Position numbers and translations under genes: made by a program. DNA of 64,000 nucleotides from Sulfuricella sp. (lineage in GTDB: Bacteria > Pseudomonadota > Gammaproteobacteria > Burkholderiales > Sulfuricellaceae), in assembly GCA_028713975.1 (NCBI GenBank), contig JAQTNE010000011.1, forward strand, positions 1 through 64,000. The letters are read 5' to 3'. The notes beneath the pieces are model-generated. The model was not told the origin of the DNA and did not search any database. It was given only the letters and a program-made list of their open reading frames with translations. Shown piece by piece: positions 1-64,000 of this stretch; positions within the stretch are counted from its first letter, which is position 1; every line of letters starts with the position of its first letter.

Positions 1-87
1 CGCCACTCGACCCTCGGCAGCAAATCGCCGATTCAGTTTCTGCAAGACTGGATCAGCGCTCAACATGATGAAAAACGGGTAGCATGA
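1..87 (+). CDS. IS3-family transposase OrfB, C-terminal fragment
   Basis: Frame 1 reads RHSTLGSKSPIQFLQDWISA and continues for eight residues to a TGA at 85-87. The RRHSTLGYxSPxxF-type ending is the hallmark of the IS3-family DDE transposase C-terminus, just after the catalytic glutamate region. The catalytic triad itself is upstream of the window. Only the last 28 codons are present, so the subgroup and whether the element is intact cannot be judged. Confidence 0.8.
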   Translation, partial: RHSTLGSKSPIQFLQDWISAQHDEKRVA

Positions 88-126
88 AACACACTCGTTG
101 GAAGACTAAAAACAGAGGGAAGCTCA
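1..126 (+). mobile_element. Right end of an IS3-family insertion sequence
   Basis: The window begins inside an insertion sequence. Bases 1-87 encode the tail of an IS3-family transposase, and about 40 bases later the element appears to end at 124-126. Read inward on the minus strand the end begins TGAGCTTCCC, the TG... terminus expected of IS3-type inverted repeats. The boundary is supported by the SIR2-like reading frame on the minus strand, which is intact up to base 127 and then runs into the TGA formed by the first bases of the element. The left end lies outside the window, so the matching inverted repeat and target duplication cannot be seen. Confidence 0.7.
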
Positions 127-216
127 GACTACAGAAAAACCAGCACCTAACAATAGCGAATAACGCCCCGCACGTATGTTATTTTTTACATCATCAAGGT
201 GGTTATTTGGGATCAT
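124..216 (-). pseudogene. SIR2-like domain protein, N-terminal stub cut by the IS element
   Basis: A 30-residue reading frame begins at ATG 214-216 behind a GAGAG ribosome site. It contains the segment RAGRYSLLLGAGFS, matching the first strand and glycine-rich NAD-binding turn (GAG-S) of SIR2-like domains found in anti-phage proteins. The frame ends in a TGA whose bases are the terminus of the neighbouring IS element, so a longer gene was interrupted here. It lies 88 bp downstream of higA on the same strand and may once have been cotranscribed. The rest of the gene should lie beyond the other IS end. The assignment rests on one short motif and is moderate. Confidence 0.55.
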
Positions 217-304
217 GGTTTTTCTCTCAATTATGAAATCTGAAATCTTGGGGTCAGGTCTAGAACAATCGGGGACAGACCACGTCTGTTTTGCTCGGTC
301 ATCA

Positions 305-619
305 TCAAGCCGCCATTTGCTCAAAGCGATGTATCTGCGCCAGCACACCAGACAGTTCCTTGGCCGCTTCTTCGGTATCGTAATCGGCCTGCAAGCCAAG
401 CCAGAAGCCGCTCGTTGTGCCGAAGAACGCCGCCAGGCGCAAGGCCGTATCCGCAGTGATCGCGCGCTTGGCGCAGCAGATCGCGGAGATGCGCGCTTCG
501 GTGACGCCAATCTCTTTTGCCAGCCGGTATTGCGAGATGCCGAGCGGGATCAGGAATTCTTCGCGCAGCACTTCGCCGGGATGGATGTTGTGTAATTTCT
601 GTTTGCTTGCTTTAGTCAT
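305..619 (-). CDS. higA: HigA-type antitoxin, XRE family
   Basis: This 104-residue protein is a HigA antitoxin: a small Xre-type helix-turn-helix regulator that neutralises HigB and represses the shared promoter. The HPGEVLREEF N-terminal signature and a helix-turn-helix around residues 28-65 (ending [16 protein letters not shown]) are clear. It follows higB by 12 bp on the same strand, the toxin-first order typical of hig modules. Its likely operator is the palindrome at 921-945. A paralogous pair lies at 27005-27594. C-terminal to the DNA-binding part there is only a short helical tail. Confidence 0.9.
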   Translation of the reverse strand: MTKASKQKLHNIHPGEVLREEFLIPLGISQYRLAKEIGVTEARISAICCAKRAITADTALRLAAFFGTTSGFWLGLQADYDTEEAAKELSGVLAQIHRFEQMAA

Positions 620-631
620 TGCCCTTGCTCC

Positions 632-913
632 TCAGTGGTAGTCGCAAATTTCGACGCGACCGGCATGTCCGTCATTCCACGTAAAGCACACGCGCCACTG
701 GTCGTTGATGCGGATGCTCCACTGCCCGGCACGGCTGCCTTTCAATGCCTCAAGCCGATTATTCGGCGGGATTCGCAAATCCTCAATTTGTTGCGCGTTG
801 TGAAGCATTCGTAGTTTGCGGCGCGCCACTTGCTGAATCTGGCTCGGCAGGCGGCGCGAAAACTCGCCCAGCCAGACCTTGCGGGTTTCGTCGTCGTGGA
901 AATCGGTAATCAT
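632..913 (-). CDS. higB: HigB-type toxin, RelE/ParE superfamily ribonuclease
   Basis: This 93-residue protein matches the HigB toxin family, ribosome-dependent mRNA interferases of the RelE fold. The strings RRLPSQIQQVARRKLRML, LRIPPNNRLEALKG and [11 protein letters not shown] are family hallmarks, and the C-terminal VEICDYH supplies the conserved Asp-Tyr-His end. Start ATG 911-913 is 8 bases from the -10 region of its own promoter, so the mRNA leader is very short. The second HigB at 27313-27594 is the same length and clearly paralogous. Nothing in this copy looks broken. Confidence 0.9.
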   Translation of the reverse strand: MITDFHDDETRKVWLGEFSRRLPSQIQQVARRKLRMLHNAQQIEDLRIPPNNRLEALKGSRAGQWSIRINDQWRVCFTWNDGHAGRVEICDYH

Positions 914-920
914 CCTGAAT

Positions 921-950
921 AATACTGTCGCATTGCGATAGTATTGTCAA
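921..950 (-). promoter_or_regulatory. Autoregulated higBA promoter with palindromic operator
   Basis: On the minus strand a perfect -35 (TTGACA, 945-950) is followed at 17 bp by a weak -10 (CAGTAT, 922-927). Overlapping it is a 25-bp palindrome at 921-945 with outer half-sites AATACT/AGTATT and inner half-sites TCGC/GCGA around a 3-base centre. Such overlap is how HigA-type antitoxins repress their own promoter. The palindrome and -35 are seen directly; binding by HigA is inferred. Confidence 0.7.
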
Positions 951-966
951 GAGGAATGTGCGAAGC

Positions 967-1001
967 CCCTCACCCCAACCCTCTCCCCGAAGGGGTGAGG
1001 G
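967..1001. terminator. Inverted repeat after ettA, possible terminator or repeat element
   Basis: A perfect 10-bp inverted repeat (CCCTCACCCC at 967-976, GGGGTGAGGG at 992-1001) lies between the end of ettA and the higBA promoter. There is no T-run on the minus strand after it, so it may be a common intergenic palindrome rather than a true intrinsic terminator. Its place directly after the ettA stop fits either. Confidence 0.4.
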
Positions 1002-1012
1002 AGTACTGCGGC

Positions 1013-2680
1013 CTACCGGCTAATCGGTTTATACCGAATCCGCTTCGGCTTCGCACCTTCCTCGCCCAGCCGCTTCTTCTTGTCCGCCTCGTATTCCTGA
1101 TAGTTGCCGTCGAAGAACGTCCACCTGGAATCGCCTTCCGCTGCCAGGATGTGAGTGGCGATGCGGTCAAGGAACCAGCGGTCGTGGGAGATCACCAGCA
1201 CGCAGCCGGCGAATTCCAGCAGCGCATCTTCGAGGGCGCGCAGGGTTTCGACGTCGAGGTCGTTGGAGGGTTCGTCGAGCAGCAGCACGTTGCCGCCGGC
1301 GATCAGGGTCTGCGCCAGATGCAGCCTGCCGCGTTCGCCGCCGGAGAGCTGGCCGACGAGTTTGGCCTGGTCGCCGCCCTTGAAGTTGAAGCGGCCGATG
1401 TAGGCGCGCGAAGGGGTCTCGTATTTGCCTACGGTGAGGATGTCGTTGCCGCCGGAGATCGCGTCGAACACGGTCTTGTCGTTTTGCAGCGTGTCGCGCG
1501 CCTGGTCAACGTGGGCGATCTTGACGGTGGAGCCGATCTTCACCGTGCCGGAATCCGGCTGCTCCTTGCCGGTGATCAGCTTGAACAGTGTGGATTTGCC
1601 CGCGCCGTTCGGCCCGATGATGCCGACGATGGCGCCGGGCGGTACCTTGAAGCTGAGGTTGTCGATCAGCAGGCGGTCGCCGTAAGCCTTGGACACGCCG
1701 TCGAACTCGATGACTTCGTTGCCGAGACGCTCGCCCACGGGGATGAAGATTTCCTGCGTCTCGTTGCGTTGCTGGTGTTCCATCGAGTTGAGCTCTTCAA
1801 AACGGGCGATACGCGCCTTGCTCTTGGCCTGGCGCGCTTTGGGGTTTTGCCGCACCCATTCCAGTTCCTGCTTCATCGCTTTCATGTGCGCGTCGATCTG
1901 TTTATTCTCGGTGGCCAGGCGCTCGCCTTTCTGTTCCAGCCAGCTCGAATAGTTGCCCTTCCACGGGATGCCGTGGCCACGGTCGAGTTCGAGTATCCAC
2001 TCGGCGGCGTTGTCGAGGAAGTAGCGGTCGTGGGTCACAGCCACCACGGTGCCGGGGAAGCGCACCAGGAATTGCTCCAGCCAGTCCACCGATTCGGCGT
2101 CGAGGTGGTTGGTGGGTTCGTCCAGCAGCAGCATGTCGGGTTTTTCCAGCAGCAGCTTGCATAGCGCCACGCGGCGCTTTTCGCCGCCGGACAGGTTCTT
2201 GACTACCGCATCCCAAGGCGGCAGGCGCAGGGCGTCGGCGGCAATTTCGAGTTGCTGGTCCGGGCTGCCGCCGTCGCTGGTGGCGAGGATCGCTTCCAGC
2301 CGCGCCTGCTCGGCGGCCAGCGCGTCGAAGTCGGCGTCCGGCTCGGCATAGGCGGCGTACACCGCGTCCAGCTTGGCTTGCGCCTCGAACACTTCGCCCA
2401 GCCCTTGCTGCACCGCCTCGCGCACGGTCTTGTCCGGGTCAAGCTGCGGCTCTTGCGGCAGGTAGCCGATGGAGATATTGGGCAGGTGCTGCACCTCGCC
2501 GTCGAATTCCTTGTCCACGCCCGCCATGATGCGCAGCACGGTGGATTTGCCCGAGCCGTTCAGGCCGAGCAGGCCGATCTTGGCGCCGGGGAAGAAAGAG
2601 AGCGAAATATCCTTGATGATTTGACGCTTGGGAGGGACGACTTTGCTCACGCGGAGCATGGACATTACATATTGGGCCAT
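1013..2680 (-). CDS. ettA: Energy-dependent translational throttle protein EttA (ABC-F)
   Basis: EttA is a cytosolic ABC-F ATPase that binds the ribosomal E site and gates entry into elongation according to ATP/ADP. The protein is 555 residues, the family length, and begins MAQYVMSMLRVSKVVPPKRQ as EttA does. Two ABC cassettes are visible: Walker A GLNGSGKST near residue 39 with signature LSGGEKRRV, and Walker A GPNGAGKST near residue 360 with signature LSGGERGRL. The arginine-rich P-site interaction arm lies between them, and the RIRYKPISR tail is EttA-like. There are no membrane segments, so it is not a transporter. It is monocistronic or loosely linked to the gene upstream. Confidence 0.95.
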   Translation of the reverse strand: MAQYVMSMLRVSKVVPPKRQIIKDISLSFFPGAKIGLLGLNGSGKSTVLRIMAGVDKEFDGEVQHLPNISIGYLPQEPQLDPDKTVREAVQQGLGEVFEAQAKLDAVYAAYAEPDADFDALAAEQARLEAILATSDGGSPDQQLEIAADALRLPPWDAVVKNLSGGEKRRVALCKLLLEKPDMLLLDEPTNHLDAESVDWLEQFLVRFPGTVVAVTHDRYFLDNAAEWILELDRGHGIPWKGNYSSWLEQKGERLATENKQIDAHMKAMKQELEWVRQNPKARQAKSKARIARFEELNSMEHQQRNETQEIFIPVGERLGNEVIEFDGVSKAYGDRLLIDNLSFKVPPGAIVGIIGPNGAGKSTLFKLITGKEQPDSGTVKIGSTVKIAHVDQARDTLQNDKTVFDAISGGNDILTVGKYETPSRAYIGRFNFKGGDQAKLVGQLSGGERGRLHLAQTLIAGGNVLLLDEPSNDLDVETLRALEDALLEFAGCVLVISHDRWFLDRIATHILAAEGDSRWTFFDGNYQEYEADKKKRLGEEGAKPKRIRYKPISR

Positions 2681-2741
2681 GGCGATAATTCTGTGCAGGA
2701 AGAAAAACGCAAGCTTAACCCATGCAGGCGGGATTGGGGAG

Positions 2742-4151
2742 TCAGAAAATCACCGATTCTCCCAGGTTCGGCACGGTGACTTCCCAGTCCATTTCCCTGA
2801 TTTTGTCGGCCAGCGCCTGTGCCGCATGCGTTTCGCCGTGAATCACGAAGGTGTGCATGGGAGGATGCCTGAACTGCTTGAGCCAGCCCAGCAGGGCGGG
2901 CTGGTCGGCATGGGCGGAGAACCCGCCGATGGTGTAAATTTGCGCGCGCACGGGGATGTCCTTGCCGTAGATGCGCGCTGTTTTTGCGCCATCCACCAGC
3001 CGCCTGCCCAGTGTGTTCTCGGCCTGGAAGCCGGTGATCAGGATGGTGTTCTGGCTTTTCCCCAGATTGTTGATCAGGTGGAACTTGATGCGCCCGGCAT
3101 CGCACATGCCGCTGGCGGAAATGATGATCGCGCCGGAATGGATGCTATTGAGCGCGATGGATTCATCGGCGCTGCCGGTAAAGGTCAGGTCGAGCGGAAC
3201 GTGATTATGCGCCTGCCAGGCAGTGAGCTTCTTCGCTTCCTCGTCGAACATTTCCATGTGCCGGAATGTGATGTCCGTGGCTTTGGTGGCCATGGGCGAG
3301 TCCACATAAACCTTGAGGTCCTTGAATCGCCCCTGGCGCGTCAGGTCGTAAAGAAAATAGAGTATCTCCTGAGTCCGGCCCACGGCGAAGGAGGGGATGA
3401 TGACGTTGCCTTTTTTGCGGAGCAGGGTGTCGTTGATGGCATGCACGAATTCTTCGAGGGTCGCGGATAAATCCTTGTGCTGGCGGTTGCCATAGGTGGA
3501 TTCGACCAGCAGGATATCCGCTTCCTCGATTGCGGTGGGGTCGCGCAGGATCGGACGATCCGGCTGGCCCAGGTCGCCCGAGAAAACCAGTTTGGTCTCC
3601 TTGTTTTTGCCCTTGAGCCAGACCTCGACGATGGCCGATCCCAGAATATGGCCGGCATCCCGGAAGCGGCATTTGACCGTCGGGTGCGGATCGAGCTGGG
3701 TATCGTAGCTGATCGGCACCAGTTTGCGCAGGCTGGCAACGGCATCCGCCATGGAATACAGCGGAACCGCCTTCTCGCTGTGTTTGTGCTTTTTTCCCGG
3801 TTTGTCCTCGCGGCGGCGGTTTTCCCGCTCGGCTTCGATTTCCTGGATATGCGCGGAATCCGGCAGCATCACCTGGAGCAGGTCGGCGGTGGCGGTGGTG
3901 GTGTAGGTCGGGCCGTCGAACCCGGCTGCCACCAGCTTGGGCAGCAGGCCGCTATGGTCGATGTGGGCGTGGGTCAGCAGGACGAAGGCAATGTCCTTCG
4001 GCACAAAGCGGAACGGTTCTGCATTGTGCCTGTCGGCCTGCGTGCCGCCCTGGAACATGCCGCAATCCACCAGAAATTTAACTTCGCCGGTTTCGATCAG
4101 ATAGCAGGAACCGGTAACCTGCTGGGCGGCGCCAAGGAAGGTAATTTTCAT
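2742..4151 (-). CDS. Beta-CASP metallo-beta-lactamase-fold hydrolase, probable RNA-processing enzyme
   Basis: This 469-residue protein is an MBL-fold hydrolase of the beta-CASP group, whose bacterial members are mostly RNA-acting nucleases related to CPSF73. The metal site THAHIDHSG (HxHxDH) sits near residue 65. Later metal ligands occur in DAGHILGSA and near the C-terminus in FSAHADQPALLGWL, and the beta-CASP part includes SFAVGRTQEIL and GMCDAGRIKFHL. I chose ATG 4149-4151 because homology begins at MKITFLGAAQQVTGSC and because it overlaps the stop of ygfZ (ATGA), implying translational coupling. The frame stays open upstream only as a shadow of ygfZ. The exact substrate is unknown. Confidence 0.88.
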   Translation of the reverse strand: MKITFLGAAQQVTGSCYLIETGEVKFLVDCGMFQGGTQADRHNAEPFRFVPKDIAFVLLTHAHIDHSGLLPKLVAAGFDGPTYTTTATADLLQVMLPDSAHIQEIEAERENRRREDKPGKKHKHSEKAVPLYSMADAVASLRKLVPISYDTQLDPHPTVKCRFRDAGHILGSAIVEVWLKGKNKETKLVFSGDLGQPDRPILRDPTAIEEADILLVESTYGNRQHKDLSATLEEFVHAINDTLLRKKGNVIIPSFAVGRTQEILYFLYDLTRQGRFKDLKVYVDSPMATKATDITFRHMEMFDEEAKKLTAWQAHNHVPLDLTFTGSADESIALNSIHSGAIIISASGMCDAGRIKFHLINNLGKSQNTILITGFQAENTLGRRLVDGAKTARIYGKDIPVRAQIYTIGGFSAHADQPALLGWLKQFRHPPMHTFVIHGETHAAQALADKIREMDWEVTVPNLGESVIF

Positions 4152-5173
4152 TCTGGCGAGACCGGGTAGGGCAGGGGAAGGATGCTCAACATCGGGCCAT
4201 CCGGCGTTTTGTAGTGGATCGTACCTGCATCCACCGCCCCGGTCGGGATCACCGCCAGCAGGTCGAAGCCGCCGCCGGGCGCTGGCTGGGCATTGACCAC
4301 CGTGCCGCTGGTTTCTGCCGCGCCGAACACCTCGTCGCCCGGCTGCGGCGCATTGTCCGCATCGACATGCGCCAGATACAGGCGGCGCTTGACCTTGCCG
4401 AGGTATTGCGTGCGCGCCACGATTTCCTGGCCGGTATAGCAGCCCTTGTTGAAGCTGACGCCACTCAGCACCTCGAAATTCGCCATTTGCGGCGTGAACT
4501 GTTCCTGGGTTTGCGGCAGGATGATGGGGATGGCCGCATGGATTTCCAGCCATTCCCAGCAGGCGCTGCCGACTGGGGTGGCGCTCTTGTTTAATTCGGC
4601 CCACAGTGCTGGCCCCTGCTGCGGGGGTGCAAGCACTTCAAAGCGTGTCGGCCCGAGCCGAATCACGCTTCCTCGCTCGTTCCTGGTGATGCTCAGCGCA
4701 TCCGTCGGCAGCTCGCCGAATATTCCCTGCAACAAGTGCCCGGCATCGGCACCGGCCACGCCGAAGCGGACGGATTCCTCGCTGGCATCGCGCAGCTTGA
4801 CCTTGGCGCGCAGCACGTACATCGTTAGCCGCTTCTGGATGGCGGCCTGAAGCTCGACGGGCAATTGCAGGGCATAGCCGTCGTCAGTTCGCCACAGCAG
4901 GAAGTTCGCCAGCATCCGCCCCTTGGGAGTACACAGGCTGTTGTGTTGTGCTTGTCCGGCGGCCAGCCGCACATCGTTGGTGGTCTGGCCCTGCAAAAAG
5001 GTCTGGCTGTCCTCGCCGCTGATGCCGATGATGCCGCGGTGCGAGAGGTCGGCGAGAATGGTGCCGGACTGTGCGGCCTGAAGTTCCTTTTCGGGGCTGC
5101 CGAAATGAATGGCGCGATCATTTTCGATGGCGGCACCCGCTTGGGTCAGATGGTCTTTCCAGGTGGGGTTCAT
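4148..5173 (-). CDS. ygfZ: tRNA-modifying/folate-binding protein YgfZ (GcvT-like)
   Basis: YgfZ is a tetrahydrofolate-binding relative of the glycine-cleavage T protein that supports repair or assembly of iron-sulfur enzymes such as MiaB. The diagnostic KGCYTGQEIVAR motif with its conserved cysteine is present near residue 240, after GVSFN. The 341-residue length and the early ILADLSHRGIIGISGED segment fit the family. It is the first gene of a two-gene unit with the MBL hydrolase (4-base overlap) and is divergent from ygfX, a pairing also known in enterobacteria. The start ATG 5171-5173 lies about 70 bp from the ygfX start, so promoters for both must be in that gap. Confidence 0.92.
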   Translation of the reverse strand: MNPTWKDHLTQAGAAIENDRAIHFGSPEKELQAAQSGTILADLSHRGIIGISGEDSQTFLQGQTTNDVRLAAGQAQHNSLCTPKGRMLANFLLWRTDDGYALQLPVELQAAIQKRLTMYVLRAKVKLRDASEESVRFGVAGADAGHLLQGIFGELPTDALSITRNERGSVIRLGPTRFEVLAPPQQGPALWAELNKSATPVGSACWEWLEIHAAIPIILPQTQEQFTPQMANFEVLSGVSFNKGCYTGQEIVARTQYLGKVKRRLYLAHVDADNAPQPGDEVFGAAETSGTVVNAQPAPGGGFDLLAVIPTGAVDAGTIHYKTPDGPMLSILPLPYPVSPE

Positions 5174-5243
5174 GTTTTTTTCTGGCGTGTAAGATGATGG
5201 AGATTAAAATAAGGCCATTCGGCCATTTTTACAAGGGTAGCAT

Positions 5244-5666
5244 GTGGAGACGCTGACAGTTGCAGTCGGAGCATCGCGGTGGCTGGCCGGCTTGCTTGCC
5301 GGAATGCACGGCTTTGCCGCGGTGATGTGCTGGCTGGTGCCGCTGCCGCTATGGTTCGCCGTGTTGCTGACGGTGTTGCTTGCCGGCAGCGCCTGGCACG
5401 TTTTGCGGCGCGATGGTTTTCGTACGCTACCGAACTCGTTGGTCGCGGTGCGCCTTCATGCCGATGGCCGCTGCGCGTTCAAGATTCGCGGTGAAACCTG
5501 GCATCAAGCCACGCTGCTTGGCAGCAGCTTCGTTTCGCCTTATCTGACCGTACTGAATTTACAACCGGAGGGCAAGCGGTTTGCCCGGCATCTGGTGATC
5601 TTGCCGGATGCGGTGAATGCAGCGGATTTCAGGCGGCTGCGGGTGTGGTTGAAATGGCGAAATTAA
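5244..5666 (+). CDS. ygfX: YgfX/CptA-like small membrane protein
   Basis: A 140-residue protein with two hydrophobic helices (about residues 12-48) and the C-terminal pattern PYLTVLNL...RHLVILPDAVNAADFRRLRVWLKWR, typical of the YgfX (CptA) family. In E. coli YgfX is a membrane protein encoded next to sdhE (ygfY). The start is a GTG at 5244; an overlapping ATG at 5242 is in a frame that stops at once. The partner sdhE, which normally lies immediately upstream, is absent here. Function in this organism is unproven. Confidence 0.75.
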   Translation: METLTVAVGASRWLAGLLAGMHGFAAVMCWLVPLPLWFAVLLTVLLAGSAWHVLRRDGFRTLPNSLVAVRLHADGRCAFKIRGETWHQATLLGSSFVSPYLTVLNLQPEGKRFARHLVILPDAVNAADFRRLRVWLKWRN

Positions 5667-5721
5667 TTCGAGTAGCGCTTAACGCGCCAGGAATACTGCC
5701 CGGGAAAATAGGGGGAGGTCA

Positions 5722-7428
5722 ATGAAGACGGTAGACCATCACCTGTGGCAGCGATTCTGGGACATCGCGGTGCTTTACTGGCGCCAGGAAGAGAAATGGA
5801 AGGCCTGGGGCCTGCTGGCACTGTTGGTGCTCTTGCTGCTGGGGCAGACGAGATTCGCGGTGCTGTTCAATGAACAGACGGGGGAATTTACCTCTGCCCT
5901 TGCGGCTCACGACGAAACGCGTTTCTGGGACTCCATCAAGGTGTGCCTGGGTCTGCTCGTCGTGGCCGTGCCGATTTATGCCTTCTATTACTACGTGCGG
6001 GACAGGCTCGGTAACTATTGGCGGCGGTGGCTGACGAATCGTTTCCTGGATCGCTATTTCAGCAAGCGGCATTTTTACGAACTGAATTCCAACACGGAAA
6101 TCGACAACCCCGATCAGCGCATCGCCGAGGACATCAACACTTTTACCCAGCGGTCGCTTTATTTTCTGCTGATATTCCTCGGGTCGATTTTGCAACTGGT
6201 CGCTTTCAGCAGCGTGCTCTGGTCGATTTCCAGAGAGCTTGTCTATTTTCTTGTTTTTTACGCGGTCTTCGGGACGCTGATCACGGTGTTTATCTTTGGC
6301 AAGAAGCTGATCGGTCTTAACTTCCTCCAGCTCAGGCGCGAGGCGGATTTCCGCTTCAGCCTGGTGCGAGTCCGCGAGAATGCCGAATCGATTGCTTTTT
6401 ACCGGGGAGAAGCGCAGGAATCGTTGCAGGTCAAGCGGCGCTTTACCGAGGCGTTCAACAATTTCAACCGGCTCGTCAAACGTCAGTTTTTGCTGAATTT
6501 GTTTCAGTATGCCTACGGTATGCTGACCATTGTTCTGCCCAGCGCCATCATTGCATCACAAGTGCTGTCGGGCGAGCTTGAGGTCGGCAGCGCCGTCCAG
6601 GCTGCGGGCGCCTTTGCGGCGGTACTCAGCGCCATTTCGATAATCGTGGAGAACTTCGAGGGCCTGAGCCGTTTTGCGGCGGGGATTGATCGCCTGAATG
6701 CTTTTTCGAATGTCATGGTCGGCCAGCCGGCAGGCCGGGCGCCAGCCGGAGACGTTATCGAGTTGGTGGAGGATTCGCACCTGGCGCTGGAGCACGTTAC
6801 CTTGCAGACGCCGAATTACGAACGAATCCTGGTCAGAAATCTCTCGCTTACCATCAATCCGGGAGAAGGGCTGATGATCGTCGGGGAAAGCGGCAGCGGA
6901 AAGAGTTCGCTGCTGCGTGCCATTGCCGGCCTGTGGCACTCCGGTAGTGGCAGAATCATCCGACCCTGGCCAGAGGAAATCCTGTTTCTGCCGCAGCAGC
7001 CCTACATGTTATTGGGTACGCTACGCAGTCAGTTGCTGTATCCGAACAAGGACAGGCAGATCCCGGATGCCGAGCTCCTGCGGCTGCTGGAAAGGGTGAA
7101 CCTGCCCGATCTCGCCGAAAGATCCGGTGGGCTGGATGTCGAAATGGACTGGGAGAAGGTTCTCTCCATCGGCGAGCAGCAGCGCCTTGCCTTCGCTCGT
7201 GTGCTGCTGACCAAACCCCGCTACGCCATGCTGGATGAAGCCACCAGCGCGCTGGATGTCGCCAATGAGGAAAGGCTTTACCGGCAACTGGCGGCAACCG
7301 ACACGACGCTGGTCAGCATCGGGCACCGCTCTACTATCGTGAAATATCACAAGCAGGTACTGGAACTCAACGGAGACGGCGAGTGGCAGTTACATCCGGT
7401 AGAAGGCTATCGCTTCAATCATCAGTAG
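5722..7428 (+). CDS. SbmA/BacA-type ABC exporter, fused permease and ATPase
   Basis: A 568-residue half-transporter with an N-terminal membrane domain of the SbmA/BacA type (about six helices in residues 25-310) fused to an ABC ATPase. Walker A GESGSGKSS is near residue 388, the signature is SIGEQQRLAFAR near 482, and Walker B is YAMLDEATSALD near 505. The signature begins SIGEQ rather than LSGGQ, usual in this subfamily. Related proteins move peptides, vitamin B12 or very-long-chain fatty acyl groups across the inner membrane. The start has a strong GGGGGAGG ribosome site. It appears monocistronic and converges with nadB; its substrate cannot be told. Confidence 0.88.
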   Translation: MKTVDHHLWQRFWDIAVLYWRQEEKWKAWGLLALLVLLLLGQTRFAVLFNEQTGEFTSALAAHDETRFWDSIKVCLGLLVVAVPIYAFYYYVRDRLGNYWRRWLTNRFLDRYFSKRHFYELNSNTEIDNPDQRIAEDINTFTQRSLYFLLIFLGSILQLVAFSSVLWSISRELVYFLVFYAVFGTLITVFIFGKKLIGLNFLQLRREADFRFSLVRVRENAESIAFYRGEAQESLQVKRRFTEAFNNFNRLVKRQFLLNLFQYAYGMLTIVLPSAIIASQVLSGELEVGSAVQAAGAFAAVLSAISIIVENFEGLSRFAAGIDRLNAFSNVMVGQPAGRAPAGDVIELVEDSHLALEHVTLQTPNYERILVRNLSLTINPGEGLMIVGESGSGKSSLLRAIAGLWHSGSGRIIRPWPEEILFLPQQPYMLLGTLRSQLLYPNKDRQIPDAELLRLLERVNLPDLAERSGGLDVEMDWEKVLSIGEQQRLAFARVLLTKPRYAMLDEATSALDVANEERLYRQLAATDTTLVSIGHRSTIVKYHKQVLELNGDGEWQLHPVEGYRFNHQ

Positions 7429-7445
7429 TTTGGTCATGCAGTGGC

Positions 7446-9068
7446 TTATTGAGATTTTGCGACATCCAATCCGTCCGGCGTCAATACCGTATTTTTCGCC
7501 TCTGGCAGTAGTTCCGGGTAATCCCGGCTGTAATGCAGCCCTCGGCTTTCGTGGCGCAGCATGGCGCATTGCACGATCAGGTCGGCGGTGAGCACCAGGT
7601 TGCGCAGCTCGATCAGGTCGTTGCTGACGCGGAAGTTCTGGTAGTACTCGTTGATTTCTTCGGTGAGCAAACGGATGCGGTGTTGCGCCCGTTCCAGGCG
7701 CTTGTTGGTGCGCACGATGCCGACATAGTCCCACATGAAGCGGCGCAGTTCGTCCCAGTTGTGGGAAATGACGATCTCTTCATCGGCGTCGGTGACGCGG
7801 CTTTCGTCCCATTCCAGCAAGGTGGCGAGAGGTTTGTCGGGATGACCAAGTATATCCTGTGCGGCAGCCTTGGCGTAGACCAGGCATTCCAGCAGCGAGT
7901 TGCTGGCTAGCCGGTTGGCGCCGTGCAGACCGGTGCAGGCCACCTCGCCGATGGCGTAGAGGTTGGGGAGGTCGGTGCGCGCCGAGCGGTCGGTGACGAT
8001 GCCGCCGCAACTGTAATGTGCCGCCGGCACTACCGGGATCGGCTGGCGCGTGATGTCGATGCCGAGATCCAGACAGCGTTCGTAAATGGTGGGGAAATGT
8101 TCTTTGAGAAAGGCGGCGGGCTTGTGCGAAATGTCGAGATAAACGCAGTCCAGCCCGCGCTTTTTCATTTCGAAGTCGATCGCCCGCGCCACCACGTCGC
8201 GCGGTGCCAGTTCGGCACGCGGGTCGTGGTCGGGCATGAAGCGGGTGCCGTCGCGTAACACCAGGATGCCGCCTTCGCCGCGCACCGCTTCGGTGATCAG
8301 GAATGATTTGGCATGAGGGTGATAGAGGCAGGTGGGGTGGAACTGGACGAATTCCATGTTCGCCACCCGGCACCCCGCGCGCCAGCCCATGGCCACGCCG
8401 TCGCCGGTGGCGACGTCGGGGTTGGTGGTGTAGAGATAGACCTTGCCGGCACCGCCGCTGGCCAGCACGACATTCCGGGCGGCAAGGGTTCTGACCTTGC
8501 CGCTGTTCTTGTCGAGCACATACGCGCCGTGGCAGGTATTGTCTTCAAGCCCGAGCTTATTGCCGGTGATCAGGTCGATGGCGATATGGTTTTCCAGCAG
8601 CGTGATGTTGGCGTGATTTTTGACCTTTTCCGCCAGTGTGGTCTGAACTGCGTGGCCGGTGGCATCGGTGGAGTGGATGATGCGGCGATGGCTGTGCCCG
8701 CCCTCGCGCGTCAGATGGTAGCCGGTAATATTGTCGGCGTCCCTGGTGAACGGTACACCTTGCTCGATCAGCCATTCGATGGCGGCTCGGCCGTTTTCCA
8801 CGACGAAGCGGGTGGCTTCTTCGTCACACAGTCCCGCGCCGGCAATGAGTGTGTCGCGAATATGCGCTTCGACCGAATCGTCGTCCGCCAGCACGGCGGC
8901 GATGCCGCCCTGCGCCCAGTCGCTGGCGCCGGCCATCAAGCCCCGCTTGGTGACGATCGCAACCCGCTTGTGGTCGGCCAGGTTCAGCGCCAGCGCCATG
9001 CCAGCCAGTCCACTGCCGATGACGATCACGTCGAAATGCCGGGCGGGGTCTTTATTGGAAATTTTCAT
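7446..9068 (-). CDS. nadB: L-aspartate oxidase NadB
   Basis: NadB is the FAD enzyme that oxidises L-aspartate to iminoaspartate, the first step of NAD synthesis. The Rossmann motif [16 protein letters not shown] starts near residue 17. Later markers are [12 protein letters not shown], the catalytic-region [12 protein letters not shown] and [27 protein letters not shown] (split here only for description). I placed the start at ATG 9066-9068, giving 540 residues, the normal length. An upstream in-frame extension of 51 codons is proline-rich and unlike the family. The gene is divergent from rpoE, the usual gammaproteobacterial/betaproteobacterial neighbourhood. Confidence 0.96.
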
Positions 9069-9170
9069 ATTGAGAGAAATAATATCATGCAACAAGGGCG
9101 CGGGGGCAGGGCGCGGTGTTGCGGATGGCCGAGGCGACATTAAGGTTCTGTTAATAACCTTATCAGGGTG

Positions 9171-9198
9171 TGAACTATTCGGCAGGAAGGCGGTCAAT
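9171..9198 (+). promoter_or_regulatory. Candidate sigma-E promoter upstream of rpoE
   Basis: In the 266-bp gap between nadB and rpoE, GAACTA (9172-9177) is followed after 16 bases by TCAAT (9194-9198). This resembles the sigma-E consensus GAACTT-N16-TCTGA/TCAAA, and rpoE is commonly autoregulated. The match is imperfect in both boxes and the distance to the rpoE start is about 135 bp, so the call is weak. Nothing else stands out in this gap. Confidence 0.3.
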
Positions 9199-9334
9199 GG
9201 TTCAAATGCCGGGATTTGCACGTTCCCTGAACATGCTGGAGAGCGCTATACTTGAACTGTTGGCTGGCTTGGGATGAACCCACGCCGACAATGGGGATAA
9301 ATATAATAACGCTGTTCTTTCAGGGAAGACCCGA

Positions 9335-9934
9335 ATGGGTGATCGTGAAATTGACCAGCAACTGGTCGAACGTGCGCAACATGGCGACAAGCATGCTTTT
9401 GAGCTGCTTGTCGCGAAATATCAGCGCAAGCTGGGGCGATTGCTGTCGCGCTTTATTCGCAATCCGACCGAAGTCGAGGATGTTTCCCAGGAGGCGTTTA
9501 TCAAGGCTTATCGTGCGCTGCCTTCGTTCCGGGGCGAAAGCGCTTTTTACACCTGGCTGTATCGAATCGGCATCAATACCGCCAAGAATTATCTGGTGAC
9601 CCAGGGCCGGCGCGCACCGACAACGACGGAATTCGACAACGAAGAGGCCGAAGGCTTTGAAGGCGCCGAGCAGCTTCGCACCAGCACGACGCCGGAAAGT
9701 GAACTTGCGACCAAGCAGATTGCCGAAACCGTGAACAAGGCGGTGGAAGGGTTGCCTGAGGAATTGAGAACCGCGATCACGCTGCGTGAGATCGAAGGCA
9801 TGAGTTACGAGGATATTGCGGGCGTGATGGATTGTCCGATTGGTACGGTCAGATCGAGGATTTTTCGCGCCCGCGAAGCCATTGCAGAAAAACTGCGCCC
9901 CTTGCTGGGCACGGATAAAGATACGAGGTGGTAA
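9335..9934 (+). CDS. rpoE: RNA polymerase sigma factor RpoE (sigma-E/AlgU)
   Basis: RpoE is the ECF sigma factor of the envelope-stress response. The 199-residue protein has region 2 with EDVSQEAFIKAYRALPSFRGESAFYTW around residues 47-75 (quoted loosely) and region 4 with GMSYEDIAGVMDCPIGTVRSRI near residue 155. Its start sits in a normal context and it heads the operon rpoE-rseA-rseB-rseC-mucD. Its anti-sigma factor follows at once. Everything needed for regulated sigma-E is present except the downstream protease gene, which is broken. Confidence 0.97.
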   Translation: MGDREIDQQLVERAQHGDKHAFELLVAKYQRKLGRLLSRFIRNPTEVEDVSQEAFIKAYRALPSFRGESAFYTWLYRIGINTAKNYLVTQGRRAPTTTEFDNEEAEGFEGAEQLRTSTTPESELATKQIAETVNKAVEGLPEELRTAITLREIEGMSYEDIAGVMDCPIGTVRSRIFRAREAIAEKLRPLLGTDKDTRW

Positions 9935-9936
9935 GC

Positions 9937-10485
9937 ATGATGGAGAGTCGGTTATCTGCACTGGCGGATGGGGAACTGGAACAGGAGGAGGCGATGGCGC
10001 TACTGACCTCCATCAAGGAACAACAGGGATTACGGGAAGAATGGATGTTGTTGCACCTGATCGGCGACACCTTGCGGCAGACTCACTCGCTTTCATCCGA
10101 TTTTAATACGCGATTCTCCGCGCAGCTGGCAAAAGAACCGACTGTACTGGCTCCGCGCACAATCTTTCACGAATCCCAGCCCTCCGCTCTCCGGAGTTTT
10201 TCCGCGCAACTTTCGCAACGCTCCCGCCCTCTCATCGCACTGTCCGCAGCAGCCTCGGTCGCGGCGATTTCGCTGGTGGCATGGGCGGCGTTTCAATTCA
10301 GCCATGAGCCGGGCACGGGACCGACAGCGAATGTCGTTGTTGCAGAAAACAGCCAGAATAATGCCGCGTCTGCGGGCAATTTCAGCGGCTACCTGGCTGC
10401 CCATCAGGAATATTCCCACGCAACGCAGGAAAGCAGCGCCTATCAGCGCGCGGCTTTCGAGAAGCCACAGGGCAGAGGCAGATGA
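9937..10485 (+). CDS. rseA: Anti-sigma-E factor RseA (MucA)
   Basis: RseA is a single-pass inner-membrane protein that holds sigma-E inactive until regulated proteolysis. The N-terminal RseA domain (ESRLSALADGELEQEEA) binds sigma-E; one membrane helix follows at about residues 96-119 (LIALSAAASVAAISLVAW), with a periplasmic tail of some 60 residues. I chose ATG 9937, spaced correctly from the AGGTGG that overlaps the rpoE stop; GTG 9928 and ATG 9940 are alternatives. The gene overlaps rseB by 4 bases, implying coupling and matched amounts of RseA and RseB. Confidence 0.92.
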   Translation: MMESRLSALADGELEQEEAMALLTSIKEQQGLREEWMLLHLIGDTLRQTHSLSSDFNTRFSAQLAKEPTVLAPRTIFHESQPSALRSFSAQLSQRSRPLIALSAAASVAAISLVAWAAFQFSHEPGTGPTANVVVAENSQNNAASAGNFSGYLAAHQEYSHATQESSAYQRAAFEKPQGRGR

Positions 10486-11456
10486 GAGCATTATTTCTTG
10501 CAGTGGCTGTGCTGACCGGTATTCCCTGCGTGTCACAGGCGGATGGGGTTCAACAGACGGATGCACTGGATTGGCTCAAAAAAGCGGCCACGGCTGCGCA
10601 CCAGCTCAACTACAGCGGCACCTATATTTATCAGCATGGAGATCATGTCGAAACCAGCCGGATTGCGCATCTCAGGAATGAAAGCGGCGAGCATGAAAAG
10701 ATCGAGGCAATGGATGGCTCTCCGCGGGAAGTGATCCGCAATAATGATGAAGTGCTGTGCTTCAAGCCGGACAACAACACGTCGGTCGTCGTGGAAAAAA
10801 GAAGGGTGGAGCAGTCTTTTCCCGCTCTTTTGCCCAGACAGCTTGGCGGCATAATCGGGAATTACCGGGTTCAGCTTTCCGAGCCGGGCCGCGCAGCCGG
10901 TCACGCTTGCCAGGTAGTCATTCTGGAACCCAGGGATCAATACCGTTACCGCCACAAACTCTGGATCGACCGCGCTACGGGTTTGCTGCTGAAGGCCGCT
11001 ACGCTGAATGAGAAAAACGATGTAATCGGTCAGTTTGCCTTTACCCAGATCGCAATCGGCGGACAGATCGAGCGGGATTCAATCAAGCCAAAAATTTCCG
11101 GCAAAAAAGTGATTATTTCCAGCGAACCGGCAATTGCGACGGAATTGCAGCAGAACGATCACACCTGGGTAGTGAAACAGCCGCCTCCGGGCTTTACCCA
11201 GGTGACGGTGATGAAACGCATGATGCCGGGCAAGGACGTACCGGTTAAACATCTGGTGTTTTCCGATGGGCTGGCCGCGATTTCGGTTTTCGTCGAACCT
11301 GTTGCGGCGGAAATGAATCCAGCGGTGGCAGGAGCGACCCAGCACGGGGCGACCCAGATATACATGCGCACCATCGAAGATCACAAAATCACCGTGCTGG
11401 GCGAGGTTCCTGCCATCACCGTGAAGCAGATTGCGAATTCCGTCAGCAGGAATTAG
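10482..11456 (+). CDS. rseB: Periplasmic regulator RseB (MucB)
   Basis: RseB is a periplasmic lipid/lipopolysaccharide-sensing protein that shields RseA from DegS cleavage. This 324-residue protein has a cleavable signal peptide (about residues 1-20, ending in SQA-DG), a MucB/RseB N-terminal domain starting DALDWLKKAATAAHQLNYSG, and the smaller C-terminal domain with TWVVKQPPPGFTQV and a VFSDGLAAISVFVE segment. It overlaps rseA by ATGA and precedes rseC by 2 bp. Length and order agree with the family. Confidence 0.94.
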   Translation: MRALFLAVAVLTGIPCVSQADGVQQTDALDWLKKAATAAHQLNYSGTYIYQHGDHVETSRIAHLRNESGEHEKIEAMDGSPREVIRNNDEVLCFKPDNNTSVVVEKRRVEQSFPALLPRQLGGIIGNYRVQLSEPGRAAGHACQVVILEPRDQYRYRHKLWIDRATGLLLKAATLNEKNDVIGQFAFTQIAIGGQIERDSIKPKISGKKVIISSEPAIATELQQNDHTWVVKQPPPGFTQVTVMKRMMPGKDVPVKHLVFSDGLAAISVFVEPVAAEMNPAVAGATQHGATQIYMRTIEDHKITVLGEVPAITVKQIANSVSRN

Positions 11457-11458
11457 AG

Positions 11459-11962
11459 GTGCCCAAAGTGCCTGCCATGATCGAAACAGAAGCAATAGTC
11501 GTAAGGCTGGAGGACGCTGTGGCCTACGTCCAGGCAGAGCGGAAATCGAGTTGCAGCGGTTGCAGCGAAAGCAGTTGCGGGACTTCCTTGCTGGCCAGTC
11601 TTTTCGGGCAGAAAGCGCCGCTTTACCGCGCGCGCAATGAGGCCGGCGCAAAGGTTGGCGACCGGGTGGTGATCGGCATGAATGAATCTGGCTTGCTCAA
11701 AGGTACGCTGCTGCTTTACATGCTGCCCTTGCTGCTGCTTTTCGCAGGTGCCGTGGCGGGAAGCATGTTGGCCGCTACCACAGAGGTCAGGGATGGCTAC
11801 TCTGCGGTGGGCGCCGCTATTGGCCTGATGGCCGGATTCATCGGCTTGAAGCTTTTCTCGGCCAGGCTTGGCCTGGGCAAACAATTCCAGCCTGTCATAT
11901 TGAGTCGGATCGCCAATGCGCCGATCCGTTTCGTGGAACTTGATGGTGGCATGAAAAAGTGA
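11459..11962 (+). CDS. rseC: RseC/MucC-like membrane protein
   Basis: RseC is an inner-membrane protein encoded in sigma-E operons; relatives also take part in reducing SoxR. The protein has an N-terminal cytosolic domain with a cysteine cluster CSGCSESSC near residue 28-36 and two membrane helices (about 82-102 and 112-132). The start is uncertain: GTG 11459 has an AGGA ribosome site, while ATG 11477 (MIETEAIV) begins the conserved part. The gene is the fourth in the rpoE operon and leads into the mucD remnant. Confidence 0.88.
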   Translation: MPKVPAMIETEAIVVRLEDAVAYVQAERKSSCSGCSESSCGTSLLASLFGQKAPLYRARNEAGAKVGDRVVIGMNESGLLKGTLLLYMLPLLLLFAGAVAGSMLAATTEVRDGYSAVGAAIGLMAGFIGLKLFSARLGLGKQFQPVILSRIANAPIRFVELDGGMKK

Positions 11963-12007
11963 AATTTTGCATTTTTTTGTGACTAACTTTGTTGAGGTGA
12001 CGAAACG

Positions 12008-12423
12008 ATGAAGAAATGGCTGTGCGCTTTTTCCCTGATTTCCTTTTCAGTGTTATCCCATGCCAAAGATCTGCCGGATTTCACCGATCTGGTGGAAAAA
12101 CAAGGCCCCGCAGTAGTGAGCGTCAGCATTACCCAGACTGTCAGCCAGGAGGCGGTGCTCTCTCAAATTCCCAATCTTCAGGAAGGCGACCCGCTCTTCG
12201 AATTCTTTCGTCGGTTCCGCCCCCCTAATGGCGGCACTCCGCATGAAAGGAAAATTTCGTGCCCCATCGACGCGGCGACGTGATTGCCGCAATCAATAAT
12301 CAGGACGTGAAAAACGTGGCACAGTTCAATCAAATATTGTCAGGCTTTAAGGCTGGGCAGAATATCGCGTTGCTGGTGCAGCGCGGCGAACGTGCCCTGT
12401 TCATTCCGTTCAAGATACGATGA
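12008..12423 (+). pseudogene. mucD: mucD/degP periplasmic serine protease, internally deleted
   Basis: Two ends of a DegP/MucD protease are joined with the middle missing. Bases 12008-about 12258 encode the signal peptide (cleaved after SHA) and the first 65 or so mature residues (PDFTDLVEKQGPAVVSVSIT ... GDPLFEFFRRF). From about 12268 a different frame reads RGDVIAAINNQDVKNVAQFN and continues to KIR-stop, the end of the second PDZ domain. The whole trypsin-like domain with its His-Asp-Ser triad and the first PDZ domain are absent, about 1 kb compared with normal 470-residue members, and the frames do not match. The short product would be 91 residues and inactive. The stop overlaps the glutaredoxin start, as in an operon. 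Confidence 0.88.
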
Positions 12424-12677
12424 GCGGCAGAGCGGCGCTGACGGTCTACGTCCGTGAATATTGCCACCTGTGCCATGAAATGGTCGCGGCGATCGAAGCG
12501 CTGCGACCAGATTATGTTTTCGATCTGGAACTGATCGACGTGGATGACGACGCGGCACTGGAACAGCGCTACGGAAATCTGGTGCCGGTGCTTACTGCCA
12601 ATGGCGAGGAAATCTGCCATTACCGCCTTGATCCTGCCGCGCTTGATGCTTATTTCGGTAAAATTCAAGCCGTGTAA
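12420..12677 (+). CDS. Glutaredoxin-like thioredoxin-fold protein
   Basis: An 85-residue protein of the small glutaredoxin-like (DUF836) family with a CHLC redox motif near residues 16-19, after YVREY. The fold continues with YVFDLELIDVDDDAALEQRYG and a cis-proline segment NLVPVL. Such genes commonly lie between mucD and lepA in betaproteobacteria. The ATG overlaps the stop of the mucD remnant (ATGA), so it probably still depends on the sigma-E operon transcript. Its partner proteins are unknown. Confidence 0.8.
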   Translation: MSGRAALTVYVREYCHLCHEMVAAIEALRPDYVFDLELIDVDDDAALEQRYGNLVPVLTANGEEICHYRLDPAALDAYFGKIQAV

Positions 12678-12681
12678 TCCG

Positions 12682-14058
12682 TTAAACCGATGAGGTGATT
12701 TTGGCTGAAAAAGGAAACCGCACAGAAAATAGGGTTCCTTTTCCGCCAGCGCCGGATTGCAGCACAATTTCCGCGCCATGATCTTTTGCAATGTTCCGCA
12801 CAATAGCGAGTCCCAAACCACTCCCGGCAATTTTGTCGTCAAGACGATAAAAGCGGCTAAATATCAGTTCTCTTTCCGATGCGGCGATTCCCGGGCCGGA
12901 ATCCTCCACGGATAAAACACTAAGTTCCTCATTCTGAACGCAGCCTATTGTTACCGTACCATTTTGCGGAGAGTAGCGAATAGCATTGTCGATCAGGTTG
13001 TCGATCATGTCACGCAACAGGAAGCGGTCACCCATCACTTTGGTCGGGTGTAGATTGAAACCTAAATCAATATTTTTTTTGTCAGCCTCTTCAACAAAAT
13101 GCTGAATCGAATCTTCAACCAGTTTGTCCAGTTCGACGATCTCAAGTCGGGCTTTCTCGAATTGGCTCGGCTCTGCCCGCGCTAGCGCCAGTAGTTGATT
13201 TGTTTGCCGGATCATTCTTTCCGTGGACGACATCATCAACTTGGCAGAATGTGCGGTGTCTTGTTCAGAAGCATATTTTTGCTGTAGCCATTCAAGTTGG
13301 GTCTTGAGCCCGGCTAGTGGGGTTCGGAGTTGGTGAGCAACATTGGCCAGAAAATTTTGCCGCGCAGTGGCGCCGGTTCGTGCTTTGTCCAGCAGGCCGT
13401 TAATTGCGTTGATTACAGGATGCAATTCCAGCGGGATTCCATCTTCCTTCACCGCAGATAAGTCATCGAAGTTTCGAGACATCAGGTCGGCCTGCATTTT
13501 ATTAAGAGGGAACAGCCCTTTCGTCACGGCAAACCAGGCGATAGCGACGGAAACAAGAGCCAGCAGGCTTTCCAGCACAAGAAATGTCATAAAAATGGTG
13601 GATTGGATATGGATTCGCTTTCGCAATGTCTCCGCTACCCCAATGAACGCGGATTTGGAGCCGATGGTTGTTTCGAGGGAGATAATGCGAATCGGTTCTC
13701 CTCGCATTGATCCGTTATAAGCGAGAGGATCGTTTAGTGCATCAGGCTGACGTAGTTCGGGGAAATCCTTGTCGCCGGCGATTGTTTTGCCCTCGGCATT
13801 GCGAATGACGAAATAGATGGCATCGAAGTGATCTACACGCAGGACTTGTTCGGCTTGCTGTGGCAAGTCAACCAAAATATCGCCCTGCATCTCGCGCAGG
13901 CGCGGAATAAGTACCCATCCCGCATCCGCCAGGCTCTGGTCAAATGCTGTTTGCGCGGGTGCCCATGCGAGCCAGTAAGTCAGCCCAGCGCCTGCCAGGT
14001 TTATGAGCAGTAGGGGGGCAATGAGCCATTTCAGTAAATTTATCCGAATGCTATGCAC
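12682..14058 (-). CDS. Sensor histidine kinase (TctE/QseC-like) of the metal-efflux cassette
   Basis: A 458-residue membrane kinase: helix 1 at about residues 9-30, a periplasmic sensor of about 125 residues of the 2CSK_N type, helix 2 at about 155-180, then a HisKA domain with VAHQLRTPLAGL (phospho-His near residue 242) and an ATPase domain with NLIDNAIRYS, DSGPGIA and GSGLGLAIV. The start is GTG 14056-14058, sharing its G with the TAG of the response-regulator gene upstream, so the two are cotranscribed. Divergent czc-like genes follow, so metal sensing is inferred. It ends 4 bp from the convergent glutaredoxin gene. Confidence 0.9.
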   Translation of the reverse strand: MHSIRINLLKWLIAPLLLINLAGAGLTYWLAWAPAQTAFDQSLADAGWVLIPRLREMQGDILVDLPQQAEQVLRVDHFDAIYFVIRNAEGKTIAGDKDFPELRQPDALNDPLAYNGSMRGEPIRIISLETTIGSKSAFIGVAETLRKRIHIQSTIFMTFLVLESLLALVSVAIAWFAVTKGLFPLNKMQADLMSRNFDDLSAVKEDGIPLELHPVINAINGLLDKARTGATARQNFLANVAHQLRTPLAGLKTQLEWLQQKYASEQDTAHSAKLMMSSTERMIRQTNQLLALARAEPSQFEKARLEIVELDKLVEDSIQHFVEEADKKNIDLGFNLHPTKVMGDRFLLRDMIDNLIDNAIRYSPQNGTVTIGCVQNEELSVLSVEDSGPGIAASERELIFSRFYRLDDKIAGSGLGLAIVRNIAKDHGAEIVLQSGAGGKGTLFSVRFPFSAKITSSV

Positions 14059-14726
14059 TACTCATCAGCCTTTTCAAGCATATAGCCAAAGCCGCGGATC
14101 GTGCGTATCACAACGCCTGCATTTGCGATCTTTAAACGAATTCTGGAAACATAGACTTCAACCGCATTCAACGTCAGGTTTTCTCCCCACGGCAGGATGG
14201 CATCAATAATCTGCTGCTTCGATACGACGCGTGATGCTTGTTGTATCAGATATTCGAGAACAGCCCATTCCCGGACAGATAATTCAATGGGTTGATCGTT
14301 AATCCGGACGCGTTTGGCAAACATATCCAATGATAGACCGCCAACTTGCAATTCAGCGGGTTTGGCGGTGCTCCGTCGAACCAGGGCCTTTAGGCGGGCA
14401 ACAAGTTCCGGGGTCGCGAAAGGCTTGACTAAATAATCATCAGCACCAACTTCAAGGCCGTGAACACGGTCTTGAATGGCGTCACGAGCCGTTAGCAGCA
14501 GTACCGGCAGCGAACTCCCGCGCGCGCGCAATCGTCGCACCACCTCAAAACCGTCAATGCCCGGGAGTCCGATGTCTAGCACCATGACGGCGATTTCCGA
14601 ACGGATCAAAACAGAATCCGCATCGTTGCCGTTATTTACAACGTCAACAGCCATGTCTTGCGCCCTGAGGATGCGCGCAATTCCATCAGCAAGAACGGCG
14701 TCGTCTTCTACCAGCAGAACATGCAT
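14058..14726 (-). CDS. OmpR-family response regulator of the metal-efflux cassette
   Basis: A 222-residue regulator with a receiver domain (acidic pocket EDD at residues 7-9, phospho-Asp in VLDIGLPG near 51, Lys in LVKPFATPEL near 101) and a winged-helix DNA-binding domain (residues 125-220, ending VEVYVSRIRLKIANAGVVIRT). I took ATG 14724-14726 since the conserved MHVLLVEDD start lies there; an upstream extension is not family-like. It is divergent from the efflux genes, with a set of direct repeats at 14870-14900 as a likely binding site. Confidence 0.92.
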   Translation of the reverse strand: MHVLLVEDDAVLADGIARILRAQDMAVDVVNNGNDADSVLIRSEIAVMVLDIGLPGIDGFEVVRRLRARGSSLPVLLLTARDAIQDRVHGLEVGADDYLVKPFATPELVARLKALVRRSTAKPAELQVGGLSLDMFAKRVRINDQPIELSVREWAVLEYLIQQASRVVSKQQIIDAILPWGENLTLNAVEVYVSRIRLKIANAGVVIRTIRGFGYMLEKADE

Positions 14727-14869
14727 ATCAAGTTGAGCGGCGAGTGGGTATGCGTGGCAAGCATATATTTTAGGTAATCCGGGTGGACAGAAAATACATT
14801 CTAGCTTGCCAGATTTTATAAGAACAGGCTGCGCAGTGAAAATGGCTAGGATATTCACTATCAAGGCGG

Positions 14870-14910
14870 TTTTGTCAGGGTTTTGTCAGCATTCTGTCAT
14901 GTCCGCGACA
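14870..14910 (+). promoter_or_regulatory. Three helically phased TGTCA repeats, likely response-regulator site
   Basis: TGTCA occurs at 14873-14877, 14884-14888 and 14895-14899, each exactly 11 bp apart, the first two inside identical TTTGTCAG blocks. OmpR-type regulators bind tandem repeats spaced by one helical turn. A further dyad, TGTCCGCGACA (14900-14910), adjoins the third repeat. The site lies 60-90 bp before the outer-membrane factor gene and about 145 bp before the regulator gene, so it can serve both. Binding is inferred. Confidence 0.6.
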
Positions 14911-14959
14911 GGTTCCGCGCTTAAAGTGCCGGAATCGGTATTAATCCTCTTGGGGCGTA

Positions 14960-16234
14960 ATGAATCGCTATATTATTTTTCTTGTTCTGGCCTTTCCGTT
15001 GTCCTCATATGCAGGACAGGAGGTCATCCTTCAGAAATTGAGTCTGGAGCAGGCAATGTTGATTGCCGAAGAATATAACCATGATCTTCGATCATCCTCG
15101 TTCGCTGTCGATAGTGCGAATGCGGCGACTGAAATTGCCTCTGTAGCCCCCAATCCGTCTCTGACAGTACAAACCTTCAATATTAATCCGGGGGCTGGAA
15201 TAGGTGCCGGGAACCTGCGCAGCAAGACTGTCGATAGTGCGGTGCGAATCGATCAGTTGATCGAACGTGGCGACAAGCGCGAATTTAGAACACAAAGTGC
15301 GTCTAGCCTAGAAGACGCTGCACGCAAAGACCTGAGTGATGCGCGCCGCCTGCTTCGTGTGAACGTAGCTCAGTCGTACTACGACCTGTTGGTTGCGGAA
15401 GAAAAGCTTGCCGTTTTGCGCCAGACAACCGGGCTATACGAAAATACCGTCATTGCGGCACAAAAGCGCTTGAAGGCGGGTGATATCGCAAATGCCGACG
15501 TCGCACGTTTGCAGGTTGATGCACTACGCGCCAAGAATGATGTGGTGCAGGCCGAGGCTGACTGGGCCAATGCGCGCCAAGCCTTTGCTCTGGTGCTGGG
15601 GCAGGCCGCCAATGCCGCGCAAATCACGTTGGCTGACAGTTGGCCGACGGCGCAATTCGATGTTGCCAAACCGATTAAATTATCCATGGAGCAGCGCCCC
15701 GATGTTCTGGCGGCGAAGCTCCGTCTGGACGCCGCGCTTGCCGGGCGCCAGCTTGCACGGGCGTTACGCACCAGAGACGTGTCGGTCGGCGTGCAATACG
15801 AACATTATCCGAGCAGCGATGCCAATCCGCAGGGGAGCGGAAACAGTTATGGCATCGCGCTTCAGATACCGCTATTTGTACGCCATCAATTCGATGGCGA
15901 AATCCGCGCAGCCGAATCTGCTGTCGATGCCGCGCGTGAAAATCTTGAAAAGACACGGGATATGGCGTTTGGCGATTTGATGAATAGCTGGCAAAACGCA
16001 CGTGCTTCCTTTGATCGTGTCCGCGTTTATAACGATGAATTGCTCGGTGTGGCAAAAAAATCCGCGGATTCTGCCGAGTTCGCATTCAAGCATGGCGCTC
16101 TTGGTGTAATGGATGTGCTCGATGCCAGGCGTATTTATCGTGCAACTCAGCTCGATGCACTGGCGGCTCGTGCAGATTATGCAAAATCATTGGCTGCATG
16201 GCAGGCGGCTACTTCGGAAAGCGACAAGCCATGA
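14960..16234 (+). CDS. CzcC/CusC-type outer-membrane efflux factor
   Basis: A 424-residue TolC-fold protein with a signal peptide (cut after SSYA, about residue 18) and two outer-membrane-efflux repeats rich in Ala and coiled coil, for example LRSSSFAVDSANAATEIASV and AQSYYDLLVAEEKLAVL. It provides the outer-membrane channel of a CzcCBA/CusCBA-type metal pump. It is the first gene of a three-gene operon; the adaptor gene starts within its stop (ATGA). The operon is probably induced by the divergent two-component system. Confidence 0.88.
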   Translation: MNRYIIFLVLAFPLSSYAGQEVILQKLSLEQAMLIAEEYNHDLRSSSFAVDSANAATEIASVAPNPSLTVQTFNINPGAGIGAGNLRSKTVDSAVRIDQLIERGDKREFRTQSASSLEDAARKDLSDARRLLRVNVAQSYYDLLVAEEKLAVLRQTTGLYENTVIAAQKRLKAGDIANADVARLQVDALRAKNDVVQAEADWANARQAFALVLGQAANAAQITLADSWPTAQFDVAKPIKLSMEQRPDVLAAKLRLDAALAGRQLARALRTRDVSVGVQYEHYPSSDANPQGSGNSYGIALQIPLFVRHQFDGEIRAAESAVDAARENLEKTRDMAFGDLMNSWQNARASFDRVRVYNDELLGVAKKSADSAEFAFKHGALGVMDVLDARRIYRATQLDALAARADYAKSLAAWQAATSESDKP

Positions 16235-17388
16235 CCGTAAAACCTAACATTCTCAAAGTTGCAGTGAGTGTGGCCATCATTGGCGCAGCGATGGTCGGTG
16301 TTCATTTTTTTAATGCAGCGCAAAACCGCACGGCAGTTGCCGTCCCCAAGGAAGCTTTGCCGACAGGTAGGGTGAAATTTGCGCCAAATGCACCGCAGCT
16401 GTCCTCGCTTAAAATTGTAACGGCAACGGAAGCGCCGCTGCCTGCGTCAGATTCACTCAATGGCCGCATTGCATACGATGAAAATGTGACTGCGCGCGTT
16501 ACTTCTCCAGTTGCAGGGCGGGTGGTCGCGCTGCACGCAGAAATCGGCGATAAGGTGTCTCGTGGTGCGGTCATGGCAAACATCGACTCACCTGATCTGG
16601 CGAGTGCCGAGGCGGACTGGCGCAAGGCGCAAGCCGATGAACTGCGCAAAAAACTAGCGTTCGAGCGTGCCAAAATACTGCTCGATGGCGAAGTTCTTGC
16701 ACGCAAGGATTACGAGTCGGCAGAGACCGATTACCAACAGGCAAAAGCGGAAACGAAACGAGCGGCTCTGCGCATGAGAAATCTGCATGCAAATGGCAAG
16801 GAAGACGGTCAGTTTGGTCTGGCAGCGCCGATCAGCGGCATCGTCGCAGACAAGCAAATCAATCCGGGGCAGGAAGTGCGCCCGGATTTGCCCAATCCGT
16901 TATTCATTGTCACCGACTTGACCCGACTTTGGGTTATCGTCGATGTGCCTGAACGCATTGCCATCGACATCCATCCAGGCCAAACCGTTGCGTTTGAAAC
17001 GGATGCTTATGCCGATCGGCCGTTTTCCGCCACTGTCGACCGGGTCGGCCTCGTGCTTGATCCGGTCACGCGCCGTATCCAGGTGCGCTGCTTGGTCAAG
17101 AACATCGACCTTAAGCTGAAACCCGAGATGTTTGCGCGTGTGTCTTTTCTGGCGGGCGATGGCGGCAGGAAAGCGATCCCGTTGCCCAATACCAGTTTCT
17201 TCGCGGAAGGAATGTATAGCTATGTGTTCGTCGAAAAACAGGCAGGCATCTTTGAAAAACGGCGTGTGAATATGGCGGTCAGAGGACACGAGCGAAGCTT
17301 CGTTGACGCCGGTCTCACCAAAGGCGAACGGGTTGTTACTGAAGGTGCGTTTTTATTGAATGCCGAGGCGGCGGGCGATGCTCAATAA
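16231..17388 (+). CDS. CzcB/CusB-type periplasmic adaptor (membrane fusion protein)
   Basis: A 385-residue HlyD/RND adaptor with one N-terminal membrane anchor (about residues 8-26), the lipoyl-like RVTSPVAGRVVALHAEIGDKVSRG segment near residue 88, a coiled-coil hairpin (DWRKAQADELRKKLAFERAK) and a beta-barrel domain. I chose ATG 16231 because it overlaps the upstream stop and gives a normal anchor. It links the inner-membrane pump to the outer-membrane channel. There is no His-rich or Met-rich N-terminal extension that would point to one particular metal. Confidence 0.88.
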   Translation: MTVKPNILKVAVSVAIIGAAMVGVHFFNAAQNRTAVAVPKEALPTGRVKFAPNAPQLSSLKIVTATEAPLPASDSLNGRIAYDENVTARVTSPVAGRVVALHAEIGDKVSRGAVMANIDSPDLASAEADWRKAQADELRKKLAFERAKILLDGEVLARKDYESAETDYQQAKAETKRAALRMRNLHANGKEDGQFGLAAPISGIVADKQINPGQEVRPDLPNPLFIVTDLTRLWVIVDVPERIAIDIHPGQTVAFETDAYADRPFSATVDRVGLVLDPVTRRIQVRCLVKNIDLKLKPEMFARVSFLAGDGGRKAIPLPNTSFFAEGMYSYVFVEKQAGIFEKRRVNMAVRGHERSFVDAGLTKGERVVTEGAFLLNAEAAGDAQ

Positions 17389-20300
17389 ATTGATCGATTT
17401 TGTTCTCGCACAACGCGTTTTCGTCCTCATCCTGACGGCGGCATTGGTCGCATTCGGCTATCGGGCACTGACCAGCCTGCCGATCGAGGCATTTCCAGAT
17501 GTGCAGGATGTTCAGGTGCAGATCGTCACACAGTATCCGGGGCAGGCGCCGGAAGAAGTCGAACGCACCATCACGCTGCCGATTGAACGGGAAATGAGCG
17601 GTGTACCGCGTCAAACCCAGTTGCGTTCGGTGTCAATCACCGGATTGTCGATCGTTACCCTGACGTTTGCCGACGGCACGGACGATTATTTCGCGCGCCA
17701 GCAAGTGCTGGAAAAACTGCAAAACGTGAACCTACCCAGCGGTATTCAAGCGAGTCTCGCGCCGCTAACAACGGCAGTTGGCGAAGTTTATCGTTATGTC
17801 GTCGAAGCGCCACCGGGCATGGATGCCAACGAAATAAGGGCGTTGCAAGATTGGGTGATTCGCCCTAATCTCAGGATTGTCCAGGGTGTTGCCGACGTTG
17901 TCAGTTTCGGCGGTACTGTGAAGGAGTATCAGGTTCAGGTCGATCCCAATGCGTTGAAACGCTATGGTGTCACCATAGATCAGGTCAATCTGGCGTTGAC
18001 CAACAACAGTGCCAATGTCGGTGGTGGCCTGGTAAAACGTGGGGATGAGGCGCTGGTGGTACGCGGCATCGGGATTTTCAACAGTATCGAAGAAATCGGT
18101 CGCGTGATCGTCAAGGCCAATAATGGCAAAACGGTACTGGTGTCTGATGTTGCGGATGTCGCAATCGGGCATCGCCCGCGCTCTGGAGTGGTCGCTTTCA
18201 ACAAGGATGACAGCGTGGTTGAAGGCATCGTGCAGATGAGTAAGGGAAGCAATGCCGCGAAGGTGGTAGCGAGCATCAAAAGCAGCGTTGCCGACATTAA
18301 TAAGAAACTACCCAAGGGAGTGCGCATCAGGGCAATTTACGACCGCACACAACTAATCGATCATACGGTTCATACGGTTGCTGAAAATTTATTGGTCGGT
18401 GCTGCGCTGGTCATTGCCATTTTGATTTTGTTCCTGGGTAACTGGCGCGCGGCGCTGATCGTGGCGACGGTGATCCCTCTATCCCTGCTATTCGCATTCA
18501 TCATGCTCGATGCGCGGGGTATTCCGGCTAATCTGATTTCTCTTGGAGCGGTCGACTTCGGCATCATCATTGATAGTGCCGTCGTGCTGGTGGAGGCGCT
18601 GATTGTGCGGCTTGCCACGCATAATTACGATGCCGCGTCGCAGCTAACACCCTATGCCTGGCGCAAGGCAACACTCAAGCAGACAGTGGTTGAACTCGGT
18701 CATCCGATTTTATTTGCCAAGGCTATTATCATCGTCGCCTTTATCCCGATTTATACCTTTCAGCGCGTGGAAGGAAAAATTTTCTCGCCGGTTGCCTTCA
18801 CCCTCAGTTTTGCCATGCTGGGCGCCATCATCCTGACCATGACGCTGGTGCCGACACTGCTGGCATGGGCCATGAAACGCCATCCGATGGCTGAAAAGCA
18901 TAGTGCATGGTTGCACCATATTCAGGATATGTACCGAATGATGCTGGTGCGCGCCCAGAAAAAACGCACGCTGGTCATGGCAGGATCGGCTGCGATCCTG
19001 GCTATTACGCTGATGCTGGCGCCACTGCTTGGCAGCGAGTTTTTGCCAAAGCTTGATGAAGGCAACATCTGGCTGACCATCAGCCTGCCGACTTCCAGTT
19101 CGCTGCAAAAAACCGTGCAAATTGAACATCAGGTGCGTGCCATACTTCAGACTTATCCTGAAGTTGGCAATATCATTTCACATGTTGGCCGTCCGGATGA
19201 TGGCACCGATCCGAAAGGGCCGAATAACATGGAAATTCTGGCCGACCTGAAACCACGCAGCCAGTGGAAATTTAACGACAAGGAAAGCCTTGTTGCCGAT
19301 ATGTCGGCAAAAATTCGCACGATTCCGGGCATACCGACCAATTTTTCCCAGGTGATTGAGGATAACGTGGAGGAGTCTTTGTCCGGCGTCAAGGGGGAAA
19401 TTGCCATCAAGGTGTTTGGGCCTGATCTGGATGTGCTTACGCAGAAAAGCGAACAGATCGCATCGATATTGAGAGGCATCTCCGGTTCCTCTGATGTTGA
19501 TGCAGTAAAAACCGGCGGACAAAGCGAACTGGATATTGTAATTGACCGCAACCGGATTGCCCGGCTCGGCATCAATGTCGCTGACGTCAATGCCGCAATC
19601 CAGACCGCCTTGGCCGGAAATGCGGTGAATGCCTATTTCGAAGGTGACCGGCGCTTCGATATTACAGTCCGGCTGAAGGAGGCTTTTCGCGATTCCGTCG
19701 ATGATATTGCCGCATTGCAGGTCAATCTCCCCGGCGCTTCAGGAACGGTTGCGTTAGGCGATATCGCGCGTGTCGATATCCGCCAGGGTGCGGCACGTAT
19801 TAGCCGCGAGGCGGGTGTGCGCAATGCTTCGGTAAAAGCCAATCTGCTTGGCCGCGACCAGGGCAGTTTTGTCGCTGAGGCGCAACGAAAGGTTGCGGAG
19901 CAGGTGCATTTGCCGCCGGGTTATCAAATTACCTGGGGCGGCCAGTTCGAGAACCAGCAGCGGGCCGTCAAGCGGCTTGAAATTATCGTCCCAATTACGG
20001 TGTTTTTAATTTTCTCACTACTGTTCTGGGCGTTCCGCTCGGTACGCAAGGCGCTTCTGGTGCTGTCGATTGTGCCATTTACGCTAATCGGCGGCGTCGT
20101 TGGGCTGGCGGTCGTCGGCTTGCATTTTTCCGTGTCCGCCGCTGTTGGATTTATCGCGGTAGCCGGAATATCGGTGCAGAATGGCGTCATCATGGTGGAA
20201 CAGATTGTCGATATCGCGCGGACAAATCGATCCGTGTTTTCCAGTGCGGTCGAGGGTGCCGTGTCGCGATTGCGGCCTGTTCTCATGACGGCATTAATGG

Positions 20301-20467
20301 CCGGGTTGGGATTGTTGCCAGCAGCGCTGTCGCATGGCATCGGTTCAGAAACGCAGCGCCCGTTTGCCGTGGTCATTGTCGGCGGCATTGTGTCGGCCAC
20401 GCTCTTTACGTTGTTGCTTATCCCACTGGCTTTTCCTTATTTTTCCGAAAAACCGGAGAAGGAATGA
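17378..20467 (+). CDS. CzcA-family heavy-metal RND efflux pump
   Basis: A 1029-residue inner-membrane RND transporter of the heavy-metal (HME) branch. It opens MLNKLIDFVLAQRVFVLIL, has two large periplasmic loops and 12 membrane helices, and shows DFGIIIDSAVVLVEA near residue 393, the HME signature in helix 4 that carries the proton-relay acidic residues. The version here has DSA and VEA where Zn/Co/Cd pumps usually have DGA and VEN, so the metal cannot be assigned. The start lies inside the end of the adaptor gene. A paralogous but not metal-type RND pump lies at 44487-47564. Confidence 0.9.
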   Translation: MLNKLIDFVLAQRVFVLILTAALVAFGYRALTSLPIEAFPDVQDVQVQIVTQYPGQAPEEVERTITLPIEREMSGVPRQTQLRSVSITGLSIVTLTFADGTDDYFARQQVLEKLQNVNLPSGIQASLAPLTTAVGEVYRYVVEAPPGMDANEIRALQDWVIRPNLRIVQGVADVVSFGGTVKEYQVQVDPNALKRYGVTIDQVNLALTNNSANVGGGLVKRGDEALVVRGIGIFNSIEEIGRVIVKANNGKTVLVSDVADVAIGHRPRSGVVAFNKDDSVVEGIVQMSKGSNAAKVVASIKSSVADINKKLPKGVRIRAIYDRTQLIDHTVHTVAENLLVGAALVIAILILFLGNWRAALIVATVIPLSLLFAFIMLDARGIPANLISLGAVDFGIIIDSAVVLVEALIVRLATHNYDAASQLTPYAWRKATLKQTVVELGHPILFAKAIIIVAFIPIYTFQRVEGKIFSPVAFTLSFAMLGAIILTMTLVPTLLAWAMKRHPMAEKHSAWLHHIQDMYRMMLVRAQKKRTLVMAGSAAILAITLMLAPLLGSEFLPKLDEGNIWLTISLPTSSSLQKTVQIEHQVRAILQTYPEVGNIISHVGRPDDGTDPKGPNNMEILADLKPRSQWKFNDKESLVADMSAKIRTIPGIPTNFSQVIEDNVEESLSGVKGEIAIKVFGPDLDVLTQKSEQIASILRGISGSSDVDAVKTGGQSELDIVIDRNRIARLGINVADVNAAIQTALAGNAVNAYFEGDRRFDITVRLKEAFRDSVDDIAALQVNLPGASGTVALGDIARVDIRQGAARISREAGVRNASVKANLLGRDQGSFVAEAQRKVAEQVHLPPGYQITWGGQFENQQRAVKRLEIIVPITVFLIFSLLFWAFRSVRKALLVLSIVPFTLIGGVVGLAVVGLHFSVSAAVGFIAVAGISVQNGVIMVEQIVDIARTNRSVFSSAVEGAVSRLRPVLMTALMAGLGLLPAALSHGIGSETQRPFAVVIVGGIVSATLFTLLLIPLAFPYFSEKPEKE

Positions 20468-20824
20468 TGTTGATATTCATCTGATCATATTGTTGCATTG
20501 GGTTGATAGCGGGTTCAATGAACTTGCGTGCGGTATCACTGGCGACTTGCTTCCGCCCGTTGTTTTATAAGCGCTCCTCGCTGTTCAACCGTTGCGGTAT
20601 CGCCAGTGTTTTCCGCCGGAAGGTGTGACTTCTAAGGTATAATCCACTCCCGTCTGTGAGACTGACCCGGCCAGGTGCCCGGTTTGGCATCGCGGATGCG
20701 AGCATCGCAGCATCGAAAATCCCCTGTGTGGACGTAGACCATTAAAATAGATTGTGATGCATAAAATATATTTGAAACAGTGTATTGAGTTTATTCTGAG
20801 ACGGCGTGAGACAGTCCAAACCAC
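20468..20824. other. Gap before lepA: leader with a TATAAT box and GC-rich stem-forming segment
   Basis: No gene is seen in these 357 bases. A TATAAT occurs at 20638-20643 but without a good -35 at the right spacing. Downstream, about 20655-20715 is GC-rich with overlapping short stems (for example TGCGA-gca-TCGCA), followed by an AT-rich run to the lepA start. It may be the native lepA promoter and leader, exposed or rearranged where the metal-efflux cassette joined the housekeeping operon. No intrinsic terminator for the efflux operon is evident. Confidence 0.4.
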
Positions 20825-22618
<1,794 letters not shown>

Positions 22619-22703
22619 CGGGGGCTAGGGGGCCAGGGGCCAGGAAAATCGCGAAGCGATAAATTCTGACCCCTAATCTCTGATCCCTCGCAGAGGGTAT
22701 TAA

Positions 22704-23507
22704 ATGAATTTTCCGTTAATCATGTTGGTCGCACTGGTCGTCACTGGCGTCATCTGGCTATTCGATATCTACGCACTCAAGCCGAAACGCGCCGACAACG
22801 CCAAAGAGCCATTACTGGTCGAATATTCCAAGAGTTTTTTTCCGGTCATCCTGGTGGTGTTCACACTGCGTTCCTTCCTGGTCGAGCCGTTCAAGATTCC
22901 GTCCGGCTCCATGATGCCGACCCTGCTGGTGGGGGACTTTATCCTGGTGAACAAGTACACCTACGGCATTCGTCTGCCGGTGGTCAACAAAAAAATTCTC
23001 GAGATCAGCCAGCCGCACAACGGCGATGTGATGGTGTTCCGTTACCCCGAAGACCCGTCGCTGGATTACATCAAGCGCGTGGTCGGCATGCCGGGAGATA
23101 AGGTCAGCTACCGCGACAAGCATCTCACCATTAACGGCCAGCCTTTGAAGATGGAAAGCAAGGGTAACTACAGCTATGTCAAGAGCGGGCTGAATTTTGT
23201 AAGTGCCGCTCTTTACAGCGAACAACTGGGGGAACACAACCACCAGACCCTGGTACAGCCCGATGCACCAACCGTGCGCTTGGGCGATGTGAGGCCGTTT
23301 TCCAACCATGAAAATTGCGTTTACAATGAAGAGGGCTTTACCTGCACGGTGCCGCAAGGTCACTATTTCATGATGGGCGACAACCGGGATGACAGTAATG
23401 ATGGCCGTTACTGGGGCTTTGTGCCGGATCGCAACATCGTGGGCAAGGCGTTCATGATCTGGTGGAACTTTGACGATCTCAAGCGTATCGGGAAATCCAT
23501 TGATTAA
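22704..23507 (+). CDS. lepB: Signal peptidase I
   Basis: LepB removes signal peptides from exported proteins at the periplasmic face of the inner membrane. The 267-residue protein has two N-terminal membrane helices, the catalytic Ser region FKIPSGSMMPTLLVGD near residue 68-83, the catalytic Lys region DYIKRVVGMPGDKV near residue 123, and the MGDNRDDSNDGRYWG box near 229. It follows lepA by 85 bp; that spacer holds only short G/C-rich repeats and an AGAGGG ribosome site. Confidence 0.97.
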   Translation: MNFPLIMLVALVVTGVIWLFDIYALKPKRADNAKEPLLVEYSKSFFPVILVVFTLRSFLVEPFKIPSGSMMPTLLVGDFILVNKYTYGIRLPVVNKKILEISQPHNGDVMVFRYPEDPSLDYIKRVVGMPGDKVSYRDKHLTINGQPLKMESKGNYSYVKSGLNFVSAALYSEQLGEHNHQTLVQPDAPTVRLGDVRPFSNHENCVYNEEGFTCTVPQGHYFMMGDNRDDSNDGRYWGFVPDRNIVGKAFMIWWNFDDLKRIGKSID

Positions 23508-23519
23508 GAGAGGGCAACC

Positions 23520-23876
23520 ATGAAAAAACAGCTCGGAGCAACGCTCATTGGCATGCTTTTTATCGCGGGCATGATTGGGGTGGTTGTGGTATTGGCGGCG
23601 AAACTGGTGCCCGCCTATGTGGAATTCATGTCGGTAAAGAAGGTGCTCAATGCCATGGATACCGGCGGCGATCTCAAGACCATGTCGCCCAAGGAGATTC
23701 AGGCTTCATTTTTCAAGCGCGGCAGTATCGACAATATTCATAGCGTCAAGCCGGAAGACCTTGAAATCGGCCGTGCCGGGGATCAATCGACCATAGCCGT
23801 GTCTTATTCCGTCAAGGTGCCGGTCGTGGCCAACGTTAGCGCCTGGCTGGATTTTTCGGCTTCAGCCGGACGCTAG
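23520..23876 (+). CDS. DUF4845 single-pass membrane protein
   Basis: A 118-residue protein of the DUF4845 family, regularly encoded between lepB and rnc in betaproteobacteria and pseudomonads. One N-terminal membrane helix (about residues 7-32, preceded by KKQLGATLIGML, prepilin-like in look) is followed by a small exposed domain with EIQASFFKRGSIDNIHSV. Its function is unknown. It lies 12 bp after lepB and 18 bp before rnc, so it is cotranscribed with both. Confidence 0.85.
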   Translation: MKKQLGATLIGMLFIAGMIGVVVVLAAKLVPAYVEFMSVKKVLNAMDTGGDLKTMSPKEIQASFFKRGSIDNIHSVKPEDLEIGRAGDQSTIAVSYSVKVPVVANVSAWLDFSASAGR

Positions 23877-23894
23877 CGGCGCGACTCCTCCTGC

Positions 23895-24569
23895 ATGGGA
23901 ATTGAAACGCTGCTCCGGCGCATCGGCTACGAATTCAAGGATCAGGCCCTGTTGCGCCGGGCGCTGACCCATCGCAGCTATGGCATGCCGCACAACGAGC
24001 GGCTGGAATTCCTCGGCGACAGCGTGCTGAACTGTTCCATCGCCACGCACCTTTTTCATCTCCATACGCGCGTGCAGGAAGGCGACCTGAGCCGGATGCG
24101 CGCCCATCTGGTCAAGGAGCAGACGCTTTCCGAAATCGCCGCATCGCTGAATCTGGGCGATCATCTGCTACTCGGTGAAGGCGAGCTGAAAAGTGGCGGC
24201 TTCCGCCGTCCGTCGATTCTCGCCGACACGCTGGAAGCGATTATCGGCGCGGTTTACCTCGATGCTGGCTTCATTGCGGCGGAGCAGATGATCGCGCGGC
24301 TGTTCGAGCCGCTGATGAAAGGACTCGACCCGAAAACCCTGGGCAAGGACCCGAAAACCTTGCTGCAGGAATATCTTCAGGGCCGCAAGCTGCCGTTGCC
24401 GAATTACACCGTGCTGTCGATTAGCGGGGAAGCCCATCAGCAGCATTTTGAAGTCGAATGTGCCATTCCTGCCATGAGCGTGCGCGCCTGTGGCGGGGGA
24501 GTGAGCCGCCGCAGCGCAGAGCAGGCCGCCGCCGAAAGCGCCCTGCAAATGCTCAATCAGCAAGGATAA
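23895..24569 (+). CDS. rnc: Ribonuclease III
   Basis: RNase III cleaves double-stranded RNA in rRNA and mRNA processing. The 224-residue protein has the signature [13 protein letters not shown] near residue 35, the second acidic site [15 protein letters not shown] near residue 112, and a C-terminal double-stranded RNA-binding domain (residues 150-222, [20 protein letters not shown] and [17 protein letters not shown]). It ends 1 bp before era, a near-universal coupling. Confidence 0.97.
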
Positions 24570-24570
24570 A

Positions 24571-25452
24571 ATGGAATTTCGCACCGGTTACATCGCTATT
24601 GTCGGACGCCCGAACGTGGGTAAATCGACGCTGCTTAATCACCTGATCGGGCAGAAAATCAGCATCACCTCGCGCAAGGCGCAAACCACCCGGCACCGCA
24701 TTGTCGGCATCCGCACCGACGAAGATGCGCAGTATGTATTTGTCGATACGCCGGGCTTCCAGATGCAGCACCAGAACGTGTTGAACCGCGTAATGAACCG
24801 CACCGTGACGCAGTCCCTGTCGGATGTGGACGTGGTGTTGTTCGTGATCGAATCGATGCGTTTCGGCGAGCGTGACGAAAAGGTGCTGGCCCTGTTGCCG
24901 CGCGATTGTCCGGTGGTTCTGGTGATCAACAAGCTGGATAAGGTGAGCGACAAGACCGATCTGCTGCCATTTATCGAGAAAGTGTCGGTCTTGTTTCCCT
25001 TTGCCGCGATCATCCCGGTCAGCGCCAAGCGCGACGCGCAGTTGCCCGAACTGGTGCAGGAAATCCGCCGTCATCTGCATGAAGGCGCGCCGATCTACGG
25101 CGAAGAAGAAATTACCAACCGCAGCGAGCGTTTTCTTGCTGCCGAAATCGTGCGCGAAAAGGTATTCCGCCTGCTCGGCGACGAAATACCTTATTCCATC
25201 AGCGTCGAGATTGAGAAATTTGAAACCGAAGGAAACCTGCGCCGAGTTTTCGCCGCCATCATTGTGGACAGGGATAGCCAGAAGCCGATCTTGATCGGCA
25301 AGAAGGGCGAAAAACTCAAGGAAATCGGCACCCAGGCCCGCAAGGACATGGAAGAACTGTTCAACAAGAAAGTCTATCTCGAGGTCTGGGTCAAGGTGAA
25401 AAGCGGCTGGGCCGACGACGAGCGGGCTGTGAAAAGCCTGGGCTACGAATAG
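24571..25452 (+). CDS. era: GTPase Era
   Basis: Era is an essential GTPase that binds 16S rRNA and helps 30S assembly. The 293-residue protein shows G1 GRPNVGKST near residue 10, the effector region [14 protein letters not shown]3 DTPGF, G4 NKLD and a C-terminal KH domain containing [14 protein letters not shown]. recO would normally follow directly; here about 2.3 kb of accessory genes intervene before recO at 27753. Confidence 0.98.
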
Positions 25453-25482
25453 GGGCGCTTGTTGTCGCTATTTTGCAGGGTG

Positions 25483-25911
25483 CTATGTCCCCACCCAGAT
25501 GAACAGCGTTTTCTCCTGATCTATCGCGTTTCCAGCCAGTTGCGATAGCTCCGCCAGGAAATCCTGAACCGCTTCTGCCGCCCATTCGTCTATTTCGAAT
25601 TCCTCAGTGACGGCTAATTCTTCGCCGATCCGTTCCAGCGCATCCTCTTCCAGTTCGGCCAGATCTCTGACCGATCCATGCGGAAACCGGATCAGCCACG
25701 GGCCTTCGTCGGAGGCGGTAAACAGAGGCCGGAATTCTTCAAAGGCCTCATCAAAGGTCTGGCCCGTCAGAGTGGACTGGAGCATCGCCAGTTTTTCCAG
25801 GCTGATGTCGTTCGCTTCCATGCCTTGCCAGTCTTCGAGCGGCGACAGCGATTCCCCGATATCCCTGATTTCGTCCGGTTCCCCGATGACGATATTCGTC
25901 ATAACTTGCAT
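25483..25911 (-). CDS. Uncharacterised acidic protein
   Basis: I do not recognise this 142-residue protein. It is strongly acidic (many Glu and Asp, for example DLAELEEDALERIGEELAVTEEFEIDEW), has no signal peptide or membrane helix, and looks mostly helical. ATG 25909-25911 has an AAAGGA ribosome site. It lies on the opposite strand to era and ends 30 bp from it, at the left edge of the accessory block between era and recO. The composition would suit an inhibitor or immunity protein, but nothing in the sequence proves that. Confidence 0.6.
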   Translation of the reverse strand: MQVMTNIVIGEPDEIRDIGESLSPLEDWQGMEANDISLEKLAMLQSTLTGQTFDEAFEEFRPLFTASDEGPWLIRFPHGSVRDLAELEEDALERIGEELAVTEEFEIDEWAAEAVQDFLAELSQLAGNAIDQEKTLFIWVGT

Positions 25912-25934
25912 AAATTCCTTTCTAAACAGAATGC

Positions 25935-25990
25935 GTAGGGTGCGCCATGCGCACCAATCTACAATAAACGGTGCGCACGGTGCACCCTAC
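25935..25990. repeat. Imperfect 21-bp inverted repeat, widespread intergenic palindrome type
   Basis: The arms at 25935-25955 (starting GTAGGGTGCG) and 25970-25990 (ending GCACCCTAC) match at 19 of 21 positions, with a 14-base loop. Palindromes with the TAGGGTGCG/CGCACCCTA core recur between genes in many environmental proteobacteria and behave like small non-coding repeats. It separates the acidic-protein gene from the flavin-reductase gene. It lacks the long T-run of an intrinsic terminator. Confidence 0.75.
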
Positions 25991-26010
25991 AATCATACCC
26001 TGCCGGGCGC

Positions 26011-26547
26011 TTATTTCATTCTGGATGGCAGCTTGATCGTCTCGCCGTCAACCTTGAAAATGCCTTTTCCAAGGTGATGGATTGTCCGCGGGTCTTTCAT
26101 CGTCGGGTTGATCCATGCCTTGACCACCTCAAGCACAAAGAAGCCGTACTTGTTCACCATCCGGGTATCCACTAGCCGGCATTCCAGGTTGGCATGGCAT
26201 TCGTCGATGAGCGGCGCCTGCACCAACGAGGCGGCCACCGGCGTGAGGCCGAAGGCAGCGAACTTGTCGATATCCCGCCCAGAGGTGTTGCCGCATTTCA
26301 CCACTTTTTCCGCCAGCTCCGCTGTCGGAATGTTGATCACGCATTCCCTGGTCGATTTCAAAATGTTGAACGAGTAATTTCGGTTGCTGACCACGCAGCC
26401 CACCAGCGGCGGTTCGAATTCGAGCATGGTCTGCCACGACAGGGTCATGATGTTCGGTCGCCCCTTGCGGGCGGTGGACACCATCACCACCGGCCCCGGT
26501 TCAAGCAGGCCGTACACCTTGGACAAGGGAAATGATTTTTTTGCCAT
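26011..26547 (-). CDS. Flavin reductase-like (FMN-binding split-barrel) protein
   Basis: A 178-residue protein of the DIM6/NTAB flavin-reductase family. It starts with PVVMVSTARKGRPNIMTLSW near residue 20, where FMN-phosphate-binding residues lie, followed by PPLVGCVVSNRNYSFNIL and VVKCGNTSGRDIDKF. These cytosolic proteins bind FMN and use NAD(P)H; many have no known substrate. It stands alone between the acidic protein and the second hig module and is not a usual inhabitant of the era-recO gap. Confidence 0.82.
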   Translation of the reverse strand: MAKKSFPLSKVYGLLEPGPVVMVSTARKGRPNIMTLSWQTMLEFEPPLVGCVVSNRNYSFNILKSTRECVINIPTAELAEKVVKCGNTSGRDIDKFAAFGLTPVAASLVQAPLIDECHANLECRLVDTRMVNKYGFFVLEVVKAWINPTMKDPRTIHHLGKGIFKVDGETIKLPSRMK

Positions 26548-26718
26548 CGCCGCACCTCATTCTTCAATCGGGGTCAGGTAAGTAGTGCATTATTCGCTGG
26601 AAGGAATCTTGACGCACCTTAACGATCTGTTCCATCGGCATCTTCTAAAATGTAGTTCAAAATGTTCTGCAATTTGTTGGTAAGAACAAGCTCCTGTGGC
26701 ATACGGGCTGAGCCTTCT

Positions 26719-26991
26719 TTACCGACTCTGCAAATCCTGGACGGCCTTGAGCAGTTGAGTAATATCGTCCGCTTTCTTCTCGCCAACACTTGCGACATAT
26801 TTTGGCGTGGGGCCAAGTTCGTCCGTCATCCAGCTTGCCGCCGCCGATGCGCCATAAGAAGCGACGGAGGCCAGGACGAAGACCATGATGCTTCGTGTCA
26901 TGCTTTTATTGATGTCCTGTTTGTCCAGAATGCGATTGATGAAAAAAGCCGCCACAAAAAAAGCGATGGTTGAAATAATCAAGTCCTGCAT
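26719..26991 (-). CDS. Small membrane protein downstream of higBA
   Basis: An unrecognised 90-residue protein with two predicted membrane helices (about residues 4-20 and 34-53, the second AVLASVASYGASAAASW-like) and a hydrophilic, probably coiled C-terminal tail (KKADDITQLLKAVQDLQ). The ATG at 26989-26991 has an AGGGAA ribosome site and lies 13 bp after the higA stop, so it probably shares the hig transcript. In a second frame the sequence stays open for about 35 more codons past its stop (to about 26619), which might mean the tail was shortened by a frameshift; this is weak. Confidence 0.6.
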   Translation of the reverse strand: MQDLIISTIAFFVAAFFINRILDKQDINKSMTRSIMVFVLASVASYGASAAASWMTDELGPTPKYVASVGEKKADDITQLLKAVQDLQSR

Positions 26992-27004
26992 TGACGAGTT
27001 CCCT

Positions 27005-27295
27005 TCATGCGGCCAGCCGCTGGATGCTGTCCAGTTCGCTTGCTATGATTTCCCGCGCTTCCCGTAAGTCATATTCGTCCTGCAATCCCATCCAGAACTG
27101 GACGGAAGTGCCGAGCGCTTTTGCCAGTCGAAGGGCGGTATCCGCCGTGATGGAGCGTTTCCCCAGCACAATCTCGTTGATGCGCCGGGGCGGGACGCCA
27201 ATTGCGCGTGCTAGCCCATTCTGGCTGATATCCATGGGTTTCAGGAATTCTTCGAGCAAAATTTCGCCGGGAAAAATATTTTTCAGTTTATCCAT
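27005..27295 (-). CDS. higA: HigA-type antitoxin, second copy
   Basis: A 96-residue Xre-family HigA antitoxin: [21 protein letters not shown] leads into a helix-turn-helix ([20 protein letters not shown], about residues 28-47), then [17 protein letters not shown] placed the start at ATG 27293-27295 (MDKLKNIF) because the longer frame only overlaps the toxin gene out of frame. It follows higB by 17 bp. It is paralogous to the antitoxin at 305-619, but the recognition helix differs (PPRRINEIV against TEARISAIC), so each copy probably reads its own operator. Confidence 0.9.
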
Positions 27296-27312
27296 TTTCG
27301 TGCCTCTGTTTA

Positions 27313-27594
27313 TCAGTGGTAATCTACTATTTCGACTCTCGAAGGGCCGTGTTCTGCCCATATGAAGCATATTCGCCATTGATCGTTGATTCTGATGCTG
27401 TGTTGCCCTTTGCGGTTGTTTCTGAGTTGTTCCAGGCGATTGGCTGGTGGAATTCGCAGGTCGTCTAGCGTTTGCGCCTTGTCGAGCATGAACAGCTTGC
27501 GCAGCGCAACTTGCTGAATCTCACGCGGCAGGCGGCGCGACACTTCGCTTCGCCAGATTTTTTCGGTTTCGGGGCAATGAAAATCAATAATCAT
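27313..27594 (-). CDS. higB: HigB-type toxin, second copy
   Basis: A 93-residue HigB toxin, equal in length to the copy at 632-913 and similar over its whole length: [48 protein letters not shown] and a VEIVDYH end. ATG 27592-27594 is used; a longer frame reaches into the promoter. As in the first copy, the toxin gene comes first and the antitoxin gene follows. It lies at the right edge of the accessory block between era and recO. Confidence 0.9.
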
Positions 27595-27601
27595 ACATTT
27601 A

Positions 27602-27630
27602 CTATAATGCGTGGCGTTATATAACGTCAA
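27602..27630 (-). promoter_or_regulatory. Promoter and operator of the second higBA
   Basis: On the minus strand TTGACG (27625-27630) and TTATAG (27602-27607) are 17 bp apart. A perfect 12-bp palindrome CGTTATATAACG (27615-27626) overlaps the -35 and spacer, and further GCGTTAT half-sites flank it. The operator sequence is unlike that of the first hig module. The elements are seen; repression by HigA is inferred. Confidence 0.7.
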
Positions 27631-27752
27631 GCGTTATGGTTTCCGGTATTTCGCTTCGAGCATGAGCGGGGTTTATCCGTGCCTTGGGGAATGTGATAAA
27701 GTGGCGCTTCAATATTGAACCAGGCAATAACCGGAATACGCAGTCGCCGCAT

Positions 27753-28478
27753 ATGGCCAGCCCAGATAAAGTCCGCCACGAGGCGCAAGCCGCTTTCGTT
27801 TTACACTCCTACCCTTACCGCGAAACCAGCCTGATCGTCGAGGTGTTCAGCCAGCATCATGGCCGCGTACCGTTGATGGCGCGCGGCGCACGTCGGCCAA
27901 AATCGGCGGTGCGTGGCTTGCTGCTGTCTTTTCAACCGCTTTCCATGAGCTGGTTCGGCAAGGGCGAGCTGCGCACCTTGCACAGTGCCGAATGGCAGGG
28001 TGGGCAGCCGCTGTTGCAGGGCATGGCGCTGATCTGCGGTTTCTACCTGAACGAGCTGCTGCTCAAGCTGCTGCACCGCGACGATCCCCACGAAAATCTG
28101 TTCCTGCATTATCAGGAAACCTTGCAGGAGCTTGCTCGGCGCACCGATTACGCGGCGGTGCTGCGGCGTTTCGAGTTGAACCTGCTGAAGGAGCTGGGCT
28201 ATGCGCTGACGCTCGACCATGACGCCGATAGCGGCGAGCCGGTCGAGCCGGATGCGCACTACCGATTTGTCATCGAGCGCGGCCCGGTGCGGCTGAAAAA
28301 CCGTCAAAACGGTGTAGAATTGCGGGGCAAGACGCTGCTAGACATGGCGGCAGACGATTACAGCGATCCGGCGACCTTGCAGCAGAGCAAGGCGCTGATG
28401 CGTACGCTGATCAATCACTATCTCGGCGACGAGACTTTGCATACCCGGCAGATTTTAAAGGACTTACAGGAATTATGA
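27753..28478 (+). CDS. recO: DNA repair protein RecO
   Basis: RecO helps load RecA onto gapped DNA with RecR. The 241-residue protein has the N-terminal OB-fold ([20 protein letters not shown], then [19 protein letters not shown]) and the helical C-terminal domain ([23 protein letters not shown]-type segment). ATG 27753 is preferred because the region before it is not family-like, though no strong ribosome site is seen. The stop overlaps the pdxJ start (ATGA). Confidence 0.95.
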
Positions 28479-29200
28479 TTCATCTCGGCGTCAACATCGA
28501 CCACATCGCCACGCTACGCCAGCAGCGCGGGACGCGCTACCCCAGCCCGCTCCAGGCTGCGCTGATGGCGGAAAGCGCCGGGGCGGATTCGATTACCTTG
28601 CATTTGCGCGAGGATCGTCGCCATATCCAGGATCAGGATGTCGAAATCCTGCGTCCCGCTTTGCAGACGCGCATGAACCTGGAAATGGCAGTGACCGACG
28701 AGATGATCGGAATCGCGTTGCGCCTGAAGCCGCAGGATGTGTGCCTGGTGCCGGAAAAACGCGAGGAACGCACCACCGAAGGCGGACTCGATGTGGTGTC
28801 TCATTTCGAGCGCGTCAAATCGGCTTGTGCGGCACTGGGTGGCGCGGGTATCCGTGTTTCGCTGTTCATCGCACCGGAACAGGCGCAACTCGATGCAGCC
28901 AAGGCAGCCGGAGCGCCGGTGGTGGAAATCCACACCGGCCATTTCGCCGATGCCGAGGTCGAAGCGGAGCAGGAAGCGGAGTTTGCCCGCATCCGCGCTG
29001 CGGTTGAATACGGCGTTGCTCTTGGCCTTCGCGTCAATGCAGGCCACGGCCTGCATTATCACAATGTGCAGAAAATCGCGGCGATTCCCGGTATTTACGA
29101 GCTCAACATCGGCCATGCGATTGTCGCGCAGGCCCTGTTCGTAGGCTGGGAGCGGGCGGTGGCCGAGATGAAGGCGCTGATGGTGGCAGCGGCCAGATGA
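28475..29200 (+). CDS. pdxJ: Pyridoxine 5'-phosphate synthase
   Basis: PdxJ condenses 3-amino-2-oxopropyl phosphate with deoxyxylulose phosphate to make pyridoxine phosphate. The 241-residue TIM barrel starts [20 protein letters not shown], with [16 protein letters not shown] in the middle and the [11 protein letters not shown] phosphate/metal-site loop near residue 190. It is sandwiched between recO and acpS with 4-base overlaps on both sides, the standard proteobacterial arrangement. Confidence 0.97.
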
Positions 29201-29574
29201 TTTACGGCATCGGCACCGACATTATCGCGGTAGGCCGCATCGAGGCGGCTTTGAGCCGCTTCGGCGACAAGTTTGCGCAGCGTATTCTGGCGCCGGAAGA
29301 GTGGGATGATTTTGCCGCTTGCGCGCACCGCGCCCGTTTTCTGGCCAAGCGTTTCGCCGCCAAGGAAGCCTTCTCCAAGGCGATAGGCACGGGCATGCGC
29401 CACCCCGTTACCTGGCAAAATATCAACGTGACCCACGACGATCTCGGCCGACCTGGCTTCGGTTTGGCGCCGGAACTGGCCGAAAATCTGCTGCAACGCA
29501 AAATTCGTAGCCATCATCTTTCGATCAGCGATGAAACGGAGATGGTGGTGGCATTCTCCATTCTGGAAAAATAA
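29197..29574 (+). CDS. acpS: Holo-[acyl-carrier-protein] synthase
   Basis: AcpS transfers the phosphopantetheine arm from CoA to acyl carrier protein. The 125-residue protein has the two family motifs: [15 protein letters not shown] at the start, with the Mg-binding Asp, and [16 protein letters not shown] near residue 47, with the catalytic Glu-Lys region. It overlaps pdxJ by 4 bases and is 10 bp before nagZ. Confidence 0.96.
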
Positions 29575-29584
29575 AGAACCCAAC

Positions 29585-30670
29585 ATGACTCTTGGCCCGG
29601 TAATGCTGGATGTTCTCGGCACCGAACTGACCGACGAGGACAGAAAAAGGCTGCGCCACCCGCTGGTCGGCGGGGTCATCCTGTTCAGCCGCAATTACGC
29701 CTCCCAGGCGCAGCTTGCCCGATTGACCGCCGAAATCCATGCGCTACGCAACCCGCATCTGCTGATTGCGGTGGATCATGAAGGCGGTCGGGTGCAGCGT
29801 TTCCGCGACGGTTTTACCCGCTTGCCGCCGATGCGCGAATTGGGAGTGATCTGGGATCATCACCCGAACCGCGCCAAGACGCTGGCGCATCAGACCGGCT
29901 GGGTGCTGGCAGCGGAGTTGCGTGCCAGCGGCGTGGATTTCAGTTTCACGCCGGTGCTGGATATTGATTTCGGCCAGAGCGGCGTGATCGGTGACCGCGC
30001 CTTTCATCGCGAACCACAAGCCATTTCAGAACTGGCGCACAGCCTGATTCTGGGGCTCAAGCAGGGCGGCATGGCGGCGGTGGGCAAGCATTTTCCCGGC
30101 CATGGCTTTGTGCGCGCCGATTCCCATCTGGAGATTCCGGTGGATGAGCGTGATTATGACGATATCGAAAGGGAAGACCTGATCCCGTTCCGGCAGATGG
30201 TCGAGTACGGCCTGGCTGCAATGATGCCGGCGCATGTGATTTATCCCAAGGTAGACAGCTTGCCGGCAGGGTTCTCGAAAATCTGGCTGAAAGATATTTT
30301 GCGCGGTGAATTCAATTTCAACGGTGTGATTTTCAGCGACGACCTTTCGATGGAAGGCGCCAGCGTCGCCGGCAGCGTGGTGCAGCGCGCAGAGGCCGCC
30401 CTGCACGCGGGGTGCGACATGGTGCTGGTGTGCAACAAGCCGGAAAGCGCCGACGAGCTGCTGGCCGGCCTGAAGTGGGAGATGCCGGCGACGAGCATGG
30501 CGAGGTTGATCCGCATGCACGGCAAGCCGCATCCGGAAAGTTGGGTCAGGCTGCATGAAGACAAGTATTATGTGGCCGCGGTGCATGCCGTCGGCAGCAT
30601 TGGCGTGAGGAGCGGCGATCTGCTGCTGGCTGGCGAGCTGGGCACCTGCGGAAACAGTGGGAATAGCTGA
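29585..30670 (+). CDS. nagZ: Beta-N-acetylhexosaminidase NagZ
   Basis: NagZ is the cytosolic family-3 glycosidase that trims N-acetylglucosamine from recycled cell-wall muropeptides. The 361-residue protein shows [12 protein letters not shown], the substrate-site [31 protein letters not shown] and the nucleophile Asp in [12 protein letters not shown] used ATG 29585 ([12 protein letters not shown]); the upstream extension overlaps acpS. The C-terminal 20 residues are of low complexity. The protease gene begins 1 bp after its stop. Confidence 0.95.
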
Positions 30671-30671
30671 C

Positions 30672-33092
30672 ATGCCGATTATTAGTTTGCCTCCAGCCGA
30701 ACTCCGCCTGACCATCGATCCGGATTCGCTCGGCTTTTCGGATACCTCCGAACTGCTGCAATATTCCTTACCCTGGATCGGGCAGGAACGCGCTGAAATA
30801 GCGGCTCGCTTCGGCCTGGAACTGGATCAGCCGGATTACAACCTGTTCGTACTGGGCGAGGTCGGCAGTGGCCGCTCCTCGCTGCTCCACCAGGCAATGC
30901 ACGCGGTGGCCGCGACCAGGGCGGCGCCTCCCGACCTGTGTTACCTGCACAACTTCGATACGCCGGAGAGACCTCTGGCGTTACGCTTGCCGGCCGGGCA
31001 GGGTCGCTTGCTGCGCCAGCTCATGCAGCAGATGGCGAAATCACTGGTGACGGAAATCCCGCAGCGGCTGGCGGGGCAGGATTTCAAGACCGAAAGCGCG
31101 CGTCTCGAAAAAACCTTCAAGGATGAGGAGTCCAAGGCATATGCGGAGCTTTCCGCCTTTGCCGAAGCGCGCAATTTCAGCATGCACCGCGAGTCCGGGC
31201 GGATGGTATTCACCCTGCTGGGTGAAACCGGTCAATCGCTGGCCGAGGACGAGGTGCTTTCCCTGCCCAGGGAACGTCGCGTGGCGGTCGAGCAAGCCGA
31301 GCAGGAGCTGCGCGCCGAAATCGCCATTTATTTCGAGAAAACCCGACCGCTGGAGCGGGCGATGAACGAGGCGCTGGCGGCGCTGCGCCGCCAAGTAGTG
31401 AAGCCGCTGCTGGATCACGCCTTGCAGGAAATTCGCACCGGCCTCAAGAAGCAGATCAAGGATGCAGCCAAACTCAATGCCTGGCTGGGCGAGATCGCCC
31501 TGAACGTGCTTGATAACCTGGCGTTGTTCGAGGTTTCGGATGAGGACGAGGAAAGCCGGCGGGAGAACCTGGAAAATGCGCTGTCGCGCTATCGTGTCAA
31601 CCTGGTGGTGGACAACGGCGGCTTGGGCGCCGCGCCGGTGATCGTCGATGAAAACCCGCTGTTCCGCTCGCTGTTCGGCAGTATCGAATACCAGTCGGAA
31701 AACGATGTGCTGATGACGGATTTCTCGCGCATTCGCGCCGGTAGCCTGCTCAAGGCGCACGGCGGCTTTCTCATGCTGCACCTGCGCGACCTGCTGGCCG
31801 ATGCATTGGTGTGGGAAAAACTGCGGCGCTGCCTGCGCTGTGGCCGGCTGCAGATCGAAGAGCCGGGCACGGCATTTACGCCGATCGCGGCGGTGTCGTT
31901 GGAGCCCGAGGCCGTCGATATCACCGTCAAAATCGTGTTGATCGGCTCGCGCGAGCAGTTCTACGAGATGCAGGAAGAAGACCCGGAGTTTGCGCGCCAC
32001 TTCAGGGTCAAGGTGGATTTCGCAGAAAGCTTCGTACCCAGCACCGAGACCCGCCGCGCATCGTCTATTTTTGTTGCCCACGCTTGCCGCCAGCATGGAC
32101 TGCCACATTTTTCTGCCGCAGCGGTTGCGCGCCTGCTCGAGAACGGGCACCGCGAGGTGGATGACCAATCGCGCCAAAGCGCGATATTTGCGCGCACCGA
32201 GGCGCTGGTGATGGAAAGCGCGGCTTTCTGCCGCGCCCGTGGCGACGGCCTGGTCAATGTGCCTGACGTCGAGGCGGCAATACAGGCGCGCACCAGACGG
32301 CACGACTACCCCGACCAGCGCATGCGCGAATCTATCGCCGAAGGCGATCTGCTGATCGCGCTGCATGGCGCGAATGTGGGTCAGATCAATGGCCTGACGC
32401 AGGTTGATTTGGGCGATTACCGCTTCGGTTTTCCGGTGCGGCTTACCGCGCGTACTTTCGCCGGCGAAGGCGGTCTGCTCAACATTGAGCGCGAGGTGGA
32501 ACTGTCCGGCCCGATCCATGACAAGGGCGTGTTCATCCTGCAAAACTATCTGGCGGCGCTGTTCTCCCATAATGCGCCGCTTTCACTCAATGCCTCCATC
32601 GCTTTCGAGCAGGAATATCATGGCGTGGAGGGGGATTCAGCTTCTTGTGCCGAGCTTTATGTTTTGCTCTCGTCGCTGTCCGGCCTGCCGATCAGGCAAG
32701 GGATCGCTGTGACCGGCGCAGTCAACCAGCACGGGGAAGTGTTGCCGGTGGGCGGGGTCAATGAAAAAATCGAGGGCTATTTCCGCATCTGCGAAACTGC
32801 CGGGCTAGACGGCGGCCAGGGCGTGTTGATTCCCCGCCGCAACCGGCGCCACCTGATGCTGGATCGTCAGATTGTCGAAGCCGTGTCGAAGGGGCTATTC
32901 CACATTTATGTGGTCGATCTGGCGAGCGAAGGCATCGAGCTTCTTACCGGCACCTCCGCCGGTGTGCCGAACGAGGCGGGTATTTATCCTCATGGCAGCG
33001 TGCTGGGGCAGGCACAGAAAACCTTGCTGGCTTTCCATCGTGCCTGTCATGCGGTGGAAAGCGGCAAGGCCGGGCGCAAACTGCGGTATTAG
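30672..33092 (+). CDS. Lon-related ATP-dependent protease (LonB/LonC-like)
   Basis: An 806-residue AAA protein with a C-terminal Lon-type serine protease domain. The P-loop is GEVGSGRSS near residue 54, in which the usual Lys is Arg; that is common in this branch. A long helical insert (residues 125-270) follows. The protease domain has the catalytic Ser in GDSASCAELY near residue 656 and the Lys in GGVNEKIEGYF near residue 699. It lacks the N-terminal domain of classical Lon. Related genes are often annotated as putative Lon proteases of unknown substrate. It directly follows nagZ and may be cotranscribed. Confidence 0.9.
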   Translation: MPIISLPPAELRLTIDPDSLGFSDTSELLQYSLPWIGQERAEIAARFGLELDQPDYNLFVLGEVGSGRSSLLHQAMHAVAATRAAPPDLCYLHNFDTPERPLALRLPAGQGRLLRQLMQQMAKSLVTEIPQRLAGQDFKTESARLEKTFKDEESKAYAELSAFAEARNFSMHRESGRMVFTLLGETGQSLAEDEVLSLPRERRVAVEQAEQELRAEIAIYFEKTRPLERAMNEALAALRRQVVKPLLDHALQEIRTGLKKQIKDAAKLNAWLGEIALNVLDNLALFEVSDEDEESRRENLENALSRYRVNLVVDNGGLGAAPVIVDENPLFRSLFGSIEYQSENDVLMTDFSRIRAGSLLKAHGGFLMLHLRDLLADALVWEKLRRCLRCGRLQIEEPGTAFTPIAAVSLEPEAVDITVKIVLIGSREQFYEMQEEDPEFARHFRVKVDFAESFVPSTETRRASSIFVAHACRQHGLPHFSAAAVARLLENGHREVDDQSRQSAIFARTEALVMESAAFCRARGDGLVNVPDVEAAIQARTRRHDYPDQRMRESIAEGDLLIALHGANVGQINGLTQVDLGDYRFGFPVRLTARTFAGEGGLLNIEREVELSGPIHDKGVFILQNYLAALFSHNAPLSLNASIAFEQEYHGVEGDSASCAELYVLLSSLSGLPIRQGIAVTGAVNQHGEVLPVGGVNEKIEGYFRICETAGLDGGQGVLIPRRNRRHLMLDRQIVEAVSKGLFHIYVVDLASEGIELLTGTSAGVPNEAGIYPHGSVLGQAQKTLLAFHRACHAVESGKAGRKLRY

Positions 33093-33094
33093 AG

Positions 33095-33745
33095 TCAGAA
33101 CAGCTCCACATCGCCAGACACCGGTTTTGCCTTGAGGTTGTCGATGTAGCTGGTCTCTTGCGTGACGATCGTGTTGTTGTGCAGGGAGCGCAGCCGTTTC
33201 ACCCGCACCCGCCCGGTGGCCGGAAAATACACCACCATGCGCGGGTAGATGTTGCCGACATCTTCCGATATGACCTTGAGCCCTTCGATTTTAAGGTAGT
33301 CGCGCACAAAAGCGATGTTGCGTTCACCGACGTCGGTCATGTTTTGCAGGATGCGTCCGCCCCCGAAAATTTTCACTTCCAGATTTTGGCGCTTGCCGCC
33401 GTTACGCATGATTTCGTTGATCAGGTGCTCCATTGCATAGTTGCCATAGCGGGTGGCGGAACTCTGGCTGGCCGCTCTCCAGGCATCGGCGGGTGCTGCG
33501 TCGGTGATGGGCAGCATGAAGTGGTTCATGCCGCCGATGCCCAGTTCAGCGTCGCGGATGCAGGCGGAAACGCATGAACCCAAGGTGGTGTAGACGCCCT
33601 CATCATGTCGGGTGACATAGTATTCACCCGGCAGGATGCGTGCCGCGTAAGACTGGTAATTGTTGTTCCACGAACGTTTTACGTGCTCGAAGCCGGGCAG
33701 CGTAGGCGGCGGTGGAGGCGGTTTGATGGCGGGTGAGAGTGCCAT
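33095..33745 (-). CDS. cheD: Chemoreceptor glutamine deamidase CheD
   Basis: CheD deamidates glutamines in chemoreceptors and can act as a partner of CheC. The 216-residue protein has the catalytic Cys in TLGSCVSACIRD near residue 58 and the His in GGMNHFMLP near residue 75, as in the family, plus an extended C-terminus with RVVKRLRSLHNNTIV-like basic patches. A run of prolines (residues 9-14) precedes the domain. No other chemotaxis gene is nearby, so it is an orphan copy. Its start is ATG 33743-33745. Confidence 0.9.
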   Translation of the reverse strand: MALSPAIKPPPPPPTLPGFEHVKRSWNNNYQSYAARILPGEYYVTRHDEGVYTTLGSCVSACIRDAELGIGGMNHFMLPITDAAPADAWRAASQSSATRYGNYAMEHLINEIMRNGGKRQNLEVKIFGGGRILQNMTDVGERNIAFVRDYLKIEGLKVISEDVGNIYPRMVVYFPATGRVRVKRLRSLHNNTIVTQETSYIDNLKAKPVSGDVELF

Positions 33746-33775
33746 GGGTATTTACCTGAATAGGGTGGTGGCTGC

Positions 33776-34627
33776 TTATGCCGAAAACAGATGCGCGACT
33801 GCGGCGATTTCGGCTTGGGCCGCACGTACCGTTGGTTCCGTCGATTCTTCGGTAAGGCCGGTTATTTCCCAGGCGCGCGGGTCGATCTGGGGAACATCGG
33901 ATGGGTCGAGAGTATCCAGTTCCGCCATTTGCGCGAATATGTTGGCGATGTGGATTAGCGCTGTTTCTCTGGGATAGCGTTTGGCGTTTTCAATGTGGTG
34001 ATGGTGGGCGATGCATTCTTCAAGCAAAGGAGGAAGCTTCCATTGGCGCGCCAGTTCGCCGCCCACATCGGCATGATCAAAACCCATTACCTGGTATTCG
34101 GCCTCATTCACGGGCAGTTCGTCCACATTATCCAGAACCAGTGTCAATGCCTTCTTGGCGAGTCCGGACAATCGGTTGAATATGATCAGTTCGCCGATGT
34201 CATGCAGCAGTCCCGCCGTGAACAAGGCATCCGGATCGCATTGGCCGGCCTGCCTCGCCAGAATACGGGCTGACAGGGCACAGAGCAGGCTGTGTTTCCA
34301 GAAATTCTCCATCGAAACCAGATCGTTGGGAAGGCCATCGAAGCTCTTGGCGATAGAAATGGACAGCGCCAGGTTGTGGATTTGCGAGGTGCCGATTATC
34401 GTTACCGCCCTGGATACTGTGTTGACGGAGGATGGGAAGTTGTATAGCGCGCTGTTGGCGACTTTCAACAGGCGCAACGTGAAAGACGGATCCTGGCTGA
34501 TGGCTTTGGCGATGTCCTCGGTCGTGCTGCCGGGGTTTTCCACCATGCGGTTGATGCGCAAATAGACATCGGGCAGCGTGACCAAGCCACTAATATCCTG
34601 AACCAGATCGCTTGCGCTGATGGCCAT
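33776..34627 (-). CDS. HDOD-domain signalling protein
   Basis: A 283-residue stand-alone HDOD protein. HDOD domains are degenerate relatives of HD phosphohydrolases that take part in signalling. Markers are LPDVYLRINRMVENPGSTTED near the start, FTLRLLKVANSALYNF, and an HD-like set ALFTAGLLHDIGELIIF and MGFDHADVGGELARQWKLPP, where some metal-site residues remain. It is 30 bp upstream of cheD on the same strand and may form a two-gene unit with it, suggesting a motility or surface-signalling role. No DNA-binding or receiver domain is fused. Confidence 0.85.
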   Translation of the reverse strand: MAISASDLVQDISGLVTLPDVYLRINRMVENPGSTTEDIAKAISQDPSFTLRLLKVANSALYNFPSSVNTVSRAVTIIGTSQIHNLALSISIAKSFDGLPNDLVSMENFWKHSLLCALSARILARQAGQCDPDALFTAGLLHDIGELIIFNRLSGLAKKALTLVLDNVDELPVNEAEYQVMGFDHADVGGELARQWKLPPLLEECIAHHHHIENAKRYPRETALIHIANIFAQMAELDTLDPSDVPQIDPRAWEITGLTEESTEPTVRAAQAEIAAVAHLFSA

Positions 34628-34835
34628 ATTTACCTCGGGGTTTTAATGGAGCGTTAGTGCGTAAATCCTGATTAAACCGGGTTTTAGTTTAACTTATTTC
34701 AAGAGCGGTTGATTAACCGGCTGGATAAAAAATGCTGGGTCTGGCATGGATGCGGCAGGCGATGAGATGAGGGCGTTGATGTGGCTGCGTTGCCGAAAAT
34801 AAAAAATGGCTAGATTTCTCTAACCATTGAATATT

Positions 34836-34912
34836 TGGGGTGGCTGATGGGGCTCGAACCCACGACAACCGGAATCACAATCCGGGACTCTACCAACTGA
34901 GCTACAGCCACC
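34836..34912 (-). tRNA. tRNA-His (anticodon GTG)
   Basis: A complete 77-base cloverleaf on the minus strand including the extra 5' G (position -1) peculiar to tRNA-His and an encoded CCA. The anticodon loop ATTGTGATT and the T-loop GGTTCGAGCC are clear, and the acceptor stem pairs fully. It is the last of three tRNAs transcribed from one promoter. Confidence 0.97.
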
Positions 34913-34932
34913 ACTGAACAAACGGGCCAAAC

Positions 34933-35009
34933 TGGCCTGCCCGACAGGAATCGAACCTGTAACCCCCAGCTTAGAAGGCTGGTGCTCTATCCGGTTGAGC
35001 TACGGGCAG
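34933..35009 (-). tRNA. tRNA-Arg (anticodon TCT)
   Basis: A 77-base cloverleaf on the minus strand. The acceptor CTGCCCG pairs with CGGGCAG, the anticodon loop is CTTCTAA (TCT), the T-arm is ACAGG-TTCGATT-CCTGT, and the 3' CCA is encoded. It lies 20 bp upstream of tRNA-His and 16 bp downstream of tRNA-Pro. Confidence 0.96.
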
Positions 35010-35025
35010 ATTGTCGGACAAATCC

Positions 35026-35102
35026 TGGTCGGGGTGGAGAGATTCGAACTCCCGACATCCTGGTCCCAAACCAGGCGCGCTACCAGGCTACGCTACACCC
35101 CG
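35026..35102 (-). tRNA. tRNA-Pro (anticodon TGG)
   Basis: A 77-base cloverleaf on the minus strand. The acceptor CGGGGTG pairs with CACCCCG, the anticodon loop is TTTGGGA (TGG), the T-loop is GTTCGAATC, and CCA is encoded. It is the first gene of the Pro-Arg-His cluster, and its promoter lies just upstream. Confidence 0.97.
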
Positions 35103-35112
35103 AAGAGCGCGC

Positions 35113-35141
35113 ATTCTACGTTGATGAAGCGAAAAGGTCAA
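35113..35141 (-). promoter_or_regulatory. Sigma-70 promoter of the tRNA cluster
   Basis: On the minus strand TTGACC (35136-35141) and TAGAAT (35113-35118) are 17 bp apart, followed by a GCGCGC discriminator just before tRNA-Pro. A GC-rich discriminator is typical of stable-RNA promoters under stringent control. The rest of the 188-bp gap up to the outer-membrane factor gene shows nothing else. Confidence 0.8.
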
Positions 35142-35290
35142 TTGCCATCTTCACCTGGTTTATAGGGTGAGCTGATTTGAGGGCAAATTTTGCGCACTTA
35201 GATGATCAAATTCCCCGAGTTAGGCGTCATAGCGGACATGGGCGACGAGGTGAAGATTGCGGTCGCCAATGGCTAAGGCTAGCGCTCCAG

Positions 35291-36808
35291 TCAATCCGAC
35301 GCCACCTTCAGGTGCGGTGCATCGAGGGCGGCTTGATCATCCAGCCGACCGCCGCCCATGGCTTGGTACAGCGCCACCGTATCGGCCAGGCGGCGAGCCT
35401 GATCCGCGATGACGTCGATGCGAATTTGCTGCGCTTGCTGTTGTGCGACGAGCACTTGCAGATAGCTGGCTGCGCCTAATGCGTACTGCTGCCGCACTAG
35501 CTGGAGCGACGCTTGTGCGGCAGTGTCGGCAGCGGTTTGAGCCGCCAGGGTTTGTGCACCGTTGTCGAGCGCGCGCAGTACGTCGGCGACGTTGCGCAGT
35601 GCCTGCAACACGGTCTGTCGGTAATTTGCCGCAGCGGCATCGAATCCGGCTTCGGCGGCGCGTGCCTCCGCACGCAGGCCGCCGTTGAACAAGGGTTGCG
35701 CCAGTTGACCAGCCAGCCCCCACACCAGCGAACCGCTACCGAAAAGGCTGGCGGTGGTCAGCGCTTGCGAGCCAAGGGCGGCGCTGAGCGTAATTTGCGG
35801 GTAGAGCTTGGATACGGCCACGCCGTGTTGGGCGCTGGCCGCGTGGAGCAGGGCTTCGGCAGCCTGGATGTCGGGGCGCTGGCGCGCCAGCTCGGACGGC
35901 ACGCGCAGCGGAAGTTTTGGCGGCAAGGTGAAATCGTCCAGCTTGAATTGCGGCAGGTCTGACGCGCCCGGCGGTTCGCCGGCCAGTGTTGCCAGCAGAT
36001 GGCCGGTTTGTTCCAGCCGGTTGCATAGCGGCGGAATCGTGGCGCGGGTTTGTTCCACTCTGGTTTGCTGCGCCAGCACGTCGCTGTCCGAGGCGGCACC
36101 AAGGGCAAGGCGCTGGCGCGTCAGGTCGAGCTGTTCCACCTGGAATTTCAGGACGGCCTCGCTGGCCTGAATTTGCGCGGCGAGCTGCGCTTGGGTGATG
36201 GCCGTGGTGGCGACGTTGCCGGCCAAGGTCAGGCGCGCACCTTCGAGCTGGAAGCGCTGATAGTCGGCCTGTGCCGCCAGTGCCTCGAGGGCGCGGCGAT
36301 TGCCGCCCGACAAGTCGAGGTTATAGCTCACGCCGACGCTGGCGTTATACAGGTCGAAAACACGCTCGCCGCCGGGCTGGCCGGCAGCGGCGTTGTTGAC
36401 GTGCTGGCGCTGCGCGCCAAGGCCGACACTCACCTGAGGATATAAGGTGGAACCGGCACGCGCCTCGTAGTTCAGGCTGGCCTGACGCAGGGTAGCTTGC
36501 GCCGCCTCCAGTGTCGGGCTGGCTTGCAGCGCCCGTTCGATCAACATGTTCAGCTTGGCTGAACCCAGTTCTTGCCACCAGCTCGCGGTAACTTCCCCGG
36601 CAATAAAGCGCTGGGTGTTGCCCAGCTTTCCGGGAGACGCGGCGGTTTGCGCAGGCAGCGCCGTGGCCGTATAGCGGCTGACCTGTGGCGGCTCAGGCCG
36701 ATTGAAGTCGGGGCCCACGGCGCAACCGGCCAGCGCAGCGGCACATAAACTCCACCAGATCGGCCTGAGCGATAGGCGGACCGGAGGCATGAAATGATCG
36801 ACTTTCAT
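35291..36808 (-). CDS. NodT-type outer-membrane efflux lipoprotein
   Basis: A 505-residue TolC-family factor with a lipoprotein signal (lipobox LAGC near residue 29) and the NodT-type start CAVGPDFNRPEPP. Two efflux repeats follow, for example ASPTLEAAQATLRQASLNYEA and ALGAASDSDVLAQQTRVEQT. It supplies the outer-membrane channel for the ABC pump encoded upstream on the same strand. I preferred ATG 36806-36808 with an AGGA site over a start nine codons earlier. The gene is last in the unit TetR-adaptor-permease-ATPase-channel. Confidence 0.88.
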   Translation of the reverse strand: MKVDHFMPPVRLSLRPIWWSLCAAALAGCAVGPDFNRPEPPQVSRYTATALPAQTAASPGKLGNTQRFIAGEVTASWWQELGSAKLNMLIERALQASPTLEAAQATLRQASLNYEARAGSTLYPQVSVGLGAQRQHVNNAAAGQPGGERVFDLYNASVGVSYNLDLSGGNRRALEALAAQADYQRFQLEGARLTLAGNVATTAITQAQLAAQIQASEAVLKFQVEQLDLTRQRLALGAASDSDVLAQQTRVEQTRATIPPLCNRLEQTGHLLATLAGEPPGASDLPQFKLDDFTLPPKLPLRVPSELARQRPDIQAAEALLHAASAQHGVAVSKLYPQITLSAALGSQALTTASLFGSGSLVWGLAGQLAQPLFNGGLRAEARAAEAGFDAAAANYRQTVLQALRNVADVLRALDNGAQTLAAQTAADTAAQASLQLVRQQYALGAASYLQVLVAQQQAQQIRIDVIADQARRLADTVALYQAMGGGRLDDQAALDAPHLKVASD

Positions 36809-36912
36809 TTTGTTCCTTTCTCGCGGCTTCCGCACAAGGCGATCCCTGCGGATCGGGTCAATGCGGTGATGTGAAATATTTTCATGGGTTCTCCCCCAGC
36901 AGTAAAAAGAGC

Positions 36913-37632
36913 TCAGGAAATTGCTCGTCCTTCGCCAGCTTCCTCGTGCGTGCGGCCATCGCGAATGTGGTAAATGCGCTTGAAGGTCGGGATGATTTTT
37001 TCGTCATGCGTGACGACAATGATTGCGGTTTCATATTGGCCGGCCATTTGTTCCAGAATGCGGATCACCGCCAAAGCGCGTTCGCTGTCGAGCGGCGCGG
37101 TGGGTTCGTCGGCCAGGATTACCGGCGGACGGTTGACTAGAGCCCTGGCGATGGCTACCCGCTGTTGCTCACCGCCGGAAAGCTGCGAGGGCATGGCCTT
37201 GGCGCGGTGGGCAACGTCCAGTGCTTCCAGCAGTTCCAGCGCCTGGCGGCGGGACTCGCCGTTGGGGCGACCGGCCAGCATGGGCAGTAGCGCGACGTTA
37301 TCGGTCACGTCGAGAAACGGGATCAGGTAGGGCGCCTGGAACACGAAACCGATCTTGTCGCGGCGCAAGGCGCGCAGGTCGGGTATCTTCCAGCCCTCGT
37401 CATAGATCACTTTTTCGCCTAAGGTCATGCGCCCGGCAGTCGGTTCGATCACCGCGCCCAGGCATTTAAGCAGAGTACTCTTGCCGGAACCGGAGGGGCC
37501 GATCAGACCCACCACTTCGCCCGGAGCTACCCGCATGTCCACGCCTTTGAGCGCGTCGACCGCGGTGTCGCCCGTGCCGTAACGCTTTTTCAGGCCCTCG
37601 ATAAGGATGCCTTGTGCATGTCGTTCAGCCAC
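36913..37632 (-). CDS. ABC transporter ATPase (DevA/MacB-like)
   Basis: A 239-residue ABC ATPase of the LolD/MacB/DevA group: Walker [12 protein letters not shown] near residue 47, Q-loop [10 protein letters not shown], signature [15 protein letters not shown] near residue 148, Walker [13 protein letters not shown] and switch His in VVTHDEK. I chose GTG 37632, which overlaps the permease stop. The open frame extends further only as a shadow. It pairs with the FtsX-like permease upstream to power a tripartite exporter. Confidence 0.9.
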
Positions 37633-38827
37633 TGATCGCCTCCGCAGGATCAATTTTGAGCGCGGCGCGGATGGCCAGCACACTGGCCAGCACGCAGATC
37701 GCCATTACTACCGCAAAGCCGCGCACCGCATCGCCCGGTTCGAGCAACACATATTTTGGAAAAATCGGCGCCCAGAAAGTGGCCGCCACTTTGCCCACGA
37801 CGAAGCCGATCACGCCAAGTGCCATCGCTTGCTGCAGGATCATCCCGGCAATGGTGCGGTTGCGGGTGCCGATCAGCTTGAGCACTGCGATTTCGCGGAT
37901 TTTACCCATGGTCATGGTGTAGATGATGAAGGCGACGATGGCCGCGGTGACGATGGCGAGGATCACCAGAAACATGGCAATCTGCTTGGCCGAGGTGGCG
38001 ATCAGCTTGCCGATCAGGATCACCTCCATCTGCGCGCGGGTATAGACGGTCAGGCGCTTCCAGCGGCGGATCGGTTCGGCCACCTGGTCCGGATTGCGGC
38101 CCGGCTTGATTTGCACCAGGATGGCGTTGACATAGGGGTTGGTGCTTTGCGAGGCGATGACTGCGTCGAGCAGACCCGGCACGCCTGGCCGGTTGAGTGC
38201 GGGATTGACGGCGGTGCGGGCGCGCTGTCGCACGATGGCGTCGTTGTCCTTGAGAAACTGCGCTTCCTGCGCGTCCTTCAGCGGGATGAACACCATTGGG
38301 TCGCCGCCCGACGACACCATGCGCCGGGTCAGCCCGACCACGGTGTAGCCGTTGCGGCGAATACGGATGCGATCACCCAGCTTGAAGCCGGTGGCGAAAT
38401 CGGCTACCGCCTCATAATGGCCGCGGGTAATCTGTCGTCCAGCGACGAGATAACCCGGCTGGCCGGGCTCGCCCTGGCCGCCCGGCGTGATGCCGACCAC
38501 CATCGCGCGCACATCACTGTCGCCCTTGCGCACCTGCATGGTGAGATAGGTGACATTGGCCGCGCGCGCCACGCCATCCATGCCGAGGATGGTGCGATAG
38601 GTGTCATCGTAAACGCTGGAAGATTCGGCATAGGGGCCAAGAGTATCCTGCTGCACCACCCACAGGTCAGCGCCGCTATTGTCGAGCAGCACCTTGGCAT
38701 CATCCACCATGCCGCGATATACCCCGGCCATGGTTAAGGTGACGCCGATCAGCAGCCCCAGGCCCACGCCGGTGAAGACGAACTTGCCCCAGGCGTGCAG
38801 GATGTCGCGCCCGGCCAGGCTGATCAT
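37625..38827 (-). CDS. FtsX/DevC-type ABC permease
   Basis: A 400-residue inner-membrane permease with one N-terminal helix (about residues 14-36), a large periplasmic domain (about 40-265) and three C-terminal helices (about 280-385), the layout of MacB/DevC/FtsX proteins. The segment YTMTMGKIREIAVLKLIGTRN is the coupling region of the family. It overlaps both neighbours by a few bases. The substrate is unknown; DevBCA relatives export glycolipids and MacAB relatives export drugs or peptides. Confidence 0.88.
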   Translation of the reverse strand: MISLAGRDILHAWGKFVFTGVGLGLLIGVTLTMAGVYRGMVDDAKVLLDNSGADLWVVQQDTLGPYAESSSVYDDTYRTILGMDGVARAANVTYLTMQVRKGDSDVRAMVVGITPGGQGEPGQPGYLVAGRQITRGHYEAVADFATGFKLGDRIRIRRNGYTVVGLTRRMVSSGGDPMVFIPLKDAQEAQFLKDNDAIVRQRARTAVNPALNRPGVPGLLDAVIASQSTNPYVNAILVQIKPGRNPDQVAEPIRRWKRLTVYTRAQMEVILIGKLIATSAKQIAMFLVILAIVTAAIVAFIIYTMTMGKIREIAVLKLIGTRNRTIAGMILQQAMALGVIGFVVGKVAATFWAPIFPKYVLLEPGDAVRGFAVVMAICVLASVLAIRAALKIDPAEAISG

Positions 38828-39978
38828 GGCGCTACACCCGGCAGGCGATCCACCACCTTGATGCGGCTTCTGGCGTTAAGGGCACGCTGGCTGTGCGTCA
38901 CCACACGTTCGCCCGCCTTCAATCCGGCGCGAATCTGCACCTGGCCATCGAGGTCGGCCATTCCCAGCGTGACAGGCGCAAAACGCAGCGCACCGTCCTC
39001 AACCACCCACACGCCGAGCTGTCCATCCTGCCGCTGCACGCTGGCGTTGGGCACTACGGGTAAGGCCGGCAGCGCAGGCAGCGCTACCGTGACCTCGGCC
39101 AATTCGCCGACAGGTGGCAGCGTTTGGGGGCGCGTGTCGAATGCTACCTTGGCCAGAGTTTCCTCGGTCACCGCATCGGCCAGCGGCTCTACCCGCACCA
39201 CCTGTCCCGTGGCGGCCTGACCGCCGAGGCTGCGCAGCACGATGCGGGCGCTTAATCCGGCGCGCAGGCCGGATGCCCTCGCCTGATCGAAGCGGACATT
39301 GATCCACAGGCTGGCGGGGTCAATGACTTCCACCACGGTTTGGCCGGCGATTACGGTGGTACTGGGCTCGGTGTTGCGCGCAGTCACCAGACCCGCAACT
39401 GGCGCTGTCAGGCGCAAGTTGGCGCGCTGCTGAGCCAGTCCATCACGCTCGGCGCGGACGCGGGATAATTCCTCGCGTGCCGCACTTAAACTGGCGTCGG
39501 CTACCTGCAACTCCTGTCGCTTGGCCTCGACTATCTCTTCGCTGACGGTGCGTGCCTGCAGTAGCTGTTCATAACGGCGCGCCTGGGTTTGTGCGTAGAC
39601 CAGGCGAGTTTCGGCTTCTCTCAGTTGTGCCGCGGCTCGTTTCAGCGCGGCCTCCTGGGCTTTGATGCGCTCGTCGAGATCGACCGGGTCCATCTCGCCC
39701 AGCAGTTGGCCTGCCTTGATCTGATCGCCCACCTGCACTTCCACCCGTTTGACCCGCCCGGCGAAAGTCGGGCCGATTTTGTAGGTGTAGCGCGCCTCAA
39801 CCGTGCCGATGCCGAACAATGCGGGTGCGATGGCCCGGCTTTCGACCTTGATAATAGCCACCGGCACCGGCGCCAGCGGACCTGAGCGCAGGGCGACATA
39901 AACGAGCAGGGCGAGCAGCGGGATCAATACACCGGCCAGCGCCAGCTTGCGACGATGCAACAAAAAAAAGTTTTTCAT
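38824..39978 (-). CDS. HlyD/DevB-type periplasmic adaptor
   Basis: A 384-residue membrane fusion protein with one N-terminal anchor (about residues 11-29), the lipoyl half-motif VKRVEVQVGDQIKAGQLLGEMD near residue 75, a long coiled coil (AALKRAAAQLREAETRLVYA and following) and the second half LRLTAPVAGLVTARNTEPS. It connects the ABC permease to the TolC-type channel. It overlaps both the TetR gene (upstream) and the permease gene (downstream) by 4 bases. Confidence 0.88.
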   Translation of the reverse strand: MKNFFLLHRRKLALAGVLIPLLALLVYVALRSGPLAPVPVAIIKVESRAIAPALFGIGTVEARYTYKIGPTFAGRVKRVEVQVGDQIKAGQLLGEMDPVDLDERIKAQEAALKRAAAQLREAETRLVYAQTQARRYEQLLQARTVSEEIVEAKRQELQVADASLSAAREELSRVRAERDGLAQQRANLRLTAPVAGLVTARNTEPSTTVIAGQTVVEVIDPASLWINVRFDQARASGLRAGLSARIVLRSLGGQAATGQVVRVEPLADAVTEETLAKVAFDTRPQTLPPVGELAEVTVALPALPALPVVPNASVQRQDGQLGVWVVEDGALRFAPVTLGMADLDGQVQIRAGLKAGERVVTHSQRALNARSRIKVVDRLPGVAP

Positions 39979-40583
39979 TTTTCGCTCCTGATGCCACGAC
40001 GGTAAATGACGAAGACGCCTGGCGCATCCGTGCGCATTCGTTCCACGCCCCCAGCCAGCAGCGATTGCATGACCAGGCCCTGAATCGTGCCGATAAACAG
40101 GGTGGATGCGGCAATCGTATCGACCTCCGCCGTCAGTTCGTTCTGCGCCTTGCCTTTCTCGATAAGCGCGTGCAGGCGATCGCCATAGTGATTGATCAGG
40201 GTTTGCACCATCTGTTTGGCGGGAGTGTTTCCGGCGCGCTGCAATTCACCAAACAGCATGCGCGGCACGCCGGGGTGTTTGGCGACGAAATCGATATGGG
40301 CCATAAACATCGCCTCCAGTGCCGCCAGTGGCGTGCCAGCGGCTCGTGCGGCCTGATCCACTCGAGCCAGCAGACGTTCGGCAACCCATTCCATGACCGC
40401 ATGCCAAATAGCCTCTTTGTTGGGGAAATGTCGGAACAGCGCGCCTTGCGTCAGATTCATATGCTTGGCAATTGCCGTCGTGGTGATTTCGCCGGGGTTC
40501 TGACTGGCGGCCAGTTCAACCACCGCCTCCACGGTGATGGCGCGCCGTTCGTCGGCGGGAAGGTGTTTGGGGCTGGTTTCCAT
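39975..40583 (-). CDS. TetR-family repressor of the ABC efflux operon
   Basis: A 202-residue TetR regulator with the N-terminal helix-turn-helix ITTTAIAKHMNLTQGALFRHFPNKEAIWHAV at about residues 34-64 (quoted in part) and an all-helical ligand domain. ATG 40581-40583 has an AAGG site; a start nine codons upstream would begin inside the operator. It is first in the efflux operon, so it is probably autoregulated. It is clearly related to the divergent TetR at 40806 (shared TLFIG-IQGLV-QS near the C-terminus). Confidence 0.9.
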   Translation of the reverse strand: METSPKHLPADERRAITVEAVVELAASQNPGEITTTAIAKHMNLTQGALFRHFPNKEAIWHAVMEWVAERLLARVDQAARAAGTPLAALEAMFMAHIDFVAKHPGVPRMLFGELQRAGNTPAKQMVQTLINHYGDRLHALIEKGKAQNELTAEVDTIAASTLFIGTIQGLVMQSLLAGGVERMRTDAPGVFVIYRRGIRSEK

Positions 40584-40596
40584 CGGACGCCTTATT

Positions 40597-40620
40597 AAGT
40601 AAGTAATCAATTACTATCTT
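40597..40620. promoter_or_regulatory. Palindromic TetR operator
   Basis: A 24-bp dyad has inner half-sites AGTAAT (40602-40607) and ATTACT (40610-40615), perfectly complementary around CA. The outer AAG/CTT extends it to 9 of 11 paired positions. It lies 14 bp before the TetR start at 40583 and in the 222-bp gap between two divergent TetR genes, so it is the natural site for one or both. Binding is inferred. Confidence 0.65.
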
Positions 40621-40805
40621 ATATGGATGAAATATTTGTGTCAAGCGCATCTATAATTTGCCTGTTACGGGTACAATTGTGCATGGTAATTTCTTTATTA
40701 TTTCATTGGTATTGCCAATTTTACGAGGGTATTTTCAGAGTGCTGCACCATGATTGTCCTGCTGGTATGCAGTTGCTATCCTTTATGAACAGGAAAACCG
40801 AATAA

Positions 40806-41429
40806 ATGGAAACAATAGAAAAACCGCCCAAGCGCCGCCTGAGCTCCGAAGAGCGACAGGAGGAGATCATTCGGGTGGCGATGGATCTGGCGGCTAAAAA
40901 CGGCGTGGAATCGGTGACCACGCAGGACATGGCGGATGCGATGGGGCTGACGCAGGGAGCTATTTTTCGCCATTTTCCCACCAAGGACGATATCTGGCTG
41001 GCGGCGATCAGTTGGGTGCGGCACAGCCTGATGAGCGTGGTGGGAACCGCGGCGGCGCGCAGCACCAACCCGCTGGATGCGCTGGAGCGGATGTTCCATG
41101 CCCATGTCTCGTTTATTGCCAGGCACCCGGCGATCCCGCGCATGGTATTTTCGGATCATTTGCTGCGGCGGGATACCCGACTAAAGCAACTGATCCAGGA
41201 AATCGTTACCGGTTATGAGTCCAAAATTTCGGATTTGCTGGCACAGGCAAAAGAAACCGGTCTGGCGCGGCCTGACCTCGATGAAGCCAGCGCAGCCACC
41301 CTGTTCATTGGCATGATTCAGGGCTTGGTGCTGCAATCCAATATATTCGACGGGCGGCGTTCTCTAACTGCAGAAGCGAAAAAAGTGTTTCCGGTTTATC
41401 TGAATGGAATTCGTACGCGGATTGATTAA
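40806..41429 (+). CDS. TetR-family repressor of the RND efflux operon
   Basis: A 207-residue TetR regulator: helix-turn-helix SVTTQDMADAMGLTQGAIFRHF at about residues 38-59, recognition helix nearly identical to its divergent paralogue (GLTQGAIFRHFP against NLTQGALFRHFP). This suggests overlapping operator choice and cross-talk. It leads an operon with a c-type cytochrome and an RND pump (24 bp to the next gene), which it probably represses. The ligand domain is unlike known sensors I can recall. Confidence 0.9.
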   Translation: METIEKPPKRRLSSEERQEEIIRVAMDLAAKNGVESVTTQDMADAMGLTQGAIFRHFPTKDDIWLAAISWVRHSLMSVVGTAAARSTNPLDALERMFHAHVSFIARHPAIPRMVFSDHLLRRDTRLKQLIQEIVTGYESKISDLLAQAKETGLARPDLDEASAATLFIGMIQGLVLQSNIFDGRRSLTAEAKKVFPVYLNGIRTRID

Positions 41430-41453
41430 CGATACAAACAAAGGAGAGGCAAC

Positions 41454-41945
41454 ATGATGAAGCAAAGCAAGACGTTTCTTTTGGGAACCGCTGCGGCATT
41501 GGCTTTTGCAGCAGCGCCAGCATTGGCACATGAAGATCACTCACACGGTGCGGCGGATCATGCCAAGCTCACGGATGATCGCAAAGCGCTGAAGCTGGAA
41601 CCGTCCGAGCGGGCGATGCTGCTGATTGAAATGCGCCAGTTTCTGAATGGCATCCAGGTCATGACCGAGTCCTTGTCGCACGATGACCTGAAAGCGGTGG
41701 CAAGTGCAGCCAAGCCGCTGGGGCGTGCGGCGATGCATGAAGTGCCGGATGCAATGAAAGCGAAGTTGCCGCTGGAGTTCAAACAGCTTGCGTCCGCCGT
41801 TCACGGCGGCTTTGACCAGCTCGCCATGGATGCGGAGAGTCTGGGCGACGCCAAACATACGCAGAAACAACTGGCCGGGATTCTGAAAAATTGCGTGTCC
41901 TGCCATAACGCATTTCAAATTCCGGCTTTGCCCGAAAAGAAATAG
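41454..41945 (+). CDS. Small c-type cytochrome
   Basis: A 163-residue periplasmic protein with a signal peptide (cut after ALA, about residue 25), a His-rich mature start (HEDHSHGAADH), a helical body and one haem-c motif CVSCH near residue 147, close to the C-terminus. This is the layout of class II (c'-like) cytochromes. It is unusual to find it between a TetR gene and an RND efflux operon, with 16 bp to the next gene. The His-rich start could bind metal. A role in redox sensing or detoxification is possible but not shown. Confidence 0.8.
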   Translation: MMKQSKTFLLGTAAALAFAAAPALAHEDHSHGAADHAKLTDDRKALKLEPSERAMLLIEMRQFLNGIQVMTESLSHDDLKAVASAAKPLGRAAMHEVPDAMKAKLPLEFKQLASAVHGGFDQLAMDAESLGDAKHTQKQLAGILKNCVSCHNAFQIPALPEKK

Positions 41946-41961
41946 TAAAGCGAGAGTGAAT

Positions 41962-43245
41962 ATGAAAACCGGTTTCTGGTGTCGCCTTGCGCCTGCTGCC
42001 CTTGCAGCTTTGACGCTTGGGTCAATGGCACAGGCGGGGGAGCTGGGCGACTTGCTGCGGGCCGCATTGCAACACCCGCAGGTGCGAGCTGCAGCAAGCC
42101 AGACCGGGGCCGCGCAGGCGCAGAAGGAAGCCGCAACCGGGCGCTATTTAGGCAATGCCGTGTTGTCGGCAGGATCGCATCAATATGAAGGCCAGCACGT
42201 GGTGGGCGTTTTTGCCCCTGGTGCGCCTGGCGCGCCGCTTATCTCGGACAGGATTACCCAGACCGGGCTGACCTACAGCTTGCCGGTGGATATTTTCGGC
42301 GTCATTGCCGCCAACCGGGAACGGGCGCAGCACGATCTGGCTGCGGCAGAACTGCTGTACCGCCAGCAAACCCTGCTCAAGTTGCATCAAACCACCAGTG
42401 CCTATCTCACCCTGCAGGCACTGCTCAAACAGCGCGAAGCACTGGTTATTTATCGCCAGAGAATCGAGGCCACCCACCAGCGCATCAGGAAGGAAGTGGA
42501 GCTGGGCCGGGCGGCAGGCGTCGATGCCCGCTATGCCGAGAGCGAGCTGGCGCGGCTGGTTGCCGACGAAGCCCAGCTTAACGGCGCGCTGATTCAGGCG
42601 CAGGCCGACCTTGCGGAAGCCAGCAGCCGCGAAAAATTCCTGCCGACACGCGCCGAAATCCATGTTCCTGCCTGGGAAAGCGTCACGGCCGATGCAACAT
42701 TACCCAGCCAGATTGCCCAAGCCCGCCGCGAAGCCGCGCGCGCCCAAGCCGAGGAAAACCGCCAAGCACTGCTGCCTTCGCTGAGCCTGGATACCAATTA
42801 TTTCCGCAACTCCGGCGGCGGCGATCATCGTGACACCTGGGCAGTGGGTGGTGTGGTGAGTCTGCCGCTGGGCGTGTCCCAATACCGGCAGGCCGAGGCA
42901 CAGCGGCTGGTTGCGCGGGCTGCCGCCGAACAGAGCGAGGCCGCTGAACGCGACAGCGCCAGGCAGATGGCAAGCCTGCACGCGGCTTACGACGCGGCCA
43001 CTGCGGATGGGCTGGCGATGGAAAGGGAAGCCGTTTACCGTGAACAGGTCGCGGCAGTGCAGCGCGAAATGCAGCGTCTGGGCAGCCAGACTCTGGAAAA
43101 TCTGTTCCGCCATGAGCATGACCTGCTGGATGCCCGCTATCGCCTGGCTCAAGCCAAGGCGCGCGCGGGGTCAGCCTGGTCCGCGGCCCAAGTGCTGAGC
43201 GGGTTGCCGATCGAAGACTATATTGCCCGGATGGATGCAAAATGA
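41962..43245 (+). CDS. TolC-family outer-membrane efflux protein
   Basis: A 427-residue outer-membrane factor with a signal peptide (cut after AQA, near residue 25), long Ala-rich coiled coils and the two repeat halves (for example AAASQTGAAQAQKEAATGRY and AARAQAEENRQALLPSLSLD). ATG 41962 has a GAGAG site; a GTG two codons before is an alternative. It overlaps the adaptor gene downstream by 4 bases. It is the channel of the RND system that follows. Confidence 0.85.
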   Translation: MKTGFWCRLAPAALAALTLGSMAQAGELGDLLRAALQHPQVRAAASQTGAAQAQKEAATGRYLGNAVLSAGSHQYEGQHVVGVFAPGAPGAPLISDRITQTGLTYSLPVDIFGVIAANRERAQHDLAAAELLYRQQTLLKLHQTTSAYLTLQALLKQREALVIYRQRIEATHQRIRKEVELGRAAGVDARYAESELARLVADEAQLNGALIQAQADLAEASSREKFLPTRAEIHVPAWESVTADATLPSQIAQARREAARAQAEENRQALLPSLSLDTNYFRNSGGGDHRDTWAVGGVVSLPLGVSQYRQAEAQRLVARAAAEQSEAAERDSARQMASLHAAYDAATADGLAMEREAVYREQVAAVQREMQRLGSQTLENLFRHEHDLLDARYRLAQAKARAGSAWSAAQVLSGLPIEDYIARMDAK

Positions 43246-44294
43246 AGAAAAAAATTATCGCAGTATTGATCATCGTTGCCGTGGTCGGAGCCGGCGCTGC
43301 GCTCGTCATGAAAAAACGCCGGATGCTTGCTCAGGAGACAACGCCGCAGACCTTGCCTGTTATCGTGGCGGCGCAGAGCCTGCAACTCGGGCCGGTGACG
43401 CTGACATTACGCACTACCGCCGATGTGCAGGCCGTGCGCGAGAGCGTGGTGGCAAGCCGCCTTACCGCCTATGTGACCGCGCTGCCGCTGTTCGAGGGCG
43501 ACCATTTCAAGCGCGGCAACCTGCTGGCCAAGCTGGATATGAGTCCATCATCCCAAGGGCAGGGCAGTTCCCTTGATGCCGATCTGGCCGCCGCCGAAAG
43601 CAGCCTCAAGGCCGAGCAGGAACGCCTGCGCCGCACTCAGGCGTTGTACCAGATCCAGGGTGTTTCGCTGGAGCAGTTGCAGGCGACCGAAGCCGCCTTT
43701 GCGGCAGCGCGCGCCCGTCATGCGGCGGCCAGCGAAAACCGGCGCAACGCCACGATCAGCGCGCCCTTTGCCGGCGTGGTCAGCCAGCGTTTCGTGCAGT
43801 CGGGCGACCTCGCCACGCCCGGCAAACCGCTGCTGAAAATTGTCGACAGCAGTGCCGGCAACCGCCTCCTGATCAGCGTGCCGGACGCCGTGCGACCGAC
43901 GGCGCTGCGCATCGGAGATCAATTGCTGCCGTTGCTGCCGTGGCCGGAGGCCAATCAGCAGGGCCTGCGCCGCTATGAAGCGCGCACCCCGGCTGGCAGT
44001 GCATTCATTCCCGGTGAGCGCATCGAGGTGCGGACGGTGCTGTTCAAATCCGATCAGGCAGTTTTTTTGCCGCGCACCTGCCTGTTCAATGACGACGGCA
44101 AATCCGCCACGGTGCTGCGGTTGCCGGATGACAAAAAAGTCGAGCCGTTGCGCATCGCGCTTGCAGCAGCGGGCGAGGAGGGCGCTGCCACCCTGGATGA
44201 CCGTCTTGCCGGCCAGCGCGTGGCCTGCGCCAGTCCGGACATTCTGACCCGTCTTGCTGCCGGCGTGTCGTTCAAGGTTCAGGGCGAAAAGTAG
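43242..44294 (+). CDS. RND efflux periplasmic adaptor
   Basis: A 350-residue membrane fusion protein with one anchor helix (about residues 3-21), lipoyl-type VTALPLFEGDHFKRGNLLAKLD near residue 76, a coiled-coil hairpin and the second half NATISAPFAGVVSQRFVQSG. It overlaps the TolC gene by ATGA. The pump gene follows after a 192-bp gap that holds a repeat element; the pair should still work together. Confidence 0.85.
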   Translation: MKKKIIAVLIIVAVVGAGAALVMKKRRMLAQETTPQTLPVIVAAQSLQLGPVTLTLRTTADVQAVRESVVASRLTAYVTALPLFEGDHFKRGNLLAKLDMSPSSQGQGSSLDADLAAAESSLKAEQERLRRTQALYQIQGVSLEQLQATEAAFAAARARHAAASENRRNATISAPFAGVVSQRFVQSGDLATPGKPLLKIVDSSAGNRLLISVPDAVRPTALRIGDQLLPLLPWPEANQQGLRRYEARTPAGSAFIPGERIEVRTVLFKSDQAVFLPRTCLFNDDGKSATVLRLPDDKKVEPLRIALAAAGEEGAATLDDRLAGQRVACASPDILTRLAAGVSFKVQGEK

Positions 44295-44312
44295 TACAGA
44301 TAAAAACCCTTC

Positions 44313-44458
44313 ACCACAGAGACACAGAGGCACAGAGAAAACTTGAAACCTTCAACGCAAAGGCGCGAAGAACGCAAAGAAAAACAGTGATTGCCGTCTT
44401 GGCGGCCTTTGCGTAAAAACCGTTTTTGAATTTCTCTGTGTCTCTGTGTCTCTGTGGT
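44313..44458. repeat. Repeat element with 28-bp near-perfect terminal inverted repeats
   Basis: Arms at 44313-44340 (starting ACCACAGAGACACAGAGG) and 44431-44458 (ending CTCTGTGGT) match at 27 of 28 positions. The 90-base interior has its own inner repeat (CGCAAAGGC against GCCTTTGCG). It sits between the adaptor and pump genes of one operon. A related element with diverged arms lies at 61454-61596. It has no coding capacity and looks like a small non-autonomous element of the CACAGAGA type. Confidence 0.75.
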
Positions 44459-44486
44459 ATTGCATTGCTTTTTTTAAGGTTAAATC

Positions 44487-47400
44487 ATGCTTTTTCGATA
44501 TTTCCACGGCCGCCCATTGCTGCTCATGATGGTGCTGGCCATCACCTCGCTGCTGGGCGTGATCGGCTACCTGAAAATGCCGCGCAACATGTATCCCGAT
44601 GTGGAGCGGCCGCAGGTCACGGTGATTACCCAATTGCCGGGCGCTTCTGCCTTGACCGTGACGCAAAAACTGTCGCGTCCGATTGAGCAGGAAATGTATG
44701 CCCTGAGCAACATTCGCGACGTGCAGAGCACCAACAAAAACGAGGTTTCCATCGTTCGCGCCGAGTTCAATTATGAGAAGGGGCTGGATGCGGCGCTGCT
44801 GGACGTGAACAACGCGCTGTCGCGAGTGCGCGGCAAGCTACCGCCCGAAGTGCCGTCTTCCAGCGTTTACGCGGTGGGTGGATTCACCCAGCCGGTGCTG
44901 GTGCTGGCGCTGTCGCCCAAAGCAGGGAGTAATCTGGCTTTGGCGCAGATACGCCTGTTGGCGGAAAACGATGTGCGCACTGCGCTGGTGACTCAGCCGA
45001 ATGTTTCCAACGTGGAAATATTCGGCGGCTATGAGCCAGCGGTGAAGGTCGAATTCGACCCTCTCAAGCTGGCGCGCTACCGCATTTCCCAGGCGCAGTT
45101 GCAAGAGCTGCTCAACAAGCTCAACCGCGACTGGCCGTCGGGTACCGTGCAGGGCAAGGATAGCAGCCTGACCCTGACGATCTACGGCGAGCGCGTCGAT
45201 ATCGAAGCGTTGCGCCAGTTGCCGCTGATTCGCGGGGTGATGCTGAAAGACGTGGCAGCGCTGCGTCTCGATCACGCCGAGCGCTTTTCCGCCTACCACG
45301 GCAATGGCAAAGCGGCCATCGCCGTGGCCGTGATGCGCTCACCCGGTGGTGCGGTGCAGGCGGTGATCGACAGCGTTGAAACGCAGTTGCCCAAGCTTAA
45401 GGCGCGTTATCCCAACATCGAATTTGCCATCGCCGATACCCAGGGAGAACTGATCCGGGATTCCAATGCCAACATGATTGAGGCGTTGCGCGATGCCATT
45501 ATCTTTACCAGTTTCGTGATCCTGTTCTTCCTCGGCAACTGGCGTGCGGTGGTGACGGCGCTGGTGTCGATCCCGCTGGTGTTTCTTTCTACACTCGCCA
45601 TCCTGTGGCTGACCGGCAAAGAGCTGAACATTTTGGTGATGACCGGGATCATCCTGGCGCTGGGCATGCTGGTAGACGATGCGGTGGTGGTGTTGGAAAA
45701 CATCGAGCGCCACCTTGGCGAATTGCATGAAGACGTGCAGACCGCCATCCGGCGCGGCACCGAGGAAGTCCTGTTTCCGGTATTCGTCGGCACGCTGGCC
45801 ACGGCGGTGGTGATTACGCCGCTGATGTTCGTCGGCGACTTCTCCCAGCAGATTTTCAAGCACCTGATCATGGCGGTGGTGATCGCGGTCTTTACTTCCT
45901 ATTTTGTTGCCGTGACCTTCATTCCGCGCTTATCCGCTTTCTGGTACCGCAATGGCTTGCCAAAGAAAAACCGGCTCGAAATTTTCATGGAAAAGATTTA
46001 CCAGCGCAGCTTCGGACACGGTTCAAGCCTTTATTCCGGTGTGCTGCGCTTCGCCTTCAACGGTGGGTTTCCCCGGCGCCTGATCCTGGTGCTTCCCGCC
46101 TTCGCGCTGCTGATCTTCAGCTTCAAGACCATCATTCCGCTGATCGGTCGCGATGCCCTGCCGCCGATGGATACCGGCATCGTCCGGGTGCATGCGAAGT
46201 TCAGCGCCAACGAGCCGGTTAATGTGGCAGAAGCCCGGCTCAAGGATTTTGAGGTACGCCTGATGCAGGACAAACGCGTGCAGCGGGTCAGCGCCACCTT
46301 CGGCTCCGAGGCCGGCGTGATTTCGCTGGGCTCCGGCCAGTTGCCGGCGGAAGCGACGCTCAACATCGCCTATGTCAATCGTCTTGAACGCGAAGATTCA
46401 AGCTGGAAAATCGAGGCGGAACTGCGCCGTCAGCTAGCCGCCTTGCCCGGCGTGACCGTTGCCGACGCCTTCGATTCCGGCGCTACCGCACTTTCCACCA
46501 TCAAGGCGCCGGTCGATATTCGTCTCATTGCCGAAGACTGGCGACTGCTGCCCGATGCCGCCGAGCGCGTCAAGGCTGCTTTGCTCAAGGTGCAGGGGTT
46601 GTCCTCGGTGTCGGTGAGCTGGGATGCCAACACTTCCGAGGCCAGCCTGGTGCTGAACGAGGACAAGATGCGCGCCCTCGGTCTCTCGCCCGATGTCGTA
46701 CTCGCCCAGTTGCCGCTGAAAGGCGCGGCCGTCTCCAGCATGAGCAAATTGCCGACGGTCGGCGCTATTCCGGTGCGCAGTTACTTCGCCGAACCCTGGC
46801 GTTCCGACCCGGCATCGCTGAGCTTGCTGCCGATCCCTCTGCCTGATGGCGGCGCTACCACGCTCGGTGAAATCAGCCACATCGTCCAGCAGCCGGGGCT
46901 GTCGCTACTCACCACCAATGCCAATCGCTACAGCCTGGATGTGCTGGCCTACCGCAATACCGCGCCGATCAGCGTGATCAGCGAGGCTTCCCTGGCGGCT
47001 GCGTTGAAAGTGCTGCCGCCGGGCGTGGAAGCCGCCGACCAGGGCGATGGCGCCGCCGGAGCGGAATCCAGCAAACGCATGCTGACTGGTCTCGGAATGG
47101 GCGTGTTGCTGCTGTTCGGCGTGCTGGTGCCGGCCTACGGCAGCGTCAGTCTGGCGCTGCTGTCCATCATTATCCTGCCGTTGTCGGCCATCGGCGCGGT
47201 GTGGGGGCTGCTGGCCTTCAACAAGGCGCTGGCCCTGCCCGCCATCCTCGGCATCGTCCTGCTGTTTTCCATCATCATTAAAAATTCCATCCTGATGGTG
47301 GATTTCATCCAGGAACGCCGCCGCGAAGGCAGCAGCGTGTTCGACGCCGCGATGGAATCGATCCGCTTACGCTACCGTCCGATTCTGATGACCGCCTTCG

Positions 47401-47564
47401 GCACCATCGCCGGCATGATCCCCATTGCCATGCAGCGCGCGGTCGGGCTGGAGCGGCTTTCGCCGCTGGCCGATGCCGCCATCGGCGGGTTGTTGGTGGG
47501 CACAGTGCTTTCGCTGTTCTACCTGCCGATGTTTTATGTATGGGTGTCTGGAAAACAACGCTGA
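44487..47564 (+). CDS. RND multidrug-type efflux pump
   Basis: A 1025-residue inner-membrane RND transporter with 12 membrane helices and two large periplasmic loops. It begins with a short cytosolic end and MVLAITSLLGVIGYLKMPRN; helix 4 carries LGMLVDDAVVVLENIERHL with the two proton-relay Asp residues near 405. It lacks the DFG signature of metal pumps, so it belongs to the hydrophobe/amphiphile side or an uncharacterised branch. It completes the operon TetR-cytochrome-TolC-adaptor-pump. Confidence 0.88.
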   Translation: MLFRYFHGRPLLLMMVLAITSLLGVIGYLKMPRNMYPDVERPQVTVITQLPGASALTVTQKLSRPIEQEMYALSNIRDVQSTNKNEVSIVRAEFNYEKGLDAALLDVNNALSRVRGKLPPEVPSSSVYAVGGFTQPVLVLALSPKAGSNLALAQIRLLAENDVRTALVTQPNVSNVEIFGGYEPAVKVEFDPLKLARYRISQAQLQELLNKLNRDWPSGTVQGKDSSLTLTIYGERVDIEALRQLPLIRGVMLKDVAALRLDHAERFSAYHGNGKAAIAVAVMRSPGGAVQAVIDSVETQLPKLKARYPNIEFAIADTQGELIRDSNANMIEALRDAIIFTSFVILFFLGNWRAVVTALVSIPLVFLSTLAILWLTGKELNILVMTGIILALGMLVDDAVVVLENIERHLGELHEDVQTAIRRGTEEVLFPVFVGTLATAVVITPLMFVGDFSQQIFKHLIMAVVIAVFTSYFVAVTFIPRLSAFWYRNGLPKKNRLEIFMEKIYQRSFGHGSSLYSGVLRFAFNGGFPRRLILVLPAFALLIFSFKTIIPLIGRDALPPMDTGIVRVHAKFSANEPVNVAEARLKDFEVRLMQDKRVQRVSATFGSEAGVISLGSGQLPAEATLNIAYVNRLEREDSSWKIEAELRRQLAALPGVTVADAFDSGATALSTIKAPVDIRLIAEDWRLLPDAAERVKAALLKVQGLSSVSVSWDANTSEASLVLNEDKMRALGLSPDVVLAQLPLKGAAVSSMSKLPTVGAIPVRSYFAEPWRSDPASLSLLPIPLPDGGATTLGEISHIVQQPGLSLLTTNANRYSLDVLAYRNTAPISVISEASLAAALKVLPPGVEAADQGDGAAGAESSKRMLTGLGMGVLLLFGVLVPAYGSVSLALLSIIILPLSAIGAVWGLLAFNKALALPAILGIVLLFSIIIKNSILMVDFIQERRREGSSVFDAAMESIRLRYRPILMTAFGTIAGMIPIAMQRAVGLERLSPLADAAIGGLLVGTVLSLFYLPMFYVWVSGKQR

Positions 47565-47577
47565 TTTCAGCGCTGAG

Positions 47578-48915
47578 TTATTGTTTTTCATCCGTGCCGC
47601 GGGCGATGTCTAGCTTGCGCATTTTTTCCCACAGATTCTTGCGGCTGATGCCGAGGCTTTCCGCGGTGCGTCCGAGGTGACCGTCGTTGCGCGCCAGCGC
47701 ATCGCGGATGTGACGCTCTTCGCACCTTTGCAGGTAACTGCCGAGTTTCCTATTGTCCGGCGGCGCCGGCTGTTCTCCTTCCTCGAACAGCATTTCCGGC
47801 TCCAGCAGCAGTCCGGGGGTGAGAATCGAGGCACGCTCGATGGCATGGTGAAGTTCCCGCACGTTGCCGGGCCAGGGATGGGCGAGCAGCGCTTCTTCGC
47901 CGGCGCGGGAAAGCTGCTTGCGTTCCCCCTTGGCGGCTTGCTCCTCCAGGAAGCGGTGGGCGAACCACAAGATGTCCTCGCGCCGCTCCCGCAGTGGCGG
48001 CACCTTGATTTGAATGACGTGGATACGGTAGAAAAGGTCTTCGCGGAAACCGCCTTCTTCCACCATCTTGCGCAGATCGCGGTGGGTGGCGCAGATCAGC
48101 CGCAGGTTGACGGCAATTTCAGCGTTGCCCCCGACGCGGACGATTTTCCGGTCCTGAACGGTGCGTAGCAGCTTGGCCTGCATGGACAGCGGCATATCGC
48201 CGATTTCATCGAGAAACAACGTGCCGCCGTCGGCCCGCTCGAACATGCCTTCGCGCGCGCGGGCCGCCCCGGTGAACGCGCCTTTTTCGTGGCCGAACAG
48301 TTCCGCTTCGAGCAGCGATTCGGTTACCGCAGCGCAATTGACGGCGACGAAAGGCCGGTCTTGGGTTTTCGGGTCGAGGTGATGGATTTCACGCGCTATC
48401 ACCTCCTTGCCCACGCCGGACTCCCCGGTGATAAGGATGGTGGGCGCGTGCTGGGCGAGGCGGGGCAGCGTCTGCGCGATTTGGCGCATGGCGGGCGAGA
48501 TGCCCAGGCGGCAGTTGTCTTCCTCGCAGGGGGAGACGCGGTTGCCGCACAGAGCGCCCACTTTTTCTACCAACTGGTCGAGGTCGAAGGGTTTGGTGAT
48601 GTAGTCTGCGGCCCCCAGCTTGAGCAGCGCCACGGCACGGTCGATCGAGCCGTGGCCGGTGATGAAGAGAAACGGCGGCAGGCTGATGCCCCGTTCCAGC
48701 AGGCGGATGAACACTTCCTCGCCGCTGCCGTCGGGCAGGCGGATGTCGCTTACCACCGCCGCATAATCCTTGCTCCCGACAGCGGCCAGGGCCGACTGGG
48801 CGGTACGGTGCCAGTCCGCCGCGTAGCCTTCCAGCTCGAACCGGTCGAAAAGGGATTCGCCCATGATTTCGTCGTCCTCGATCAGGCACAGGGAGGGTTT
48901 TGTCGGGTTGCTCAT
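47578..48915 (-). CDS. Sigma-54-dependent response regulator (AioR/ArxR-like)
   Basis: A 445-residue NtrC-type activator. The receiver domain has EDD near residue 14, phospho-Asp in [14 protein letters not shown] near 57 and Lys in YITKPFDL near 108. The AAA domain has Walker A GESGVGKE near 166, the sigma-54 contact loop GAFTGA near 223 and LFLDEIGD. A Fis-type helix-turn-helix ([20 protein letters not shown]) ends it. ATG 48913-48915 overlaps the kinase stop. The target is very likely the -24/-12 promoter at 51359-51374 that drives the molybdoenzyme operon. Confidence 0.93.
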
Positions 48916-50360
48916 GATTCTTCCTGCAAGGGTAAGGTGACGGCGAAATGGGTTTCGCCGGGTTCGCTTTCCACCACGATGCCGCCGTTCAACTGGCGCG
49001 CGATCTGGTAGGTGACCCACAGGCCCAGGCCGTGGCCGTTACGACTGAGGCGTGAAAATGGTTCAAACAGGTAGGGCATGTCTTCGTCTGCAATGTGGCC
49101 GCCATCGTTTTTTACCGCCAGGGTGAAACTGCGGCTGTCGCGGTAAACCCGGCACTCGACCCGCACGTTTGCGGCGCGGATGGCGTTGAGCAGCAGATTG
49201 AGAAGTATCTGGCGCACCAGAGTGGAGGGCAGGGGCAGGTCTGCGGTTATGTCGTTTTCCCAAACCAGCTCAACGCCTTTCCCGGCGGCTTCCGCAGCCA
49301 CCAGGGTGCGCGTGTCCTCGATGTCGCGGCGCGACAGGGAGTGGCTTTCCACCTTGGCTTCCACCAGCAGGGCGGCGACGGTGTCCTTGATCTGGGTGAG
49401 GCCGCGTTCCAGCAGCGACAGGGTTTTCAGGGCGCGGGGATCGTCCGAGCCATGCCGCTTGTAGGTACTGATGGTGTTGAGCATCCCGCCCAGGGGATTG
49501 TTGATCTCGTGGGCGATCCCGGCGGATAGGCGGCCTACCGCCGCCAGCCGCTCGGTAACCATCATTTCCTGCTCCAGCCGTTCCTTGTCCCTGAGTTCTT
49601 TCAACATGCGCTTGAAGGAGGCACCGGCGCGACCGATCTCGTCATGCGATTCGAACAGGTCGCAGTGAAGGTTTTCCGGCACGCTGGGCCCGATCTGATC
49701 CATGCAGGCGGCCAGCCGCACCAGCGGCCCGGCCATGCGGTTACCCCAGTACCAGGCGATGGGCAACAGCACCGCCAGCGCCAGCAGGGTCATCAGGGCG
49801 GCGCGTTGGGCAATGCCGACAAAGCGGGGCATGAACAGACTCTTGGAATAACCCATGACCAGGGTGCCCAGGCGCGCCCCTTCTGATGTGACCGGAATGG
49901 CAACAAACAGCCTGCCCGAATTTGGGGGGTCGATGACGGTCGGCTTGGCGTCGTTTTGCGCTGCCGCCATTTCGCTGATCGCGGCATATTCGGGATCAAG
50001 CCGTCCCGGATCGGCCAGCATGGGGTACTGGGCCGGCCGGGTGGACACATAAATCTGGCCCTTGGTGTCCAGTACCAGGATGGTTTCCGCAATCTGGGCC
50101 TGATCCCGGTTGCTGCCCTGGAAGGGCGAATTGATGATCTCGAAGGCGCGCCAGACGTCATCGTGGGTCATGGGGCCGACCAGGGTGTTGGCCAACACCC
50201 GCCCCATACTTTCGGCGTGGTGCAGCAGGTCGTTTCTGGTTTCGTCATACACCCGGAACAGGATGGAAGCCGTCACCAGCAATGCGGTGGCGCTGGCGAG
50301 CAGGAGCACCCGCAAGGGGATCTTGTAGCGCAGGCTGAGGTCGCGCACGAAATGCTTCAT
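48912..50360 (-). CDS. Membrane sensor histidine kinase (AioS/ArxS-like)
   Basis: A 482-residue NtrB-type kinase: helix 1 at about residues 15-38, a periplasmic domain of about 150 residues, helix 2 at about 187-210, HAMP linker, HisKA with GIAHEINNPLGGM (phospho-His near residue 286) and an ATPase domain with NLLLNAIRAANV and HGLGLWVTYQIARQLNGG. It lies between the periplasmic binding protein and the sigma-54 activator, overlapping each by 4 bases. The binding protein probably presents the signal to its periplasmic domain, as AioX does for AioS. Confidence 0.92.
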   Translation of the reverse strand: MKHFVRDLSLRYKIPLRVLLLASATALLVTASILFRVYDETRNDLLHHAESMGRVLANTLVGPMTHDDVWRAFEIINSPFQGSNRDQAQIAETILVLDTKGQIYVSTRPAQYPMLADPGRLDPEYAAISEMAAAQNDAKPTVIDPPNSGRLFVAIPVTSEGARLGTLVMGYSKSLFMPRFVGIAQRAALMTLLALAVLLPIAWYWGNRMAGPLVRLAACMDQIGPSVPENLHCDLFESHDEIGRAGASFKRMLKELRDKERLEQEMMVTERLAAVGRLSAGIAHEINNPLGGMLNTISTYKRHGSDDPRALKTLSLLERGLTQIKDTVAALLVEAKVESHSLSRRDIEDTRTLVAAEAAGKGVELVWENDITADLPLPSTLVRQILLNLLLNAIRAANVRVECRVYRDSRSFTLAVKNDGGHIADEDMPYLFEPFSRLSRNGHGLGLWVTYQIARQLNGGIVVESEPGETHFAVTLPLQEES

Positions 50361-51217
50361 GGCTGGCTCGCCACTTTCTCCGCCATGCGCGCGATGTCGT
50401 CATAAAGCTTGCGCTCGCCCGGCGTAAAACCGTTCAGATTGAGCTGGGCCAGCAATCGTTGCCCTTCCGGATCAGTGCGCATGGCGATCAGTACCTGCCG
50501 CAGAGCCGCAAAATCAGCCTCGGCGAGGGAAGCACGGGCGGCAATGGGCGGAAAGCCGAACTCGGGAGACTGTTCCACCACCCGTGTTTTTGCCGTGAGT
50601 TCGGGATGGGAACGGCGCAGGGTTTCCCACACATAACCGTCCACCGCACCGCCCTGGGCAAGTTCCACGGCGACGGCCTCCACCACCTTGTGATGCGCCC
50701 AGGTAAAGAAGGTGCGGGCAAAGAACACATCCGATCGTTCCTTGATCTGTGCCAGGGCATACTGGGTGTAGAGATAGCCGGAATTGGAATCCGGATCGGA
50801 GTAGGCAAACACCTCGCCGCGCAGGTCGAGCAGTGACTTGGTCTGGGCATCGTCGGCAGGAACAATGAGATAGGAGCGATACAGGGGCTTGCCCTGGAAC
50901 AGCGGCACGGCCAGAAGCCTGAGGCGCCGTTCGTGGTGCACGAAGGGGAAACCGCACAGCCAGGCGGCGTCAAGCTTGTTTTGGTCCAGCAGTTCCATGA
51001 TTTCGCGATAGCTGCCACGTTGCACGAAAACCACCGGGCGTTGCAACCGTGCCGCCAGATAAGCGCGCCACGCCTCCAGAAAAAGAGACTGGTTGTCGAG
51101 AAACACGGGGGTAAGCCCGATGCGCAGCATGGCCCGTCCGGCAGGCGCTGCGGCAGCGAATATCTTGGGTGCCAGCCCGCACAGGGCCAGTGTTGCGCAA
51201 AAACGCCTCCTCGACAC
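50357..51217 (-). CDS. PhnD-like periplasmic binding protein, probable oxyanion sensor (AioX/ArxX-like)
   Basis: A 286-residue periplasmic protein with a signal peptide (RRRF start, cut near residue 23) and a PhnD/type-2 binding fold: RIGLTPVFLDN, QRGSYREIMELLDQNKLDAAW and YSDPDSNSGYLY, the anion-binding segment. PhnD-type proteins bind phosphonate, phosphite or, in AioX, arsenite. The mature protein has one Cys only, residue 88 in AWLCGFPFVHH, at the place that lines the cleft in this fold. There is no ABC permease nearby, and the gene overlaps the kinase gene, so it is a sensor and not a transporter part. Start GTG 51215-51217 has a GGGGG site. Confidence 0.85.
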   Translation of the reverse strand: MSRRRFCATLALCGLAPKIFAAAAPAGRAMLRIGLTPVFLDNQSLFLEAWRAYLAARLQRPVVFVQRGSYREIMELLDQNKLDAAWLCGFPFVHHERRLRLLAVPLFQGKPLYRSYLIVPADDAQTKSLLDLRGEVFAYSDPDSNSGYLYTQYALAQIKERSDVFFARTFFTWAHHKVVEAVAVELAQGGAVDGYVWETLRRSHPELTAKTRVVEQSPEFGFPPIAARASLAEADFAALRQVLIAMRTDPEGQRLLAQLNLNGFTPGERKLYDDIARMAEKVASQP

Positions 51218-51258
51218 GTTTCACCCCCCAAGTAAATCTGGTTTATACCACGCGATGT

Positions 51259-51305
51259 TTACCGAATGGTAACACTGTGATTTTGTGTTTGTAACCATAA
51301 GGTAA
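51259..51305. promoter_or_regulatory. Paired dyads upstream of the sigma-54 promoter, candidate activator sites
   Basis: TTACCGAATGGTAA (51259-51272) is a perfect dyad, and TAACCATAAGGTAA (51292-51305) is a near copy, their centres 33 bp apart, about three helical turns. They lie some 55-100 bp upstream of the -24/-12 promoter, the normal range for enhancer sites of NtrC-type activators, and also near the start of the regulator operon. Binding by the activator encoded at 47578 is inferred. Confidence 0.5.
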
Positions 51306-51358
51306 TGCTATTTTATTTGATGCGCGACAATATCATTAATAAACAGCGTATTGAATAT

Positions 51359-51374
51359 TGGCATGAATGGTGCA
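51359..51374 (+). promoter_or_regulatory. Sigma-54 (-24/-12) promoter of the molybdoenzyme operon
   Basis: TGGCATGAATGGTGCA has the invariant GG (51360-51361) and GC (51372-51373) separated by exactly 10 bases, as required for sigma-54. Transcription should start near 51385, about 90 bp before the iron-sulfur subunit gene. The divergent operon encodes a sigma-54 activator, which makes the assignment coherent. Only the fifth and sixth bases depart from the TGGCAC-N5-TTGCA consensus in a minor way. Confidence 0.8.
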
Positions 51375-51475
51375 TATGGTTAAGCGACCAGGATGACAAG
51401 GGTTATGGTTGCCCGCCAGGGGTAGGTGAGGCATCAAGGCGGGTCGGGTTATCAATCAGGAGGAGAGCAACAACC

Positions 51476-52183
51476 ATGAGCGAACTGCGAACTTCATCAA
51501 TCGAAACAAGAGGAAAACCAGGCCTGAAGCGGTACGCCATGGTGATTGACCTGCGCCGCTGCATCGGCTGTGATGCCTGCATGGTCGCCTGCAAGGCTGA
51601 ATTCGATGTCCCACTCGGGGTTTTCAGGACCTGGGTGCCATACAAGGTGGTGGGCGTCTATCCCGTTGTGAGAAAACATTTCATGCCGCGCCTGTGCAAC
51701 CACTGCGATGATCCGCCCTGTGTGCGTTCCTGTCCGGTGGGAGCCACCTACAAGGTGGAGGACGGCGGCTTTGTGCTCCAGCACTATGACCGTTGTATCG
51801 GCTGCAAGGCCTGCATGGCGTCCTGTCCCTACAACGCTCGTTTCATGTTGCCCAAGAGCCGCACCTACACCGACATCACCAGCGTGGTGGACAAATGCAC
51901 CTTCTGTCACCATCGAGTAACGCAGGGGTTGGCACCCGCCTGCGTGCAGACCTGCATCGGCCGGGCGCGCATTTTCGGCGATATCAACGACCCCAACAGC
52001 GAAGTGTCGAAACTGGTGTCCAGCCTGCCGACCCAGGTGCTGCGCCCCGAGGAAGGCACCAAGCCGCACGTATTTTACATCGGCCTGGACCGCAATAATT
52101 CCGAGTTTGGCCGCGCGGTTTACAACCCGCTCGACGTGCTGGAACAGGATCGTCAGGCGTTCAACAAAAACCACCAGGGATAG
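51476..52183 (+). CDS. Molybdoenzyme iron-sulfur (electron-transfer) subunit
   Basis: A 235-residue DmsB/PsrB/TtrB-type protein with four cysteine groups (CIGCDACMVAC, CNHCDDPPCVRSC, CIGCKACMASC and KCTFC...ACVQTC), sixteen Cys for four [4Fe-4S] clusters. There is no signal peptide; such subunits are exported by hitch-hiking on the Tat signal of the catalytic partner. ATG 51476 has an AGGAGGAGAG site and lies after the predicted transcript start, so longer starts are excluded. It passes electrons between the catalytic and membrane subunits. The gene is first in the operon, order B-C-A. Confidence 0.93.
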   Translation: MSELRTSSIETRGKPGLKRYAMVIDLRRCIGCDACMVACKAEFDVPLGVFRTWVPYKVVGVYPVVRKHFMPRLCNHCDDPPCVRSCPVGATYKVEDGGFVLQHYDRCIGCKACMASCPYNARFMLPKSRTYTDITSVVDKCTFCHHRVTQGLAPACVQTCIGRARIFGDINDPNSEVSKLVSSLPTQVLRPEEGTKPHVFYIGLDRNNSEFGRAVYNPLDVLEQDRQAFNKNHQG

Positions 52184-52192
52184 GAGTAAATC

Positions 52193-53050
52193 ATGGGTGA
52201 CTTCAATATTTTTCATCACATGCCGTGGTCGAGCACGTACTCGATCTATTTCTTCACCATCGGCATTTCCGCAGCGCTGTTTTTCTTTTCCGCTCTGTCC
52301 TGGTTCTGGGAGGAATTCAGGTCTTTGCGCCACAGCGCTTTCTACGTCTCCTTCGTGCTGCTGGCGATCAGCGGCGCGCTGCTGATCGGCGACCTGTCGC
52401 AGCCGCTGCGCTTCCTCAACATCATGAACCCGGCCTATCTCAATTTCACCTCGCCGCTGGCCTGGGGTGGGCTGAACCTGATGTCGTTCGGCGCGGTATC
52501 GGTGGCTTATTTTTTCATGATGCGCAAGAACGATGAGGCGATAAGCCGCAAGCTGGCGGTGGTGGGGTCGCTGCTGGCCTTGGGCCTGCCGATTTACACC
52601 GGATTCGACCTCACGGTGCACCAGAATCGTCCAGTGTGGAACACGCCGCTGATGCCGGTGTTGTTCGTCGCCTTGTCCCTGGTGTCCGGCGCGGCGGTGG
52701 CCTCCTTCCTGGCTGGCGGCACGGAGAAGCTGCAAGTCATGCTGCGCCGTTTCATGTTGTGGACGGCGGGTGCGGTGGGCGCGATGCTGGTGTCCCTGCT
52801 CGGCACCACCGCTTACGGCGGAGTGGGACCGGAACTCACCTTTATGTTCATGACCAGCGGCACACTCGGCACGATCTTCATCGGCATCGGCATCCTGCTC
52901 GGTACGGCGGCGCCGATTGCGCTGCTGCTCGCGCCTTTTGGAAAACAGCAGCAGGGCATGATGATCGCCGCAGCGCTGCTATTGGTAGGCGGAATGGCAT
53001 TGCGCTACTCGATTCTGGTCGGCGGCCAGATCGTGCAGATTTATTTCTAA
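52193..53050 (+). CDS. NrfD/PsrC-type membrane quinone-reactive subunit
   Basis: A 285-residue integral membrane protein with about eight helices, for example YSIYFFTIGISAALFFFSAL at 17-36 and VSFVLLAISGALLIGDL. It belongs to the NrfD/PsrC/TtrC group, which anchors the complex and exchanges electrons with the quinone pool. It contains no haem-ligand pattern of the cytochrome b type. It lies 9 bp after the iron-sulfur subunit gene and 19 bp before the catalytic subunit gene. Confidence 0.88.
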   Translation: MGDFNIFHHMPWSSTYSIYFFTIGISAALFFFSALSWFWEEFRSLRHSAFYVSFVLLAISGALLIGDLSQPLRFLNIMNPAYLNFTSPLAWGGLNLMSFGAVSVAYFFMMRKNDEAISRKLAVVGSLLALGLPIYTGFDLTVHQNRPVWNTPLMPVLFVALSLVSGAAVASFLAGGTEKLQVMLRRFMLWTAGAVGAMLVSLLGTTAYGGVGPELTFMFMTSGTLGTIFIGIGILLGTAAPIALLLAPFGKQQQGMMIAAALLLVGGMALRYSILVGGQIVQIYF

Positions 53051-53069
53051 AGATCAGGGAGACTAGATC

Positions 53070-55709
53070 ATGTTGAATTTTAAAATTTCTCGCCGCGCCT
53101 TCCTCCAGGCCAGTGCCGCGACCACAGCCGCTGCAGCGGCTTCGCCCAAGCTGCTCAAGGCGATGGAAGTCGAGCTGGGCGGCAAGGACTTTAATCCGAA
53201 TAGCTACATCGAGCGCAAATCTATTCCTTTGACCTGCCATGTCTGTAACATCCAGGACGGCGCGATCGCCTTTGTGGAGAACGGCCGTATCGTCAAGCTC
53301 GAAGGCAACCCGGAACACGTGTCCACCCGCGGCAGATTGTGCGCCAAGGGCAATTCCGGCATGTGGTACACCTACAACCCGGATCGCATCATGTATCCGC
53401 TAAAACGAGTCGGCGCGCGCGGCGAAGGCAAGTGGAAGCGCATCACCTGGGATGAGGCACTGGCCGAAGTAGCGCAAAAACTGGATGCGGCACTCAAGGA
53501 AGACCCAAATACAATTTCGTTTAAATATGGCCGCGACCGCACCGGTGGCGTCATCGGGCGCTTCATGAACACTTTGGGTTCTGGATCGCTCATCAATCAC
53601 ACCTCGGTGTGCGAATCGTCGAAGAAAATCGGCATGCAGGCCACCTGGGGTCCGGACATTGAAACGCCGGATTTTGCCAATGCCAAGTACATTCTCAACT
53701 TCGGTTCCAATATCATGGAGGCGGCCTACTTCCATAACCCTTATGCCCAGCGCCTTGCCGACGGTATGGCGGATAACAAGGCCAAGCTGGTCACCTTTGA
53801 CGTGCGCCTGTCCAACACCGCAGGCCGTTCCGACGAGTGGGTTCCGGTATTTCCCGGTACAGACGGCGCGGTTGCACTGGCACTCGGTCACGTGATTCTG
53901 CGTGACAACCTGCAGGATAGCGATTTCATCGAGACCTGGACCAATGTCACCGTTGACGAATTAAAAGACCACTACAAGCAGTTCACGCCTGAGTGGGCAT
54001 CCAAGCTTTCCGGCGTGCCGACGGAAACCATCGAACGCATCGCGAAGGAATTTGCTACGGCCAAACCGGCGACGACATACACCTACCGCGGTCCGGCCAA
54101 GCACCTGTACGGTTCCTATAACGAGAAGTCGTGCATGATGTTGTCCATCATGACCGGCAATATCGAAGTACGTGGCGGCTACTGCCTGCCGCGCGGCATG
54201 GGTTGGCCACAACCGCAACCGGCACCGCCCAAAGCGCCCAAGCCTTCCTATACGGCCGCACATCCAGATTATCCGCTGGCCGAACATGGTGTTGCTCACG
54301 TACTTCCTTTTCATATTGCAGAAGGCAGGCAGAAGGTCAATATTCATTTCACCTACATGGATAACCCGGTTTATACCAATCCGGGGTCTGATGCGGTGTG
54401 GGGCAAGCTGTACCGTGACGAGAAACTGATACCCTACTTTGTCTCGTGGAGCACGGTCATGGGCGAGGAAACGGCGTTGGCAGATCTTATTCTGCCGGAT
54501 TGCATGTACCTGGAACGCTGGGAGCCGGAATCCATGCCAAACTCGTTGTGGCCATGGCTGGGGATCCGCCAACCGGTGATCAAGCCCTTGGGCGAAACCC
54601 GTGAAACCCGCATCATTGCGCGCGACATCATCCGTAAGCTGGACCCGGACGGAAAGCGTGGCATGAAGAAATACTGGAATTTCAAGGATGGCGAGGACTA
54701 CATGCGCCAGCACTTCGACAATATTCCGGGGCTCAAGGAAGCGGGTGGCCTGGACTTCCTCAAGAAGCATGGTGTCTGGCCGATCTACGGTAAGCTCAAT
54801 CCCGAAACCGGCAAGATTTCGGACAAAACCGGCCGTGAAATTGTCGCCGAGTTTGGCCTGCACAAGAAGGAATTGTCGGCGTCCGATATGGCCGGCGCCG
54901 TGGCGGATAAAAGCGGCACCATCATGAAAAACGGCAAGGCCATCGGTGTCCAGCGCAAGGGCAAGAACTATGCTGGCTTCCCGACCGGCAATCGCCTGAT
55001 CAATGTTCGTGTGGACGAATGGGCGGAGCATGGCTTCAACCCGATGCCGACCTTCAAGCGCATTCCCTGGCATGAGACCATGAAGGACGACGAGATGATC
55101 CTCTCGACCTACAAGTACAACGTTCACGTGCAGTCGCGTACCGCTTCGGTGAAGTGGCTGGCGGAAATTGTGCACAGCAATCCGGCATGGATGAACGCCG
55201 AAACGGCTGCCAAGATCGGCGTGAAAACTGGCGATCTGGTGCGGGTGGAAAGCAAGGTAGGCCACCTGGTTACCAAGGCTTATGTGAACGAAGCCATTCA
55301 TCCCAAGGTAATCGCGATTTCCACCGGTGTCGGTCACTGGGGTTATGGGCGGCTGGCGCAACTCAAGCTCAAGACCGAGAAGGGCGGTGCCTGGGGGGCA
55401 CAGGATGATCCCGATCTGAACAACGTGTGGTGGGAGGACAAGGGGGTGCATCCCAACCAGATCATCCCGGTGGTGGTTGATCCCATCGGCGGTTCCCAGG
55501 GATGGTACGACACTATCGTCAAGGTGACCAAGGCCGGGCCGAATGACAAGTATGGCGATGTCCAGGCCTCGTGGGAGAAACACGTGGAAGCCTACAAGGA
55601 AACCGTGCGTTACGCCTACAACGGCGACCTGCACCGCAAGATGCACCCGGAAATGGCCGCTTGGACCGGGCCGGAGAGCGTCAAGCACAAGGAAGGCGGA
55701 GGCCATTGA
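53070..55709 (+). CDS. Mo-bisPGD oxidoreductase catalytic subunit with Tat signal (Psr/Phs/Arr/Arx-type), atypical FeS motif
   Basis: An 879-residue DMSO-reductase-family protein. A twin-arginine signal (SRRAFLQ, residues 7-13) exports it folded. The N-terminal cluster motif reads C56-x2-C59-x3-D63-x27-C91: spacing is exactly that of Cx2Cx3Cx27C, but the third ligand is Asp. The probable Mo ligand is C181 in NHTSVCESSKK, as in polysulfide, thiosulfate and arsenate reductases. A Pro-rich insert occurs near residue 375-390, and the C-terminal cofactor domain (VESKVGHLVTKAYVN) is complete. The B-C-A order matches tetrathionate (ttr) and selenate (srd) reductases, while the regulators match arsenite oxidation. 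The substrate is therefore open. Confidence 0.9.
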   Translation: MLNFKISRRAFLQASAATTAAAAASPKLLKAMEVELGGKDFNPNSYIERKSIPLTCHVCNIQDGAIAFVENGRIVKLEGNPEHVSTRGRLCAKGNSGMWYTYNPDRIMYPLKRVGARGEGKWKRITWDEALAEVAQKLDAALKEDPNTISFKYGRDRTGGVIGRFMNTLGSGSLINHTSVCESSKKIGMQATWGPDIETPDFANAKYILNFGSNIMEAAYFHNPYAQRLADGMADNKAKLVTFDVRLSNTAGRSDEWVPVFPGTDGAVALALGHVILRDNLQDSDFIETWTNVTVDELKDHYKQFTPEWASKLSGVPTETIERIAKEFATAKPATTYTYRGPAKHLYGSYNEKSCMMLSIMTGNIEVRGGYCLPRGMGWPQPQPAPPKAPKPSYTAAHPDYPLAEHGVAHVLPFHIAEGRQKVNIHFTYMDNPVYTNPGSDAVWGKLYRDEKLIPYFVSWSTVMGEETALADLILPDCMYLERWEPESMPNSLWPWLGIRQPVIKPLGETRETRIIARDIIRKLDPDGKRGMKKYWNFKDGEDYMRQHFDNIPGLKEAGGLDFLKKHGVWPIYGKLNPETGKISDKTGREIVAEFGLHKKELSASDMAGAVADKSGTIMKNGKAIGVQRKGKNYAGFPTGNRLINVRVDEWAEHGFNPMPTFKRIPWHETMKDDEMILSTYKYNVHVQSRTASVKWLAEIVHSNPAWMNAETAAKIGVKTGDLVRVESKVGHLVTKAYVNEAIHPKVIAISTGVGHWGYGRLAQLKLKTEKGGAWGAQDDPDLNNVWWEDKGVHPNQIIPVVVDPIGGSQGWYDTIVKVTKAGPNDKYGDVQASWEKHVEAYKETVRYAYNGDLHRKMHPEMAAWTGPESVKHKEGGGH

Positions 55710-55734
55710 TTAATCCCTGAGCAGGCGGAGTGCC

Positions 55735-55776
55735 CCCAGTCGTGAGGATATTCCCTTCTTCATGACTGGGTTTTTT
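55735..55776 (+). terminator. Intrinsic terminator between structural and maturation genes
   Basis: CCCAGTCGTG (55735-55744) pairs with CATGACTGGG (55761-55770), one G-T wobble, followed directly by TTTTTT (55771-55776). It lies between the catalytic subunit gene and the chaperone gene, 12 bp before the latter's start codon. No second promoter is obvious, so it probably acts as a partial terminator that lowers expression of the downstream maturation genes. Confidence 0.8.
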
Positions 55777-55788
55777 GAGAGGATTACG

Positions 55789-56568
55789 ATGCAAAAACAG
55801 AATGCAGCACCAGCCGAAATTACGAAAGATTCCTCGTTTCCACAGGAATTGCGTGCCCGCGCCGGTTTTTATCAACTGCTGGCAGGTGCCTTCGTCGAAG
55901 AGCCGGGGCGCGACTATCTGGCCGCGTTGCGCGTGCCGGAAGCGCTGGCTTCGCTGGCCGAGCTGGGCTTGCAGTTCGATGCCGACTTTACCGATGTCCC
56001 ATTGAGCGAGCTCCAGGATGCTCTGGCTTGCGAATATGCCACGCTCTTTACCTGCCCCGGCGGCTGTCCGCCGATGGAATCAACGCGCCTCGCCGGGCGT
56101 TTCCAGCAGGAATCGTATCATGAGGTGAAAGCCATCTACCGGTGCGCCGGATTCGAGCTGCAACAGGGCAGGTTCGCCGTGTTCGAGGACCAGCTCGGAA
56201 TTGAGCTGTCCTTCGTGGCGGTACTGCTGGAACGTTGGGCCATGATGCTGGAAAGCGGCGACATGGCTGCTGCCGGCAAGCTGGAAAAGGAAATCAAGCG
56301 CTTCTGGGTACTCCACCTGGGGCGCTGGGTACGCGGCTACGCAACGCTGCTGGCGCGGGCGGCGGAACATTCCTTCTACCGTGAAATCGCTCGCCTGTTG
56401 CAGAGCTTTGCCGAGGAAGAGATGGCCCTGCTCGGGGTGCGGGTTGACGATGTGGACGGCGGGCGCGAGAAGGTGCCGAAAAGCGAGGTCTCGGTGCTTT
56501 TCAATCCCGATGAGTCCGTATGCGATGGCTGCGAGCGCGGCAAAGAGCCAAACAGGTCTTTTGCATGA
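55789..56568 (+). CDS. TorD/DmsD-type molybdoenzyme chaperone
   Basis: A 259-residue all-helical protein of the TorD family, cytosolic chaperones that bind the Tat signal and aid cofactor insertion. Segments RARAGFYQLLAGAFVEEP, LACEYATLFTCPGGCPPMES and LGIELSFVAVLLERWAMMLE fit the family. The C-terminal tail adds CDGCERGK. ATG 55789 has a GAGAGGA site. It should serve the catalytic subunit encoded just upstream. It overlaps the next gene by ATGA. Confidence 0.85.
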   Translation: MQKQNAAPAEITKDSSFPQELRARAGFYQLLAGAFVEEPGRDYLAALRVPEALASLAELGLQFDADFTDVPLSELQDALACEYATLFTCPGGCPPMESTRLAGRFQQESYHEVKAIYRCAGFELQQGRFAVFEDQLGIELSFVAVLLERWAMMLESGDMAAAGKLEKEIKRFWVLHLGRWVRGYATLLARAAEHSFYREIARLLQSFAEEEMALLGVRVDDVDGGREKVPKSEVSVLFNPDESVCDGCERGKEPNRSFA

Positions 56569-56963
56569 GCCACGAATTTGCCTGGGACGAACTTGAACTG
56601 CAGTGGAATGGCAATAATTTCGGTGCCGTCCACGACTGGCTGGGCGAGCGCTGGAATCACCTGATCCAGACCCGACCGGAGGGCCACGACGACCCGGACG
56701 CGCAATTTATGCAAGGCTTGGCGTTCGCAGCGCTGGCCTTCCACTTCACTCAGAACCATAACCAGGACGGCGCGGCACTGCTCGCCGAAGACGCAGTGTC
56801 CAAGCTGACTGGGTTCCTGCCTGCTTACTGCGGGGTGGAGGTGGCGCCCGTCCTGGAGACACTGAACATCCTCCTGCCATTGTTGGTGGGACTGGAGCAC
56901 GAGGCCGATTGCCCCATGCAGCCCTTCATTTTCAACAAACTTGCGTATCAGGTGATGAATTGA
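56565..56963 (+). CDS. Uncharacterised helical protein in the molybdoenzyme operon
   Basis: A 132-residue protein that I cannot assign firmly. It is soluble and helical; ELQWNGNNFGAVHDWLGERWNHLI followed by QGLAFAALAFHFTQNHNQDGAALLAEDA (quoted in parts) faintly resembles the DUF309 pattern of an N-terminal His-containing helix and a repeat-like second helix. ATG 56565 overlaps the TorD-like stop, and its own stop overlaps the next start, so translation is coupled on both sides. A maturation role is inferred only from position. Confidence 0.65.
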   Translation: MSHEFAWDELELQWNGNNFGAVHDWLGERWNHLIQTRPEGHDDPDAQFMQGLAFAALAFHFTQNHNQDGAALLAEDAVSKLTGFLPAYCGVEVAPVLETLNILLPLLVGLEHEADCPMQPFIFNKLAYQVMN

Positions 56964-57658
56964 TGAACGAACCCGTATCGGAAATTACGCTTCGCCGCTG
57001 GGCCAGTCCCGAGGATGGCCCCTTCGCGGAACCGGTTTTCATCTTCGACGGCGATAGTCTGCCCGAGGATATGGCCCACGTCTCGGTGGTGTTGAGAACC
57101 GCCGGACGGGAACGTGCCCGCGAGTTCATCGCACGGGGCGCGGAGCGGGTGCTGCTGGGCGAGGCGGCGCTGCTGGATAGCGGCTTGATCGAAACTCTGA
57201 GCAAGGAGCTTGGCACCGAAAAAGTGGGAGTATGGGTTCCCGCACGGCGCATGGAGGTCAGTTGGGCGCTGGACCTCCATTCCAACGCCGATTTCAGATG
57301 CGTCACGCCTTCTCTTCTCAAACCTGCGTGGGAAGCGCTGAAAAATGACGGCAGCCGTAGCGGCACCGATGCCGGTTGGTGGCTCGGGCAAATGCTGGAG
57401 CGCGGCGCGTCCCTGGCGCTACTCGGGGCGGACATCGCCGACGACACCGACCTCAACCTTTGCGCTGAACTGGTGGAGCAGTTCGGCTCCCGGCTCTGGT
57501 TGACCCCCTTGGCAAATCCGGAGGCGGATTTGCACCCATGGATACAGTTTGGCCAGGCAAGAAACCTGGCCATTCCTGATAGCGAGCATTACGACGAGGC
57601 GGCGATGCTGGCCCTGCGCCAGGCATTGTGGCCCGCAGCAGAGGTGGCGGCGGCATGA
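56963..57658 (+). CDS. Divergent HisA-like (TIM-barrel) protein in the molybdoenzyme operon
   Basis: A 231-residue soluble protein whose middle part, FIARGAERVLLGEAALLDSG then TEKVGVWVPARRM, and later part, LALLGADIADDTDLNLCAEL, resemble the phosphate-binding strands of HisA/HisF isomerases. The N-terminal strand with the catalytic Asp of HisA (ALDL-type) and the GGG-type loops are missing or changed, so it is not an ordinary histidine enzyme. Start ATG 56963 overlaps the upstream stop (TGATG). It lies in a run of tightly coupled maturation-like genes. Remote similarity only; function unknown. Confidence 0.5.
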   Translation: MNEPVSEITLRRWASPEDGPFAEPVFIFDGDSLPEDMAHVSVVLRTAGRERAREFIARGAERVLLGEAALLDSGLIETLSKELGTEKVGVWVPARRMEVSWALDLHSNADFRCVTPSLLKPAWEALKNDGSRSGTDAGWWLGQMLERGASLALLGADIADDTDLNLCAELVEQFGSRLWLTPLANPEADLHPWIQFGQARNLAIPDSEHYDEAAMLALRQALWPAAEVAAA

Positions 57659-58107
57659 GCATTTTTGGAAAATGGGCAATTATATTTGCATGGGCCTTGT
57701 CGGCACCGGCGTGGGCCGCTACGGCATCACTGCTGGATAGCGCAGGGCTTGCGGAAGTGCTGAAAAAAGGCCCGCCCTGCTGCGTGATTGACGCCCGCGA
57801 GGAAGGCAGGCGCAAGCAAAGGCCCATTCCCTTCGCCGTGATTTACAACGAAAGCATCAAGCCCAAACCGGGGGGCTTTGCGCTGGTTGTGGGCGACAAC
57901 GACGCGCAGGCCCTGGAGGCTGCACGGACAATCTTCAAACGGAGCGGGCTGGATGTTTATGCCGTGAAAGGTGGCTATGCCACCTGGCAACAGATACAGA
58001 AAGGCGGCAAGAAGTCGTCCGCCGGGCCGGAATTCGTTATGCCGCAACGCTTTACTATTCCCAGCAATACCTGCGAACCGCCGAAGGCGTTGCACGAATA
58101 TAAATAA
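57655..58107 (+). CDS. Exported rhodanese-like protein lacking the catalytic Cys
   Basis: A 150-residue protein with a signal peptide (cut after AWA, about residue 21) and a single rhodanese-like fold: CCVIDAREEGRRKQRPIPFAV near residue 42 and a YAVKGGYATWQQI end. The strand-loop where active rhodaneses carry their Cys reads ALVVGDNDAQAL here, without Cys, so sulfur transfer by the usual route is unlikely. The pair CC before VIDAR is another possible reactive site. It is coupled to the preceding gene by ATGA. Confidence 0.65.
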   Translation: MSIFGKWAIIFAWALSAPAWAATASLLDSAGLAEVLKKGPPCCVIDAREEGRRKQRPIPFAVIYNESIKPKPGGFALVVGDNDAQALEAARTIFKRSGLDVYAVKGGYATWQQIQKGGKKSSAGPEFVMPQRFTIPSNTCEPPKALHEYK

Positions 58108-58281
58108 TCCGGTGAGGAGAGAGGAGAAAAAATTTTGCCGCGCCGCTATTGGCTTCTATGCCTCTCAAAAAGCACCAATGCAATTCATTGATCACGTAAG
58201 GTGTTTCTTCGGCGCGATTTGCGGCATCGGGCCGGTTACTGTGCTAATTCCTCACGACTTACAGGTCTTATCGGATAATCC
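58108..58281 (+). other. Spacer with a possible 36-residue reading frame
   Basis: This 174-bp gap holds a short open frame from ATG 58178 to a TGA at 58286-58288, overlapping the next gene's ATG (ATGCTGA). It would encode a 36-residue peptide starting MQFIDHVRCFFGAICGIG. A purine-rich GAGGAGAGAGGAG run lies near 58113, too far to serve this ATG. I cannot tell whether the peptide is made. Otherwise the gap looks empty. Confidence 0.25.
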
Positions 58282-59373
58282 ATGCTGACCCAGCCCGAAT
58301 ATCGCGCTACCCGCTGCACCCGTTACCGCTACCGCTACAGTGAATGCAGCCGCTGCGCCGGCGCCTGTCCTCACGAGGCGGTGGCTCTGTCCGACGAAGG
58401 CATCACAATCAATCCGTCCGTGTGCCGGAACTGCGCCCTGTGCGCCGCAGCATGCCCTACGGAAGCCATCCTGCCAGACAACCTGCCTCGCATCGAAATT
58501 TTGAAGCGCGCCGTCAAGCTGCCTGAAGTCACTTTCGCCTGCGCGCCTTCCGGGATCAAGGGCGATGAAATCGTGCCCTGCCTGGGTGGGCTGGATGCGG
58601 CGATGCTGGCCTATCTCGCCGGCCGTGGCGTTGCCGTTACGCTTGCCGGTGCGCATCATTGCACCGAGTGCCCTCATGGCGCACAGGGAGAGGCACGGCT
58701 GGGGTTCTCCCTGAATGCGGTCGAAGTGCTACGGGGTATTGTCGGCAACGACAAGTGGGCTGAAATCAGTGTGCCTGAAGGAAGCGAAACAGAAGCGGGC
58801 AAGGCCGGACATAATTCCTCACGCCGCCATTTGTTCCGCCGCTTCGTCGGGCGGGGAGCGGATCAGATGATGCGCCCGATTTCCGCCACCGAGCAACAGC
58901 CCGTTCCGCTCAAGGCGATCCGCTTCGACGCGCCGTTTTCTACCGCCGGACGGGAATTGCTGCAAATCCTGTTTGAAGCCAAACAGGAAGAGCGCCTCCC
59001 GTTACCCGCCCATCCGGCGCTTTTCGTCGCCCGGGTCGATATCCGGCCCGGCTGCACAGCCTGCGAAGCTTGCGCCCGCGCTTGTCCCACTGGCGCGATG
59101 CAAATCAGGGAAAGCGCCACGGCCTGGGAATTGGGGTTCCAGTTTTCCCGCTGCGTCAGTTGCGGAGTGTGCGTCGAAGTCTGTCAGCCGCGCGTTCTGC
59201 ATTTTCAGGATGAAATGAAAAATCTTGCCAAGGCATCTTCTCCTGTGACTTTGCATGCTCTCGGCAAACAACGCTGCGCCCGCTGCGACCGCTTCTTCAT
59301 TTCGCCCGCCCCGGCGGAAACCTGCCCGATCTGCGAGGGCGATGACGCGGATTTTGCATCCCTTTTCGGTTAA
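58282..59373 (+). CDS. Multi-cluster ferredoxin-like protein with C-terminal zinc-ribbon-like tail
   Basis: A 363-residue soluble protein with two N-terminal ferredoxin repeats (CSRCAGACP, CRNCALCAAACP), a central domain of about 150 residues containing HHCTECPHGAQGEA, and two more repeats (CTACEACARACP, CVSCGVCVEVCQP). It ends with a Cys-pair finger, CARCDRFF...CPICEGDD. The order recalls iron-sulfur proteins next to formate dehydrogenases and other molybdoenzymes, where they supply electrons for cofactor assembly or activity. The stop overlaps the ATG of a moaA frame. No membrane segment is seen. Confidence 0.8.
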   Translation: MLTQPEYRATRCTRYRYRYSECSRCAGACPHEAVALSDEGITINPSVCRNCALCAAACPTEAILPDNLPRIEILKRAVKLPEVTFACAPSGIKGDEIVPCLGGLDAAMLAYLAGRGVAVTLAGAHHCTECPHGAQGEARLGFSLNAVEVLRGIVGNDKWAEISVPEGSETEAGKAGHNSSRRHLFRRFVGRGADQMMRPISATEQQPVPLKAIRFDAPFSTAGRELLQILFEAKQEERLPLPAHPALFVARVDIRPGCTACEACARACPTGAMQIRESATAWELGFQFSRCVSCGVCVEVCQPRVLHFQDEMKNLAKASSPVTLHALGKQRCARCDRFFISPAPAETCPICEGDDADFASLFG

Positions 59374-59384
59374 TGGAGAAGCCG

Positions 59385-60356
59385 ATGTCATTTGACAGCT
59401 ACGGACGCCGCATCGAATACCTGCGGCTGTCCGTCACCGACCGCTGCGATCTGCGTTGCAGCTACTGCATGCCGGAAGGTTTCAAGGGCTACGAGGAACC
59501 CGCCAACTGGCTGACGTTCGACGAAATCGAGCGGGTGGTGGGGGCCTTTGCCCATCTTGGCGTGCAGAAAATCCGCCTCACCGGCGGCGAGCCCTTGCTG
59601 CGACGGAACCTTCCAGATCTGGCTACACGTATTTCCGCCCTTCCCGGCATCACCGACCTGTCCCTTTCCAGTAACGGCACTCAACTGGGAAAACATGCGC
59701 AGGCGCTACGCGCCGCCGGCATTACCCGGCTCAATATCAGTCTCGACACCCTCGACCCGGCCCGCTTTGCCGAAATTACCAGGCGGGATGCGCTGGGAGA
59801 TGTGCTTTATGGCCTGAGTGCAGCACGGGAAGAAGGGTTCGGCCCGATCAAGATCAACATGGTCGTCATGGCAGGCGTCAATGACGATGAGATCGACGCC
59901 ATGGCCGCCTATTGCATCGGGCACCGCTTCGTGCTGCGCCTGATCGAAGCCATGCCAGTGGGTGAGACCGGGCAAAAGACCGCTTTTCTCGCGCTCGGCC
60001 CAATCCGCGACCGGCTGCGCCAGCGTTTTGGCCTGATCGACGGTGTAGTCCCCGGCGCTGGCCCGGCACGCTACCTGGTCTCGCCCGATGGAAGCTACCG
60101 GATTGGCTTCATCACGCCGATGTCGCAACACTTCTGCGACACCTGCAACCGCCTGCGGCTTTCCGTGGACGGTACGCTTTACCTCTGTCTCGGTCAGGAC
60201 GACAAGGTGGAACTACGGCCTCTGCTGCGAAGTGGGTGTAGCGATGAACAACTCGAACAGGCGCTGCTTGATGGTATCCGGCGCAAACCGTTCAAGCATG
60301 AATTTCGCGAACAACCCGGACAGATCGTGCGCTTCATGTCATTTACCGGCGGTTAA
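59385..60356 (+). CDS. moaA: GTP 3',8-cyclase MoaA (operon-linked copy)
   Basis: MoaA is the radical-SAM enzyme that starts molybdopterin synthesis. The 323-residue protein has LRLSVTDRCDLRCSYCMPEG with the CxxxCxxC cluster near residue 20-27, KIRLTGGEPLLR, and the C-terminal cluster motif CDTCNRLRLSVDGTLYLCLG. It ends FTGG, like the GG tail needed for catalysis. I prefer ATG 59385 with a GGAGAAG site; ATG 59373 overlaps the upstream stop. A copy inside this operon implies dedicated molybdopterin supply when the enzyme is made. Confidence 0.93.
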   Translation: MSFDSYGRRIEYLRLSVTDRCDLRCSYCMPEGFKGYEEPANWLTFDEIERVVGAFAHLGVQKIRLTGGEPLLRRNLPDLATRISALPGITDLSLSSNGTQLGKHAQALRAAGITRLNISLDTLDPARFAEITRRDALGDVLYGLSAAREEGFGPIKINMVVMAGVNDDEIDAMAAYCIGHRFVLRLIEAMPVGETGQKTAFLALGPIRDRLRQRFGLIDGVVPGAGPARYLVSPDGSYRIGFITPMSQHFCDTCNRLRLSVDGTLYLCLGQDDKVELRPLLRSGCSDEQLEQALLDGIRRKPFKHEFREQPGQIVRFMSFTGG

Positions 60357-60370
60357 TCAGGAGAATCAAC

Positions 60371-60778
60371 ATGGAATGGGAGTTTAGCGCGGAGGATGTG
60401 GTTCAGGGTAATGCTGACTATGGCTTGGCGGATTTCCGCCGCGACCTTGCGCAAGAAACTCGACTCAACCTGCCACAAGGCGCTGATCAGGTCGAGAGCG
60501 AAAAGCTGTTCGAGCTGGTCTACGACCTGTGTTACTGGCTCGCCACCGGACGGGATCTGGTGGACTTCGAGCGCGAGGTCGGCGCCGACCCCTATCTCGC
60601 CGCATTCCTGCGCATGGTACACCGCCACAGCGGGCCCAATGTGGCGATGCTGGGGGCGATCCTGCAACGTGCCATCATGGATGGCGTGGAGGCCGGGATG
60701 CCTCTGGAGGCGGCCCTGGAAGCCGCAGCGGCAAGACATGCGCAGGTGGTGGGTGACGCTGTGATGGTGTTGAATTAG
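60371..60778 (+). CDS. Uncharacterised helical protein after moaA
   Basis: An unrecognised 135-residue soluble, mostly helical and acidic protein (MEWEFSAEDVVQGNADYGLA at the start; later GPNVAMLGAILQRAIMDGVE). It lies 14 bp after moaA with a GGAGAA ribosome site and is the last intact gene of the molybdoenzyme region. There are no cysteines suited to a cluster except one in YDLCYWL. A role with the molybdoenzyme is inferred from position only. Confidence 0.65.
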   Translation: MEWEFSAEDVVQGNADYGLADFRRDLAQETRLNLPQGADQVESEKLFELVYDLCYWLATGRDLVDFEREVGADPYLAAFLRMVHRHSGPNVAMLGAILQRAIMDGVEAGMPLEAALEAAAARHAQVVGDAVMVLN

Positions 60779-60926
60779 CCGTTTTGACCGGTCTGTATGG
60801 CCGAAAATCTGCTGCCCTCGGATCACCTCGAACTGTGCCCGGACTGCTGCGATGTCAGCATGGGATGGCAAGGCGTGAATGCGAGCCGGTCAGGCACTGA
60901 GTCGGCTCAGACGCGGGGAAGTGGTC

Positions 60927-60992
60927 ATGCTTCACGACAGCCATGGCCGTCGCATTGAATACCTGCGTAGCACGTCTCTGCCAATAGGCTAA
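60927..60992 (+). pseudogene. Remnant of a second moaA 5' end
   Basis: ATG 60927 begins a 21-codon frame reading MLHDSHGRRIEYLRSTSLPI. Its first 14 residues match MSFDSYGRRIEYLR of the intact MoaA, and about 38 bases are alike at DNA level. The similarity stops after YLR, before the radical-SAM cysteines. It therefore looks like the surviving start of a second, deleted moaA, or a partial duplication. The bases before it (60797 on) also hold a short Cys-containing frame of unknown origin. Confidence 0.6.
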
Positions 60993-60999
60993 TAAATTG

Positions 61000-61028
61000 T
61001 TGACTATATGCGCACTGGCGAATATAGT
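61000..61028 (+). promoter_or_regulatory. arsR promoter with overlapping ArsR operator
   Basis: TTGACT (61000-61005) and TATAGT (61023-61028) are 17 bp apart. A dyad with half-sites ACTATATGCGC (61003-61013) and GCGAATATAGT (61018-61028), 10 of 11 paired, spans the spacer and -10. This is the classic place for ArsR repression. Start of transcription should fall near 61034-61036, almost on the arsR start codon. Confidence 0.75.
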
Positions 61029-61034
61029 TGCCGC

Positions 61035-61382
61035 ATGATAGACAGCAACGACTTCTTCGACTCCCTTTCCGACGAAACCCGTCGCCGCCTTCTGGCCTTG
61101 CTGGTGAGCGAGGACGAGTTGTGTGTGTGTGAACTATGCCATGCCCTCGATCTGCTCCAGCCCAAGGTGTCGCGCCATCTCGCAGTGATGCGGGAGGATG
61201 GGGTGCTGACGGTGCGCAGGGAGGGTCTGTGGGTGTATTACCGCATCCACCCGCTGTTGCCGGCATGGGCTTACCGGATTCTCGACCAGATGGTGCAGGG
61301 TTGTGGTGGGTTGGAATTGTTCCTGGTGGATCGCAAGCGTCTGGACGAGATGCCCAATCGCCCGGCACGTTGCTGCGCATAA
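61035..61382 (+). CDS. arsR: ArsR-family arsenite-responsive repressor
   Basis: A 115-residue winged-helix repressor. The motif ELCVCELCHALDL near residues 31-43 carries the Cys-x-Cys pair (plus a third Cys) that binds As(III) in E. coli-type ArsR; it lies in the helix just before the recognition helix QPKVSRHLAVMR. The C-terminus ends in PARCCA. I chose ATG 61035 because an upstream ATG at 61008 lies inside the promoter. The mRNA would be nearly leaderless. It should control itself and the downstream sulfurtransferase-Acr3-permease genes. Confidence 0.92.
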   Translation: MIDSNDFFDSLSDETRRRLLALLVSEDELCVCELCHALDLLQPKVSRHLAVMREDGVLTVRREGLWVYYRIHPLLPAWAYRILDQMVQGCGGLELFLVDRKRLDEMPNRPARCCA

Positions 61383-61453
61383 TTTTTTTTTGCTGTTTCA
61401 TATCCGTTTTTTCGTATATTAAAAATAACGCATGACCCTAGAAAAAGCGGTTA

Positions 61454-61596
61454 GCTACAGAGAACACAGAGTTCACAGAGATACTCAGAGGGCAAAAAAA
61501 CAATCGGTTGCTGATGTTCTTGTTCCCACCCGTCAGGTGAGTGGGCAAATAGGCAGAAACCCGCTTTATCTCTGTGTCCTCTGTGATCTCTGTGGC
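61454..61596. repeat. Repeat element with 30-bp diverged inverted repeats (CACAGAGA type)
   Basis: Arms at 61454-61483 and 61567-61596 pair at about 25 of 30 positions (cores CACAGAG and CTCTGTG). Size and arm sequence resemble the element at 44313-44458, although the interiors differ. It fills most of the 337-bp gap between arsR and the sulfurtransferase gene; the remainder (61600-61680) is AT-rich with a short GGCGAC/GTCGCC repeat and no gene. Confidence 0.7.
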
Positions 61597-61679
61597 TTGA
61601 ACTGAGGCTTTTAAGATAATTTAAAGTCGCCTTCAGTCGCCTTTATGGCGACATAAGCGGCTTGAGCAGTAATACGAAG

Positions 61680-61699
61680 CCCTCGCCTAAAGGCGAGGG
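61680..61699 (+). promoter_or_regulatory. Stable hairpin before the sulfurtransferase gene
   Basis: CCCTCGCC (61680-61687) and GGCGAGGG (61692-61699) form a perfect 8-bp stem with a TAAA loop, followed by TTGTT. It ends 10 bp before the AGGAG ribosome site of the next gene. It could be a weak terminator of the arsR transcript or an mRNA-stabilising 5' structure. Confidence 0.5.
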
Positions 61700-61719
61700 T
61701 TGTTCACAGGAGACTACAA

Positions 61720-62661
61720 ATGCAATTTCTCAAGGTGGCAAGACTGTTTCGCTGGACGCTGGGCATGTTGCTGGCGGTGTTCTGGCTGAATGCCTCGGCG
61801 GCGGGCCGGGATTTTCTGGTAGACGCGGACTGGTTGGCGAAGAACCTCAATGATCCCAAGGTGGTGGTGCTGGAAGTGCGCTACCACCCGCACCGTTACT
61901 TCACCATCGGCCACATTCCCGGCGCGGTACAGGTGCAGCGCTTCAAGGACTTGGGCGACAACCACGCTATCCCCACCATGCGTTTTCCTTCTCGTGAAGC
62001 CTTTCAGGCAACCCTGCGCGGCTGGGGCGTGAACAATGATTCCACCGTGGTGGTCTACGATGATTCTGTCACCGCGCTGGCGTCCCGGGTCTATTTCCTG
62101 CTTGATCTCTATGGCTTTGACATGAAACGGGTCAAGGTGCTCAACGGCGGCACGGTGGAATGGAGCGCCTTCAACGAGCTTTCCAAGGACAAGGTGGCAA
62201 AAAAACCGGGCAAGGTCACCCTCAAGCTGGCGAAAAAAAATCTCTTGGTCGAATGGACCGATGTTTACAGCGATGTCGTTTCCCGCCGCGACCCGAATGT
62301 GATCCTGCTCGATGCCCGCCCGGCGGACATGTATAGCGGCAAGGTGATAGCGCATTCGGTGCGCGGCGGCCATATTCCCGGCGCGGTCAGTATCGTCAGC
62401 CTGAATGGTGCCGACGGGCAGAGCCAGACCTGGATATCCGCCGAGGGTCTCGCCGGGCTTTACGCCTCTTTGCCCAAGGACAAGACCATCTATGCCTATT
62501 GCCATGACGGCTTTCGTTCCAGCCTGGCTTACATGCAGCTCAAGTCACTGGGTTATAAAGACGTGCGAATGTACAACGGTGGCTGGGGCGACTGGGGCAA
62601 CAATTTGACACTGCCGGTAGTGGAAGGTGAGGAGCCCTACGACGAGGCGTTCAAGCTGTAA
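61720..62661 (+). CDS. Periplasmic two-domain thiosulfate sulfurtransferase (rhodanese)
   Basis: A 313-residue exported protein with a signal peptide (cut after ASA, about residue 28) and two rhodanese domains. The first (GHIPGAVQVQRFKDLGD) has no catalytic Cys; its loop reads YDDSVTALAS. The second (GGHIPGAVSIV) has the active loop YCHDGFRSS near residue 263. This is the tandem layout of thiosulfate sulfurtransferases. Its place between arsR and acr3, 13 bp before the latter, is unusual and links sulfur chemistry with arsenite export, perhaps through thioarsenate handling; this is inference. Confidence 0.9.
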   Translation: MQFLKVARLFRWTLGMLLAVFWLNASAAGRDFLVDADWLAKNLNDPKVVVLEVRYHPHRYFTIGHIPGAVQVQRFKDLGDNHAIPTMRFPSREAFQATLRGWGVNNDSTVVVYDDSVTALASRVYFLLDLYGFDMKRVKVLNGGTVEWSAFNELSKDKVAKKPGKVTLKLAKKNLLVEWTDVYSDVVSRRDPNVILLDARPADMYSGKVIAHSVRGGHIPGAVSIVSLNGADGQSQTWISAEGLAGLYASLPKDKTIYAYCHDGFRSSLAYMQLKSLGYKDVRMYNGGWGDWGNNLTLPVVEGEEPYDEAFKL

Positions 62662-62674
62662 CTGGGGGCCGATC

Positions 62675-63760
62675 GTGAGCGCACAATGCGAAGTCGCCGC
62701 CAAGACCGCTGCCGGGGCGCAGATGAGTTTTTTCGAGCGCTGGCTGACGCTGTGGGTGTTCTTTTGCATCGCGGTCGGCATCGCCCTCGGGCAATGGCTG
62801 CCGGGCGTATTCCATGCCCTCGGCACGTGGGAAGCGGCCAAGGTGAACCTGCCGGTAGGCATTCTTATCTGGGTGATGATCATTCCGATGCTGATGAAAA
62901 TCGATTTCGGCGCCCTGCACCAAGTCAAGGAGCATTGGCGCGGCATCGGCGTGACGCTGTTCGTCAATTGGGCGGTCAAGCCCTTTTCCATGGCCCTGCT
63001 GGGGTGGATTTTCGTGCGCCAGGTGTTCGCGCCTTACCTGCCTACCGACCAGCTCGACAGCTACGTGGCCGGGCTGGTCCTGCTCGCTGCCGCGCCTTGT
63101 ACCGCGATGGTGTTCGTGTGGAGCCAACTGACCAAGGGCGACCCGCTGTTCACCCTGAGCCAGGTAGCGTTGAACGACATCATCATGATCTTCGCCTTCG
63201 CGCCGCTGGTGGCCCTGTTGTTGGGTCTGTCGGCGATTACCGTGCCGTGGGATACGCTGTTTCTCTCGGTGCTGATGTACATCGTCATTCCGGTGATGAT
63301 CGCCCAACTGTGGCGACGCAGCCTGCTGACGAAAGAACAAGGGAGTTTCGATCGCGTCCTAAAGCGCCTGCATCCCTCGGGACTGTCGGCGCTGCTGGCG
63401 ACACTGGTGCTGCTGTTTGCCTTTCAGGGCGAGGCGATCCTGAAGCAGCCATGGGTGATCCTGATGCTGGCGGTGCCGATCCTGATCCAGGTTTTTTTTA
63501 ACTCCAGCCTGGCCTACCTGCTCAACCGCCGCCTCGGCGTCGCCCACTGCGTGGCGGGGCCTTCGGCGCTGATCGGCGCCAGTAATTTCTTCGAGCTGGC
63601 GGTGGCCGCCGCCATCAGCCTGTTCGGCTTCGAATCCGGCGCGGCGCTGGCGACGGTGGTGGGCGTGCTGATCGAGGTGCCGGTGATGCTGGCGGTCGTG
63701 AAGGTGGTCAATAACAGCAAGGACTGGTATGAAGCGGGAAGGGAGCAATCTCATGTTTGA
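62675..63760 (+). CDS. acr3: Acr3-family arsenite efflux transporter
   Basis: A 361-residue inner-membrane carrier with about ten helices. AAPCTAMVFVWSQLTKGDP near residue 147 contains the conserved Cys of helix 4 that is essential in Acr3, and PSALIGASNFFELAVAAAIS near 290 is the second family signature. It exports arsenite using the proton gradient. I chose GTG 62675 with a GGGGG site; ATG 62723 (MSFFERWLTLWVF) is the alternative and would lose a 16-residue cytosolic lead. It overlaps the next gene by 8 bases. Confidence 0.93.
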   Translation: MSAQCEVAAKTAAGAQMSFFERWLTLWVFFCIAVGIALGQWLPGVFHALGTWEAAKVNLPVGILIWVMIIPMLMKIDFGALHQVKEHWRGIGVTLFVNWAVKPFSMALLGWIFVRQVFAPYLPTDQLDSYVAGLVLLAAAPCTAMVFVWSQLTKGDPLFTLSQVALNDIIMIFAFAPLVALLLGLSAITVPWDTLFLSVLMYIVIPVMIAQLWRRSLLTKEQGSFDRVLKRLHPSGLSALLATLVLLFAFQGEAILKQPWVILMLAVPILIQVFFNSSLAYLLNRRLGVAHCVAGPSALIGASNFFELAVAAAISLFGFESGAALATVVGVLIEVPVMLAVVKVVNNSKDWYEAGREQSHV

Positions 63761-64000
63761 AGCGCTGGCTGACTGGCTGGTCTACGGCCTTGCCGGGCTG
63801 AAAGGCACGCCCTTCGGCGACGCCGCCCATTTTTTCGTCATGGACGTCACCAAGATACTGTTCCTGCTGACGCTGGTGATCTACCTGATGGGGCTGCTGC
63901 GCGCCTTGCTCAAGCCGGAAAAGGTGCGCGAGTTCATCCGCAACCGCGGCAATATCTCCAGCCGCTTCATGGCGGTGGGACTGGGGGCGGTGACGCCGTT
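63753..64000 (+). CDS. YraQ/ArsP-like permease, N-terminal part
   Basis: The frame starts at ATG 63753 within the end of acr3 and is still open at the window edge (82 codons seen). It reads MFEALADWLVYGLAGLKGTP, a first membrane helix FLLTLVIYLMGLLRALL, then KPEKVREFIRNRGN and GAVTP. This is the beginning of the YraQ/DUF318 permease family, which includes the organoarsenical exporter ArsP and regularly follows acr3 in ars operons. The conserved cysteine-containing segment expected next is outside the window. Confidence 0.8.
   Translation, partial: MFEALADWLVYGLAGLKGTPFGDAAHFFVMDVTKILFLLTLVIYLMGLLRALLKPEKVREFIRNRGNISSRFMAVGLGAVTP

Follow-up and report, generated by a model that had tools for sequence, protein, structure and literature searches.

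An arsenic-linked gene cluster with an AioX-type sensor and a separate clade of MopB catalytic subunits, a candidate arsenite oxidase system

Which substrate is turned over by a molybdoenzyme whose genes adjoin an arsenic module, and does its gene cluster correspond to any known system? This question is raised by a locus in the window, i.e., the whole analyzed stretch of 64,000 nucleotides of Sulfuricella sp. (contig JAQTNE010000011.1). The initial annotation matched the cluster with no single familiar system and leaned toward arsenic, keeping sulfur oxyanions as an option.

Organization of the locus

A sensor trio, XSR (47578-51217, minus strand), lies opposite a molybdoenzyme operon (51476-60778, plus strand), which encodes B-C-A, a chaperone, DUF309-like, HisA/F-like and rhodanese-like proteins, a polyferredoxin, MoaA and a small protein without known family. 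As first described, an arsenic module (arsR, rhodanese, acr3; 61008-63760) adjoins it on the 3' side.

47578-48915, minus: R, NtrC/AtoC-type sigma-54 activator with receiver domain (PF00072, PF00158, PF02954; scanned from 48924; reading frame open to 49020)
48912-50360, minus: S, membrane histidine kinase (HisKA, HATPase_c; two hydrophobic segments)
50357-51217, minus: X, predicted periplasmic AioX-family arsenic-oxyanion sensor (match to AioX structure; conserved pocket)
51258-51273, plus: palindrome TTTACC-GAAT-GGTAAC, candidate activator site (pattern frequency in upstream regions)
51291-51305, plus: second, imperfect palindrome GTAACC-ATAA-GGTAA (read from the sequence)
51359-51374, plus: -24/-12 sigma-54 promoter element TGGCATGAATGGTGCA (motif score)
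51476-52183, plus: B, four-cluster ferredoxin subunit, 16 Cys (TtrB, DsrO and ArrB profiles, each below cut-off)
52193-53050, plus: C, NrfD/PsrC-type membrane anchor, 285 aa (PF03916)
53070-55709, plus: A, molybdopterin catalytic subunit, 879 aa, twin-Arg signal (CxxCxxxD...C; GR155, H177, C181, K186)
55762-56568, plus: TorD/NarJ-type chaperone (PF02613)
56565-56963, plus: DUF309-like small protein (PF03745, weak; reading frame open from 56520, scanned from 56553)
56963-57658, plus: HisA/HisF-like TIM-barrel protein (PF00977, weak; HisF profile match; scanned from 56957)
57655-58107, plus: rhodanese-like protein, probably periplasmic (C-terminal IPxNTCE motif; N-terminal signal-like stretch as read from the sequence)
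58282-59373, plus: polyferredoxin, ArxB2 homologue, 24 Cys (ArxB2 alignment)
59373-60356, plus: moaA, optional member (TIGR02666 above cut-off)
60371-60778, plus: small protein without known family, MLGAILQR stretch (alignment)
61008-61382, plus: arsR (NF007528 above cut-off)
61720-62661, plus: two-domain sulfurtransferase (rhodanese) of the ars module (PF00581; NF008557 below cut-off)
62627-63760, plus: acr3 arsenite efflux pump (TIGR00832, 381 bits, cut-off 283; scanned from 62690)

The tight overlap of PhnD-like protein (X), kinase and NtrC-type activator was confirmed, with 4 nt shared at both X/S and S/R (best R start, 48915), and so was the divergence of this trio from a B-C-A operon with a -24/-12 promoter. 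The start of B at 51476 is preceded by AGGAGG, which begins 18 nt on its 5' side. Overlap coupling of most downstream genes held for four junctions (1-4 nt; chaperone/DUF309-like, DUF309-like/HisA-like, HisA-like/rhodanese-like, polyferredoxin/moaA) but not for rhodanese-like/polyferredoxin and moaA/last gene, which are separated by 174 and 14 nt.

Distribution and conservation

A search with two peptide patterns gave 197 relatives, of which the best 80 were retained, with 79 loci in the scan set. Among them, A is at least 70% identical in 64 of 79 loci, nearly all from Beta- and Gammaproteobacteria. The downstream block was sought in these genomes and found: each of six genes is present in 47-50 of the 50 loci (among the best 80 of 197) whose sequence extends far enough. 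The arrangement is far beyond chance, with the same order in dozens of loci. No relative was found on the viral contigs scanned, and no description of this gene cluster was found in the open-access literature.

Placement of the catalytic subunit

In trees with ArxA/ArrA, TtrA-type and E. coli PhsA rows, built without PsrA, SrdA and SoeA references, A forms a supported clade of its own outside all three groups. A joint clade with ArxA/ArrA was rejected by the AU test (p-AU 0.0001), the four ArxA rows being named from arx gene order and GRG motif and the ArrA row scoring 1155 bits, below the cut-off of 1600, but carrying the RGRY motif. Family searches returned a single ArrA row below cut-off (369 genomes), three TtrA rows, all below cut-off (185 genomes), and no PhsA match (185 genomes).

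Characteristic motifs are XGRGWG for ArxA and (R/K)GRY for ArrA (PMC6549141). The window has KYGRDRTGG, and relatives nearly always GR[DNQ]R, which speaks against ArxA; as ArrA, the subunit is rejected by GRDR without the Tyr and by 188 bits against NF041714 (cut-off 1600). PhsA was dismissed on 350 bits against NF012032 (cut-off 694) and on the separation from E. coli PhsA in the trees, TtrA on two trees in which A is separate from three and two TtrA-type rows, respectively, none of which reaches the TtrA cut-off, and AioA on 37 bits against TIGR02693 (cut-off 359). None of the proteins of the operon showed a Rieske domain in the domain scan. SoeA is defined by its clade and by the absence of a Tat signal; A carries a twin Arg at positions 8-9 in all 65 covered rows, the tree containing no certified SoeA row. 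With this separate clade and the conserved downstream block, the initial view that the cluster matches no single familiar system was supported.

An Asp (D63) replaces the third [4Fe-4S] cysteine in every covered member. R155, H177, the Mo-ligand candidate Cys181 and K186 occur in every covered row of at least 48% identity (four duplicate record pairs taken out), and GR, HxxxC and K are present in the ArrA row, too. These pocket-like residues are weak evidence for an arsenic role, because GR recurs in other MopB rows (L004, L037, L038, L146), as does the Lys (L015, L016, L018, L027). By profile, A is nearer to thiosulfate/polysulfide reductases (PhsA model, 350 bits) than to ArrA (188 bits), and a structure search ranked 2vpw, "thiosulfate reductase" (216 bits), above ArrA (200 bits). 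This resemblance counts against a function as arsenite oxidase.

Comparison with known systems

A close organizational parallel is Arx (arxXSR, arxB2ABCD), which has counterparts of A, B, the NrfD-type C, the TorD chaperone, the B2 polyferredoxin and a divergent XSR trio, and often adjoins ars genes, sometimes moaA; this correspondence supports the arsenite oxidase reading. The cluster differs from Arx in its order (B-C-A-chaperone-...-B2), in an A that lies outside the ArxA/ArrA clade, carries GR[DNQ]R where ArxA has GRGWG and has its third Fe-S Cys replaced by Asp, in a C of 285 instead of 409 aa, and in four extra proteins (DUF309-like, HisA-like, rhodanese-like and the one without known family). 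With Aio (aioXSR, aioBA) it shares the AioX-type sensor, the NtrC-type activator and the sigma-54 promoter, whereas its A is not AioA by profile and an NrfD-type anchor occurs without a Rieske subunit. PsrABC/PhsABC and TtrABC likewise combine a Cys-ligand molybdopterin subunit with ferredoxin and membrane subunits; in contrast, their sensor family and accessory genes are others, and A stands apart from PhsA and TtrA-type rows. Arsenite or thioarsenate oxidation has also been proposed for another MopB enzyme, Soe-like cluster 2 of Thioalkalivibrio, but it is described as lacking a Tat signal (PMC6620896), unlike the twin-Arg A found here, and identity with it was rejected on that description.

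Sensor and promoter

X scored 220 bits against the AioX structure, 132 against ArrX and 40 against PtxB. Residues aligned to AioX Y88, C106, Y131, S161, S163, H192 and D210 recur in 65-67 of the 67 rows (a few records counted twice, as genome and as named locus), and the VFL/VIL loop is mostly present. X thereby shows the set that defines the AioX/ArxX subfamily (pocket Tyr, Cys106, Tyr, Ser, Ser, His and Asp plus hydrophobic loop). AioX and ArxX have this loop and bound arsenite only, ArrX is without it and binds arsenate with the same pocket, and none of the three bound antimonite (PMC5908839). The pocket shared with ArrX is a point against the arsenite oxidase reading. Among the best 80 of 197 relatives, an AioX-family X occurs in 44 of 46 loci; the two with no XSR in the covered flank also count against that reading. 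R was undercounted in the conservation tally by a distance limit (L082, L100, L105 and L110 do show R).

These data bear on a respiratory arsenate reductase with the same sensor and topology, in which electrons would run from quinol via C and B to A. In its favor, the ArrA row has residues aligned with K186 and H177, the Lys is absent from all four ArxA rows, and ttr-type reductases share the B-C-A gene order; Arx-bearing hosts would then possess both directions. Against this, X fits the arsenite-binding AioX better than the arsenate-binding ArrX and has the arsenite-type loop, the Lys recurs in unrelated MopB rows, and the AU test rejected a single clade with ArrA/ArxA. We consider this function rather unlikely.

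An antimonite oxidase, with Acr3 and the sensor also serving Sb(III), appears very unlikely. A report on NaoABC counts arsB/acr3, arsA and arsR as Sb(III) resistance genes and Azoarcus among nitrate-dependent Sb(III) oxidizers (PMC11521347), and Azoarcus KH32C has the cluster. NaoABC is likewise a MopB enzyme, coupling a group-15 metalloid to nitrate reduction, but as described there it is ordered A-B-C with a Rieske subunit and a catalytic subunit nearest NapA (PMC11521347), on which identity was rejected. The same text cites Hydrogenophaga taeniospiralis IDSBO-1 as a carrier of aioA that cannot couple Sb(III) to nitrate (PMC11521347), and the lack of antimonite binding by AioX, ArxX and ArrX (PMC5908839) argues in the same direction.

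Upstream of B, a -24/-12 element scoring at least 13 of 14.5 was found in 47 of 67 regions (a few records counted twice, as genome and as named locus) versus 1.4% of shuffles; this score is quoted because a cut-off of 11 was too lax, matching 42% of shuffles. GTTAC-N6-GTAAC or TTACC-N4-GGTAA occurred in 53 of the 67 regions versus 0.06% of shuffles, which test the frequency of the pattern and not its choice, as it was composed after viewing the window's sequence.

Linkage to arsenic genes

Within 35 genomes, chosen after the flanks had been seen and mainly for contigs above about 40 kb (three shorter), acr3 lies at most 40 kb away in 16 versus 0.78 expected (P about 5e-18 under random placement), with some neighbors concealed by contig ends and distances taken from manually copied coordinates. 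Placement near ars genes by chance is not credible on these counts. In three of the seven genomes sampled (G014, G017, G040), the cluster and an arx cluster are direct neighbors; in Herbaspirillum ST 5-3, cluster, arx, ars and aioA share one 55-kb island, and on plasmid pAZKH of Azoarcus KH32C an ars operon adjoins the cluster. The lean toward arsenic is strengthened by this acr3 proximity together with the abutting arx clusters and the AioX-type sensor.

Several observations count against an arsenite oxidase: a strict arsenic gene stands in the covered flank of only 13 of 64 loci (among the best 80 of 197), and Acr3 was not found in three of the 35 genomes. In favor of it, AioA above cut-off and ArxA were both missing from three of the seven genomes, and at E 1e-60 neither was found in one plasmid record and 16 of 23 additional genomes, so that the cluster is the only such candidate found in many hosts. 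Several other hosts carry Arx, one also an AioA of 1288 bits, and a redundant arsenite oxidase in them calls for explanation, which again weighs against this reading.

The same linkage bears on a sulfur-oxyanion reductase (tetrathionate or thiosulfate) with arsenic genes as mere neighbors. B-C-A order and likeness to PhsA/TtrB profiles speak for it, whereas the AioX-family X, the acr3 proximity and the position of A apart from TtrA-type and PhsA rows render it highly improbable. Sulfur oxyanions as sole substrate have thus become less likely than first allowed, while sulfur-arsenic species keep a place among the candidates.

Proposed function

Our preferred reading, to which we give about an even chance, is a periplasmic oxidoreductase that belongs to a new MopB clade, is linked to quinones, is induced by arsenite under sigma-54 control and most likely acts as an arsenite oxidase. 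X would bind arsenite in the periplasm and activate kinase S, which would phosphorylate R; R on the palindromic sites would drive sigma-54 transcription of B-C-A and the helper genes. The dedicated chaperone and helper proteins may mature A with molybdenum cofactor before joint Tat export with B. At a putatively Cys-ligated Mo site, A would most likely oxidize arsenite, or a close As(III)/Sb(III) relative, and the electrons would reach the quinone pool via the presumably Asp-modified Fe-S cluster, then B and the NrfD-like C.

In broader terms, we judge it slightly more probable than the opposite that the cluster represents a third, so far undescribed family of respiratory molybdoenzymes for arsenic (As, perhaps thio-As or Sb) in addition to Aio and Arx/Arr. 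Its enzymes would have, next to the Mo site, a cluster that is ligated by Asp or contains three irons, and maturation proteins of their own (HisA-like barrel, rhodanese-like, DUF309-like and MLGAILQR proteins); the family would be widespread in Beta- and Gammaproteobacteria and, in many of them, the sole MopB enzyme found with a link to arsenic. Arsenic respiration is commonly surveyed by scoring aioA, arxA and arrA; if the enzyme turns over arsenic, such surveys overlook a widespread lineage, with members among cultured strains of Thauera, Aromatoleum and Hydrogenophaga for which neither aioA nor arxA was found. The cluster is a candidate for an unrecognized microbial energy route based on arsenic or a chemically similar substrate, and its enzyme would stand out by an unusual Fe-S ligand and by its accessory factors, accessible in culturable strains.

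Accessory proteins

The cysteines of B are conserved in 77-81 of 81 rows and those of the polyferredoxin in 57-58 of 58 (a few records counted twice in both). The polyferredoxin, initially listed among the unmatched parts, can be aligned to ArxB2 along most of its sequence (E 9.6e-21, 25% identity to ArxB2 in L040) and so has a counterpart in arx clusters. Nor is moaA dedicated: present in 10 of 50 relatives (among the best 80 of 197), it is an optional member and was rejected as a core gene. The HisA-like label was supported by weak PF00977 matches in 15 of 17 members and a HisF profile match (E 3e-7); PF03745 matched weakly in all 16 members of the DUF309-like protein.

In the rhodanese-like protein, initially described as Cys-less, the alignment shows no Cys at the usual active-site position but an invariant one near the C terminus. 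It is central to an oxidoreductase for sulfur-arsenic species (thioarsenite/thioarsenates), whose released sulfur it would take up. The thiosulfate/polysulfide reductase as best PDB match, the presence of this protein in 47 of 50 loci (among the best 80 of 197 relatives), sulfur oxidizers, judged by name, among the hosts, and a wider-clade member in Rhodococcus RHA1 that adjoins DsrE- and TusA-type sulfurtransferases are in line with such a substrate. The missing active-site Cys argues against it, as do the hosts Aromatoleum, Thauera and Hydrogenophaga, which are not typical sulfur oxidizers, and we regard it as unlikely. In the product of the last gene, MLGAILQR is invariant across 15 rows.

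Conservation of the gene set

The gene cluster at 47578-60778 of the window, which we read as a candidate new clade of arsenite-induced molybdoenzymes, lies in a draft genome of 2.33 Mb (89% complete). A sensor, kinase and activator trio (XSR) is divergent from a B-C-A operon and a series of helper genes, the regulators being assigned by domain search.

47578-48915, minus strand: R, sigma-54 activator
48912-50360, minus strand: S, histidine kinase
50357-51217, minus strand: X, periplasmic protein (PF12974)
51258-51273: palindrome upstream of B
51359-51374: -24/-12 element upstream of B
51476-52183, plus strand: B, ferredoxin subunit
52193-53050, plus strand: C, NrfD-type anchor
53070-55709, plus strand: A, catalytic subunit (879 aa)
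after A, to 60778, plus strand: TorD-type chaperone, DUF309-like protein, HisA-like protein, rhodanese-like protein, polyferredoxin, moaA, small protein

Apparent TolC-type, membrane-fusion and RND efflux genes (41956-47564) are convergent with R and end 13 bases before it.

Among 150 relatives, A was found at 79-86% identity in six besides the window's own genome, the next hit being at 41%. Scanning 84,980 species genomes with peptide patterns yielded 197 relatives, of which the best were kept as 79 loci, 64 of them carrying A at 70% identity or more. According to record titles nearly all of these 64 belong to Beta- or Gammaproteobacteria, with exceptions including Bradyrhizobium and a Phycisphaerae draft genome. 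Hosts include Thauera aminoaromatica S2, Aromatoleum toluclasticum, Aromatoleum buckelii, Hydrogenophaga taeniospiralis, Hydrogenophilus thiooxidans, Herbaspirillum sp. ST 5-3, and Azoarcus KH32C, where the cluster is plasmid-borne. No description of it was found in the open-access literature, a scope outside which subscription papers mostly fall.

Where the contig was long enough upstream (46 loci), B and C were present in 46, X and S in 44, and R in 40, the latter being an undercount due to a distance limit. The downstream block proposed in the initial annotation recurs in other genomes: at the 50 of these 64 loci whose contig reaches far enough, chaperone, DUF309-like, HisA-like and polyferredoxin genes were present in all 50, the rhodanese-like and the last gene in 47 each. 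Its view of moaA as a dedicated member did not hold, this gene accompanying only 10 of the 50. At the cut-off used, none of the DUF309-like, HisA-like, rhodanese-like and last genes was detected in any of the 15 loci with A below 70%. The XSR trio was also found with an A of 51% identity (SAR324 genome) and, in a more distant form, with one of 48% (Nitrospinota genome). In two genomes an outer-membrane porin gene of the Porin_4 type separates A from the chaperone gene (L039:7129-8250) or X from B (L045:4514-5647), perhaps for substrate entry.

Upstream of B, the best -24/-12 match scored at least 13 of 14.5 in 47 of 67 regions (1.4% of shuffles), and a palindrome, GTTAC-N6-GTAAC or TTACC-N4-GGTAA, was found in 53 of 67 (0.06% of shuffles). 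The palindrome also precedes the arx operon in two of five arx regions scanned (G040, G017), and was not found in the other three (G014, S. denitrificans, C. azotoformans).

The polyferredoxin retains 24 cysteines in 57-58 of 58 rows and aligns over residues 9-363 to ArxB2 (25% identity, E 1e-20); PMC5908839 gives ArxB' six predicted clusters. For the HisA-like protein, 15 of 17 members gave a weak PF00977 match, and the best hit to HisF structures had an E of 3e-7 over about 50 positions. Weak matches were likewise obtained for the rhodanese-like protein (PF00581, 10 of 15; invariant C-terminal Cys) and the DUF309-like protein (16 of 16). The last protein gave no credible match.

The catalytic subunit

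The signal of A is of the twin-Arg type, Cys occupies its Mo-ligand position and its Fe-S motif reads CxxCxxxD. Asp63 of this motif is shared by all 65 covered rows with at least 70% identity and by all six at 48-62%, but by only five of ten more distant ones; the ArxA, ArrA and PhsA reference rows carry Cys there. By analogy, Asp at the cluster nearest Mo could raise the potential of that cluster, as an AioA-like three-iron cluster might. In two TtrA-like rows and one unassigned MopB row (L139, L140, L034) it is the first Fe-S ligand position that holds Asp. In five distant A relatives (40-42%; L126, L128, L129, L130, L132) the Mo-ligand Cys, and in L130 also the Fe-S cysteines, appear to be absent in the alignment; these are possibly cofactor-free paralogues.

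All covered rows at 70% or more and at 48-62% have R155, H177, C181 and K186. These four residues align with Arg165, His189, Cys193 and Lys198 of ArrA, which reportedly line the arsenate site in its structure; two further ArrA residues, Tyr166 and Tyr210, are replaced in A. The Lys is absent from the four ArxA rows and present in L015, L016, L018 and L027, and GR also occurs in L004, L037, L038 and L146; these residues therefore do not prove an arsenic site.

A falls outside ArxA and ArrA in a clade of its own, comprising 30 rows in a quick tree of 53 (SH-aLRT 100) and 13 rows in a careful tree of 28 (100/97), in a comparison made without PsrA, SrdA, SoeA and SreA references. These trees resolve the branching between clades poorly, place some reference rows on long branches and include ArrA and TtrA rows that score under their curated cut-offs. 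Forcing the core clade together with ArxA and ArrA was rejected (p-AU 0.0001). By profile A is nearer to PhsA/PsrA than to ArrA, a point against any simple arsenic interpretation.

Arsenic gene context

Domain and profile searches placed arsR, a two-domain rhodanese gene and acr3 directly 3' of the cluster, followed by an ArsP_1 permease gene extending past the window end; we take the methyltransferase gene beyond it for arsM, Pfam giving only methyltransferase. Genes for arsR, rhodanese, arsC, acr3, permease and arsenite methyltransferase lie beside the arx cluster on Sulfuricella denitrificans plasmid pSCD. A strict arsenic gene (acr3, arsA, arsD, arsM or arx) occurred in the examined flank, only several kb beyond the cluster, at 13 of the 64 loci with A at 70% or more, or 18 if a second XSR set is also counted. 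In 16 of 35 genomes acr3 was found on the same contig no more than 40 kb away (expected 0.78; P about 5e-18) and in nine no more than 15 kb away (expected 0.31), the expectation assuming random placement and the genomes being non-independent.

In three genomes (G014, G017, G040) arxXSR and arxB2-A-B lie immediately next to the cluster, the G017 contig being resolved to a point short of arxC. One contig of Herbaspirillum ST 5-3 harbors the cluster (102-115 kb), arxXSR with arxB2ABC (118-128 kb), an ars operon (acr3, arsA, arsD, arsC; 134-144 kb) and an aioA of 1288 bits (154 kb). Beside the arx cluster of G040 lies a third MopB catalytic subunit (GHG motif) with ferredoxin subunit and adjacent chaperone gene (L049:12005-15371).

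Among seven genomes, ArxA was detected in four and AioA above cut-off in none; among 24 further genomes or records each was detected in five, AioA reaching only about 430-440 bits in four of its five. Neither was found in three of seven genomes (G000, G018, G055), nor in 16 of 23 genomes and the KH32C plasmid record, single absences not being firm because several genomes are drafts.

Sensor and likely reaction

The best PDB match of X is AioX (220 bits), followed by ArrX (132 bits), with phosphite and phosphonate proteins trailing at 40 bits or less. According to PMC5908839, the AioX pocket consists of Tyr88, Cys106, Tyr131, Ser161, Ser163, His192 and Asp210, and arsenite is the sole anion bound by AioX and ArxX among the ten listed. 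In an alignment of 67 rows (window plus 66 loci, best X per locus), these positions are occupied by Y in 67, C in 66 (one gap), Y in 67, S in 67, S in 65 (Thr in two), H in 67 and D in 66 (one gap). The same paper states that ArrX shares these residues yet binds arsenate, and that a hydrophobic loop of Val56, Phe57 or Ile, and Leu58 characterizes AioX/ArxX, ArrX being without the Val and Phe. X carries V in 65 rows, F in 51 or I in 15, and L in 61. A tree of 35 X proteins places the cluster's own outside a starred clade of five arx-linked X, and a sixth arx-linked X (Cereibacter) elsewhere on a long branch.

The gene anatomy fits a periplasmic oxidoreductase that is linked to quinone and produced only in response to sensed arsenite. 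Since sensor type and context point to arsenite and many hosts are without Aio and Arx, we judge arsenite oxidation the most likely reaction, with about even confidence. Arsenate reduction, thioarsenic chemistry and antimony chemistry would rank after arsenite oxidation.

At eleven loci (L062, L064, L066, L067, L072, L074, L086, L088, L096, L098, L116), mostly of Comamonadaceae where the record names genus or family, an XSR set of much greater divergence (S about 30%, X 41-46%) occupies this position, as though the regulator had been swapped.
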